Source of the DNA: Chondrosia reniformis
Lineage: Eukaryota; Porifera; Demospongiae; Chondrillida; Chondrillidae
DNA: 64,000 bases
Direction: 5' to 3'
NCBI GenBank assembly: GCA_947172415.1
Contig: OX359192.1
Coordinates: 4,466,501-4,530,500 of the forward strand
A program made the position numbers and the translations under genes. Of the stretch, positions 1-64,000 are shown in pieces. The notes beneath the pieces were generated by a model. That model saw only the letters and a program-made list of their open reading frames with translations. It had not been told where the DNA came from and did no database searches. Position 1 is the first letter of the stretch. Each line of letters starts with the position of its first letter.

Positions 1-1085
1 CTGGTACGTGCTTACCATCAAATCCCTGTGGAGTCCGTTGATGTTCCAAAGACTGTTGTCATCACACCATTCGGCTTGTTTGAGTTTCTACCCATGCCAT
101 ATGGCTTGCACAATGCCGCTCAGACCTTCCAGCATTTGATTGATCAGGTCCTACGTGGTTTGACCCACAGCTACGCCTATATTGACGATATCCTCATTGC
201 TAGTACCACCAAAGAAGACCATAAAGTTCACCTCCGACAGGTCTTCACACGTCTCAGAAAGCATGGGATCCTGATTAACCCCTCCAAGTGCCAAGTGTGT
301 CCTTGGTGCAGAGTCGCTGGAGTTCCTCGGGCGTCATGTGGACAGACATGGTATTCAACCAGTAGAGGGTAAGGTGACAGTTATCCGACAGTTTCCTCAG
401 CCCACCACCCAGCGCAAATTACGTCAGTTTTTAGGATTGATCAACTTTTATCATCGCTTCATCCGTGACTTCGCAAAGATCCTACAACCACTTAATGTAC
501 TACTAGCTGTCCCATCTAAAGGTGAAGACAAACACCTAATTTGGACGGAACAGGCTGTTTCTGCCTTTAACCAGGTAAAGAAGGCTCTAGCCAAGGCCAC
601 CCTTCTATTTCATCCACAACCTGATGCCCCCACTTTCCTCATTACTGACACATCAGATGTGGCTGTCTGTGCTGTACTACAACAACTTATGGGAGCATTG
701 TGGAGCCCAATTGTTTACTTTCCTAGAAAACTTCATCCAGCTGAAACTAAGTATAGCACCTTCGACCGTGAGCTCCTAGCTATCTATTTAGCAAACAAGC
801 ACTTTCGTCACTTTCTGGAAAGTAGGATATTTTACTTGATTACTGACCACAAACCCCTTACCTTTGTTTTCTCTACCCAGACTAAGCAGCATTCTCCTCG
901 GCAGATACGACACCTGGACTTCATTTCACAGTTCACCAGATATCCGGCATATCAAAGGTGTAGACAACACAGCAGCTGATGCCCTGTCCCACTTGGAGCT
1001 GGATGCATGGTCATTTTCCGGACCGTTTCACTTTATCATGTATCATTTGTTAGCTACTTACTGGAGGGGGAGCACTGTAGCATAG
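1..1085 (+). pseudogene. pol: Ty3/gypsy pol fragment: RT and RNase H
   Basis: Reverse transcriptase palm with the YIDD active site, then thumb, connection and RNase H (TFDRELLAIYLANKHFRHFL, DHKPL). These would copy the element's RNA and degrade the template in virus-like particles. The frame is broken at about 300, where the reading passes from the frame ending at 372 to the frame open at 338-979, and again at about 940, before 'GVDNTAADALSH'. The frame then runs to a stop at 1085 inside the LTR. The 300 frameshift is also present in the inverted copy at about 26,875, so it predates the duplication. The 5' end is cut by the window edge. Confidence 0.9.
1061..1075 (+). promoter_or_regulatory. 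polypurine tract
   Basis: The purine-rich run ctggagggggagcac lies directly before the TGTAGCATAG start of the LTR, where a plus-strand primer for reverse transcription is expected. The inverted copy has the same arrangement at 26,102-26,117. Confidence 0.7.
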
Positions 1086-1288
1086 TAACTAACTACTGCA
1101 TGCATACGCATGCATAGCAAACATCCTGTGATGATTTTATATTGCTGCTGTGTCTGTTGGTTTGTAATTTAGCTTTCTAGAACTTTCTGTGATGTATATA
1201 TGCTATTGTACAGAACTTAATAATCTTCTTTTACCCGAAAGTGACTCGAGTACTGTTAAGCAGTGTTACGATAATATAACTCGTCACA
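1076..1288 (+). repeat. 3' LTR of the Ty3/gypsy element
   Basis: This 213-bp repeat begins TGTAGCATAG and ends TCGTCACA (TG...CA). It matches in inverse orientation the two LTRs at 25,899-26,101 and 28,818-29,025. It has a small extra 'cgcatgcata' duplication near its start. It is followed by gata, the complement of the tatc flank at the other copy. Confidence 0.9.
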
Positions 1289-2337
1289 GATATATTAGGC
1301 TAAATTATGGGATATATAGTGTACAAATTATGGGTTATACTATGGGATATATTTGGCAAAAGCTATTAGATATTTTTGACAAAAACTAATGGGTATATTG
1401 GGCAAAACTATGGGATATATTATGGGATATAATTGGCTATATTTTCAAATATTTGGATATATTAAGCAAAACCTGAGGGATAAAGTAGGCAAAATTATGG
1501 GATGTATTTGGCAAAACATATGGGATATATTTGGCAAAACTTGGGATCTACTGGTCCATTGGATATATTAAACAAACACAAAGGGATATATTAAGCAAAA
1601 GTATGGGATAGATTTGGTAAAATTTTTGGATATATTTGCGAAAACTATGGAATATAATCGGAAAGACTATGGGATATATTGGGCAAAACTCAGGGATATA
1701 TTGGGATAAGACTATAGGTTATAATATGGGATATAGTTGGCAAAAGTTATGGGATATATTTGGAAAAAATATAGCATATATTTGGCAAAAACTATGGGGT
1801 ACATTGGGCTAAGATTATAGATTTTTTTATGGGATATATTCTGCAAAATCTATGGGATATCTTGAGCAAAAATTATGGGATATACTATTGGCTATATTGG
1901 TTAAAAAGTGTTGGATATATTTGGCAAAAATTATTGTATATATTGGGCAAAAATTCTTCGATATATTTGGCACAACTATGGGATAAACTGGTCCATTGGA
2001 TATATTAAGAAACAGTGGGATATATTTTTCAAAATTATGAGATTTATGGGGCAAAAATTATGGGATATACTATGGGATATATTTGTCAAAACCTATTGTA
2101 TATATTTGACAAAAAATAAGGGATATATTCAGAATATATTGTGTAAAACTGTAGGATATATTATGGAATATAATTGGCAATATTTTTAAATAATTGGATA
2201 TATTAAGCAAATACTGAGGGATATAATGGGTAAAATTTTGGGATATATTTTGCAAAAAGTATGGGATATATTTGCAAAAATATGGGATATAATATGGGAT
2301 ATATTGGTTAACAATTGTTGGATATATTTGGCAAACT
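1289..2337 (-). repeat. 23-bp satellite, G-rich orientation
   Basis: Diverged tandem units of about 23 bp; on this strand they read tatgggatatatttggcaaa. Landmark variants such as 'ctggtccattggatatatta' and 'taattggcaatattttt' recur at several-hundred-bp intervals, indicating a longer compound unit. This block corresponds in inverse orientation to 24,588-25,898. Open frames here translate to GYIWQKLWDIF-type repeats and are satellite artefacts, not genes. Confidence 0.95.
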
Positions 2338-3746
2338 ATCAGGATATCAGGATATCAGGAAATCTTATTTAAACTGGGGAGGCCAATAGCCTGAGGCTAC
2401 TACAAAGGCACCCAGTACTAAAACAACAATATTTACAATAAATAAATAATAAATAAAAAATAAAATAGAATTGTCAATTAGGTTGTGTGAATATTGTTAC
2501 ATAATACAAATTGTCGCTCATGCATTAGAATAAAAACGTTTACATAGTTCTGTAAAATTGTTGAGGCTGAGGTTAGGTGTTGCACGAATGGCTGTAGGTA
2601 GGCTGCGCCAGAGGGAAGCACCGGCAAAACTGAATGCCTTCTGTCCAAATGAAGATCTGACCAAGGGAAGATTAAGTTGGGAAGTGAAAGAGGAACGAGT
2701 GTTATGGTGGTAAGAAACATAAGAGAAGAGCCGAGACACATAAGGTGGAGCCTGGGAGGATAAGCTGCGAAACATACACTGAGCCATGTGAAGTTTTCTT
2801 CTCAAGGTGAGAGTCGTTAATCCAAGTTCCTGAAGAGCAGCAGTGGAAGAAGAGTCACGACGCCTATGAAGCACAATCTTGCAACTAAAGTTCAGCAGCG
2901 ATTCCAAGCGGCGAGATTCATCTAGAGTACAGCCAGACCAGATGACATCACAATAGTCAAAGTGGGGAAGGATGTACGATTTAAGATTAGTGAGGAGGAG
3001 AAAGCAAGGGAGAAACCAAGAGAGTCTACGAAGAAGGTTGAGACGACAGCTTACTTTTCTACAGATCATGTCAACATGATCACTCCAAGTTAGGGTATCG
3101 TTTATAAGCACACCAAGATACTTGAACACTCATACCTGATTAACAATTACAGCATCAACAAGAAGGTCCAATCCAGTCTCAATTTTTCTTCTACTAGAGC
3201 GAAGGAGCATACATTTTGTTTTGCTTGCATTCAGTTGCAGTCCATTGCTGTCCATCCACAGGGTGGTTGCATCTAGACACTGTTGAAGTGAAGAGTTTAA
3301 AGAAGAAAGATTGCTACTCGTGATGTAGATGGCAGTGTCATCAGCAAAGAGAACAACAGAATCAGCAGGCTGGACTGAAGGCAGGTCATTTATAAAGGCA
3401 GAGAAGAGAGAAGGACCAAGCACAGAGCCTTGGGGAACCCCAGTTGTGGGAAAACCAAGAGGGAAAATGAGTCACTGACACGAGTAACCTGGCAACATCC
3501 AGCAAGAGTGAGTTAAAGATGTCAATCTTATCATCAAGGCTATCGAAGACATCAATTATAGACCATGGTACAATAGAAAGATCCTCTTCGAAGCTTCCTT
3601 TTGGAAAAGTTCTTAAATGACCTACGAGTTACTAACATGGATGAGGTTTAGGAACACTACAGTCGATGTCAAGCATTATAGGTAGATGATCAGAGATAGC
3701 TAAGTCAAGAACGGAAGATTGGGATATGGGAACATTGGAAGTAATA
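2338..3746 (-). mobile_element. L2/CR1-like LINE, copy A, internally deleted
   Basis: Minus-strand non-LTR retrotransposon fragment, from the end of the endonuclease (ISDHLPI motif near 3,690) to a 3' tail of short tandem repeats (TCCTGATA units, 2338-2362). A short self-complementary AGCCTCAGGCT lies in the 3' UTR. It is the inverted partner of 20,905-22,310, sharing the internal deletion and flanking satellite. The 5' end starts within satellite at the trinucleotide region 'attacttcc'. Family is inferred from the FADD-type RT, the 'LWRSLPTAIR' C-terminus and the repeat tail. Confidence 0.85.
2518..3700 (-). pseudogene. LINE ORF2 remnant (endonuclease end, RT motif region, C-terminal domain)
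   Basis: Reading leftward: the endonuclease C-terminus and linker, an abrupt jump at about 3,450 into the RT segment beginning TTGVPQGSVLGPSLFSAFIN, then LFADDTAIY (catalytic FADD), the thumb, and a conserved C-terminus ending LCKRFYSNA. The RT fingers and most of the palm between linker and 'VPQGS' are missing. The frame changes between the 97-residue segment (3130-3423) and the 203-residue segment (2518-3129): a stop precedes the VFKYLGVLIND stretch that is continuous in copy B. It cannot encode an active enzyme. Confidence 0.85.
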
Positions 3747-5466
3747 CTATGGGTTTATTCGGAAAAACTATGGATTTATTGGGGAAAAACTATTGGATAT
3801 AATAGGCTAAGACTATAGGTTATTATATAGGATATATTTAAAAAAAAAATGGGATATATTTGACCAAAACTATGGAATTTATTTTGCTAAGTCTATAGGT
3901 TAATTTATGGGAATTATTCGGTAAAAACTATTGAATATATTGGGCAAAACTTTTGCGATATATTATGGGATATATTGGATAAAAATTGTTTGATATATTT
4001 GGCCCAACTATGTGATATAGTGGTCCATTGGATATATTAAGCGAAAACTAAGGGATATATTAAGTAAAATTATGGGATATATAATGGGATTAATTGGTTA
4101 AAAATTGTTGGATATATTTGACAAAACTATGGGATATACTTGTCCATTGCATATATTAAGCAAAAATAAGGGAAATACTAGGCAAAATTATGGGATATAA
4201 AAGGCAAAAATTATTTGATATACCATAGAATATATTTGTAAAAAGCTATTGGATATATTTGACAATAACTAAGGAGTATATAGGGTAAAACTATTGAATA
4301 TATTATGGGATATAATTGGCAATATATTAAGTAAAAACTGAGAGAAATATTAAGCACAATTATGGAATATATTTGGAAAAATTATCGGATATATTTGGAA
4401 ACAAATATGGGATATAGTGGGCTAAGACTATAGGTTATTTTAGGCGATATGTTCGGCAAAACGTATGGGATATATTGGGCAAAAATTAGGGGATATATTA
4501 TGGGATATTTTGGTTAAGAATTGTTAAATATATTTGGCAAAACTACAGGAAATACTGGTCCATTGGATATATTAGACAAAAACTGAGGGATATATTATGC
4601 AACATTATGGGATATATAGGGCAAAAAGTATGGGATATACTATGGGATATATTTGTCAAAAGCTATGGCTTATATTTCACAAAAACTAAGGGGTATATTG
4701 GGTTAAACTATTGGATATATAATTGGATATTATTGGGAATATTTTTAAATAATTGGATATATTAAGCAAAAAGTGAGAGAAATATTTAGCACAATTATGG
4801 AATATATTTGGAAACATTATGCGATATATATTAGTTGTTGTCAAATATATACCATAGCCTTTGACAAATATATCCCATACTATATCCCAAAATTTTTGCC
4901 TTATATTTCCAATAATTTTGCTTAATATAACCCTTCGTTTTTGCTTAATATATCCATTGGACCAGTATATCCCATAGTTTTACGAAATATATCCAACAAT
5001 TTTTAACCAATATATACCATAATATATCCCATAGTTTTTGCTAATATATCCTATACTTCTCCCGAATATAGCCCTATAATAACCTGTAGTCTTAGCCCAA
5101 TATATTATATACTATTACCTAATATATCCTATATTTTTTCAAATATTTCCTATAATTTTTGCCAAATATATCCCATAGTTTTTGGCCAATACATCCCATA
5201 GTGTTTCCCCAATATATCCCATAGTTTTTCTTAATATATCCTATAGTTTTTGAAAATATATCCCATAATATTTACCAAATATATCCCAGGATTTTGACTT
5301 ATATATCCCCGAGTTATTTAATTATATTGCCAATTATATCTCTCAAAATATCCCATAGTTTTACCCAATATACCCCTTATTTTTGTCAAATATATCCCAT
5401 AGTTTCTCCTAATACATCCCATAGTTTCTCCTAATATATCCCATAGTTTTTCAAATATATCCAAAC
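3747..5466. repeat. 23-bp satellite with an internal orientation switch near 4,830
   Basis: From 3747 to about 4,830 the unit reads tatgggatatatttggcaaa; from about 4,836 onward it reads in the complementary sense (tttgccaaatatatcccata). The first part matches, inverted, the satellite left of 20,905. The last part (about 5,100-5,466) matches 20,090-20,392 in direct orientation. No gene seen. Confidence 0.95.
5457..5466. repeat. target-site duplication, left (atatccaaac)
   Basis: The 10 bp atatccaaac flank the element at 5467-6130 on both sides (right copy 6131-6140). A related uninterrupted site is at 20,383-20,392, which supports these as a true target duplication. Confidence 0.85.
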
Positions 5467-5612
5467 ATGATCAGAAATAATCCCTGGAATGTATTACGCC
5501 ATACCAGCCAAGTGACCGAAGTCTGATCTTGGCTGGTGGACCGAAGTCCTATTAAGTTGGCAACCAGTGATCGCCTCCCAGTCATCCAAAGATGGAAAAA
5601 ATTCATCAAAGA

Positions 5613-5657
5613 ACCGCAGACAGCTGTTTCACCCCCATGTGGGCTCATCAGTGTGGT
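5613..5657 (-). ncRNA. hammerhead ribozyme, core intact, one stem I mismatch
   Basis: On the minus strand: stem I strand ACCACA, core CTGATGA, stem II GCCC/GGGT, core GAAA, short self-complementary stem III CAGCTGT, cleavage triplet GTC, and stem I return TGCGGT. All core positions match the type I hammerhead. The stem I return has one mismatch (C opposite A) relative to the copy at 31,757. Confidence 0.75.
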
Positions 5658-5897
5658 ACACTTCAATGATGGTAAATTGGATGACTGCCCTCACTTATAA
5701 ATCCACCACAAGTGAAACACTTCTGATCATTTTAGCCTTTGCACAGGCTTAGTGCAATTAACTCCCTTTGTCATTGTGAGTGCTCAGTCTCACTTAGACT
5801 GTAGCCTCCATCCTCACTTAAAATGAAACTACAAGTGTTTCACTTGTGGTGGATTTATAAGTGAGGGCAGTCATCCAATTTACCATCATTGAAGTGT

Positions 5898-5942
5898 ACC
5901 ACAGTGATGAGTCCAAATGGGGGCGAAACAGCTGTCTGTGGT
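5898..5942 (+). ncRNA. hammerhead ribozyme with a core mutation
   Basis: Same architecture as the copies at 5,613 and 31,757, with stem I ACCACA/TGTGGT fully paired and stem II GTCC/GGGC. The core reads GTGATGA instead of CTGATGA. Position C3, which pairs with G8, is G here, so self-cleavage is predicted to be lost. Confidence 0.75.
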
Positions 5943-6130
5943 TCTTTGATGAATTTTTTCCATCTTTGGATGACTGGGAGGCGAACACTGGTTGCCAACT
6001 TAATAGGACTTCGGTCCCCCAGCCAAGATCAGACTTCGGTCACTTGGCTGGTATGGCGTAATACGTTCCAGTGATTATTTCTGATCATTTTAGCCTTTGC
6101 ACAGGCTTAGTGCAATTAACTCCCTTTGTC

Positions 6131-6184
6131 ATATCCAAACATTTTTGCCAAAGATAACCCATAATTTTGCCTTATATATCCATC
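6131..6184 (+). repeat. short 23-bp satellite block
   Basis: Includes the right target duplication and continues as in the uninterrupted sequence at 20,383-20,435 until the LINE fragment starts. Confidence 0.9.
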
Positions 6185-6717
6185 AATCAGGTATGAGTGT
6201 TCAAGTATCTTGGTGTGCTTATAAACGATACCCTAACTTGGATCGATCATGTTGACATGATCTGTAGAAAAGTAAGCTGTCGTCTCAACCTTCTTCGTAG
6301 ACTCTCTTGGTTTCTCCCTTGCTCTCTCCTCCTCACTAATCTTAAATCGTACATCCTTCCCCACTTTGACTATTGTGATGTCATCTGGTCTGGCTGTACT
6401 CTAGATGAATCTCGCCGCTTGGAATCGCTGCTGAACTTTAGTTGCAAGATTGTGCTTCATAGGCGTCGTGACTCTTCTTCCACTGCTGCTCTTCAGGAAC
6501 TTGGATTAACGACTCTCACCTTGAGAAGAAAACTTCACATGGCTCAGTGTATGTTTCGCAGCTTATCCTCCCAGGCTCCACCTTATCTGTCTCGGCTCTT
6601 CTCTTATGTTTCTTGCCACCATAACACTCGTTCCTCTTTCACTTCCCAACTTAATCTTCCCTTGGTCAGGTCTTCATTCGGACAGAAGGCATTCAGTTTT
6701 GCCGGTGCTTCCCTCAG
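6185..6717 (+). mobile_element. L2/CR1-like LINE, copy C, internal fragment
   Basis: Nearly identical to the RT-thumb and C-terminal region of copies A and B (VFKYLGVLINDTLTW through FSFAGASL) but truncated at both ends inside satellite: the 5' end begins aatcaggtatgagtg and the 3' end stops at 'gcttccctc' before the conserved LWRSLP motif. The open frame from 6197 runs 175 residues and picks up satellite codons at its end. It shares 'caggtatgagtg' with copy A rather than 'caggtacgagtg' of copy B, so it is closer to A. No catalytic motif is present. No TSD seen. Confidence 0.85.
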
Positions 6718-6919
6718 TGTATAGTCTTAGCCCAATATATCCATATTTTTGCCGAATCTATCCTATAGTTTTACAAATATATCTCATAGGTTTATCAAAT
6801 ATATCCTATAATTTTGCCAAATATAACCCATAATCTTGTCTAATATATAATTCAGTGTTTGCTTAATATATCCAATTATTTTAAAGTATTGCCAATTATA
6901 TCCCATAATATATCGAATA
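6718..6919 (+). repeat. 23-bp satellite
   Basis: C-rich orientation units between the LINE fragment and the Penelope-like element. Its last 15 bp (6905-6919, ataatatatcgaata) are the left target duplication of that element. Confidence 0.9.
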
Positions 6920-7003
6920 ATGTGAAGGACTTCTGCGTGGCTAGGTTCTTGCATATCGGTACGATCGAGGGAAACCACACTAGCCAAAATCAACTTAGAA
7001 TAG

Positions 7004-7047
7004 ATTCCAAACGTTTCGGTCCAATCCAGGACCTTCATCAGTGGAAT
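7004..7047 (-). ncRNA. hammerhead-like ribozyme at the Penelope 3' end
   Basis: Minus strand: stem I ATTCCA, core CTGATGA, one extra A, stem II GGTCC/GGACC with a 6-nt loop, core GAAA, self-complementary ACGT as a minimal stem III, T17, and stem I return TGGAAT. Hammerhead motifs are known from Penelope-like retroelements. With no stem III loop it could fold well only as a dimer, and the extra A before stem II is a deviation. Predicted cleavage is just before TGGAAT. Confidence 0.65.
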
Positions 7048-7246
7048 TAACACTTACAAAACTGAGATGGCAGACTTTATACACATGAAAAAAAGCGGGA
7101 ATAAGGTGTGAATAAATGTGTTGCTAGGGGATGACAGCTTGCATGCATGAGGTATAAGTCCTGTTGTTAACTGTGATGTGATATACTGGTATAATGGAAT
7201 ATAAAGTAACTGAAATATGCTAACATGCAGTGACACAGTCTAATAA

Positions 7247-9408
7247 TCAAGAGGGTGTGTAGAGGTGGATAAGTGGGTTGTACACCCCTGGCAACGGGCC
7301 TTCATCTCGGTTCATCTTATGCCGTTCTGTTCGGATGTGCCTGGCTTCAAGGGTGCATCTCTGGCGGTACCGATGGTTGTGGTCCACCACTTCTGCATCC
7401 TCCCACTTGATGGTGTGGTCCTCCTCCATGGCATGCTCTGCCACCGCTGACTGGGCTGCCTCGCCTGACCTCAGGGCCCTCTTGTGCTCTGTGAGGCGGT
7501 GCTTCAACGTCCTGCTGGTCTGACCGATGTAGACTTTGGGGCAGTTTCCACAGGGAATCCTGTAGACTACACCAGTTCTTTGCGGTGCCGGGGTTGGGTC
7601 CTTCACTCTGACCAGTGACTGTCGCAGTGTGCAGTGTGGTCGGAAGCATGTTCGAATTCCCAGTGGGCTGAGAATCCTTCGGATGCATTCCGATAGATGG
7701 CGGATGTAGGGGAGGGTTACGGTGGCCTTCGGCACATCCTCGTCAGGGTTGCAAGGTGGGGAAGTTGAGGGGTGCCAGTCCCTAGCAACTAGGCTTCGAG
7801 GATAGCCATTGTTGTGGAGGGCCTGTGCAACGTGCTTCTTCTCCTTCTCTCTGTCTGGTACATCAGTACAGATCTTCTCCGCTCGATGGAGTAGAGTGCG
7901 TGCCACCGACACTTTGTGGGCCAAGGGGTGGTGCGAATGGAAGTCTAGGTACCTATCCGTGTGTGTGCTCTTACGAAATACAGTAGTTGTCAGGGAGCCG
8001 TCTATGTGGTGGGTGATCTTTGTGTCCAGAAATGGTAGGGTGTTGTCTGTCTCTTCTTCAACTGTAAACTGGATGGATGCTTCGATGGTGTTCAGATGTG
8101 AGTGGAAGGCTTTGACCTGGTCTTGGGGCAGGGCAGTTACTGTGTCGTCCACGTACCTCTTCCAGAAAGGGACTGGGGACTGGTACGTGGACAGTGCTCT
8201 CTCTTCTACACTCTCCATGACCAGGTTGGCCACTGTCACCGACACTGGGGAGCCCATGGCTGTGCCGAACGTCTGCTTGAAGAACTCTCCTCTGTATGCA
8301 AGGTAGGTCGCGTCCAGGCAGAATTGAAGGAGCTTCACTACCTGATCCGCTGAGAGTGCTGTTCGTTCAGATAGTGAGCTGTCCGCCTTGAGTCTCTCAC
8401 CAGCCACACTTATTGCAAGGTCAGCAGGAACTCTCGTAAAGAGAGACACTACATCAAATGACACCAGGATCATCCCACTGCTGAGGGTCTGACTTGCAAT
8501 AAAGGAGGCAAATTCCGCTGAGTTCTTCACGTGCGAGGTGGACTTGGCAACCAGCGGTAAAAGGATGGACACCAGGTGTTTGGATAGCCCATATGTTGGG
8601 GAGTTCAAGAAGGATACAATTGGCCGAAGGGGGTCTCCGGCTTGTGTATCTTCGGCAGTCCATACAAAAGAGGGACTTTTCCTGCTGAGCTGCGCAGTCG
8701 GTTGTACAAGGTGGTTGGGATTGCCCCCTCCCGTGTCAGGGAAAGGAGTAGGGCATTCATTTTCCTTTCCAGTGCTGGTGTAGGGTCTCTGGGCAGGGCC
8801 TTGTACGTGTCTGCGTCAGCCAAGAAGGTCCTAATCTTCCCATCATATGTTGTGCAGTCCATCACCACGGTGGCGTTCCCTTTGTCTGCTGGGGTGATGA
8901 TGATGTCCTCCGCTTGCTTTAGGCTTCTGATGGCTTTCTGTTCTGCTGGGGAAAGATTGGTAGGGGGAGGTCTCGCCTTGGCCAAGCACCCCGTTATTCT
9001 TGTCCTGGCCAGCTGTGCTTCTGCAGATCCTATCCTGCTGAGACCTCCTTCCACCGCTGCTACGATGTCCGGGACCGGGATTCTTCTGGGGGCCGGGGCA
9101 AAGTTCAGGCCCTTCGCCAGTACACTTTCTTCAGCTGTGGACAGGGGCCTGGACGAAAGGTTCACCACCCATTTGTCCTTAGAGCGACGTGCACGTGCAT
9201 CTCCCGTTCCGCGGTTGAGCAACTTGTCGAACTTTCTCTTCTGTCTTTCTTTACACTTCGTTGTTTTCTCTCGGAAAGACCGCTCCCGTATCATCTCCAT
9301 TGCTTCCGCGTCCGGGGGATGCAAGTGGAACCGCAGTTGACGTCGCTGGAAGAGCAAGTCCAGCTCGAGGTTCCGTACGGTCCTCGCGTTCTGTGCAATC
9401 CGCTACAT
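7247..9408 (-). pseudogene. Penelope-type reverse transcriptase with GIY-YIG endonuclease
   Basis: Encodes the RT that copies element RNA at a cut target and the GIY-YIG nuclease that cuts it. The upstream segment (8605 to about 9402) has the PLE motifs DKGNATVVMD and LPKIHKPETP; it is open without a start codon to the junction, so the N-terminus is missing. The downstream segment (453 residues from 8608) has FDVVSLFT (51-58), MGSPVS (118-123), catalytic YVDD (152-155), LPFLDTKI (191-198), and the endonuclease with GVVY (346), CGNC, YIG (360-362) and the C-terminal Glu (LEARHI, 421). The two are out of frame through loss of one base in a run at 8629-8633 (five G here; copy B has six C in the coding sense). 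Confidence 0.9.
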
Positions 9409-9865
9409 CCGCCATCTATCGGAATGCATCCGAAGGATTCTCAGCCCACTGGGAATTCGAACATGCTTCCGACCACACTGCACACTGTGACAGTCACTGG
9501 TCAGAGTGAAGGACCCAACCCCGGCACCGCAAAGAACTGGTGTAGTCTACAGGATTCCCTGTGGAAACTGCCCCAAAGTCTACATCGGTCAGACCAGCAG
9601 GACGTTGAAGCACCGCCTCACAGAGCACAAGAGGGCCCTGAGGTCAGGCGAGGCAGCCCAGTCAGCGGTGGCAGAGCATGCCATGGAGGAGGACCACACC
9701 ATCAAGTGGGAGGATGGAGAAGTGGTGGACCACAACCATCGGTACCGCCAGAGATGCACCCTTGAAGCCAGGCACATCCGAACAGAACGGCATAAGATGA
9801 ACCGAGATGAAGGCCCGTTGCCAGGGGTGTACAACCCACTTATCCACCTCTACACACCCTCTTGA
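9403..9865 (+). pseudogene. GIY-YIG endonuclease fragment of the inverted Penelope copy
   Basis: Plus-strand duplicate of the last part of the element's ORF, from YIRHLSECIRRIL through the complete GIY-YIG domain (GVVYRIPCGNCPKVYIGQTS) to the stop at 9865. A stop TGA at 9488-9490 replaces an Arg codon present in the other copies (CTLRQS). The RT is absent, so it is a truncated pseudo-terminal repeat, not a gene. Confidence 0.9.
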
Positions 9866-10064
9866 TTATTAGACTGTGTCACTGCATGTTAGCATATTTC
9901 AGTTACTTTATATTCCATTATACCAGTATATCACATCACAGTTAACAACAGGACTTATACCTCATGCATGCAAGCTGTCATCCCCTAGCAACACATTTAT
10001 TCACACCTTATTCCCGCTTTTTTTCATGTGTATAAAGTCTGCCATCTCAGTTTTGTAAGTGTTA

Positions 10065-10108
10065 ATTCCACTGATGAAGGTCCTGGATTGGACCGAAACG
10101 TTTGGAAT
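10065..10108 (+). ncRNA. hammerhead-like ribozyme in the inverted Penelope copy
   Basis: Same motif as 7004-7047 on the plus strand with all core bases conserved (CTGATGA, GAAA, stem I ATTCCA/TGGAAT, stem II GGTCC/GGACC). Confidence 0.65.
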
Positions 10109-10155
10109 CTATTCTAAGTTGATTTTGGCTAGTGTGGTTTCCCTCAATCGTACCG

Positions 10156-13100
10156 ATAATATATCGAATAGTTTTACCCAATATACCCCTTAGTTTAAGT
10201 TTAATATATCCCATAGTTGTTGACAAATATATCCCATGGTATATCCCTTAATTTTTGCCTTATATATCCCATAATTTTGCCTAACATATCCCTTAGTTTT
10301 TGCTTAAAAATCCAATGGACAAGAATATCCCATAGTTTTGCCAAATATATCCAACAATGTTTTACCAATATATACCCTACTTTTTGCCGAATATATCCAA
10401 AAAAAACTATAGTCTTAGCCCAATATAACCAATAGTTTATACCAAACATATACCATATTTTTCAAAATATACAATAATTGTTGCCAAATATAACCAATAA
10501 TATAACCTCTAGTCTTAGCCAATATATCCCATAGTTTTCCCTAACTTATTCCATAGTTTTCCCAAATATATCCTATAGTTTTTGCTAATTATTCCATAAT
10601 TTTTACCACATATATCACATAATTTTGCCTAAAACATACCTGAGTTTTGCTTAATATATCCAATTACTTAAAAATATTGTCAATTACATCCCATAATATA
10701 CCCCATAGTTTAACCAAAAAACCTTAGTTTTTGTCAAATATATCCCATGGCTTTTGACAAGTATATCACTCAGTTTTTTCTTAATATATCCAATGGACCG
10801 GTATATCCCATCGTTTTGCCAAATATATTCGACAATTTTTAAACAATATATCCCATAATATATCGTATAATGTTTGCCCAATATATCCCACAGTTTTAAC
10901 CGAATATATCCCATAAAATAACCTAAAGTCTTAGCCCAATATTTCCAATAGTTTTTGCCAAATATATCCCATATTTTTCCAAATATATCCCCTAATGGTT
11001 GCCTCATATATCCCATTATATAATCTCTAGTCTTGGCCCAATATATACCATAGTTCTCCTTAATATATCCCATAGTTTTTCAGAATATATCCCACGGTTT
11101 TTGCTATGTATATCCCATGATTTATGCAAGTATACATAATTTTGCCTAATCTATCCTTCAGTTTTTGCTTAATATATCCAATTATTTAATAATATATCTC
11201 ATAATATAACCCCTTTAGTTTTTGTCAAAGATATCCCATAGCTTTTGACAAATATAACCCACAGTATATCCCATAATGTTTGCCCTATATATCTCATAAT
11301 TTTGCATAATATATCCATTGGGTTTTGCTTAATATATCCTATGGACCAGTATATCCCATAGTTTTGCCAAATATATCTAAAAATTTAACCAATATATCCC
11401 TTAATACATCCCATAATTTATACCCAATATATCCTATAGCTTTTGCCGAATATATCCCATAAAATAACCTGTAGTCTTAGCCCAATATATTTAATAGCTT
11501 TTTGCCAAATATATCCCATCCTTTTTCCAAATATATTACATATATTTGCTCAATATATCCCATATTATAACCTATGGTCATAGCCCAATATTTCCCATTG
11601 TTTTTGCGCAATATACCCCGTAGTTTTTCTGAATATATCCCATAGTTATTGCAAATATATCCCATAGCTTTTGACAAGTATATTTCATAGTATACCCCAT
11701 AATGTTTGCACTATATTTCCCATAATTTTGCCTAATATCTCCCTTAGTTTTTGTTTAATATATCCAATGGACCAGGATATTCCATAGTTTTGCCAGATAA
11801 TATCCTATAATTTTTAACCAATATATCCCATAATATATCCCATAATTTTGCTCAATATATACCATGGTTTTTGCAGAATATATCCATAAAATAACCTATA
11901 GTCCTAGCCCAATCTATCCTATAGTTTTTGCCCAATATATCCCATAGTTTTACCCAATATACCCCTTAGTTTTAGTCAAATATATCCTTCATGCTTTTGA
12001 CAAATATATCCTATAATATATCCTATAATTTTTGCCCTATATATCCCATAATTTTACCTAATATATCCCTTAGTTTTTTGCTTAATATATCCAATGGACC
12101 AGTATACACCATAGTTTTGCAAATTATATCCAGCAATTTTTAACCAATATATCCCATAATATATCACATAATTTTTGCCCAAAATATCCCATAGTGTTTG
12201 CCAAATATATCCTATAAACTAACCTATAGTCTTAGCCCAATATATCCCATAGTTTTGCTAAATATATCCAACAATTTTTAAACAATATATCACATAATAT
12301 ATCCCATAATGTTTGCCCAATATATCTCATAGTCTTTGCAAAATATATCCTATAAACTAACCTATAGTCTTAGCCCAATATATCCCATAGTTTTTGCCCT
12401 GTATAACCCATAGTTTTACTGAATATATCCCATAGTTTTTGCAAATGTATCCAACAATGTTTAACCAATGTATCCCATAATATATCCCATTTTTGCTTAA
12501 TTTATCCAATTGGCTGGTATATCCCATATTTGGCAAAATATATCCCTCAATCTGTAACCAATATATCCCATAATATATTCAGTAATTTTTGCCCAATAAA
12601 TCCCACAATTATATCCCATAGTTTGGCAAATATATCCAATAATATTTGCCAGATATATCCCATAATTTTGCCTAATATATCCCTCTGTTTTTGCTTAATA
12701 TATCCAATATTTAAAAATATTCCCAATTATATCCAATAATATATCCCATAGTTTTACCAATATACCCCTTAGTTTTTATCAAATATATCCCATAGTATAT
12801 CTCAAAATGTTTGCCCTGTATATTCCATAATTTTGCTTAATATAACTTTTAGTTTAGCTTAATATATCCAATGGACCAGCATATCCCATAATTCTGCCAA
12901 ATATATCCAACAATTTTTAACCAATATATCCCAAAATATATGCCATAATTTTTGCCCAATATATCCAATAGTTTTTACCGAATATATCCAATAAAAAACC
13001 TATAGTCATAGCCAATGGATCCCATAGTTTTGACCAAATATATCCAATATTTTCAAAATATATCCCATTATTTTTGCTAAATGTATCCCATACTTTATCC

Positions 13101-16100
13101 AAATTTATCCCATAATTTTGCCAGAGATATCCCATAATTTTGGCGTAATATATCCCTGTTTTTGCTTAACATTTCCAATATTTAAACATTTTGCCAATTA
13201 TATCCCATAATATATCCCATAGTTTTACCCAATATGCCCATTAGTTTTTGTCAAAAAATTTCCATAGGTTTTGAAAAATATATCCCATAAATTTTGCCAA
13301 ATACATCCCATTATAACCTATAGTCTTAACCCCATATATCCCATAGATTTATCCCAAAATATCCCGTGGTTTTTCCAAATATATATTGGTAAATATATCA
13401 CATAATTATTTTGATATCTATCCCCAAATATAACCTAGAGTCTTAGCCCTATATATCCCATAGGTTTTGCAAAATATATCCCATAAAATAGGCAATAGTC
13501 TTAGCCCAATATATCCCATAGTGTTTGGCCAATATATCCCATAGTTTTTACGAATATATCCCATAGTTTTAACGAATATATCCCATAATTTTTGCCAAAT
13601 ATATCCCATAATTTTGACTAATATATATCTCACTTTTGGCATAATATATCCTATCATTTAAAAATATTGCCAATTATATCCCCTAATTTACTCAATATAC
13701 CTCTTACTTTTTGTCAAATATATCCCATAGCTTTTAACAAACATGGTATATCCCAAAATGTTTGCCCTATATATCCCATAATTTTGCCTTATATATCCCT
13801 TAGTTTTTGATTAATATATCCAATGGACCAGTATAACCCATAGTTTTGCCAAATTTCCTCCCATTTTTAACTAATATATCTCATAACATATCCCATAATC
13901 TTTGCTCATTATATTCCATATTTTTTTCCGAATGCAACCCATACCTTATCAAATTATATCCCATAATTTTACCAAATATATCTTATAATATAACCGATAG
14001 ACTTTGCACAATATATCCCATAGTTTTTTCCCAGTATATCCAATAGTTTTTCCGAATTTATCCCATAGTTTTTGCCAAATATATCCCAACTTTTGCCTAA
14101 TAAATCCCGCAGTTTTTGCTTAAATATCCAATTATTTAAAAAGTATTACCAATTTTATCCCATAATATATCCCATAATATATCCCATATTTTTACCCAAT
14201 GTACCCCTGAGATTTTGTAAAATATAACCTATGGGTTTGTCAAACATAACCTATAGTATATCCAATTATTTTTGCCCTATATATTCCATAATTTTGCCTA
14301 ATATATCCCTTAGTTTTTGGTTAATATATTCAATGGACCAGTAAATCCCATAGTTATGCCCAATATATTCAACAATTTTTAACTAATATATCCCATAATA
14401 TGTCCCACATTTTTACCAAAAATATCCATAATTTTGCCAAATATATCCCATAATTTTGCCTAATACAACCCTCGGTTTTTGCTTAATTTATCCAATTATT
14501 TAAAAATATTGCCAGTTATATCCCATAATATATCCCATAGTTTTAGCCAATATACCCCTTAGTTCTTGTGAAATATCTCCCATAGGTTTTGACATATATC
14601 CCATAGTATATCCCATGATTTTTGTCCTATATATCCCATAATTTTGCCTAATACATCCCTTAGTTTTTGCTTAATATATCCAATGGACCTGTATATCCCA
14701 TGCTTTTACCCAAAATATCCAACCAGTTTTAACCAATATATCCCATAATTTTTGCCACTTGCATCCCATAACTTTGCCTAATAAATCCCTCAGTTTATGC
14801 TTAATTTATCCAATTATTTTAAAATATTGCCAATTATATCCCATAATATATCACATAGTTTTAGCCAATATACCTCTTAGATTTTGTCAAATATATTCTA
14901 TAGCTTTTGACATATACATCCCATAATATATCCCATGCTTTTTGTCCTATATATCTCATAATTCTGCTTAATATATTCCCTAGGTGTTTCTTAATATATC
15001 CAATGGACCAAATATATCCAACAATGTTTAACCAATATATTCCTTAATATATCCCATAATGTTTCCTCTACATATATCCCATTATTTTTATCCAATATAT
15101 CCCCTAAAATAACCTATAGCTTTTTCCAATGTATCCCATAATTTTTACCAAATATATCCAATAATATAACCTATAGTCTTAGCCTAATTTATTCCAGTTT
15201 TTGCCAATATATCCCTTAGTTTGTGCTTAATATATCCAATGGACCAGTATACCCCATAGTTTTGCCAAATACATCCAACAACTTTTAACCCATATTTCCT
15301 AAAATATATCCCATAATTATTGTCCAATATATTCAATAACTTTTGTTGAATATATCCCATAAAATAACCTAAAGTCCTAGCCCAATATACCCCTTAGTTT
15401 TTGTCAAATATATCCCATAGCTGTTGACAAATATAGCCCATAGTATATCCAATGAATTTTGCCCTGTATATCCCATTATTTTGTTTAATATATCCCTTAT
15501 CTTTTACTTTATATTTCCAATAAACCAATATATTCCATATTTTCCAAATATATCCAACAAGTTTTAAACAATATATTCCATAATATATCCGATAATTTTT
15601 GCCCAATATATCCCATACTTTTAGCCAAATATATCCAATAAAATAACCTATAGTCTTAGCCTCATATATCCCATAATTTTGCCAAATATATCCCACATAA
15701 TTTCCAAAAATATCCCATAATTTTTGCCAAATATATCCCGTAATGTTTGCCAAATATATCCCATAATATAACCTATACTCTTAGCCCAATATATCCCATA
15801 GTTTTTCCCAATATATCTCATAGTTTTCCCGAAAATATTCCCTAGATTTTCTAGTATATCCCATAAATTTGGTAAATATATCCCATATTTTTTCCTAATA
15901 TATCCTTTAGTTTTTGATTAATATAACAATGGACCTGTATATCCCATAGTTTCGCCAAATATATCCACCAATTTTTAACTAATATATCCCATAATGTATC
16001 CCATAATTTTTCCCAATATATCCCATAGTTTTTGCCGAATATATCCCATAAAATAACCTATACTCTTAGCTTAATATACTCCATATTTTTTGCCAAAATT

Positions 16101-19100
16101 TAAGCCATATTTTGTGCGTCATATATCCAATGCACCAGTATATCCCATATTTTCTCCCATAATGTTTTCCCAATATATCCCATATTTTTACCCAATATAT
16201 CCCATAGTTTTTCCCAAATATATCCCACCTTTTGCCAAATATATCCCTTAGTTTTGCTTAATATATCCCTCTGTTTTGGCTTAATATATTCAATTATTTA
16301 AAAATATTGCCAATTTTATCCCATAATATATCCCATAGTTTTAGCCAGTATACCCTTTACTTTTTGTCAAATGTATCCCATAGCTTTTGACAAATATATC
16401 CCATTGTGTATCCCATAATTTTTGCACTATATATCCCATAATATTGCCTACTATATACCTTAGATTTTGTTAATATATCCCATTGACCTTTATATTTCAT
16501 AGTTTTGCCAAATATATCCAACAATTTTTATCCAATATATCCCATAACATATTTCATAATTTTTGGCCAATATAACCGATAGTTTTTTCAGGTTACATCC
16601 CAAATGTTTTCCAAATATATCCCATTATTTTTGCAAAATATATCCCATAATATAACATACACTCCTAGCTCAAAATATCCCAAAGGTTTTACCCAATATA
16701 TCCAATAGTTTTGCTGAATATATCATAAATTTTGCAAAATTATCCCATAATTTTTGCCAAATATATCCCATAATTTTGCTTAATACAACATTCAGTTTTT
16801 GCTTAATTTATCCAATTATTTAAAAATATTGCCAATTATATCCCTTAATATATCCCATACTTTTAGCCAATATACCCCTTAGTCTTTGTGAAATATCTCC
16901 CATAGGTTTTGACATATATATCCCATAGTATATCACATGATTTTTGCCCTATATACCTCATAATTTTGCCTAATATATCCCTTAGTTTTCGCTTAATATA
17001 TCCAATGGACCTGCATATCCCATACTTTTACCCAATATATCCAGCAATTTTTAACCAATATATCCCTTAATATATTCCAAAATTTTTGACAAATATATCC
17101 CAGAATTTTGCCTAATACAACCCTCAGTTTTTTGCTTAATTTATCCAATTATAGAAAAATATTGCCAATTATATCCCATAATATATCACATATTTTACCC
17201 AATATTTTCCATATTTTTCCTAATATATCCCATAATATTTGCCAACCATATTCCATAATATAACCCAAATTCTTAGCCCAATATATCCCATAGTTTTGCT
17301 TAATATATCCCTCTGTTTTGGCTTAATATATATGCAATTATTTAAATATATTGCCAATTATAAACCATAATATATCCAATAGTTTTACCCCGTATACCCC
17401 TTAGTTTTAGTCAAATATATCCCATAGCGTTTGAAAAATATATCCCATTGTATATCCCATAATTTTGCTACTATATCCCTTACGTTTTGATTAACATATC
17501 CAATTGACCTGTATATCTTATAGTTTTGCCAAATATATCCAACAATTTCTAACCAATATATCCAATAATATATCCCATAATGTTTTCCAAATATAACCCA
17601 TAGTTTTTTCAGGTTATATCCCAAATTTTTTCCAAATATCTCCCATAATTTTTGTAAAATATATCCCATAATATAACATATAGTCCAAGCTCAATATATC
17701 CCAAAGTTTTGCCCAATATATCCAATAGTTTGCTGAATATATCCTATAGATTTTGCAAATATATCTCATAATTTTGACTAATACAACCCTCGGTTTTTGT
17801 TTAATTTATCCAATTTGAAAATATTGCCAATTATATCTCATAATATATCTCATAGTTTTAGCCAATAAACCCCTTAGTTTTTATGAAATATCTCCCATAG
17901 CTTTTGACATATATATCCCATAGTATATCCCATGATTTTTGTCCTATATATCCCATAATTTTGCCTAATGCATCCCTTAATTTTTGCTTAATATATCCAA
18001 TGTACCTGTATATCCCATACTTTTACCCAATATATCGAAATATTTTTAACCAATATATCCAATAAAATTTGCCAAATATTTCCCATAATTTTGCCTAATA
18101 AATCCCTCAGTTGTTGCTTAATTTATCCAATTACTTAAAACAATTGCCAATTATATCCCATAATATATCACATAGTTTTAGCCAATATACACCTTAGATT
18201 TTGTCAAATATATTCTATATAGCTTTTGACATATATATCCCTTAATATATCCCATAATGTTTCCTTTACATATATCCCATAATTTTTATCCAATATATCC
18301 CCTAAAATAACCAATAGCCTTCTCCCAATATATCCCATAATTTTTACCAAATATATCCCATAATATAACCTATAGTCCAATATATCCAATATCTTTGGAA
18401 TAATATATCCCATAGTATATCCCATAATTTTTAACTATATATCCCATAATTTTGCCTAATATAACCCTTTGTTTTTGCTTAATATATCCAATTAGTATAT
18501 CCCAAATGTTATCCTACAATTTTTAACCAATATATCGAAGAGTATATCCCATAATGTTTGCCCAATATATCCCATAGTGTTTGCCGAATATATCCCATAA
18601 ATAACATATAGTCTTAGCCTAATATATCCTATAGTTTTCGAAATATATACCATAATTTTTGCCAAATATATCCCATAATATAATGTATAGTCTTAGCCCA
18701 ATATATCCCACAGTTTTTGCCCAATATATCCCATACTTTTCCGATTATATCCCATAGTTTTTGCAAATATATCCTATAATTTTTGCCAAAAAAACTCATA
18801 CTTTTGCATTATATATCCCTCAGTGTTTGATTAATATATCCAATTATTTAGCAATATTGTCAATTATATCCCATATATCCCATAGTTTTACCCAATGTAT
18901 CCTTTAGCTTTTGTCGAATATATCCCATAGCTTTTGACAATTATATCCCATAGTATATCCCATAATTTATGCCCTTTATATCCCATACTTTTGCATAATA
19001 TATCCCTTAGTTTTTAATTTAAATTTCCAATGGACCAGTGTATTCCCTAGTTTTGCCAAATATACTGTTACCAATATATCCCGTAATATATCCCATAATG

Positions 19101-20904
19101 TTTGCCATATATCCCACATGTTGTGCCGAATATATCTCATAGTTTTTCCGAATAAATCCCTTAGTTTTTGTAAATATATCCCATTAAGGTTTGCCAAATA
19201 TATCCCATCATTTTGCCTAATATTTTCCTCAGTTTTTGCTTAATAATCCAATTATTTAAAAATAATGCCAATAATATCAAATTATATATCCAATAGTTTA
19301 ACCCAATATACTCCTTAGTTTTTGTGAAATATAACCCATAGCTTTCGACAAATATATCCCATAGTATATCACATGATTTTTGCCCTATATACCTCATAAT
19401 TTTGCCTAATACATCCCTTAGTTTTTTGCTTAATATATCCAATCATTTAAAAATATTGCCAATTATATCCCATAATATATCCCATAGTTTACGCTATACA
19501 CTCGTTAGTTTATGTCAAATATATATATCCCATAGCTTTTCACAAATATATCCCATAGTATATCCTATAATTATTTCCCGTATTTATACCATAACCTATA
19601 GTCTTAGCCCACTATATCCCATATTTTTTCCAAATATATCCGATAATTTTTCCAAATATATTCCATAATTGTGTTTAATATTTCTCTCAGTTTTTGCTTA
19701 ATATATCCAATTACTTAAAAATTTTGCCAATTATATCCCATAATATATTCAATAATTTTACCCTATATACTCCTTAGTTATTGTCAAATATATCCAATAG
19801 CTTTTGATAAATATATCCTATGGTATATCAAATAATTTTAGCCTTTTATATCCCATAATTTTGTCTAATATTTCCCTTATTTTTGCTTAATATATGCAAT
19901 GGACAAGTATATACGGTAGTTTTGCCAAATATATCCAACAATTCTTAACCAATTAATCCCATTATATATCCCATACTTTTTGCCCATAATATCTAATAAA
20001 ATAACCTATATAGTTAACTCAATATATAGCATAGTTTTTCCAAATATATCCCATGATGTTTGTCAAATATAACCCATTATATAACTTATAGTCTTAGTCC
20101 CATATATTCCATAGTTTCTGGCCAATATATCCCATAGTTTTTGCCCAATATATCCCATAGTGTTTCTTAATATATCCTATAGTTTTGCAAATATATCCCA
20201 TAATATTTACCAAATATATCCCAGGATTTTGACTTATATATCCCCGAGTTTTTGTTAATATATCCAATTATTTAAATATATTGCCAATTATATCTCTCAA
20301 AATATCCCATAATTTTACCCTATATACCCCTTATTTTAGTCACATATATTTATCCCATAGTTTCTCCTAATATATCCCAAATATATCCAAACATTTTTGC
20401 CAAATATAACCCATAATTTTGCCTTATATATCCATCACCTTTTGCTAATTAAATCCTATTATTTAAAAATATTGCCAATTATATCCCATAATATATCCCA
20501 TTTTTTACCCAATATACACCATAGTTTTTGTCAAATATATCCCATTGCTTTTGACAAATATATGCCATAGTATATCCATTAATTTTTGCTTATATATCCC
20601 ATAATTTTACTTAATATATCCCTTAGTTTTCGCTTAATATATCCAATGGACCAGTATATCACATAGTTGGGCAAAATATATCAAACAATTTTTATCCACT
20701 ATATCCCATAATATATCTCAAAAGTTTTGCCCAATATATCCAATAGTTTTTGCCGAATATATCCCATAAATTAACCTATAGACTTAGCACAATAAATCCC
20801 ATAGTTTTGGTCAAATATATCCCATATAATAACCTATAGTCTTAGCCTATTATATCCAATAGTTTTCACCAATATATCCCATAGTTTTTCCGAATATACC
20901 CATA
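10156..20904 (+). repeat. long 23-bp satellite array
   Basis: About 10.7 kb of C-rich-orientation units, uninterrupted by any recognised insertion. Landmark variants recur irregularly: 'ccaatggaccagtatatccc', 'aacctatagtcttagccc', 'aattatttaaaaatattgcc', 'ataccccttagtttttgtc'. Spacing between successive landmarks is roughly 200-700 bp, so the higher-order unit is variable. It begins with the right target duplication of the Penelope-like copy. No gene, tRNA or other element seen. Confidence 0.95.
20383..20392 (+). other. empty-site paralogue of the retrozyme insertion
   Basis: The sequence atatccaaacatttttgccaa is continuous here, whereas in the otherwise matching segment at 5,457-6,150 the element interrupts it and duplicates atatccaaac. 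Confidence 0.8.
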
Positions 20905-22310
20905 GTATTACTTCCAATGTTCCCATATCCCAATCTTCCGTTCTTGACTTAGCTATCTCTGATCATCTACCTATAATGCTAGACATCGACTGTAGTGTTC
21001 CTAAACCTCATCCATGCTTAGTAACTCGTAGGTCATTTAAGAACTTTTCCAAAGGAAGCTTCGAAGATGATCTTTCTATTGTACCATGGTCTATAATTGA
21101 TGTCTTCGATAGCCTTGATGATAAGATCGACATCTTTAACTCACTCTTGCTGGATGTTGCCAGGTTACTCGTGTCAGTGACTCATTTTCCCTCTTGGTTT
21201 TCCCACAACTGGGGTTCCCCAAGGCTCTGTGCTTGGTCCTTCTCTCTTCTCTGCCTTTATCAATGACCTGCCTTCATTCCTGCCTGCTGATTCTGTTGTT
21301 CTCTTTGCTGATGACACTGCCATCTACATCACGAGTAGCAATCTTGCTTCTTTAAACTCTTCGCTTCAACAGTGTCTAGATGCAACCAGCCTGTGGATGG
21401 CCAGCGATGGACTGCAACTGAATGCAAGCAAAACAAAATGTATGCTCCTTCACTCTAGTAGAAGAAAAATTGAGACTGGATTGGACCTTCTTGTTGATGG
21501 TGTAACTGTTAATCAGGTACGAGTGTTCAAGTATCTTGGTGTGCTTATAAACGATACCCTAACTTGGAGTGATCATGTTGACATGATCTGTAGAAAAGTA
21601 AGCTGTCGTCTCAACCTTCTTCGTAGACTCTCTTGGTTTCTCCCTTGCTCTCTCCTCCTCACTAATCTTAAATCGTACATCCTTCCCCACTTTGACTATT
21701 GTGATGTCATCTGGTCTGGCTGTACTCTAGATGAATCTCGCCGCTTGGAATCGCTGCTGAACTTTAGTTGCAAGATTGTGCTTCATAGGCGTCGTGACTC
21801 TTCTTCCACTGCTGCTCTTCAGGAACTTGGATTAACGACTCTCACCTTGAGAAGAAAACTTCACATGGCTCAGTGTATGTTTCGCAGCTTATCCTCCCAG
21901 GCTCCACCTTATCTGTCTCGGCTCTTCTCTTATGTTTCTTGCCACCATAACACTCGTTCCTCTTTCACTTCCCAACTTAATCTTCCCGTGGTCAGGTCTT
22001 CATTCGGACAGAAGGCATTCAGTTTTGCCGGTGCTTCCCTCTGGCGCAGCCTACCTACAGCCATTCGTGCAACACCTAACCTCAGCCTCAACAATTTTAC
22101 GGAACTATGTAAACGTTTTTATTCTAATGCATGAGCGACCATTTGTATTATGTAACAATATGCACACAACCTAATTGACAATTCTATTTTATTTATTTAT
22201 TATTTATTTATTGTACATATTGTTGTTTTGGTACTGGGTGCCTTTGTAGTAGCCTCAGGCTATTGGCCTCCCCAGTTGGAATAAGATTTCCTGATATCCT
22301 GATATCCTGA
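20905..22310 (+). mobile_element. L2/CR1-like LINE, copy B
   Basis: Plus-strand partner of copy A with the same 5' truncation point, the same internal deletion and the same 3' tail (tcctgatatcctgatatcct, then ctgatag into satellite). The 3' UTR has a T-rich segment (about 22,185-22,210) and the AGCCTCAGGCT hairpin. It is the best preserved of the three copies. Confidence 0.88.
20907..22134 (+). pseudogene. LINE ORF2 remnant: endonuclease end, RT core, C-terminus
   Basis: The segment from 20,907 reads the C-terminus of an APE-type endonuclease (LAISDHLPIMLDI, the His-containing motif) and linker (VPWSIIDVFDSLDDKIDIFN). At about 21,185-21,215 it passes out of frame into TTGVPQGSVLG, deleting the RT fingers. 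The 301-residue frame 21,229-22,134 then has FADD (26-29), LNASKTKCMLL, the thumb (VFKYLGVLIND), and the C-terminal SLWRSLPTAIR and LCKRFYSNA. A complete ORF2 of this type is normally about 900-1000 residues, so most is gone. Confidence 0.85.
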
Positions 22311-23850
22311 TAGTTTTTCAAATATATCCCATAATCTTTGCCAAATATATCCCATACTTTAACTTAAGGTCTTAGCCCAATATAACCTATAGTTATTCCA
22401 AATAAATCCAATAGTTTTTCAAATATATCCCATAGTTTTTGCCAAATAAATTCCATACTTTAACTTATGGTCTTAGCCCAATATATCCTATAGTTATTCC
22501 AAATAAATCCCGTAGTTTTTGCAAATATATCCCATAATTTTTAACCAATATATCCCATAAAATAACCTATAATTTTGGTCCAACATATCCCATAGTTTTA
22601 CCCAATATACCCCTTAGTTTTTGTCAAATAGATCCCATAACTTTTGACAAATAAATCCCATAGTATATCCCATAATTTTTGCCCTATATATCCCGTAATT
22701 TTGCCTAAAATATCCCTTAGGTTTGGCTAAATAAATCCAATGTACAAATTTATCCATACTTTTGCCAAATATTTCAAACAATTTTTAGCCAATATACCCC
22801 ATAAATTTTGCACAATATATACCATGGTTTTTACGGAATATATCCCATAAAATACCCTATAGTCTTAACCCGATATATCCCATAGTTTTTGCCAAATATA
22901 TCCCATATTTTTTCCATATTTATCCAAAAACTTGCCCAAATAAAGCCCTATCCCATAATGTTTGCTAAATATATCCCATAATTTTGCCTAATATATCCCT
23001 CAATTTTTGGTTAATATATATATTTATTTGAAACTTTTGCCAATTATATCCCATTATATATCCCATAATTTTGCCTAATATATCCCTTAGATTTGCTTAA
23101 TATATCCAATGGACCAGAATATCCCATAGTTTTATATATATATCCAACAATTTTAACCAATATATCCCATAATATATCTCATAATTTTGGCCCAATATAT
23201 CCTATAGTGTTTGGCGAATATATCCCATAAAATAACCTATTGACAAAGCCCAGTATATCCCATAGTTTTTCCAAATATATCCCAATATTTATCCCAATAT
23301 ATCCAATAATATAACCTATTGTCTTAGCCCATTATATCCCATATTTTTTGCTTAATATATCCCATATTTTTCCGAATCTATCCCATAGTTTTTGCAAATA
23401 TATCCCATAATTTTGCCAAATATATCCCAACATTTTGCCTAATACGTCCCTCAGTTTTTGCTTTATATATCCAATTATTTAATAATATTGCCATTTTTAT
23501 CCCATAATATATCCTATTGTTTTACCCAATATACCCCTTAGGTTTTGTGAAATATATGTAATAGCTTTTGACAAATATATCCCTAAGTATATCCCATAAT
23601 TTTGCCAAATATATCCGATCATTTTGCCTAATATGTCCCTCAGTTTTTGCTTTATATATCCAATTATTTAATAATATTGCCATTTTTATCCCATATTATA
23701 TCCTATTGTTTTACCCAATATACCCCTTAGGTTTTGTCAAATATATCCTATAGCTTTTGACAAATATATCCCTAAGTATATCCCATAATTTTGCCAAATA
23801 TATCCCTTAGTTTTTGCTTAAATTATCCAAAGGACCAATATATACCATAC
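22311..23850 (+). repeat. 23-bp satellite
   Basis: C-rich orientation. It contains a local direct duplication: the stretch from about 23,440 to 23,590 is repeated at about 23,622-23,790 (shared 'tatccaattatttaataata' context). In the left arm of the inverted duplication the LINE tail abuts the equivalent of 24,591 directly, so this block and the next two features look like an extra insertion in the right arm. No gene seen. Confidence 0.9.
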
Positions 23851-24088
23851 AGAACAATAAAAAAATTCTACAAAAAATAATGAAGATGTAGGGATGTCAT
23901 AAAAAGCACAGAAACAAGAAAGTGATGTTACATAGTGAAGTATGTAACATGCATGAATCATATAACACCCTTGCTTGTAGGATTCATACATAGCTAATAC
24001 TTCACTATAGAAAATCCCTTTCTTGTTTCTGTGCTTTTTGTGCCATCCCTACATCTTCACTATTTTTGTAGAAATGTTTTATTGTTCT
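23851..24088. mobile_element. MITE / foldback element
   Basis: Long inverted repeats of about 75-100 bp: the left end agaacaataaaaaaattcta pairs with the right end ending tagaaatgttttattgttct, continuing through gaagatgtagggatg and agcacagaaacaagaaag. The interior holds a further inverted pair around tagtgaagtat. There is no coding capacity. TSD unclear; a CCATAC lies at both 23,845-23,850 and 24,583-24,588, which would fit a larger 732-bp unit. Confidence 0.75.
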
Positions 24089-24587
24089 CTAGTTTCTGAA
24101 CGTTTTATGGAGCATAGGCTAGGTATTCGTTGTATTTTAAACCACTTTGGTTTTGCAATCTTTGACTGATATGACATCATTAAAATGGCGAATTTATTGA
24201 GGCCTTGACTCTGGGGCCATGAAAACAGTCATGCTCAATAATAAAGTAATTGCTCTCGCTTCTAATAAAAGAAAACAGCGTGGAAAATTTAGAGTATTTT
24301 CGCTTTAGAAGTAGTCTGAAGGCTTGTTTTCTTTTTTAGTTATAGTGAGCAAAGAAGATTAAGAAGAAGAAGATGAAGATGAAAATTGGAATTTTTAAAG
24401 TTTATTATTTCGCCAGCGGAACATATTCGCTTGCCTTTAAGGTCTAATTAGAGTAAGTATATGGTATATATAGCTATACATAGCCTTGTTTTCTCAATTT
24501 TCGGCCTATTTCAGGGTTTTACTCCTATACTGATATATGGGGAAAATGAAAAAATCATGTCATCTCTACATAGGGAGTACTACCATA
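24089..24587. other. unique sequence, no gene recognised
   Basis: About 500 bp unlike the satellite, including a purine-rich stretch (agaagattaagaagaagaag, about 24,353-24,385) and a small hairpin gggagtactaccatactccc at its end. No open frame or RNA gene recognised. It may belong to a larger element that includes the MITE. Confidence 0.6.
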
Positions 24588-25898
24588 CTCCCTGATAGTT
24601 TTGCCAAATACATCCAACAATTGCTAACCAATATATCCCATATTTTAACAAAATATATCCCATAATTTTTGTCAAATATAACCCATAATATAACCTATTG
24701 TCTTACCCATATTTTTTCCGAATATATCCCATATTTTTGCAAATATATCCCATACTTTTTGCAGAATATATCCCATAATTTTACCCATTATATCCCTCAG
24801 TGTTTGCTTAATATATCCAATTATTTAAAAGTATTGCCAATTATATTCCATAATATATCCTACAGTTTTACCCAATTTATTCTGAATATATCCCTTATTT
24901 TTTGTCAAATATATCCAATAGGTTTTGACAAATATATCCCATAGTATATCACATAATTTTTGCCCCATAAATCCCATAATTTTGAAAAATATATCCCACT
25001 TTTTCTTAATATATCCAATGGACCACTTTATCCCATAATTGTGCCAAATATATCAAAGAATTATTGCCCACTATATATCCCATAGTTTTTGCCAAATATA
25101 TCCCATACTTTTGCCAAATATATCCAACAATTTTTAACCAATATATCCAATAGTATATCCCATAATTTGTGCTCCAGATATCCCATAGATTTTGCAGAAT
25201 ATATCCCATAAAATAATCTATAATCTTAGCCCAATGTATCCAATAGTTTTTGCCAAATATATCCCATATTTTTTCCAAATATATCCAACAATTTTTAACC
25301 AATATATCCAATAGTATATGACATAATTTTTGCTCAAGATATCCCATAGATTTTGCAGAATATATCCCATAAAATAATCTATAATCTTAGCCCAATGTAT
25401 CCCATGGTTTTTGCCAAATATATCCTATATTTTCCAAATATATCCCATACTTTTTGCCAACTCTATCCCATAATAAAACCTATAGTCTTATCCCTGAGTT
25501 TTGCCCAATATATCCCATAGTTTTTCCAAATATATCCCATAGTTTTCGCAAATATATCCAAAAATTTTGCCAAATCTATCCCATACTTTTGCCTAATATA
25601 TCCCTTAGTGTTTGTTTAACATATCCAATGGACAAGTAGATCCCAAGTTTTGCTATATATATCCCATATGTTTTGCCAAATACATCCCATAATTTTGCCT
25701 ACTTTATCCCTCAGGTTTTGCTTAATATATCCAATTATTTGAAAATATTGCCAATTATATCCCATAATATATCCCATAGTTTTACCCAGTATACCCATTA
25801 GTTTTTGTCATTAATATCCCATAGCTTTTGCCAAATATATCCCATAGTATATCCCATAATTTGTACACTATATATCCCATAATTTAGCCTAATATATC
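24588..25898 (+). repeat. 23-bp satellite, right arm of the first inverted duplication
   Basis: Starts with cctgatag, a leftover of the LINE tail, and matches 1289-2337 in inverse orientation, including the odd variants next to the LTR (gcctaatatatc). There is a local duplication of about 150 bp around 25,110-25,400. No gene. Confidence 0.92.
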
Positions 25899-26101
25899 TG
25901 TGACGAGTTATATTATCGTAACACTGTTTAACAGTACTCGAGTCACTTTCGGGTAAAAGAAGATTATTAAGTTCTGTACAATAGCATATATACATCACAG
26001 AAAGTTCTAGAAAGCTAAATTACAAACCAACAGACACAGAAGCAATATAAAATCATCACAGGATGTTTGCTATGCATGCAGTAGTTAGTTACTATGCTAC
26101 A
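25899..26101 (-). repeat. 3' LTR
   Basis: Begins (plus strand) tgtgacgagttatattatcg and ends gttactatgctaca; it pairs with 28,818-29,025 and 1076-1288. It differs from the 5' LTR at scattered positions (for example tgacgagttat versus tgacacgttat), which shows age. Confidence 0.9.
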
Positions 26102-26117
26102 GTACTCCCCCTCCAGT
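26102..26117 (-). promoter_or_regulatory. polypurine tract
   Basis: Minus-strand ctggagggggagtac immediately upstream of the 3' LTR. Confidence 0.7.
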
Positions 26118-26129
26118 AAGTAGCTAACG

Positions 26130-27530
26130 AATGATACATGATAAAGTGAAACAGTCCGGAAAATGACCATGGATCCAGCTCCAAGCGGGACAGGGCATCA
26201 GCTGCTGTGTTGTCTACACCTTTGATATGCCGGATATCTGGTGAACTGTGAAATGAAGTCTAGGTGTCGTATCTGCCGAGGAGAATGCTGCTTAGTCTGG
26301 GTGGAGAAAACAGAGGTAAGGAGTTTGTGGTCAGTAAACACGTGAAATGTCCTACTTTCCAGAAAGTGACGAAAGTGCTTGTTTGCTAAATAGATAGCTA
26401 AGAGCTCACGGTCGAAGGTGCTATACTTAGTTTCAGCTGGATGAAGTTTTCTATGAATGTAAGCAATAGGGCTCCACAATGCTCCTATAAGTTGTTGTAG
26501 TACAGCCCAGACAGCCACATCTAATGCGTCAGTAATGAGGAAAGTGGGGGCATCAGGTTGTGGATGAAATAGAAGGGTGGCCTTGGCTAGAGCCTTCTTT
26601 ACCTGGTTAAAGGCAGAAACAGCCTGTTCCGTCCAAATTAGGTGTTTGCCTTCACCTTTAGATGGGACAGCTAGTAGTACATTAAGTGGTTGTAGGATCT
26701 TTGCGCAGTCAGGGATGAAGGATGGTAAAAGCTGATCAATCCTAAAAACTGACGTAATTTGCGCTGGATGGTGGGCTGAGGAAACTGTCAGATAACTGTC
26801 ACCTTACCCTCTACTGGTTGAATACCATGTCTGTCCACATGACGCCCGAGGAACTCCAGCGACTCTGCACCAAGGACACACTTGGCACTTGGAGGGGTTA
26901 ATCAGGATCCCATGCTTTCTGAGACGTGTGAAGACCTGTCGGAGGTGAACTTTATGGTCTTCTTTGGTGGTACTAGCAATGAGGATATCGTCAATATAGG
27001 CGTAGCTGTAGGTCAAACCACGTAGGACCTGATCAATCAAATGCTGGAAGGTCTGAGCGGCATTGTGCAAGCCAAATGGCATGGGTAGAAACTCAAACAA
27101 GCCGAATGGTGTGATGACAACAGTCTTTGGAACATCAACGGACTCCACAGGGATTTGATGGTAAGCACGTACCAGATCTAATTAAGAGAAAATGGTGGCT
27201 CCATGGACGGATGCGGCAAAGTCCTGAATGTGAGGGATGGGATAGCAGTCGGGTTGCATGATGGCGTTAAGTGCCCTATAGTCTCCACAAAGGCGCCAGT
27301 CTCCTGGTGTCTTCTTGGGGACCATGTGCAGAGGTGAGGCCCAGGAACTGGAAGAAGACTGAATAATTCCCAATTCCAATATACGGTTGAATTCCTGATG
27401 GGCTATGTGTAGGCACTCAGGAGGCAAGCGACGAGGGGGGCACTGACTGGGGGACCAGTAGTATTAATAGAATGGGTTACTCCATGCTGTAGAGGCTGTT
27501 CCTTTTGGTGGCGCGAACTATGGACGGGAA
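26130..27530 (-). pseudogene. pol: Ty3/gypsy RT and RNase H
   Basis: From the RT N-terminus ([20 protein letters not shown], 27,182-27,427) through [34 protein letters not shown], catalytic YIDD (near 27,000) and RNase H (TFDRELLAIYLANKHFRHFL). An in-frame TAA at about 27,178-27,182 sits between ATIFS and LDLVRAYHQ where active relatives have a Lys codon. Frameshifts occur near 26,875 (shared with the copy at about 300), between 26,800 and 26,520 where the connection region lies out of frame, and near 26,240. No integrase zinc finger or DDE motif follows. Confidence 0.88.
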
Positions 27531-27531
27531 T

Positions 27532-27985
27532 TTAGCCAGAATGGGTGCAAACATCCTGAGGAACTACGTCTGGTAGACTGGGGCTGGGAGATGCTTCCTG
27601 AGTCAGTAAACCATGAACCTGCAGGTGTGTGTGGGTGTCTACTAAGGCACTGTGTTTGACATCCACCAGGAGGTTGTAATGACGAAGAAAGTCAGCTCCT
27701 AATATAGCATGTTTCACATCGGCTAAGACAAACATCCAACTAAAAGGATCGAGGTAAACTAATGTTGAGAGTAATGGAGCAATTACCAAAAGTTATAATA
27801 GGGGAGTGGTTGACTGCTTGTAAGGTGATCCCTGGTTGTGGAGAGGATTGAGGGGTACCTGCAGTAAGAGATCTACGAAAAACACTCACTTCAGCTCCCG
27901 TGTCCACCAGAAAATGCACAACAGTTACTCGTTCCTTAATAAAGAAGAGGCGACTTGCTTGTAGTCCAGTAAAGCTCGTCGCCAC
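27532..27985 (-). pseudogene. retropepsin-type protease of the Ty3/gypsy element
   Basis: The aspartic protease motif FLVDTGAEVSVF lies in the 27,740-27,985 frame, and the C-terminal motif AILGADFLRHYNLLVD in the overlapping frame 27,532-27,789, so one frameshift separates the two halves (near 27,745). The protease would process Gag-Pol. It continues from gag upstream and into RT downstream. Confidence 0.85.
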
Positions 27986-28776
27986 TAGCGACTGGCCGGC
28001 TCATTTCCCGAATAGTCACAAGATGAGTTGCAATTGCAAGTTTTTCCCCAAAACGACGATGATACCAACAAGTGGTGGGAGTAGAATTGGCTGGGTGTGG
28101 GTTGGGCGAGCGTCCTCTTGAGCAAGCGGGTCTGGAGCTACCCGTGATGTGTTAAGGGAGGAGATAATCTCTCTGAGGTGTGTAACTTCCTTCCGTAGCT
28201 GGTCCACTTCGGATGAAATATGGGGGCATTAATTGCGGAGATCGTAGGCGTTGCAACTTCTACGATTTTGTGCGCCATTTGGGCAAGAGCCTCGAGGGAC
28301 ATAGCATTACCTGTAGAGGCTATAACCATTCTAACACTACCTCATAAGTGCTGCAGGAAGAGTTCCCTAAGGAAGGAGCTATCTGGCTCTGGTACTGCCG
28401 AGTCAAAGGAGTTGCTGCATCCATCGCAGAAGTTGAGTTGGCTTACTGTAGCCAAGTTTCTCAGCGTTAAAAAGCATTTGAAGACGGCATTGTTCCGAAG
28501 CTGCTGTGCAGCAGATTAGCTGTTCCTTAAGGGCGTCAAAAGGGTCTTCCTCTGGCCGTTTGAGGATAAGATCGCGGACTTCCGTAGCGAATTCGGGGGC
28601 AAGAGAGGCGACAACATAGTCGAAGCGTGTTTTCTGCGAACTGATATTGCAGGTTGTGAATTGGGCCTCAACTTGGGTGAGCCACACTTGTGGATCAGCA
28701 GGCCAAAACGGGGGAATCTTGACGGAAACGGACTAATGGCTGGTTGGTTTGTCCTTTTGTGTTGCAGAGTTGCCAT
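27985..28776 (-). pseudogene. gag: gag of the CsRn1-like element
   Basis: The likely start is ATG at 28,774-28,776 (MATLQHKRTNQPA). After a frameshift near 28,715 comes the capsid-like segment VWLTQVEAQFTTCNI, FDALKEQLI and LLRWMQQLL (28,403-28,687), then MAHKIVEVATPTI (28,138-28,329). Near 28,050-28,010 a split zinc-binding motif reads CWYHRRFGEK in one frame and NCNSSCDY in the next. This fits the unusual CHCC Gag box of the CsRn1 clade rather than a CCHC knuckle. At least three frameshifts. Confidence 0.8.
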
Positions 28777-28799
28777 CGAGATCAGTAGTATCAGGTATA

Positions 28800-28816
28800 G
28801 GACGTTGGGGTCACCA
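28800..28816 (-). promoter_or_regulatory. primer binding site, tRNA-Trp type
   Basis: One base inside the 5' LTR the minus strand reads TGGTGACCCCAACGTCC. This is complementary to the 3' end of animal tRNA-Trp (…ACGTCGGGGTCACCA) with one or two differences. tRNA-Trp priming is an established trait of the CsRn1 clade. Confidence 0.8.
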
Positions 28817-28817
28817 A

Positions 28818-29025
28818 TGTGACACGTTATAATATCGTAACACTGCTTAACCGTACTCGAGTCACTTTCGGGTAAAAGAAGATTATTAAGTTCTGTACAA
28901 TAACATTTATACATCACAGAAAGTTCTAGAAAGCTAAATTACAAACCAACTGATAGAGCAGCAATATAACAATCATAACAGGATGTTTACTATGCATGCA
29001 GTAGTTAGTTAGTTACTATGCTACA
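28818..29025 (-). repeat. 5' LTR
   Basis: 208 bp, plus-strand start tgtgacacgttataatatcg, end gttactatgctaca, with one extra 'gtta' unit near the end relative to the 3' LTR. Followed by satellite starting tatc. Confidence 0.9.
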
Positions 29026-31566
29026 TATCCCTTACTTTTTGCTTAATATATCCAATGGACCAGTATATCCCATAGTTTTGCCAAATATATCCCACAATTA
29101 TAAACCAATATATCCCATAATTTTGGCCCAATATATCCCATAGTTGTTGCCGAATATATCCCATAATATAACCAATAGTCTTAGGCCAATATATCCTATA
29201 GTATTTGCCATATATATCCCAAATATATCCCATAATTTTTGCCCAATATATCCCATTTAATAACTTATAGACTTAGCCCAATATATCACATAGTTTTTGC
29301 CCTATATATCACATAGTTTTACCGAATATATCCCATATTTTTGAAAATATATCCCATAGTTTTTGCCAAATTATCCCGTAATTTTGCCTGATATATCCCT
29401 CACTTTTTCTGAATATATTCAATAATTAAAACAATTTGGATTATATCCCATAGTTTTTCCCATAATTTTTGCTGTATAAATACCGTAATTTTGACTAATA
29501 TATCCCATAGTTTTGCCGAATATATCCCATAAAATAACTTAGAGTCTTAGCCCCATATATCCCTTAGTTTTTGGCAATATATCCCTTAGTTTTTGTTAAC
29601 TATATCCCATAACTTTTGACAATTATATCCCATATTATATCCCTTAATATATCCCATAGTTTTACACAATATACCCCTTAGTTTTTGTCAAATATATACC
29701 ATAGCTTTTGACAAATATATCCCATAGTATGTAACATAATATTTGTCCAATATATTCCATAATTTGCCTAATATATCCTTTACTTTTTGCTTAATATATC
29801 CAATGGACCAGTATATCCTATAGTTTTGCCAAATATATCCAAAAAATTTTAACCAATATTTTCCATAAAACAACCCATAATGTTTGCCCAATATATACCA
29901 TAGTTGTTGCCAAATATATCCCATAAATAACCTAAAGTCTTACCCCAATACATCACAAAGGTTTTGCCAAATATGTCCCATAGTTTTCTGAATATATCCC
30001 ATAGTTTTTGTAAATATTTCCCATAATTTTTGCCAAATATATCCTATAAGTTACCTTAAATATCCCTCCGTTTTTCCTTAATATATCCAATTATTTTAAA
30101 ATATTCCCAATAATATCCCATAAAATATCCCATAGTTTTACCCAATATACCCTTTAGTTTTTACCCAACATATCCGAATGCCGAATACATCCCATAATAT
30201 TATCTATAGTATTAGACCAATATATCCCACAGTTTTGCCAAATATATCCCATATTTTTACTAAATAAATCCTGTAATTTTTGCCAAATATATTCCATACT
30301 TTAACTTATAGTTTAGGCCAAAATATCCCAGAGTGTTGCAAATATATCCCATATTTTTTTCCAAATATATCCCATAATTTTGCCTCATATATCCCTTACT
30401 TTTTGCTTAATATGTCCAATTATTTAAAAATATTGCCTATTAAATCCCATAATATATCCCATAATTTTACCCAATATACCCATTATTTTTGGTCAAATAT
30501 ATCCCATAGCTTTTGACGACTATATCCCATAGTATATACCATAATTTTTACTTTATATATCTCATAATTTTTGCTTAATATAACCCATAGATTTTAATTA
30601 ATATATCCAATGGACTGGTATATCCCATATTTTTAAAATATATCCCATAATTTTTGACAAATATATTATATATTTTTCCAATTATATCCAATAATTTTGC
30701 CAAATATAGCCCATATTATAACCTATAGTCTTAGCCCAATATATCCCTATAGTTTTTGCCCACTATATCCCATAGTCTTTCTGAATAAATCCCATAGTTT
30801 TACAAATATATCCCCTTCGTCTTTTGTCAAATATATCCCATAGTATATACCATAATTTTTGCCTTTTATATCCCATAATTTTGTCTAATACATTACTTAG
30901 TTTTTGCTTAATATATCCAATGGACCACTATATTGCCTAGTTTTGACAAATATATCCAACAATTTTTAACCAATATATCCTATAATATATCCCAAAATTT
31001 TTGCCAATATATCATAGTTTTTACAAATATATCCTATAAAATAACCTATAGTCTTAGCCCAATATATTCCATAGTTTTTGCCAAATATATCCCATATTTT
31101 TCAAATATATCCTATAATTTTGCCAAATATTTCCAAAAACGTTTAACAAATATATCCCATAATGTATTCCATAATTTTTGCCCAATATATGTATAGTTTT
31201 TGCCGAATATATAACATAAAATAACCTAAAGTCTTAGCCCAATATAACCCATAGTTTTCCTAATATATCCCTCAGTTTTGGCTTAACATATCCAATTATA
31301 TATTTAAAAAATTTTGTCAATTATATCCGATAAATATCCTATAGATTTACCCAAAATACCCCTTAGTTTTTGTCTAATATATCCCATAGCTTTTGACAAA
31401 TATATCCCATAGTATTTCCCATAATTTTGCCCTATATATCCCATAATTTTGCCTAAGACATCCCTTAGTTTTTGCCGAATACATCCCATAAAATTATCTA
31501 TAGTATTAGACCAATATATCCCATAGTTTTTGCCAAATATATCCCATATCTTTACTAAATAAATCC
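29026..31566 (+). repeat. 23-bp satellite
   Basis: C-rich orientation with the usual landmark variants. The part at about 30,400-30,745 is a close paralogue of 38,640-39,075 and 42,120-42,400. It ends with the left target duplication aaataaatcc (31,557-31,566) of the next element. No gene. Confidence 0.93.
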
Positions 31567-32004
31567 TGACAAAGGGAGTTAATTGCACTAAGCCTGTGCA
31601 AAGGCTAAAATGATCAGAAATAATCACTGGAACGTATTACGCCATACCAGCCAAGTGACTGAAGTCTGATCTTGGCTGGGGGACCGAAGTCCTATTAAGT
31701 TGGCAACCAGTGATCGCCTCCCAGTCATCCAAAGATGGAAAAAAATTCATCAAAGAACCACAGACAGCTGTTTCACCCTCATTTGGGCTCATCAGTGTGG
31801 TACACTTCAATGATGGTAAATTGGATGACTGCCCTCACTTATAAATCAACCACAAGTGAAACACTTGTAGTTTCATTTTAAGTGAGGATGGAGGCTACAG
31901 TCTAAGTGAGACTGAGCACTCACAATGACAAAGGGAGTTAATTGCACTAAGTCTGTGCAAAGGCTAAAATGATCAGAAATAATCACTGGAACGTATTACG
32001 CCAT
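31567..32004 (-). mobile_element. retrozyme-like element with terminal direct repeats and hammerhead ribozyme
   Basis: 438 bp with 79-bp terminal direct repeats (31,567-31,645 and 31,926-32,004) that differ at one base, and a 280-bp unique centre: 1.2 copies of a 359-bp monomer in tandem. The direct repeat aaataaatcc flanks it (31,557-31,566; 32,005-32,014), extendable to 11 bp. No open frame. A complete hammerhead sits in the centre on the minus strand. Monomer size, tandem arrangement, ribozyme and about 10-bp TSD agree with metazoan retrozymes; their mobilisation by Penelope-type RT is a published proposal, and such elements are present in this window. Confidence 0.82.
31757..31801 (-). 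ncRNA. hammerhead ribozyme, type I, all core bases intact
   Basis: Minus strand in order: stem I ACCACA (31,801-31,796), CTGATGA (31,795-31,789), stem II GCCC with loop AAATGA and GGGT (31,788-31,775), GAAA (31,774-31,771), short stem III in CAGCTGT with a 2-nt loop, cleavage triplet GTC with C17 at 31,763, and stem I return TGTGGT (31,762-31,757), fully complementary. Every conserved position fits. The 3-bp stem III suggests activity mainly as a dimer, as reported for animal retrozymes. Confidence 0.88.
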
Positions 32005-35000
32005 AAATAAATCCTATAATTTTTTCCAAATATATCCCTTATTTTTGTCAAATATATCCCATAGCTTTTGACGAATATATCCCATAATATATCCCATAAT
32101 TTTTGACAAATATATTATATATTTTTCCAATTATATCCAATAATTTTGATTAATATATCCAATGGACCATTATATCCCAAAGTTTTGCCAAATATATTCA
32201 ACAATTTTAAACCAATATATCCCTTAATATTTCCAATAATATTTACCCAATATATCCCAAATATTTTGCTCAATATATCCAATAGCTTTTCGGAATATAT
32301 CCCATAATTTTACCCGATATACCCCTTAGGTTTAGGCAAATATATCCCAAAGCTTTTAACAAATATATCCCATAGTATATCCCACAATTTTTGCCCTATT
32401 TATCCCATAATTTTGCCTAATAATCCCTTACTTTTTGCTTAATATATCCAATGGACAAGTATATCCCATAGTTTTGCCAAATATAACCAACAATTTTTAA
32501 CCAATATATCCCATAATATAACCCTTAATTTTGGTCCAATATATCCCATAGTTCTTGCCGAATACATCCCATAAAATAACCTATAGTCGTAGCCCTATAT
32601 ATACCACAGATAATACCAAGTATATCCTATATTTTGCCAAATATATCCCATAGTTTTTGCCCAATATATCCCATAGCGTTTGCCAATTATCCGTATTTTT
32701 TCCAAATTTATCGCATTATGTTTGACAAATATATCCCATAATATACCCTATAGTCTTAGCCCAATATATCCCATAGTTTCTGCCCTATATATCCCACACT
32801 TTTTTCTGAATAAATCCCATAGTTTTACAAATATATCCCTTTAGGTTTTTGTCAAATATATCCCATAGTATATCCCATAATTTTAGCTTTCTATATCCCA
32901 AATGTTTCCTAAGACATTCCTTAGTTTTTGCTTAATATATCCAAAGGACCAGTATATCCCATAGTTTTGCAAAATATATCCACCAATTTTTAACCAATAT
33001 ATCCCATAATATATTCCATAATTTTTGCCCAATATATCCCATACTTTTGGCGAATATATCCCACTAAATAACCTATAGTCGTAGCCCATAGTTCTTTGGA
33101 ATATATCCCATTGTTTTTGCAAATATATTCCAGAGTTTTTGCCTAATACATCCCATAAAATTATCTATAGTCTTAGGCCAATATATCACATACTTGTTGC
33201 CAAGTATATCCCATATTTTTCAAATATATCCCATAATTTTAGCCAAATATATCCAATAATGTAAAAATATTGCCAATTATATCCCATAATATATCCCATA
33301 ACTTTACCCAATATATCCCATAGTTTTGCCGAATATATAACATAAAATAACCTAAAGTCTTAGCCCAATATAACCCATAGTTTTTCCTAATCTATCCCTT
33401 AGTTTTTGCTTAACATATCCAATTATTTAAAAATTTGTCAATTTTATCAAATAAATATCCCATAGGTTTACCCAAAATACCCCTTAGTTTTTGTCTAATA
33501 TATCCCATAGCTTTTGTCAAATATATCCAATAGTATATCTCTTAATTTTTGCCCTATATATCCCATAATTTTGCCTAAGACATCCCTTAGTTTTTGCTTA
33601 ATATATTCAATCGACCAGTATATCCCATAGTTTTGCCAAATATATCCCATAGTTTTTGCCGAATACATCCCATAAAATTATATATAGTATTAGACCAATA
33701 TATCCCATAGTTTTTCCGAATATATCCCATCGTTTTTGCAAGTATATCCCATAATTTTTGCACAATATATCCCATAATTTTACCTAATCCATCCCCTAGT
33801 TTTTGCTTAATATATCCCCTGGAGCAGTATATCCCATAGTTTTGCCAAATATATCCAAGAATGTTTAACCAATATATCCCATAATATAACCCATAATTTT
33901 AGCCCACTATATTCCAGAGATTTTGCCGAATACATCCCATAAAATTATCTATAGTCTTAGACCAATATATCCCATAATTTTGGCCAAATATATCCCATAG
34001 CTTTTGCCCAATTATCCAATACTTTTTCCAAATATATCTGCATTATGTTTGTCAAATATATCCCATTATATAACCTATAATTCGGAAAAACTATGGGATT
34101 TATTGGGCAAAAACTATGGGATATATTTGGCAAAATATAGGATACACTTGGCAATAACTATGGTATACATAGGGCTACGAGTTCAGGTTATTTTATGGGT
34201 TATATTTGGTCAAACTATGGGATATATTGGTCTAAGACTATAGATAAAATTATAGGATGTATTCGGCAAACACTATGGGATATATTTTGCAAAACTATGG
34301 AATATACTGGTTCATTTGATATATTAAGCAAAAACTAAGGGATGTCTTAGGCAAAATTATGGGATATACTGTAAAAATTATCGGATATATTATGGGGTGT
34401 AATTGGCAATATTTTTAAATAATCAGATATATTAAGCCAAAACTTAGGGATATATTAAGTAAAATTGTGGGATATATTTGGAAAAATTATGGGATATATT
34501 TGGAAAAAATTATGGGAGATATTTGCAACAATATGGGATATTTGGCCTAAACAATAAGTTGAAATATGGGATATATTTGGCAAAATTATGGGAGTTATTT
34601 AGTAAAAATAAGGGATATATTTGGCAAAACTATGGGATATAGTGGTCAATTGAATATATTAAACAAAAACTAAGGCATGTCTTAGGCAAAATTATGGGAT
34701 ATATAGAGCAAAAATTATGGGATATACTATGGGATATATTTGTCAAAAGCTATGGGATATATTAGACAAAAACTAAGGGGTATTTTGGGTAAATCTATGG
34801 GATATTCATGGGATATAATTGACAAATTTTTAAATAATTGGATATTTTAAGCAAAAACTGAGGGATATATTAGGAAAATCCATGGTTTTATTGGGCTAAG
34901 ATTCTAGATAATTTTATTGGATGTATTCGACAAAAACTCTGGGTTATTATGGGTTATATGGTATATATTGGATAAAAATTGTTGGATATATTTGGCAAAA

Positions 35001-36676
35001 CTATGGGATATACTGGTCCATTGGATATATTAAGATAAAACTAAGGGATATAATAGGCAAAATTATGGGATATATAGGGCAACAATTGTGGGATAAACTA
35101 AGGGATATATTTGGTAAAAGCTATGGGATATATTTGCCAAAAAGTACGGGGCATATTGGGTAAAATTATGGGATATATTATGGGATATAATTGGCAATAT
35201 TTGTAATAATAGGATATAAAAAGCAAAAACTGGGGATATATTAGGCAAAATTATGGGATATAGTTTGAAAATTTTGGGATATATTTGCAAAAACTCTAGG
35301 ATATATTGGGCTAAGATTATAACTTAAAGTGTGGAATTTATTTGGCAAAAAATATGGGATATATTTGTCTAATACTACAGATAAAATTATGGGATATATT
35401 CGGGAAAACTATGGGATATATTTGGCAAAATTATGGGATATACTAGTCCATTGGATATATTAAGCAAAAACTAAGGGATGTCTTAAGCAAAATTATGGGA
35501 TAAAAAGGGAAAAAATAATGGGATACTCTAGGGGATATATTTGTCAAAAGTTATGGGATATATCTGACAAAAATGAAGGGGCATATTGGGTAAAACTATG
35601 GGATATATTATGGGATATAATAGGCAATATTTAAAAATAATTGTATATATGAAGGAAGAACTGAAAAATATATTAGGCCAAAAAATTGGGCTAAGACTAT
35701 AGGTTAAATTATGGGATATATTTAGCAAAAATTTTGGGATATATTTGGAAAAATATGGGATATCGTTGGCAAAAACTATGGGATATATTGGGCAAAACTA
35801 TGGGATATAATGGGCTGAGACTATAGGTGATATTTTGTGATATAGTTGGCAAAAATTATGGGATATATTGGGCAAAAATTATGGGATATATTATGGTATA
35901 CTGGTTAAAAATTGTTGGATATATTTGTCAAAACCCTGGGATATATTCGTCTATTGGATATAATAAGCTAAAACTAAGGAATGGATTAGGCGAATATGGG
36001 ATATATAGGGGAAAAATCATGGGATATACTAAGGGATATATTTTTCAAAAGCTAGGGGATATATTTGTTAAAAGCTATGGGATATATTTGCCTAAAACTA
36101 AGGGGTATATTGGGTAAAATTATGGGATATATTATGGGAATATTTGGCAAAATTTTTAAATTATTGGATATATTAAGCAACAACCGAGGGATATTTTAGG
36201 CAAAATTATGGGATAGACTAGGCCAAAATTATGGGATATATTTGCAAATTTAATGGAATATATTCTGTAAAATTATTGGATATATTGAGCAAAACATTTG
36301 GGATATGTTGGGCTAAGACTATAGATAATTTTATGGGATGTATTGGGCAAAAACTATGGGATGTATTACAAAACTATGGGATATACTGGTCCATTGGATA
36401 TATTATGCAAAACTATGGGATGTCTTAGGCAAAATTTTGGGATATACTGGAAAAATATTATGGGATATACTGTGGGATATATTTGGCAAAAGCTATGGGT
36501 TTTATTTGACAAAAAATGGGGCTAAGACTATAGGTTATATTATGGGCTATATTTGGCAAAATTATTGGATATAATTGAAAAAATATATGATATATTTGTC
36601 AAAAATTATGGGATATATTTGGAAAAAATATGGGAAATATTTGGAAAATATGGGATATATTGGAGAAAAATTATTA
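32005..36676. repeat. 23-bp satellite with orientation switch near 34,080
   Basis: C-rich orientation to about 34,080 ('cccattatataacctataattcggaaaaactatggg' spans the switch), then G-rich orientation to 36,676. About 33,360-33,560 repeats 31,220-31,420. No gene or other insertion seen. Confidence 0.93.
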
Positions 36677-37318
36677 CAGTGGACTCTCCATTAACGGACA
36701 TTCCCAGTAACGATCAGTCGCTTTACAATATCCTCCTCGCGGTCACGGTTTCTCTCGCGCATGATGTTAATATGTTTTAATCTCCAAATGCGGACGCTGT
36801 GTATACCGTCCAACGGATGCTTTAAAGTTCCCGATTGTGAACATTGCGAACAAAATTCTCTCTATTAATGGACACAAAGAACCGGCAAATCAATAAAAGT
36901 ACCAGAAACGTCTAAAACAACAAGCAGGCTAGTTTAAATGGGTCCGAAGTTCCTTTGCACGCTGCACGTAACATTTTGGTCCAGTTAGTGGTTGTTGTGA
37001 TGGTGTTACACTCCCTTGCTAGTAATGGAGAAAATGTTGGAGCAAGATTAGCAGGAACTCTTCCGACTATCTCGCCGTCCAGGCAAACAATCACAGCGAA
37101 TCTGTCCTTTGGATTTAATGGTTCGTGCTGCAGCTGCAGTACCTGCCCTTCAAAAGGTGTAGATTGGTGCTTTTGTGATTGTAGCACTTTCATTAATGAA
37201 TAGTGGTGTGTTAATTTGCTTATAATATAATTTTCCAATACTTTCTGAGTTAAGGACATTTCCATACAAAGGACAAATGTTATCATCCCAGCCCGTCCCT
37301 TGGATGGAGGGTCCACTG
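36677..37318 (-). mobile_element. Tigger/pogo-like non-autonomous element carrying a HIRAN-like fragment, copy 1
   Basis: TIRs begin cagtggactctccattaacg at the left and, inverted, cagtggaccctccatccaag at the right, with TA on each side (36,675-36,676; 37,319-37,320). CAGT termini and TA duplication fit Tc1/mariner-type pogo/Tigger elements. There is no transposase; the interior holds a decayed protein-domain fragment and subterminal repeats related to the TIR (tattaatggacac near 36,865). It is 642 bp, about 60 bp shorter than copy 2 through an internal deletion near 36,985. Confidence 0.8.
36929..37316 (-). pseudogene. HIRAN-like domain fragment inside the Tigger-like element
   Basis: The open frame contains HYSLMKVLQSQ, then QHEPLNPKDRFAVIVCLDGE and IVGRVPANLAPTFSPLL, which resemble the HIRAN-type pattern (EP-NP-D-AV-V--DG--VG--P). 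HIRAN domains bind DNA ends in helicase and nuclease proteins; the function here is unknown. After LLAREC a deletion of about 60 bp and a frame change remove the region read as GLEVPFCYTLTGPKSY in copy 2. The natural-looking stop (THLN then TAG) is at 36,929-36,931. No transposase domain was found. The start is uncertain. Confidence 0.6.
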
Positions 37319-40300
37319 TATATACATTTTGGGATATATTGGTTTAAAATTGTTGGACATATTTGGCAAAACTATGGGATATACTAGTCCATTGGATATA
37401 TTAATTAAAATCTATGGGATATATTAAGCAAAAATTATGAGATATATAAAGAAAACATTATGGTAGAGACTATGGGATATAGTCGTCAAAAGGTATGGGA
37501 TATATTTGACAAAAAATAAGGGGTATATTGGGTAAAATTATGGGATATATTATGGGATATAATTGGCAATATTTTGAAATAATTGGATATATTAAGCAAC
37601 AACTTATTCAAAATTATGGGATATATTTGCAAAAACTATGGGATATATTTCCTAAAAGTATGGGCATATTTGGAAAAACCATTGGATAAAATGGGCAAAA
37701 AGTGATATATTTAGAAAAAATATAAGATATATTTGGAAAAACTATGGGATATATTGGGCTAAGAGACTATAGGTGATATTATGGGATATATTTGGCAAAA
37801 TTATGGGATATATTTATTAAAACTACGGGTATATTCGAAAAAACTATGGGATATAATTGGTAAAAACTATGGGATATATTGGAAAAATAGTATATTTTTT
37901 AATTAACTATGGAATATATTGGGCTAAGGCAATAGGTGATAGTTTGGGATATATTTGAAAAACTATGGTGTTATAGTCAGAAACACTATGGGTCATATTG
38001 GGCAAAAACTATGGGATTTATTGGGCTAAGGCCATAGGTTATATTATGGGATATATTCGGCAAAAATCATGGTAAATATTAGCAAAAACTATGGGATTTA
38101 TTCGGAAAAACTATGGGATATATTGGTTTAAAACTATAAATAATTTTATGGGCTGTATTCGGCAAAAACTATGGGAAATAGTGGGCTAAAAATATGGGTT
38201 ATATTATGGGATACATTGGTTAAGCATTGTTGGATATATTTGGCAAAACTATGGGATATACTGCTTAATTGGATATATTAAGCAAAAACTAGGGGATGTA
38301 TTAGTTAAAATTATGGGATATATTAGGCAGAAATTATGGGATATACTTGCAAATATATATATTCCATAATATATCGCATAGTTTTACCCAATATGCCCCT
38401 TAGGTTTTGTCAGATATATCCCATAGCTTTTGAAAAATATATCCCTTAGAGTATCCCATAATTGTTTCCCTGTACATCCCATAATTTTGCCTAAGATATC
38501 CCTTAGTTTTTGCTTAATATATCCAATGGACGAGTATATCCCCTAATTTTCGCAAATATATACAAAAATTTAAAAATATTGCCAATTATATCCCACAATA
38601 TATCCCATAATTATACCCAATATACCCCTTACTTTTTGGCAAATATATCCCATAGCTTTTATATATATATGCAATTATTTCAAAATATTGCCAATTATAT
38701 CCCATAATATATCCCTTAATTTTACCCAATATACCCCTTATTTTTGGTCAAATATATCCCATACCTTTTGACGACTATATCCCATAGTATATACCATAAT
38801 TTTTGCTTTATATATCTTATAATTTTTGCTTAATATATCCCATAGATTTTAATTAATATATCCAATGGACTAGTATATCCCATAGTTTTGCCAAATATGT
38901 CCAACAATTTTAAACCAATATATCCCAAAATATATACAATAATTTTTGCCCAATATATCCCTAATTTTTTCCAAATATATCCCAAATTTTATTTCCAAAT
39001 ATATCCCATAATGTTTGCCAAAATATCATATATTTTTCCAATAATATCCAATAATTTTGCCAAATATAGTCCATGATATAACCTTTAGTCTTAGCCAAAT
39101 ATATCCCCTAGTTTTTGCCCAATATTATCCCATGGTCTTTCTGAATAAATACCATAGTTTTACAAATATATCTAAAATTTTTAAACCAATATATCCCATA
39201 ATATGTCCCATAATTTTTGCCTAATATATCCCATAGTTTTTGCCGAATATATCACATAAAAAAACCTATAGTCTTAGCCCAATATAACCCATACTTTTTG
39301 CCTAATCTATCCCTCAGTTTTAGCTTAATATATCCAATTATTTAGAAATATTGCCAATTATATCACTTAAATAACCCATAGATTTACCTAAGATAGCCTT
39401 TAGTTTTTGTCAAATATATGCCATAGCTTTTGAAAAATATATCCCAAAGTATATACCAAATGTTTTGCTCAATATATCCAATAGTCTTTCCAAATATATC
39501 CCATTATTTTTGCAATAATATCCATAATGTTTGCCTAATCTATACCATTATTTTGCCTAAAATATCCCTCGGTTGTTGCTTAATATATCCAAAAATTTAA
39601 AAATATTGCCAATTATATCCCATAATATATCCCATAATTTTACCCAATATACCCCTTAGTTTTAGGCAAATATATCCCGTAGCTTTTAACAAATATATCC
39701 CCTAGCTTTTGAAAAATATATCCCTTAGTATATCCCATGATTTTTCCCCTATATATCCCATATTCGCCTAATCCATTCCTTAGTTTTAGCTTATTATATT
39801 CAATGGACCAGTATATCCCATAGTTTTTGCCCAAGAAATCCCATATTTTTCTAATTATATCCCATAATTTTTGCTAAATATATCCCATAATTTAACCTAT
39901 AGTCTTTAGCCCAATTTTTTGGCCTAATATATCTCAGTTTTCCCTCAATTAAATCCAATTATTTATAAATATTGCCTAATATATTTCATAATATATCCCA
40001 TATTTTTACCCAATATACCCCTTAGTTTTTGTCAGATATATCCTATAGCTTTTGACAAATATATCCCTTAGAGTATCCCATAATTGTTTCCCTGTATATC
40101 CCATAATTTTGCTTAAGACATCCCTTAGTTTTTGCTTAATATATCCAATGGACCAGTATATCCCATAATTTTGCCAAATATATCCCATTGTTTTTGCCGA
40201 ATACATCCCATAATATTATCTATAGTTATAAACCCATATATCCCATATTTTTTGCCAAATCAATTCCATACCTTAATTTATGGTCTTAGCCCAATATATC

Positions 40301-42402
40301 CTATAGATTTTGCCAAATATATCCCATAGTTATTCAAAAAAATTCAATAGTTTTTGCAAATATATCCCATAATTTTGCCTATATATCTGTCAGTTTTTGC
40401 TATATATATCCTATTTTTAAAATATTGCCAATTATATCCCATAATATATCCCATGATTTTACCCAATATACCCCTTAGTTTTTGGCAAATATATCCCATA
40501 GCTTTTAACAAATATATCCCATAGTACATCCCATAATATTTGCCCTATATATCCCATAATTTTGCCTAATATATCCCATAGTTTTATCTTATTATATCCA
40601 ATGGACTAGTATATCCGAAGTTTTGCCAAATAAATATAACAATTTTTAACCAATATATCCCATAATATATCCCATAATTTTTGCCCAATATATCCCATAT
40701 TTTTACTAAATAAATCCCATAATTTTTCCCAAATATATCCCATAATTTTTTCAAATTTATCCCATAAATTTTTTCCAAATATATCCCATAATTTTGCCTA
40801 ATATATCTTTCAGTTTTTGCTTAATATATCCTATTGTTTAAAACATTGCCAATTCTATCCCATAATATATCCCATAATTTTTCCCAATATACCCCTTATT
40901 TTTTTCAAATATATCCCATAGCTTTTGACAAATGTATCCCATAGGATATCCCTAAATTTTACCCTTCATATCATAACATTTTGCTTAATATATCCCATTG
41001 TTTTTGATTATTATATCCAATGGACCACTATATCGCATAGTTTGACAAATATAATCAACAATGGTTAACCCAAATATCCCATAATATAACCCAAAATTTT
41101 AGCCCACTATATCCCATAGGTTTTGCCGAATACAACCCATAAAATTATTGGATATCTTGGGAAAAATATGGGATATATTTGGCAAAATCTATGGGATATA
41201 TTGGGCTAACAGTGTAGGTTATTTAGTGGGATATATTCAGCCAAAAGTATGGGTTATATTGGGCAAAAATTATGGAATATATAATGGGATATATTGGTTA
41301 AAAATGGTTGGATAAATTTTTCAAAACTATGGGATATACTGGTCCATTGTATATATTAAGAAAAACTAAGGGATGTCTTGGCAAAATTGTGGGATATACA
41401 GGAAAAAATTATGGGATACTCTAGGGGATATATTTGTCAAAACTATGGGATATATCTGACAAAAACTAAGGGCATATTGGGTAAAACTATGGGATATATT
41501 GTGGAATATATCCCATAGTTTTTGCTATATATCCCATAATTTCTTCCTAATATATCCCATAATTTTACTTAATAAATCCTCTAGTTTTTGCTTAATATAT
41601 CCAATTAAGCAGTGTATCCCATAGTTTTGCCAAATATATCCAACAATGTTAAACCAATGTATCCCATAATATAACCCATAATTTTAGCTCACTATATCTC
41701 ATAGTGTTTGCCGAATACAACCCACAAAATTATTTATTGTGTGAAACCAATATATCCCATAGTTTTTCCGAATATATCCCATAGGTTTTTCTAATATTTA
41801 CCATGATTTTTGCCGAATATATCCCATAATATAACCTATGGCCTTAGCCCAATAGTTTTGCCCAATATAACTCATAGTGTTTCCAACTATATCAAAATAA
41901 TTTTTCAAATATATCCCAAAATATCACCTATAGTCTTAGCCCAATATATCCCATAGTTTTTCCAAATATATCATATTCTTTTCTAAATATATCACTTTTT
42001 GCCCATTTTATCCAATGGTTTTTCCAAATATGCCCATACTTTTAGGAAATATATCCCATAGCTTTGGCAAATATATCCCATAATTTTTGCCGAATATATA
42101 CCAAAATTTTGAATAAGTTGTTGCTTAATATACCCAATTATTTCAAAATATTGCCAATTTTATCCCATAATATATCCCATAATTTTACCCAATATACCCA
42201 TTATGTTTTGTCAAAATATATCCCATACCTTTTGACGACTATATCCCATAGTATATACCATAATTTTTGCTTTATATATCTCATAATTTTTGCTTAATAT
42301 ATCCCATAGATTTTAATTAATATATCTAATGGACTAGTATATCCCATAGTTTTGCCAAATATGTCCAACAATTTTAAACCAATATATCCCAAAATGTATA
42401 TA
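37319..42402. repeat. 23-bp satellite with three orientation switches
   Basis: G-rich orientation to about 38,345, C-rich to about 41,143, G-rich to about 41,503, C-rich to 42,402. 37,319 to about 38,300 corresponds inverted to 42,402 down to about 41,500. The segment 38,640-39,075 is a direct paralogue of the sequence surrounding the Tigger insertion at 42,403 but lacks the insertion. No gene. Confidence 0.93.
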
Positions 42403-43097
42403 CAGTGGACCCTCCATCCAAGGGATGGGCTGGGATGATAACATTTGTCCTTTGTATGGAAATATCCTTAAATCAGAAAGTATTGGAAAATTATATTATA
42501 AGCAAATAACACACCACTATTCATTAATGAAAGTGCTACAATCACAAAAGCACCAATCTACACCTTTTGAAGGGCAGGTACTGCAGCTGCAGCATGAACC
42601 ATTAAATCCAAAGGACAGATTCGCTGTGATTGTTTGCCTGGACGGCAAGATAGTCGGAAGAGTTCCTGCTAATCTTGCTCCAACGTTTTCTCCATTTCTA
42701 GCAAGGGAGTGTAACACCATCACAACAACCATAACTCAGCTCGAGTCAATCGTGGAACAGGTTTGGGTCTGGAGGTTCCTTTCTGCTACACACTAACTGG
42801 ACCAAAATCTTACGTGCAGCGTGCAAAGGACCTTCTGACCCATTTAAACTAGCCTGCTTGTTGTTTGAGACGTTTCTGGTACTTTTATTGATTTGCTGGT
42901 TCTTTGTGTCCATTAATAGAGAGAATTTTGTTCGCAATGTTCGCAGTTTAAAGCATCCGTTGGACGGTATAGCGAGCGTCCGTATTTGGGAGATTAAAAC
43001 ATATTAACATCATGCGCGAGAGAAACCGTGACCGCGAGGAGGATATTGTAAAGCGACTGATCGTTACTGGGAGAGTCCGTTAATGGAGAGTCCACTG
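42403..43097 (+). mobile_element. Tigger/pogo-like element carrying a HIRAN-like fragment, copy 2
   Basis: Inverted copy of 36,677-37,318. TIR left cagtggaccctccatccaag; the right end reads ttaatggagagtccactg; TA flanks at 42,401-42,402 and 43,098-43,099. The flanking satellite is the same as at copy 1 in inverse, so the two arose by duplication of one insertion. At 695 bp it is the fuller copy. Confidence 0.8.
42425..42852 (+). pseudogene. HIRAN-like domain fragment, fuller copy
   Basis: The 42,425-42,796 frame reads QHEPLNPKDRFAVIVCLDGK, IVGRVPANLAPTFSPFLARE and on to ITQLESIVEQ. From about 42,762 the likely original sequence continues in another frame as GLGLEVPFCYTLTGPKSY, then QRAKDLLTHLN and TAG at 42,850-42,852. 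This gives a domain-sized fragment ending at a natural stop, suggesting capture of the 3' end of a host coding sequence (inference). Assignment to HIRAN is by pattern only. One frameshift; no methionine start can be chosen with confidence. Confidence 0.6.
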
Positions 43098-44364
43098 TAA
43101 TAATTTTTCCCCAATATATCCCATATTTTTTCCAAATATATCCCATAATTTTTGACAAATGTATCATATATTTTTCCAATTATAACCAATAATTTTTTCC
43201 AAACAGTCCCATAATATAACCTATAGTCTTAGCCCCATTTTTGGCTAATATATCCTCTGTTTTTTCCTTAATATATCCAATTATTTAAAAATATTGCCTA
43301 TTATATCCCTTAATACATCCCATAGTTTTACCCAATATGCCCCTCATTTTTTGTCAAATAAATCCCATACTTTAACTTATGGTCTTAGCCCAATATATCC
43401 TATAGTTTTGCCAAATATATCCAACAATTTTTATCCAATATATTCCATAATATAACCCATAATTTGTGGTCCAATATATCCCATAGTTTTTGTCGAATAC
43501 ATCCCATAAAATTATCTATAGTCTTTGACCAATATATCCCATACTTTTGGCCAAATATATCCCCTAAAATAACCTATAGTCATAGTCCTATATATACCGC
43601 GGTTATTGCCAAGTATATACTATATTTTGCCAAATATATCCCATAGCTTTTGACAAATATATCCCAAAATGTTTGCCCTGTATATCCCATAATTTTGCCT
43701 AAGAAATCCCTTAGTTTTTGCTTAATATATTCAATGGACCAGAATATCCCAGAGTTTTTCCAAATATATCCCACAATTTTTAACCAATATATACCATAAT
43801 ATATCCCATAATTTTTGCCCAATATATCCCTTAATTTTGGCCAACTATATCCCAAAATACCACCTATAGTCTTAGCCCAATATATCCCATAGTTTTGCCC
43901 AATATATCCCATAATGTTTGCTAAATATATCCCATAATTTAACCTATAGTCTTAGCCCAATTGTTTAGCCTAATATATCTCTCAGTTCTTACTTAATATA
44001 TCCATTTATTTATAAATATTGCCTATTATATTCCATAATATATCGCATAGTTTTACCCAATATGCCCCTTAGTTTTTGTCAGATATATCCCATAGCTTTT
44101 GACAAATATATCCCTTAGAGTATCCCATAATTTTTCCCTGTACATCCCATAATTTTGCCTAAGACATCCCTTAGTTTTTGCTTAATATATCCTATGGACC
44201 AGTATATTCCATAATTTTTCGAAATATATCCCATAATATAACCCATAATTTTTGGTCCAATATATCCCATAGTTTTTGTCGAATACATCCCATAAAATTA
44301 TCTAAAGTCTTTGACCAATATATCCCACACTTTTTGCCAAATATATCCCATAAAATAACCTATA
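43098..44364 (+). repeat. 23-bp satellite
   Basis: C-rich orientation. 43,098 to about 43,232 matches 36,676-36,510 in inverse. 43,950-44,350 and 45,930-46,280 are close direct paralogues of each other and of 39,900-40,250. No gene. Confidence 0.92.
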
Positions 44365-45616
44365 CTAGTACCTTATGACTTTTCCTTAGGGATAGGCTGC
44401 CTTATAGCGATCAACACATAACAAGCGATAATTAATAAAGAATTTTCTTTTTCAATCGTTAAGAGTGAATGCGTCATTGAGTGTTATCGGTTACACATCG
44501 GAAGGAATTTAAAATCGTCCATTGTTAAATTGGTTATAGCATCCTTTGGCTTAATTGATTTATATATCGTATATAATCATCTCGCTTCGTATCATTGTCT
44601 TATAATCGTCTCACTTCGTATCCTATTAATGTTTTATTTAATCGTCTCACTTCGTACGTATTGTATTATACAATTAATGTAAAGCTATAAAATGATTCAC
44701 TTCTCTAGCTATCGTCGAATACTTACTTTTTACGTACCTTTTGTTAACGAATAATTCGTATGCAGCAACTCTTGCAAAGCCGCAGTTGAACTTCAGAGCA
44801 ATCTGATTATCGGCTGATATCCCTCTTGCCTTTTTGGGGGGCATAATCTTCTCTGTTGTAGACGAAAATTCAAAAATTGGCGATCCTTAGTGTGAATAAC
44901 ACCTTACGGCGATCCTCGATCACTTGCGTCAACATACATACATACATGTATACCAGTTACACAACTTAGGATTTGCGCAATATTAACATCTGGCTATAAA
45001 ATTTCACCGTTTGCGTTTCAAATGTGTAAATTATCCCATGAATAAACTTATTTGCTAATGAATATGATTTAAATGTTAAGAAATGGCGTCTGTTGCAGAA
45101 GTGAAGGAAAATTGCCTATGCGCTTAAGTTAGAAGATCCTCATAGTCGTGTAGTCAGCTTCAATGGATTCAGTGAGTGTCATTTAGTAAGAATTAAGAAG
45201 TCCGTTTGTGTCTGAGCTTTATTTCCCAAGATATGAAAGATTAAATAGCATTTACTAATCTATTAAAAGTGTATTTTCAGTTTTCTTCTCAACGGATGGG
45301 CGAATCGAAACGGACATCTTAATTTTGTTAGAATACATTGTAACCTTTCCAATAAAGTATAGAACGTAGTTCTAGCTTTTTCCTAGACTAAGCGCATAGT
45401 GTTTGAGAGTTTTAAAATCGGCCCTTTTTAACACGTTATATCTTCGATATTGGTTGTTCAATCTCGCTCAAATTTTTGATTTCGCTGACATTTAAATAAG
45501 CACTTCGATGTATACCAGTCTAAGTTAGCAAATCGTTTTTGTTAGAACGAAACTTGCTTTTAAAAGTGTTTATAAGAAAACGTAAAAACACGCAGATCAG
45601 TCATATGGCACCTGTG
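44365..45616. mobile_element. unclassified insertion, candidate DNA transposon
   Basis: 1,252 bp of non-satellite sequence cleanly interrupting the satellite phrase 'aacctata|gtcgtagccc'. Ends show imperfect inverted similarity (left GTACCTTATGACT, right inverted GTGCCATATGACT) and TATA on both sides (44,361-44,364; 45,617-45,620). No open frame of note. Inside, aatcgtctcacttcgta occurs in three similar copies (about 44,574-44,662). Superfamily not recognised. Confidence 0.55.
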
Positions 45617-46310
45617 TATAGTCGTAGCCCTATATATACCACGGTTATTGCCAAGTATATCCTATATTTTGCCAAATATATCCCATAGCTTTTGACAAAT
45701 ATATCCCATAGTATATCCCATAATGTGTGCCCTGTATATCCCATAATTTTGCCTAAGAAATCCCATAGTTTTTGTTTATTACATTCAAAGGATCAGAATA
45801 TATCCCACAATTTTTAACCAATATATACCATAATATATCCCATAATTTTTGCCGAATATATCCCATAATTTTGCCAAAGATATTCCATATTTTTCCAAAT
45901 ATATCCCTTAATTTTACTAAATATATCCCATAATTTAACCTATAGTCTTAGCCCAATTTTTTAGCCTAATATATCTCTCAGTTCTTACTCAATATATCTT
46001 ATATTTATATTTATAAATATTGCCTATTATATTCCATTATATATCCCATAGTTTTACCCAATATGCCCCTTAGTTTTTGTCAGATATATCCCATAGCTTT
46101 TGACAAATATATCCCTTAGAGTATCCCATAATTGTTTCCCTGTATATCCCATAATTTTCCTTAAGACATCCCTTAGTTTTTGCTTAATATATCCAATGGA
46201 CCAGTATATCCCATAATTTTGCCAAATATATCCCATACTTTTTGCCGAATACATCCCATAATTTTATCTATAGTATTAGACCAATATATCCCATAGTCAT
46301 AGTCTCATAC
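45617..46310 (+). repeat. last 23-bp satellite block
   Basis: C-rich orientation, ending near 46,300 at 'ccaatatatcccatagtcat'. The following 60 bp (46,311-46,372) are unique and bridge to the 13-bp satellite. Confidence 0.92.
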
Positions 46311-47466
46311 TATTTTATGAGGGATCTGTCTTTAGCCACATTTCCGGTTCTAGTTCCATTCCGTTTCGAGTACATACAACTAGTACATTCAACTAGTACA
46401 TACAATTAGTACATACAACTAGTCCATACATCTAGTACCTACCTAGTATAACGAGTACTAGAACCTACAACCAGTACATACAACTAGTACATACAACTAG
46501 TACATACAACTAGGACATACAATTAGTACATACAACTAGCCCATACATCTAGTACCAACCTAGTATGACCAGTACTAGAACCTACAACTAGTACATACAA
46601 CTAGTACATATACCCCGTTGCCGGGGCAGCCGCCTGTGTCTATATTTATATATATGACTGGAATTGCAACTAGTACATACTGCTATTAAAAATAACTAGT
46701 ACATACACATAGAAGCAACTAATAAATACAACCAGTACATTAAAAGCGTACATGCAACTAGTAAATACAACTAGTTCAAACAACTAGAACATCCAACTGG
46801 AACTACCAACTAGTCCATACAACTAGACCTTACAACTTGGAACTAGTACATACAACTAGTACATACAACTTGCATAAAGAACCAGTACATACAACTTGTA
46901 AGGAATACATACAACTAATACAAACAACCAGTACATACAGTTTGCATATACAACTAGTTACAAGTACATACAATTAGTACATACAACTAGTAAATACAAC
47001 TAACGCATACAAACTAGTACATACAACTAATACCTAAAACCAGGAAATATAACTAGTTCTCGTAAATATAACTATTACATACAACTAGTACATACAGCTT
47101 GTATCGAGTACACACAACTCATACAACAAACCAGTACATACAGTTGGTATAGACAACTAGTTATAAGTACATGCAATTAGTACATACAACTAGTACATAC
47201 AACTAACACATACAAACTAGTACACACAACTAGAACATATATACAACTAGTACCAACAACTAGTAAGTATAACTAGTACTAGCACATACAACTAGTACAT
47301 ACAACTAGTAAATACAACTACTTCATACAACTAGTACTTAGAACAAGTACATACACCTAGTACACACAACTAGTGAATACAACTAGGACATACAACTAGT
47401 CCATACATCTAGTACCAACCTAGTATGACAAGTACTAGAACCTACAACTAGTACATACAACTAGTA

Positions 47467-47830
47467 CATATACCCCGTTGCCGGGGCAACCGCCTGTGTA
47501 TATATTTCGTAACCAGGGTATAACAGGATTTAAGAAGCTATATACTGCCATCGGATTCTCAAATCCTGTTATACCCCTGCCAAAATATGGTAAACTAAGA
47601 CATTTCTACTTGGAGGGTGGACAATTCTCTTTCATTAGGTCAGTAGGAGTAGTCAGGGCAAGAGAATTCTATAAAGTTGTCAGCGTTTAAGCCAAACTAA
47701 CCAGACACCAGATGAGCCATCCTGAAAGTACCGCTAATATAACGTTAAGAAGCTTCGGTGTATATATCACTTATACCACGGCACTTCGGTGTATATGGGT
47801 TTATATACACCTCAGCGCCATGGTATAACT
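47467..47830. other. structured non-satellite insertion with strong hairpins
   Basis: A 16-bp perfect inverted repeat (gggtataacaggattt, 47,516-47,531; complement 47,561-47,576) with a 29-nt loop. A second nested hairpin: ttataccacggc (47,771-47,782) with gccatggtataa (47,817-47,828), enclosing tgtatat/atataca. A 70-residue open frame (47,478-47,690) exists, but its start overlaps the GC-rich repeat and I recognise no domain. May be a fragment of a small mobile element; identity unknown. Confidence 0.5.
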
Positions 47831-48369
47831 AATACATATAAATAGTACATACAACCAGTACATATAACTAGAACATACACATATAACTAGTACATATAAA
47901 TAGTACATACAACTAGTACATACAACTAGTACATACAACTAGTACATACAACTAGTACATACAACTAGTACATACAACTAGTACATACAACTAGTACATA
48001 CAACTAGTACATACAACTAGTACATACAACTAGTACATACAACTAGAACATACAACTAGTACACACAACTAGTACACAAAACTACTACATATAACTAGTA
48101 CATACACATATAACTAGTACATATAAATAGTACATACAACTAGTACCTACCTAGTACCTAGTATAACTAGTACTAGAACCTACAACTAGTACACGCAACT
48201 AGTACATACACTTAGTACATACAACTAGTACATACCACTAGTACCTACAACTACTATATATAACTAGTACATACAATTAGTACATACAACTAGTACATAT
48301 ATCTAGTACCTACCTAGTATAACCAGTACTAGGACCTACAGCTAGTACATACAACAATTACACACAACT

Positions 48370-49109
48370 GAGGCAGTGGAAACGGCGGAAATGGCGGAAA
48401 CCGTGAAAATAGCCGAAGAGTCTTGTCACGAAGCCACGAAGCCAGCTTGTAGCTTTCTAACTAAGAGCGCATAAGACTGTCCTATAGTGTGAACGTTTAA
48501 AAACAGCAACAGAGACAGAAAAATGGCCGCGCGCAAGCGCAAATGGGAAACAGTATGGCAAGCTAAGCATCATATCTAAGCGCAGTGTAGTAAATCAGCT
48601 TTATATTGTAAGAGTATAACTAACTAATGTCAATTGATAACCTAGCAGGCAAATATGCATAGCTGCAGCTAGTAGGAATCCAAGTTTGATCCTTGCAGAA
48701 AGAAAGTAGTGACGCTACGCTGATCGTTGGTCATGTCCAAGGTCCATGTGTACTTCTGGTAATACAACCAACCTTCTTAAATCCTAACGCTACAAACAGG
48801 TTATCCCAAGCCTCCTTTACCCAGGATCAGTCAAGTTTTGCCACAGGTGGACATTTTATTTTACGTGATATACGGCCATTTTATCGTTCACGGTCGTTTG
48901 TTAACGTTTTCCAAGCCTTTCATTTAGATGTTCGCTCCAAAGGTCAGCTTTAAGAGGCTCCATTCATTTCTGCTACTGCAGCGCTATTAGTTAGAAAGCT
49001 GCATGCATTTCCCCCTGACTAGTGGCTTTGAGACAAGGCCATTTTCGTGCTTTCAACCTTTTCCGCCGTTTCCGCCGTTTCTGATATTTCTACCATTTCC
49101 ACTACCTCC
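48370..49109. mobile_element. MITE-like element with GGCGGAAA-repeat termini
   Basis: About 740 bp with long inverted ends: left gaggcagtggaaacggcgga, right (inverted) gaggtagtggaaatggtaga, both containing a variable number of GGCGGAAA-like units. A perfect 14-bp pair agctttctaactaa (48,451-48,464) and ttagttagaaagct (48,987-49,000) lies about 100 bp inside. A target duplication is unclear (cacacaact versus cgcacaatt). An 86-residue open frame inside (48,693-48,953) shows no recognised domain. Confidence 0.7.
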
Positions 49110-51353
49110 GCACAATTAGTATATACAACTACTACATATAACTATTATATACATATGACTATTCCATTCAACTTATACAACTAACTAGTACATACAGCTG
49201 GTACATACTACTAGTACATATAACCAGTACAAACACATATAACTAGTTCATATAAATAGTATATACAAACTACTAATCCATTCAACGAGTAAATTTAACT
49301 AGTCCATTCAACTAGTACATCCAACTATTTCACACAGCTAGTACATAAAACTTGTACATATAACTAGCACGAGAACCTAGTACATACAACTAGAACTAGT
49401 ACATACAACTAGTACATAAAACTAGTACATGCAACTGGTACTTACAACTAGAACATGCAACTAGTACATACAGCTTTTACAGACAACTCGTACAGAAAAC
49501 TAGAAACTAGTACATAGAACTAGTACATATAACTACTACATACAACTACTACAAACAACTAGTACCTATAACTAGTGAATATTACTAGTACTGGTACATA
49601 CAACTAGTACATACAAGTAGTACATACAACTAGTAACTGGTACATAGAGCTAGTATTCACAATTACTACATAAAACTATCACATAAAACTAGTACCTACA
49701 ACTAGAAAATATTCCTAGTACTAGTACATACAACTAGTACATAAAAACTAGTACAAACAACTAGTAAATACAACTAGTACCTGCCTAGTACCTCCTATAA
49801 CTAGTACATGAACCTACTAGTAGTACTACCAGTTAGTACCTGCAACTAGAACATAAAACTAGTACATACAATTTGTGCATATACCTAGTGCATACATATA
49901 TAACTAGTACATATAAATAGTACATAAAAATAGAACATACAACTAGACCATAACACGAGTACTTACAACTAGTACGGTCAAATAGTAGGTACAGCTGCTT
50001 CACACAATTAGTACATACAACAAGTAAATACAACTAGTATATACCTACAACATGGTTCCTTCAACTAGTAAGTATAACTAGTACTGGTACATACAACTAG
50101 TACATACAACTAGTACATACAACTAGCAACGAGTACATACAACAACTACAAAGAAGTAGTACATGCAATTAGAGTATTCAACTAGTACATTCAACATGTA
50201 CAAACAAGTAGTAAATACTAATAGGGTATTCAACTAGTACATATAACTAGTACAGACAATTAGTACATACAACTAGAACATACAACTAGTATATACATCT
50301 AGTAACTAGTATATACAAGTAGTTCCTGCAATTAGTAAATATAACTTATACTAGTACATACAACTAGGACTTTGAACTAGTTCTTACAACTAGTAAATAA
50401 AACCTTTAGTAATACATACAACTAGTTCAGACAACTAGTACATCCAACTAGTAAATACCTTGTACCTACTACTAGTTCATACAACTACTACACATAACTA
50501 GTACATACAACTAGTTCAAACTACTAGTACCAACAGCTAGTACATACAATTAGTACATACAACTAGTACATACAGTTAGTTCACACAACTAGTGCATACA
50601 ACCGGTACATACAACTACTAGAACATACAACTAATACATAAAACTAGTACTTACAACTAATACCTACAACTAGTAAATATAACTAGTATAAAATGGAACA
50701 TACAACTAGTACCTATAACTAGTAAATATAACCAGTACGAATACATACAACTGGTACATACAACTAGTACATACAACTAGTTCACACTACTAGTACCTAC
50801 AACTAGTACATATAACTAGAACATACAACTAGTACATATAACTAGTACATACAACTAGTAACTAAGCCTAATAGCTATTACTAGTAAATATAACCAGTCC
50901 TAGTACATAAAACTAGTACATACAACTAGTATATGCAACTAGTTCATATACCTAGTTCATAATACTAGTACGTACAATTAGAACATACAACTAGGACATT
51001 CAACTAGTAACTAGTACTTACAACTACTACATACAACTAGTATTTACAACTAGTATATACAACTAGTACGTATAAGTAGTACATATAACTAGTACTAGTA
51101 CTTACAACTGGTTCATACAATTACTACATACAACTGGTACCAACAACTAGTAGTTACAACTAGTCCATACAAGTAGGACATACACCTAGTTCATACAACT
51201 AGTGCCTATAACTAATACACATAACTAGTACGTACAACTAGTACTTATAACTAGTAACTGGTATATAGATACATCTACTACATACAAATAGTACCTACAA
51301 CTACTAGGTATAACTAGCATAAGCACATAAATCTAGTATATCCAACTAACAAT

Positions 51354-51800
51354 TAGTAAACATAAGGGCCGAATACAGGCTGTACAGATGAGGGTGTTAA
51401 GACGAATAGAGGGGGTGTCGAGATTGGATAGAATAAGAAGCGTGGATCTTAGGGACAGATTAAAGCAGGAGGGAGTTTTGGATTATGTGAGGAGACGGCA
51501 TCAGAATTGAAAGCAAAGATTAGAAGAGATGACTAGCAGTAGAGTGACAAAGAAAGTGCTCAACAGTAAGAACCCAGGAAAACGCCCTAGAGGAAGACCC
51601 AGAAGGAGATGGATAAATAACTTTGAATAATTATTAACATTGTACATTGATTCAGGAAATATTTCTATGCTAGCATGGATATAAATATTAAACTCTGTCC
51701 GTAGAAAACTCTATATTTTATTTGTTTGTAATCAGGGTGACCTCCCGCTTGAGAGATAAAACCCTTCATCTTGTTTTGACTTGATTTGGTTTTGATGTAA
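51354..51800 (+). mobile_element. 3' piece of the split APE-type LINE
   Basis: C-terminal coding end plus 3' UTR of the LINE whose 5' part lies inverted at 55,734-58,311. It begins within a codon context (aaacataagggccgaataca) that continues the break in the other piece (aggctaaatataa). The 3' end merges into satellite near 51,800 after cttgttttgacttgatttgg. Confidence 0.8.
51364..51630 (+). pseudogene. LINE ORF2 C-terminal domain
   Basis: 89 codons reading KGRIQAVQMRVLRRIEGVSR, then KVLNSKNPGKRPRGRPRRRW and stop TAA at 51,628-51,630. The RVLRRIEGV and GKRPRGRPRRRW motifs are characteristic of the C-terminus of RTE/CR1-type LINE proteins. One internal TGA follows RRRHQN, where related proteins have Trp. 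The sequence has no start because it is the tail of a split ORF. Confidence 0.8.
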
Positions 51801-53347
51801 TAGTTACTAGTTGTATGGTCTAGTTGTAAGTACTAGTTTGATGTTCTAGTTGTTTGTGCTAGTTGTATATACTAGTTGCATGTACTGTGTTTTATGTACC
51901 GATTGTATTTATTAGTTGTATGCACTACTTCTATATATGTGTATGTCCTAGTTATATTTAATAGTGGTATGTACTAGATTTTATACTAGTTATATATGCA
52001 AATTCTATGTACTAGTTGTATGTACTAGTTGTATGTACTAGTTGTATTTACTACTTTTATGTACTAGTTGTATATACTAGTTGTATGTACTAGTTGTATA
52101 TGCTAGTTGTATGAACTAGTTATAGTTACTAATTGTAGTTCTAATTTAATGTACTAGTTGTAGGTACTGGTTGTATGTACTAAATCAATGTACTACATTT
52201 ATCTTTGTTCTTTTGCTCTTAGTTCTATTGACTAGGTGTACGTACTGGTTATATGTACTAGTTATATGTACTACCTGTATGTACTAGGTATACGTACCAG
52301 TTATATATGCTAGTTATGTACTAGTTGTATGTACTAGTTTTATGTACTAGTTGTAAGAACTAGTTGTATGTACTAGTTGTACGTACCAGTTGCATGTACT
52401 AGTTGCATGTACAAGTAATAGTTATATTTACCAGTTGTAGGATATAGTTGTATATACTAGCTGTATATACTAATTTAATGTACTAGTTGAATGTACCACT
52501 TGTTTGTACAAGTTCTTTGGACTATTTCTCTGTACTAGTTGTATGTACTCGTCACTAGGGTTATGTACTAGTTAAATATATTAGTTTTATGTACTAGTAC
52601 CAGTTATATTTACTAGTTGTAAAAACTAGTTGTAGGAACTAGTTGTATGTACCAGTAATATGTACTAGTTGTGTGAACTAGTTTAATGTACTAGTTGTAT
52701 GTACTCGTTGTTTGTACTACTTGTACGTACTAGTTTAATGTAGTAGTTGAATGTATATACTAGTTGTTAGTACTACTTGCATGTACTGGTTGAATGTACT
52801 AGTTGTATGCACTAGTAGTATGTACTAATTGTTTGTACTAGTTGTATGTAATAGTTGTATGTCCTAGTTATATGTACTAGTTGTAGTACTAGTTAAATGT
52901 AATAGTTGTATGTACTAGTTGTATGTTCTAGTTGTATGTACTAGCTATATGTACCAGTTGTATGTACTAGTTGTATGTGCTAGTTGTATGTACTAGTTGA
53001 ATGTACTAGTTGTATGTACTTGTTGAATGTACTAGTTGCATATATTGGTTTTATGTTCTAGTTGTATGAACAAGGCATATGTACAATTTTAAGCTGCTAG
53101 TTATGTAGTAGTTGTATGTACCAGTTGTATGTACCAGTCCTAGTTATAATTACTAGTTGTACGTACTAGTTCTATGTACTAGTTAGAGAACTAGTTGTAT
53201 AAATTAGTTCTATGTACTAATTCTATGTACTAGTTGTATGTACTACTTGTATGTACTAGTTATATATACTAGTTGTAGGTACCAGTTGTATGTAACTTGT
53301 CATATATACCAGTTGTATGTACTTGTCGTATGTACGAATTGTTTGTA
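51801..53347 (-). repeat. 13-bp satellite, inverted orientation (ACTAGTTGTATGT)
   Basis: Same 13-bp satellite as 46,373-51,353 but on the opposite strand. It ends in the left target duplication (53,348-53,363) of Penelope copy B. No gene. Confidence 0.93.
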
Positions 53348-53444
53348 ATAGAACTAATTATATGTGAAGGACTTCTGCGTGGCTAGGTTCTTGCCTATCG
53401 GTACGATCGAGGGAACCACACTAGCCAAAATCAACTTAGAATAG

Positions 53445-53488
53445 ATTCCAAACGTTTTGGTCCAAACCAGGACCTTCATCAGTGGAAT
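53445..53488 (-). ncRNA. hammerhead-like motif, core GAAA mutated
   Basis: Same layout as 7004-7047 (ATTCCA, CTGATGA, stem II GGTCC/GGACC), but the second core element reads AAAA instead of GAAA. Predicted to be inactive. Confidence 0.6.
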
Positions 53489-53687
53489 TAACACTTACAA
53501 AACTGAGATGGCAGACTTTATACACATGAAAAAAAGCGGGAATAAGGTGTGAATAAATGTGTTGCTAGGGGATGACAGCTTGCAGGCATGAGGTATAAGT
53601 CCTGTTGTTAACTGTGATGTGATATACTGGTATAATGGAATATAAAGTAACTGAAATATGCTAACATGCAGTGACACAGTCTAATAA

Positions 53688-54020
53688 TCAAGAGGGTGTG
53701 TAGAGGTGGATAAGTGGGTTGTACACCCCTGGCAACGGGCCTTCATCTCGGTTCATCTTATGCCGTTCTGTTCGGATGTGCCAGGCTTCAAGGGTGCATC
53801 TCTGGTGGTACCGATGGTTGTGGTCCACCACTTCTGCATCCTCCCACTTGATGGTGTGGTCCTCCTCCATGGCATGCTCTGCCACCGCTGACTGGGCTGC
53901 CTCGCATGACCTCAGGGCCCTCTTGTGCTCTGTGAGGCGGTGCCTCAACGTCCTGCTGGTCTGACCGATGTAGACTTTGGGGCAGTTTCCACAGGGAATC
54001 CTGTAGACTACACCAGTTCT
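53688..54020 (-). pseudogene. GIY-YIG endonuclease fragment, inverted partner
   Basis: Open from the junction (RTGVVYRIPCGNCPKVYIGQ) to the stop at 53,688, containing GVVY, YIG and the LEAWHI glutamate. The RT and zinc-finger-like region upstream are absent. Encodes an isolated nuclease domain only. Confidence 0.9.
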
Positions 54021-55427
54021 AAGATACACAAGCCGGAGACCCCCCTTCGGCCAATTGTATCCTTCTTGAACTCCCCAACATATGGGCTATCCAAACACCT
54101 GGTTTCCATCCTTTCACCGCTGGTTGGCAAGTCCACCTCGCACGTGAAGAACTCAGCGGAATTTGCCTCCTTTATTGCAAGTCAGACCCTCAGCAGTGGG
54201 ATGATCCTGGTGTCATTTGATGTAGTGTCTCTCTTTACGAGAGTTCCTGCTGACCTTGCAATAAGTGTGGCTGGTGAGAGACTCAAGGCGGACAGCTCAC
54301 TATCTGAACGAACAGCACTCTCAGCGGATCAGGTAGTGAAGCTCCTTCAATTCTGCCTGGACGCGACCTACCTTGCATACAGAGGAGAGTTCTTCAAGCA
54401 GACGTTCGGCACAGCCATGGGCTCCCCAGTGTCGGTGACAGTGGCCAACCTGGTCATGGAGAGTGTAGAAGAGAGAGCACTGTCCACGTACCAGTCCCCA
54501 GTCCCTTTCTGGAAGAGGTACGTGGACGACACAGTAACTGCCCTGCCCCAAGACCAGGTCAAAGCCTTCCACTCACATCTGAACACCATCGAAGCATCCA
54601 TCCAGTTTACAGTTGAAGAAGAGACAGACAACACCCTACCATTTCTGGACAAAAAGATCACCCACCACATAGACGGCTCCCTGACAACTACTGTATTTCG
54701 TAAGAGCACACACACGGATAGGTACCTAGACTTCCATTCGCACCACCCCTTGGCCCACAAAGTGTCGGTGGCACGCACTCTACTCCATCGAGCGGAGAAG
54801 ATCTGCACTGATGTACCAGACAGAGAGAAGGAGAAGAAGCACGTTGCACAGGCCCTCCACAACAATGGCTATCCTCGAAGCCTAGTTGCTAGGGACTGGC
54901 ACCCCTCAACTTCCCCACCTTGCAACCCTGACGAGGATGTGCCGAAGGCCACCGTAACCCTCCCCTACATCCGCCATCTATCGGAATGCATCCGGAGGAT
55001 TCTCAGCCCACTGGGAATTCGAATATGCTTCCGACCACACTGCACACTGCGACAGTCACTGGTCAGAGTGAAGGACCCAACCCCGGCACCGCAAAGAACT
55101 GGTGTAGTCTACAGGATTCCCTGTGGAAACTGCCCCAAAATCTACATCGGTCAGACCAGCAGGACGTTGAGGCACCGCCTCACAGAGCACAAGAGGGCCC
55201 TGAGGTCAGGCGAGGCAGCCCAGTCAGCGGTGGCAGAGCATGCCATGGAGAAGGACCACACCATCAAGTGGGAGGATGCAGAAGTGGTGGACCACAACCA
55301 TCGGTACCGCCAGAGATGCACCCTTGAAGCCTGGCACATCCGAACAGAACGGCATAAGATGAACCGAGATGAAGGCCCGTTGCCAGGGGTGTACAACCCA
55401 CTTATCCACCTCTACACACCCTCTTGA
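54021..55427 (+). pseudogene. Penelope-type RT and GIY-YIG endonuclease, 5'-truncated
   Basis: A continuous frame of about 469 element codons without frameshift: KIHKPETPLRPIVSFLNSPT, FDVVSLFT, MGSPVSVTVANLVME, catalytic YVDD, LPFLDKKI, CFRPHC, then GVVYRIPCGNCPKIYIGQTS and LEAWHI to the stop at 55,427. The open frame also runs upstream into the antisense of the inverted partner, which is an artefact of the junction. The N-terminal RT region (DKGNATVV motif) is missing. It is the least damaged RT in the window but lacks a start. Confidence 0.9.
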
Positions 55428-55626
55428 TTATTAGACTGTGTCACTGCATGTTAGCATATTTCAGTTACTTTATATTCCATTATACCAGTATATCACATCA
55501 CAGTTAACAACAGGACTTATACCTCATGCCTGCAAGCTGTCATCCCCTAGCAACACATTTATTCACACCTTATTCCCGCTTTTTTTCATGTGTATAAAGT
55601 CTGCCATCTCAGTTTTGTAAGTGTTA

Positions 55627-55670
55627 ATTCCACTGATGAAGGTCCTGGATTGGACCGAAACGTTTGGAAT
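55627..55670 (+). ncRNA. hammerhead-like ribozyme at the Penelope 3' end
   Basis: ATTCCA, CTGATGA, extra A, GGTCC/GGACC, GAAA, ACGT, T, TGGAAT, identical to the motif at 10,065-10,108. Confidence 0.65.
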
Positions 55671-55739
55671 CTATTCTAAGTTGATTTTGGCTAGTGTGGT
55701 TTCCCTCGATCGTACCGATAGAACTAATTATATTTAGCC

Positions 55740-56997
55740 TGTTGAGCCAACACTTCACATCCATAGGTCAAGGTGGGTATCACCATAGCATTTACCACTT
55801 TAATTTCGTGCCCTTCATCAGTTCCTTCCTTCCCAGCACTGTATTTCCAATTGCCCCAATCATTTTTCATGCCTTTTCTATTCTTTGCTCCACTTCCTAA
55901 TCCATATACCCATCACCACTAATCATTACACCAAGGTACCTCATCTCCTTCTCTTGCTCCACCCTCTCGCCATTCACTTCGATAATATATACTTCTTATT
56001 ACCCTCCAATCCTCATGGCTCTTGTCTTCTGCCAATTTGCCTTCATTCCTTATTCTTCCAACTTATCATTCAGCTCTTGCAGATTGTGCTGTAATGCTTC
56101 TTCAGTTCCCGCCAGCATCACCAGGTCATCAGCAAACAATAATACCTCCAACTGCCCAGTGGTTAACTGCACACTGCCATAAAATTGCTTCCTTGCTTCT
56201 GTCACTATCCGGTCTATGAGGATGTTAAAAAGCCAAAGGGACAAGAGGCAGCCTGCCTGACACCCTTCCTGACCTGAAACCGAGATGACTCCCTGCCTCC
56301 TATTCTCACTCTTGCCCAGCCATCCTCATATAAGCTCTGAATTGCTACTAACAACTTTCCCCGCACACCATAGTTTTTCAGCGCTTCCAACAGCTTATCC
56401 TTGCTGACACTATCATAGGCTTTCTCTAAATCCACAAATCCTGCATATGCCACATTGCCCTTTTCAAATACCTTTTCAATTACCTGCCTCACTGCAAACA
56501 CTTGGTCTACACAAACTCTACCCATTCTGAAACCACCCGGTTCATCCATTAATACCGAATCTGTTACCACCCTTAATCTATCACTGACAATCCTTGCATA
56601 GATCTTTCCCACCACACTCAGTAGGCTTATTCCCTTGTAATTGCCACACTCTGTCCTACATCCCTTTTATGAATGGGTATGATTATAGCCTCCCTCCATT
56701 CTCTAGGCGTCTTTCCACATCTCCAAGCCACGTCAAGCACATCTTTCAGCCATCGCATCATTGTCCATCCTTCACCATCTCTTCCTGAATGCCACATACT
56801 CCCCCTGCTTTTCCACCTTTCAGGTTCCTCACTGCCCTCTTCACTTTCTCCACCTCATTCCCTCTATCTTCATCCTGCATTTCACATCCATCTCCTCTGA
56901 CCTCTTCTCCTCGCCCAGCATTGCCATTGAGGAGACTATCAAAATGCTCCCTCCATCTGCTCAGTGCCTCAGTTTCAGATTTTATTTCCCCATCCAA
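55740..56997 (-). pseudogene. LINE reverse transcriptase domain
   Basis: Linker with ALSRWREHFDSLLNG (56,758-56,997). RT: YARIVSDRLRVVTDSVLMDE, YAGFVDLEKAYDSV (catalytic Asp of motif A) in 56,214-56,615. Then WLFNILIDRIV and VLLFADDLVMLAGTEE (FADD) in 56,050-56,244, a thumb with EMRYLGVMISGDG near 55,930, and TLTYGCEVLAQQAKY at the truncated end. Several frameshifts and stops. Antisense open frames in this region are shadows. Confidence 0.85.
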
Positions 56998-57356
56998 TCC
57001 CCTAACATGTGTAGCTGTCTCCCCCCTTGGGCCTTACCCTTGACCAGAACCCCTTCTGCATCCCCTCGGCATCCCTCTCCATTTCTTCTCCAAGCCTTAT
57101 CCATTCGTCATTCTTAGCCTTTTTCACTCTGCTTCTAGCTTCCCTCTTTGCCTCATTATAGGCTATCTTTGTTTCCTCACACCCTTGATTCAGCAGTCTT
57201 TGTAGACTGTCTTCTTGGCCCTAACTGCATCCTGCACCTCCTTGCTCCACCAGGCAGTTCTGTACCTCCCGCCTCTATTTCTTGTCCTTCCACAAACTGC
57301 TGATCTCAAGATTCCCTCCTTCACCTCTTCCCAAGCTGCTTCTACTGTCTGAATCC

Positions 57357-58230
57357 CTAATTGTCTGGCTGCCGGTACTTACTCATCAACTTGGCCTCAA
57401 ACGTCCACCTCACTTCAACCCTGATGCTTCCACCACCTATTTTGATTTCTCTTGGTTTCTGTCTCTTTGTCTTTAGCTTAATGATTATCAGCAACAGGTA
57501 GTGGTCACTGCCTATCTCTGCCCCTCTCACGACTTTCACATCTCTCAGTTCTATTAATCACCACCAGGTTATTCTCAGCACAGAATTGCAAAAGTCTTTA
57601 GCCATTACCATTCTCCACCACCTCACCTTGCCTCCCAATGATTTCTCCCCACACTTTCACATTATCTCCAACCTGTGCATTCATGTCACCCATGACTATC
57701 AGCTTATCCTGCTTATGCACTTCTTTCATTATCTGCTGTAGCTGTTCATAGAAATCTTCTTTCACTTCATCTGTGCTATCCTCAGTAGGTGCATATACTT
57801 GAATCACTGTCATCCACACACCTTCAATTCCCAGCCTTATCCTCACAATTCTCTAAATTATGCACTTCCACTCCTTTAGGAACCCTCTCAGCTCTTCTGA
57901 CAGAAATACAACCACTCCTGCTTTCGCTCTTCCTTCCTGGACTCCCGAAAAAATGCACATTCCTTCCCCTATCGCTTTGGCCCCATTCCCTTTCATCCTT
58001 GTCTCGCTCACTCCCAACACCTCCAGCCTATACTTCACTATCTCTTCAACCAGCTCCTCTTCTCTGCCTCTTAGCAACTTCACATTCCACGCCCCGAATC
58101 TGACCCATTCCTCTTCTCCTCCTCGTCGATCCTTACTGATCCCGACACCCGCATTTTTACTCGCACCCATTAAACCTGTTCCTACACCTATCCTTAGCTC
58201 TGTCCTACTACGTCCTAGATCAGCGTTCAA
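57357..58230 (-). pseudogene. LINE APE-type endonuclease domain
   Basis: Segments in order: FGAWNVKLLRGREEELVEEI (N-terminal Asn motif) and VLGVSETRMKG (catalytic Glu) in 57,853-58,230; VWMTVIQVYAPTEDS and IVMGDMNAQVGD (Tyr and Asp-X-Asn motifs) in 57,598-57,846; AEIGSDHYLLL (Ser-Asp-His motif) in 57,357-57,539. Together these give a full set of APE endonuclease motifs used to nick target DNA. Two frame changes or stops separate the three segments. Confidence 0.85.
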
Positions 58231-58311
58231 TCATCCAGGCATTCCCGATTGCTGTCAGGTCGTCCTTGTAGATCAGTTTCTCCTAGCGCAGCTGCTGCCA
58301 TTTTTCACACT

Positions 58312-58349
58312 GCCGCTGTAGCCTAATGGATATGGCATCGGCCTCCTAA
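58312..58349 (+). pseudogene. 5' half of tRNA-Arg(CCU)
   Basis: The 38 bases fit tRNA positions 1-38: acceptor strand GCCGCTG, TA, D-arm GCCTAATGGATATGGC, anticodon stem TCGGC, and loop CTCCTAA with anticodon CCT. It stops exactly at the end of the anticodon loop, where the 13-bp satellite begins. The 3' half is absent, so it is not a functional gene. Origin (split gene, or a reverse-transcribed tRNA half) is unknown. Confidence 0.7.
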
Positions 58350-59055
58350 CTATTACATACAACTAGTATATACAACAAGTACCTACAACTAGTGAATATA
58401 GCCAGTCCTCCTGCATACAACAAGTACATACAACTAGGATATACAACCAGTACATACAACTTGTAACGAGTACATACAACTAATACAAAAAACTAGTACA
58501 TACAGTTTGTGTATAAAACTAGTTATGAATACATACAATTAGAACATACAACTAGTACATACAACTAACACATACAAACTAGTACATACAACTAGTTCAT
58601 ACAACTAGTAAATATAACTAGTTACTAGTACATATAACTAGTTACTAGTACATACATCTAGTACACACAACCAGTACATACAACTAGTACCTACAACTGG
58701 CAAGTATAACTAGTACTAGCACACACAACTAGTACATACAAGTAATACCTAAAACCAGGAAATATAACTAGTTCTCACAAATACAATTATTACAAAAAAC
58801 TAGTACATACAACTTGTATTGAGTACACATAACTACTATTATACAAGTAGGACCAAAAGCTAGTAAATACAACTGGTATATACAACTAGGATATACATCT
58901 AGTTACTACAACTAGCAAATATAACTATTACAATATAGTACATACAACTAGTACATAATATTAGTACATACAAGTATTACCTAGAACTAGTACATAAACT
59001 AGTTCATACTACTAGTATTACAACTAGTACATACAGCCTGTACATACAACTAGTA

Positions 59056-59591
59056 CAGTGAAAACTGGTTAACGAGAAATTCACGGTGCAAGCCAAATCA
59101 TTTCTCGTTAACAGTATTTCTTGTTATCAGATCTCCATACATGTAATGTAATGATACAAAAGTGTATATATATATATGCATATAAACACGCTTCACGCTA
59201 TATAAACGCTTCGTCGATATCAGAGTAGGCTGTTTCGCGAAGACGTTTCCTACTCCCGTTGGCGCTGGAGTTTTCTACCTCGACTTTAGTCCTGTTCTTC
59301 AAGAACGTAGACAGTGTCGAATTGGGAATATCGTACTTTTTACAAATTTACGACTTAGAGAACCTTTTGGCGTCAATCTCTTCGAAAATTTTTATCTTGA
59401 AATCTATCGAGTAGCTTCGCTGCTTCTTCGCGACTGCCATCTTGACAAATTACACGGTTAATGCCTTCGCGTTAACAGGCACTTTTCGCGTAAAACGGTA
59501 TATTTAGTATGGTAAATAACCTGGTCTCGCGAATTGTTTGTGTTAAGCAATATTTCGTGTAAAGCGACTTCGTGTTAACCAGTTTTCACTG
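59056..59591 (-). mobile_element. Tigger/pogo element, non-autonomous
   Basis: 536 bp with a 19-bp near-perfect TIR (cagtgaaaactggttaac...) at both ends and TA duplications at 59,054-59,055 and 59,592-59,593. Unlike the HIRAN-carrying elements it retains a piece of transposase, the N-terminal DNA-binding domain, on the minus strand. Confidence 0.88.
59198..59440 (-). pseudogene. Tigger transposase N-terminal CENP-B-like DNA-binding domain
   Basis: 81 codons from ATG 59,438-59,440: MAVAKKQRSYSIDFKIKIFE, then after an in-frame TAA at codon 31 ICKKYDIPNSTLSTFLKNRT and a stop TAG at 59,198-59,200. The helix-turn-helix pattern (K-KIF-EI, YDIPNSTLSTFLKN) is that of the psq/CENP-B-type domain at the start of pogo/Tigger transposases, which binds the element TIRs. 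The second DNA-binding domain and the DDE catalytic domain are deleted. One stop; otherwise the frame is intact. Confidence 0.8.
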
Positions 59592-60099
59592 TAATTGTAA
59601 CTAGTACAAGTACAGACAACCAGTAAATACAACTAGTATATAACAAGCATATTAAACTTGTGCATAGCCTAGTACACACAACTAGTACATATAACTAGTA
59701 CATATAACTAGGACTTTTAACCAGTACATACAACTAGTAAATATAATTAGTACATACACGTAGAAGTAGTGCATACAACTAGTGCATAAATCCAATACAT
59801 TCAACGAGTACATTAAACTAGCACATACAACTAGTACACACTACTCGTACATACCACTAGTAAATACTATGAGTACATACAACTAATACATGGAACTAGT
59901 ACATATACATAGAAGTAGTACATACAACTAGTACTTACAAACACGACATACAACTAGCATATTAAACTAGTACTATACCTAGTACAAATAACTAGTATGT
60001 AGAAATAGCAAATGAAACTAGCACATACAACTAGTACATACAACTTGTTCCTACAACTAGTAAATATAACTATTACTAGTACATGCAACTAGTAGAAAC

Positions 60100-60159
60100 A
60101 AGTAGTTCGAGTTAAAAAACTCGTGGGGCTGCCGCCTCCCAAATGAACTCGAACTACTT
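60100..60159. repeat. 14-bp inverted repeat at the edge of the satellite
   Basis: aagtagttcgagtt (60,100-60,113) and aactcgaactactt (60,146-60,159) form a perfect stem with a 32-nt GC-rich loop (cgtggggctgccgcctccca). It marks the exact transition from the 13-bp satellite to the region leading to the helicase gene. The loop shares GGGGC-GCCGCCT with the GC-rich motif at 46,625 and 47,483. It could be a transcription or transposition terminus. Confidence 0.65.
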
Positions 60160-61195
60160 GGCTCCCTTCCGTCGCTGTGGCCTTATTATTACCAATCATG
60201 TTCATCCTACTGGTTTACTTTATTAAACACTTCTATGATCAATTATCAATTACTAAGTACATTAGAAACAGAAAAAAGAGTGTAAGGGAAGAGTATTAGC
60301 TCTTGGTACTATCAAGCATGTGTTTTACAGGAACACTGAAGTATGCACTAAAATGACTTGTAAGTTAATAGTGCAATAAATGAGATATGACAGATATGGT
60401 ATGGGTATGGTTTCTTTCTTTGGTTCCAAACATGTTTATCCAGTGATTCTCAGAAATGCATTGATTTGTTGGAAGGAATATGTGGATACCTGAAGGAAAA
60501 GAGTACACTTACATATTAACAGCACTTCGCAGTAGTGTACATGAGTTAATTAGCAATCATATTATATGTACACTTACTTGTTAGACTTGCTAATGAAATG
60601 CTTTCTCACTCCTCATGTCTCTCCGATGCAGGTCTAAGTTATGCGTTCATAGTGATTCACAACATGTATGTTCTTCTATAATATTTTTTTCCTTCTAGTT
60701 GTGAAGGTAAGGAGTGACCTGCAATGATGTGAGAACAATTAGAAATTTGCAATAAATTTTGTAAGTGAAAGCCAAATGAGGTGTACAATTAAAGAAATTG
60801 AAACTGTTGACTTACCAGAAAGCTTTTAAATTGCCTGCTCCATGCATCTTTGCTTCTTAGTATAAAGCACAAAAGAGGACAATAACTGTGACACTGCCAA
60901 CCACACATCAGAGAAAACATTCAAAATTACAAAGTACATATGAACTCATGCTAACACCTTGTATTGCTGTTATTGTCAAAATACATTGTTGATGTAGAAA
61001 ATTTACAAACACTTAGAAAATACATTATACGTAAACTACAAATATACTTCAGTGAGTTGAAAGTAGCCTCAAATTCTAAATTTTATATAACTTGACATCA
61101 CCACGTCAGCCTTTGCAGTCACCATATTCTACCATTCACTTGCCATGATACACAAACACTGCAACTGGTGATGGTAGTTGGCACATTTGTGTATA
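60160..61195. other. non-coding region downstream of the helicase/OTU remnant
   Basis: About 1 kb of ordinary AT-rich unique sequence without satellite units, recognisable open frames or RNA genes. Given its position 3' of the minus-strand OTU/helicase frame and its sharp boundary with satellite, it may be the 3' untranslated part of that mobile element (inference). Confidence 0.5.
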
Positions 61196-62279
61196 TCACT
61201 CTTCAGGAGCCCACTGTGACATGAAGGTGGTAAATGGAGCAAACCCTAAGGAACACTTTGCATACACCATTGGTAGAATGGCAGTGAAATGAGAGGAATC
61301 CAGAAATCCTAAAAGTGGAACATGCTCTTTTGGGACTGCTTCCGAGCGATAGCAAATGCTGTTATTCAACCTCTTGTCTCTCATTTCAAACAGATCTTGC
61401 AATTCAGTAGGTGTTACATCCTGCTTTATTGGTTGGAGCTGCTTTCCTTCATCTTGAAGGCATCTGCTGTACATCACACCATACAACCAAATGGACCTCT
61501 CCAAAATCATTGCCAGTGCATGCAGATGAAATTGGTTTCCCCATGACTTGTCAGTGATCGAACTGCGAAGTAGTTCCAGCCAGTACTTCTGCTGCTTTAG
61601 CAACTGAAGCAGCATCTCGTTTCTGCAACGGTAGAAGTATCCTAGTAGTTGGCTGAATGACTTTTAGCATATGTTGTTGATGCACAATGAGGCTATAAGC
61701 GGTGAGCAATCTCAAGTGGCACATGTACTGCTCTGTTCCACAGAGGGCCAAAGATAGCATATGATACTTACAATTTCCACCTCCTTTAGTGCAAACTGGC
61801 ATGTACTGTGACGTAAAAGCTGGAAAGACTTTGTCTTTTACTGCAACATCCACTTGATGATGCATATTGCTGAAATTTGCCCTGGAAGGGCGATTGATCA
61901 CTTTAAGAATAGTCTGTAATTCACTGTGATGACACTTTGACCACCTTACTATTGCCTCACTATTCAAAGTGTTACTAGTCACTATAGCTTCAAGAGTTGT
62001 TTTCAGTGACAACACCAGTGTGTCAACATAAGTAATTGGGATGTCTGAATGCACAGACTGACTGCCAACCACCAATGGTTCAGATGTATACTCCTTGCCA
62101 TGTGTCCCTTTATCCGCAATCTTAACATAAGATTGTGACATACACTTGTCATTGTGTACCAAAGCACTACTACCCGTTACTGCAGCACTTGATTTCTCCT
62201 CATTTTGACTACAATTCTGGACAAAATGACCTGATTTTAGCTCCTCTTTTTCTGATTCCTCACCACTATGAGCAGATTC
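61196..62279 (-). pseudogene. OTU-like cysteine protease domain fused behind the helicase
   Basis: Continues in the same frame as the helicase end, after a single TAA at 62,280-62,282, as an acidic linker (SGEESEKEELKSG) and a domain with GGGNCKYHMLSLALCGTEQY (catalytic Cys in GNC near 61,770; the usual Asp before GNC is Gly). A frameshift at about 61,590 leads to WGNQFHLHALAMILERSIWL and LLGFLDSSHFTAILPM (catalytic His), stop at 61,196. OTU domains cleave ubiquitin-type linkages and are reported in some Helentron-type elements; substrate here unknown. Family call rests on the GNC-H motif pair and spacing. Confidence 0.75.
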
Positions 62280-64000
62280 TTATCGTAGCCTTGCCATTTC
62301 CTCATAGACTCTCTTGTTTGCTGTCATTTTCTTTGGCTGAAAGTTCAGGAGGGCCACTCCATTCAGTGTGCGTACACGACTAAGAGCTACATAGGCCATT
62401 CCAGGTTCAAATACATCCTTCCCTAAATCCATGATTGCTGCATCAAGAGACAATCCTTGCACCTTGTGAACAGTTGCTGCCCAGGAATCTGTGTTCTCTT
62501 CAGGAGTGTACCTTCCTTTCCATAGAAACGTGCAGAAATAGGCTGAATTGGTACAACATCCTGTTGCTCCGAGACAACTGGTATCTTTGACAATTTCCCT
62601 ACATTGGGATCTAAGAATCCCACATATAACTCTGTGGGTAATTCACCAGGCATACTCTGATGCCTTGAATTTCTTGACCACTTGAAGCCTACAATTGTTC
62701 CTCTGGAACCATTCACCAAGCCATCACCACAGTTAATGTTTCGTCGCAACATTACTCTAGCACCAACTGCTAGCTTCAGTATACGGGGGAGTGCAGCACA
62801 GTCTTTATCATCTTGTAGAATGAGACGTTCTGGAACCTCATTGTATTCAATATTAGCATACATTTGCCCCCGATTCTCTAATATGGCATGCTCAGCATCA
62901 ATACTATAGATTTGATGGCACTTAGCTAGACTTTTTATCTGCATTTCATTGAGCCCATCAACATCTACTGTACGAGGATACAATGTCAGAGCTGTATCAA
63001 ATGGGGAAGCCAGCAAATCCACAGTCTTACTCGAAACCAAACGTGTTTGCAGAACTTTCACATCTTCATTGGTGTGCACGCCCGTCCTGATCCGATTAAG
63101 TATCTCTGAGAATGAAGCATCATTCTGCTGACGCATGTTCACTTCCAGTTCAATCACCTTGAAGAAATCCCTCCAAAGGTGTGAAGCCAGTCGTCCCGAT
63201 GAGCGTCCAGGTTTCTGACTGAATATAAAACTACCATTCACTGGAGATAGCTGGTACAAGTCACCCACTGCAATGACATTCAAGCCACCAAAAATCTCAT
63301 CATTGCCATAAATCTCACACAGTCGACTGTGAACTGACTTCAGTATCTGGTAAGACACCATACTGATTTCATCAATGATGATGGTGTGCACTCCTTGCCA
63401 CAGATTCCTCAAGTCATGCAGGGCTAGGGCATTCAGCGGCAATTGATGAGCAGTTCTGCCATGCTCCACCTGAAGACGCAATGCTCTATGGATTGTGAGG
63501 CCTCCAATGTTGAAGGCTGCAACCCCGGTGGGTGCCATCAACATACAGGCATGCATCTCTTGACTCCCTGACATAGAACGTTCCATATGCTCTTTAATAG
63601 CCCTAATTACATGTGATTTTCCAGTGCCTGCTCCACCTGTCACAAACAGATGAAATGGTTCTGGAGGTTTCTGGCGTATTTTCATTCTGTGTTTGTGCAA
63701 CTCACGAGTGTAGTGCACAACAATGTCAAATGGAATACGCTGCTTTGTATTCAAACTTGCAATGAGTTGCCTAAATTCCCTATCTGTAAAGGAGTGTCTA
63801 CTCATAGCTCCAATGTCGTCATCATTGTCATTTAGGAGCATATGTTCTTCATCTATTGCACTCAGATTGTCGTCATCAAGGCATGCTGGGCCCATGAAAT
63901 GCTCTGGGTTCATCAACCCTCCTTCAGCCTCAATAAAGGGTTGTGCAGCATCCTCCCTTTGAGCCTGCTGTGCCATTGGGGCAACGACATCTAGGTAGGC
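62280..64000 (-). pseudogene. PIF1-type helicase of a Helitron/Helentron-like element (partial)
   Basis: The frame is open to the window edge (AYLDVVAPMAQQAQ precedes the first Met at 63,976). Using residues from that Met: Walker A GGAGTGKS (114-121), TGVAAFNIGG (150-159), Walker B DEIS (202-205), GDLYQLSPV (238-246), LAVGARVMLRRNIN (402-415), LVNGSRGTIVGF (420-431), KRTQIP (493-498). A small deletion near 62,485 shifts the frame; the remainder, WAATVHKVQGLSLDAAIMDL and AYVALSRVRTLNG, is in the frame ending at 62,280. All SF1B/PIF1 motifs are thus present. The helicase would unwind element DNA; a Rep domain, if any, lies beyond the window. Confidence 0.85.

What the first reader, a model, noticed from the sequence alone, without database searches (positions are those of the whole stretch)
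31567..32004. Retrozyme-like element with an apparently intact type I hammerhead ribozyme
The element is non-coding, has 79-bp terminal direct repeats, a 359-bp monomer and a 10-11-bp target duplication. Its minus strand contains every conserved hammerhead position: CTGATGA, GAAA, GTC cleavage triplet, 6-bp perfect stem I and a 4-bp stem II with AAATGA loop. This fits metazoan retrozymes, circular-RNA-producing retroelements. I do not know whether this family has been described.
Basis: partly seen in the sequence, partly recalled or inferred. Interest (0 to 1): 0.92.

Follow-up and report, generated by a model that had tools for sequence, protein, structure and literature searches.

The report
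Sponge hammerhead retrozyme with paired palindromes
This is a small non-coding jumping element of a sponge that carries a self-cutting RNA, and the way its copies sit in the genome suggests that the enzyme of Penelope-like retrotransposons inserts them, which bears on an open question about how such elements spread.

Summary
Window 31567-32004 is a 359-bp unit plus a 79-80-bp repeat with a 10-bp target duplication. Its minus strand carries a complete type I hammerhead. The window copy scores low in Rfam (HH9, 24.8 bits, cut-off 52), but the ribozyme is nearly invariant in 64 units, its stems covary among 13 distinct sequences, and a second family sharing only the ribozyme passes the Rfam cut-off.

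The host is probably Chondrosia reniformis (assembly and mitochondrial sizes fit). Capped searches gave 98 clusters of two retrozyme families. The "terminal repeats" are just the overlap of a 1.22-unit copy.

65 of 98 clusters are head-to-head palindromes, all 65 with sense 3' ends outward. After collapsing duplicates, 43 of 46 with both ends classified (of 55) have one arm from site A and one from site B, about 43-61 nt apart (p about 2e-10). Penelope-like elements of the same genome, two in this window, show the same layout in 11 of 11 palindromes read at both ends. Published Penelope biochemistry (both target strands extended, two internal start sites) fits.

Best reading: a metazoan retrozyme mobilised in trans by Penelope-like enzymes. 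Mobilisation is inferred; ribozyme activity and RNA circles are untested here.

The parts
31567..32004 (-). Retrozyme family I insertion, single-armed: one 359-nt unit plus 79-80 nt; sense strand is minus
   Evidence: repeat, spacing 359; 123 matches in own genome; map
31757..31801 (-). Type I hammerhead ribozyme; expected cleavage between 31763 and 31762
31567..31571 (-). Site A: outer sense 3' end, inferred reverse-transcription start
31609..31611 (-). Site B: second inferred reverse-transcription start, about 43 nt upstream of A in the RNA
31583..31606 (-). Possible H-type pseudoknot between B and A (AGCCU/AGGCU and UUGCAC/GUGCAA)
   Evidence: Rfam pseudoknot model 19.6 bits, E 0.82, gathering 38; read from sequence; covariation not tested
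31557..31566 (.). Left target site duplication AAATAAATCC
32005..32014 (.). Right target site duplication AAATAAATCC
5463..6131 (.). Second family I copy in the window: head-to-head palindrome, left end at B, right end at A, 12-nt flank match ATATCCAAACAT
6922..10158 (.). Penelope-like element, head-to-head palindrome, left end A (q1), right end B (q33); RVT_1 and GIY-YIG matches below Pfam cut-offs; hammerhead-like motif at 10056-10104 (+)
53364..55721 (.). Penelope-like element, head-to-head palindrome, left end A, right end B (q32), flank match AACTAATTATAT

Best explanation
The element is a non-autonomous animal retrozyme. SHOWN: the sense RNA (minus strand) can form a covarying type I hammerhead; the family is interspersed, and many copies have target duplications; copies begin at two fixed sites A and B; most clusters found are two-armed palindromes, nearly always with one arm from each site; Penelope-like elements in the same genome show the same layout. 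INFERRED: the transcript self-cleaves and is ligated to circles of about 359 nt; a Penelope-like reverse transcriptase/GIY-YIG endonuclease, supplied in trans, binds the A/B region, cuts both strands of the target with a stagger of about 10-13 nt, and primes cDNA from each 3' end, one at A and one at B; each cDNA runs about one lap and often stops in the start region; the two cDNAs are joined in the middle. When only one strand is primed, the result is a partial tandem such as the window copy.
For: Hammerhead: mean majority 0.991 in the 45 nt versus 0.964 elsewhere in 64 units; among 13 distinct hammerheads 98.8% of pair cells are paired, 17 cells change on both sides versus shuffled mean 6.4 (0 of 500 shuffles reach it), slid versions 0. 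Family II scores 37.1 bits with RF00163, cut-off 34. Circular sense folds z -6.7 and -6.9, hammerhead stems formed. Architecture: all 65 palindromes of 98 clusters have outward 3' ends. After collapsing duplicates, of 55 palindromes: 43 AB, 1 AA, 2 BB, 9 with one end elsewhere; AB 43 of 46, p 2.3e-10 against independent equal choice. One-directional clusters start at A 16, B 15, elsewhere 1, so both sites are used about equally. Arm inner ends lie in the start region 81 of 141, expected 29%, p 3.6e-12. Of the 13 loci not marked satellite-like, 9 match over 12-15 nt and one over 9 nt, each with 0 of 30 controls. Penelope: 10 of 10 palindromic copies of the window's family with both outer ends captured have one A and one B end, tails about 32 nt, plus 1 of 1 locus of a second family; 14 of 15 close pairs of Penelope hits are outward, 1 tandem, 0 inward. 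Published: a Penelope-like protein cleaves and extends both strands and starts internally at two adjacent sites (PMC11167929, parts 1-2 of 4 read); Penelope-like elements are named a strong candidate for moving retrozymes (PMC7229834).
Against: No similarity between retrozyme units and Penelope elements: 10-16-base matches in the window; in 22 Penelope loci the matches with E up to 0.001 lie in flanks, one of them the neighbouring retrozyme copy. No RNA data. Arm ends are not enriched at the hammerhead cut (5 of 141 within 12 nt, expected 9.8), so cleaved linear monomers were not the usual template; uncut transcripts are not excluded, and in PMC11167929 unprocessed RNA was the main substrate in vitro. 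Units within one arm differ by 1.2% (24 pairs) and opposite arms by 1.5% (16 pairs), less than 2.5% between loci, but a unit's nearest relative in another locus is on average only 0.97% away, and arrays L046 and L031 each have 4 columns shared by only some units: one circle per insertion is not shown. In one search the number of pairs with two-sided change (3) is not above shuffles (150 of 500 reach it). 9 of 55 palindromes have an end at neither site. In one search, 18 of 41 clusters gave no flank match longer than 7 nt.
Confidence: 0.8

Rival explanations
1. It is a non-autonomous deletion derivative of a Penelope-like element (a solo pseudo-LTR) rather than a retrozyme of separate origin.
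For: Same A/B ends, same palindromes, similar duplications, and a hammerhead or hammerhead-like motif upstream of the start sites in both.
Against: No similarity to the Penelope elements beyond short matches or matches in flanks; the retrozyme hammerheads have CAGCUG in stem III while the Penelope motifs read GAAAC-GUU; families I and II share only the ribozyme in blastn.
Confidence: 0.12
2. The mobiliser is a LINE-type enzyme and the palindromes are ordinary twin priming.
For: A reverse transcriptase frame that I read as LINE-type lies at 21229-22134 (RVT_1 42.2 bits); twin priming gives inverted 5' parts (recalled).
Against: Two fixed start sites used as a pair, no A-rich tail at the sense 3' ends, and the same pattern in Penelope elements. 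LINE copies were not examined for comparison.
Confidence: 0.07
3. The template is an uncleaved linear transcript longer than one unit, with its 5' end near q50-90, and the hammerhead is not needed for insertion.
For: Inner ends cluster past B and are not enriched at the cut; the anole element used unprocessed RNA in vitro (PMC11167929).
Against: 11 of 141 arms measure 2 laps or more; the hammerhead is conserved and covaries; the ends are spread, not at one position.
Confidence: 0.3
4. A palindromic satellite spread by DNA recombination or segmental duplication.
For: Some copies are duplicated together with their flanks (the C1 triplet).
Against: Unrelated flanks with individual 12-15-nt matches and copies on all 14 large contigs.
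Confidence: 0.02

Closest known systems
Metazoan non-LTR retrozymes with type I hammerheads (coral, mussel, axolotl; PMC7229834)
   Same: Units of about 170-400 nt, type I hammerhead, tandem copies, low G+C (43% here), duplications longer than 4 bp, Penelope-like elements in the same genome
   Different: Most clusters here are head-to-head palindromes with two fixed start sites; the words inverted, sponge and porifera do not occur in that paper's main text (its supplement was not seen)
Penelope-like elements with GIY-YIG endonuclease (PMC11167929, PMC3846280)
   Same: Two adjacent start sites, a tail of about 30 nt on one of the inverted ends, head-to-head inverted ends, target duplications, hammerhead near the start sites
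   Different: The retrozyme has no reading frame of its own, a different stem III and no detected sequence similarity
Plant LTR retrozymes (PMC4918200, search listing only; features as told in PMC7229834)
   Same: Non-autonomous hammerhead element spreading through RNA circles
   Different: Plant ones have type III hammerheads, LTRs, 600-800-nt circles and 4-bp duplications

Membership tests
Metazoan retrozyme | Type I hammerhead with conserved core | tested here: met
   window copy below the Rfam gathering score, family II above
Metazoan retrozyme | Non-coding unit of about 170-400 bp in tandem or partial tandem copies | tested here: met
   359 and 355 bp; arms up to about 5 laps; no frame of 110 aa or more overlaps 31567-32004
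Metazoan retrozyme | Target duplications longer than 4 bp | tested here: met
   Window copy and 10 of 13 non-satellite loci; not all copies
Metazoan retrozyme | Helix I/II loop-loop tertiary contacts | not tested
   Loops read, contacts not modelled
Metazoan retrozyme | Self-cleaving, expressed as linear and circular monomer RNA | not testable with these tools
   No RNA data; only circular fold prediction
Penelope-like element | Reading frame with reverse transcriptase and GIY-YIG | tested here: not met
   None in the element; neighbours at 7247-8608 and 53925-55427 match both domains below Pfam cut-offs
Penelope-like element | Inverted ends, one with a tail of about 30-40 nt | tested here: met
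   A/B ends in 43 of 46 classified palindromes, tail 43-61 nt
Plant LTR retrozyme | Type III hammerhead, LTRs, 4-bp duplication | tested here: not met
   Type I hammerhead, 10-12-nt flank match

The most novel reading that the evidence does not exclude
Two-armed rolling-circle target priming: a Penelope-like enzyme dimer loads one ribozyme-made RNA circle, primes the two cut target strands at its two start sites A and B, and both cDNAs run around the same circle and are joined, giving palindromic multimers. Retrozymes would then be to Penelope-like elements what SINEs are to LINEs (a comparison already made in print as a possibility, PMC8969392, passage), with the insertion mechanism legible in the genome.
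Probability: 0.4. Interest if true: 0.78.

Novelty: new variant of a known kind. Interest (0 to 1): 0.64.

Why it matters
How animal retrozymes get back into DNA has been a guess: Penelope-like elements were named as a strong candidate from shared hammerheads, tandem copies and co-occurrence (PMC7229834). Here insertions of two retrozyme families carry the same end structure as Penelope-like insertions of the same genome, and the pairing rule (one arm from A, one from B) limits how the enzyme works. It can be tested with one purified protein and one short RNA, and looked for in published genomes with retrozymes.

Tried and rejected
LTR retrotransposon reading: rejected, the 79-80-bp repeats are the overlap of a 1.22-unit copy.

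HHR-cleaved linear monomer as usual template: inner ends are not enriched at the cut (5 of 141, expected 9.8).

Shared sequence between retrozyme and Penelope elements: none found. A CCUAGCC word common to some tails and a helix around B were noticed by eye, not tested and not used.

Recurrent junction q121 in family II: flanks of 5 of the 7 copies were read and look homologous by eye, so the group was collapsed to one.

One-circle test by comparing units: inconclusive.

The hammerhead script found no motif in 22 Penelope loci; their motifs carry one extra base after CUGANGA. Rfam: RF00008 20.2 bits, E 0.085, gathering 48.5, in a window Penelope end; nothing relevant in the two ends of the second family. 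Phage collection: no match. PMC4209133 and PMC5785218 are not held.

Odds of the main and the novel reading were lowered slightly because of the 0.97% nearest-relative figure and the clusters without flank match.

Full report
HOST. The window is C4:4466501-4530500 of an assembly of 117,379,552 bases in 15 contigs. Contigs 1-14 (lengths) sum to 117,362,101, leaving 17,451 bases for contig 15. The kidney sponge Chondrosia reniformis has 117.37 Mb, 14 chromosomes and a 17.45-kb mitochondrial genome (PMC12181767, abstract in search listing). I take the host to be that species; no marker gene was checked (the 18S searches did not complete).

THE ELEMENT. Repeats of 80 nt with one mismatch are 359 apart. 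The element is 31567-32004 between two AAATAAATCC copies. It lies in a 22-23-bp satellite that recurs through much of the window (list cut at 150 of 465 rows), which makes short flank matches cheap, yet 0 of 30 random placements gave a 12-nt match. The minus-strand hammerhead scores 24.8 bits with HH9 (gathering 52); no Rfam family passes its cut-off in the window. Other family I copies score up to 29.0 with that model, none over its cut-off.

IS THE HAMMERHEAD REAL? In 64 family I units (hits over at least 290 of 359 positions, several from one locus) the 45 nt are 0.991 conserved versus 0.964 elsewhere; the stretch ranks 22 of 315 windows, so it is among the most conserved but not the single best. 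Across 14 hammerheads (13 distinct) of families I, II and others, three pairs change on both sides (A-U/G-C and C-G/U-A in stem I, C-G/U-A in stem II) and 98.8% of cells pair; slid structures pair 22-48%. Cells with two-sided change (17) and the covariation score exceed all 500 shuffles; the number of such pairs (3) does not (150 of 500 reach it). The sequences are related and the changes mostly separate two groups, so the events are few. Family II scores 37.1 bits with RF00163; blastn finds only the ribozyme (83-85% over 38-46 nt) shared between family I and the seven family II loci L079-L085. Circular folds are far more stable than 60 shuffles for both strands (sense z -6.7 and -6.9, antisense -7.5 and -5.7), so stability does not single out the sense strand; the sense folds do form the hammerhead stems.

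COPIES. Each search scored only its best 40 candidates, so counts are lower bounds. The typed tables give 98 clusters: 30 (family I), 28 (its subfamily 2) and 40 (family II). 65 are palindromic, all antisense-then-sense with sense 3' ends outward. Ends were classed with limits that I set after seeing the data: A up to q9; B q38-56, q33-48 or q51-66 in the three coordinate sets. With 4 obvious duplicates removed, 62 palindromes are 49 AB, 1 AA, 2 BB and 10 with one end elsewhere; of 32 one-directional clusters 16 start at A, 15 at B, 1 elsewhere. Two satellite-borne groups were then collapsed (flanks compared by eye; C8:2488400, C9:3777670 and C12:2925158 were put there by structure, flanks unread). 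86 clusters remain: 55 palindromes (43 AB, 1 AA, 2 BB, 9 other) and 31 one-directional. Independent equal choice would give about half AB; p is 2.3e-10.

ARMS. Of 141 arms, 79 measure 0.8-1.3 laps, 37 are shorter and 11 measure 2 laps or more; the longest is about 5 laps. 81 of 141 inner ends lie in the start region (q350 through q95, 29% of the circle; p 3.6e-12), though part of this peak comes from blast pieces ending at the query's ends. Only 5 of 141 lie within 12 nt of the hammerhead cut, expected 9.8. Templates were therefore usually intact across the cut: ligated circles or uncut transcripts. Units within an arm differ by 1.2% (24 pairs), opposite arms by 1.5% (16 pairs), other loci of the same subfamily by 2.5%; but the nearest unit in another locus is on average 0.97% away. 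L029 shares 9 uncommon bases between its two arms, while L026 shares none and differs at 16 columns. One template per insertion is plausible for some loci and not shown in general.

TARGET DUPLICATIONS. In one search (41 clusters, loose placement) 21 have a flank match of 12 nt or more (for L034 and L040 it is element sequence, and for L020 and L021, copies of one insertion, a simple TA run), 2 have 9-11 nt, 13 have 5-7 nt and 5 none. re-examined 26 of the 41 with controls. Of 13 not marked satellite-like, 9 match over 12-15 nt (L024, L025, L028, L029, L032, L038, L050, L051, L052) and L018 over 9 nt, each with 0 of 30 controls; L019 and L037 match over 7 nt (controls 0 and 1 of 30); L031 has none. 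Of 13 satellite-like, 9 match over 12-14 nt with controls reaching that in 0-4 of 30 (both window copies 0), L030 and L036 match 6 nt, no better than controls, and L027 and L048 have none. Lengths include 1-3 ambiguous edge bases.

PENELOPE-LIKE ELEMENTS. Frames at 7247-8608 (-) and 53925-55427 (+) match RVT_1 and GIY-YIG below Pfam cut-offs, E 1.2e-5 to 5.5e-4; the adjoining frame 8605-9357 (-) matched nothing. Both elements are palindromes with one end at A and one at B, about 32 nt apart. One search looked at 20 fetched loci and the window. Ten insertions have both outer ends captured, each with one A and one B: two in the window, L056+L057 (with further internal pieces), L058, L059+L061, L060+L074, L062, L065, L066/L067 and L071. 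L064 has one outer end captured. L068, L069 and L072 match only weakly and L070 and L073 not at all, so they were not counted. A second family (about 43% identical protein) has one end about 30 nt longer than the other at the one locus read. Among the 86 of 89 hits longer than 400 bases, 15 neighbouring pairs lie within 6 kb: 14 outward, 1 tandem, 0 inward. Hammerhead-like motifs with GAAAC-GUU lie upstream of B in several Penelope families (read); Rfam gives only RF00008 at 20.2 bits, below its cut-off, and the script missed them, as they carry one extra base after CUGANGA.

LITERATURE. PMC7229834: parts 1-4 of 6 read; type I hammerheads in tandem repeats, circles, Penelope-like elements as strong candidate; 'inverted', 'sponge' and 'porifera' do not occur. 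PMC11167929: parts 1-2 of 4; the anole Penelope protein cleaves and extends both strands, starts at two adjacent internal sites that explain the genomic tails, and does not need the hammerhead in vitro. PMC3846280: passages; rotifer Penelope elements have head-to-head inverted pseudo-LTRs, a 31-bp tail optional at one of them, and 8-10-bp duplications; self-priming on antisense RNA was proposed. PMC8969392: passages; metazoan retrozymes may rely on Penelope-like elements and may count as a type of SINE. So the one-tail layout is known for Penelope elements and the dependence was suspected; what I did not find described is that layout in retrozymes. This rests on open-licence full text only: searches. 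One search gave 5 papers with 'retrozyme' and 'inverted repeat'; passages of PMC11722881, PMC6431247 and PMC8969392 were seen, with no such report; the other two were seen as listings. One search gave no paper with 'hammerhead ribozyme' and 'Porifera'. Searches were loose and their lists capped. Supplements and subscription papers were not seen.

MECHANISM AND LIMITS. The shared layout makes in-trans mobilisation by a Penelope-like enzyme the simplest account. Which family does it is unknown, because the tails differ in sequence. Ribozyme activity, circles and expression are inferred from known retrozymes.

Noticed in passing
L010, L013, L075, L076, L077, L078: Further hammerhead-bearing repeats, partly similar to family I (80-93% over 34-201 nt), suggest more retrozyme families in this genome.
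   Followed up: partly
window, e.g. 1341-17575: A 22-23-bp satellite (AATATATCCCATAATTTTGCC-like) on both strands recurs through much of the window; 465 tandem-repeat rows, 150 shown.
   Followed up: no
L081-L095 flanks: A second satellite (TACTAGTTGTATG-like) carries and amplifies retrozyme insertions, e.g. the q121 group on C8 and C12.
   Followed up: partly
window 62423-63976 (-): PIF1-like helicase reading frame (Pfam 95.6 bits), possibly from a Helitron (recalled association).
   Followed up: no
window 338-979 (+): RNase H domains of an LTR-retrotransposon-type polyprotein (RT_RNaseH, RT_RNaseH_2).
   Followed up: no
window 31583-31606 (-); family II q1-61: The stretch between sites B and A looks structured in both families: pseudoknot-like in I, a 10-bp hairpin in II; possibly the enzyme's binding site. 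Read by eye.
   Followed up: partly
L065:3003-3046: The flank just outside a Penelope-like insertion resembles 47 nt of retrozyme family II (81%, E 0.001).
   Followed up: no
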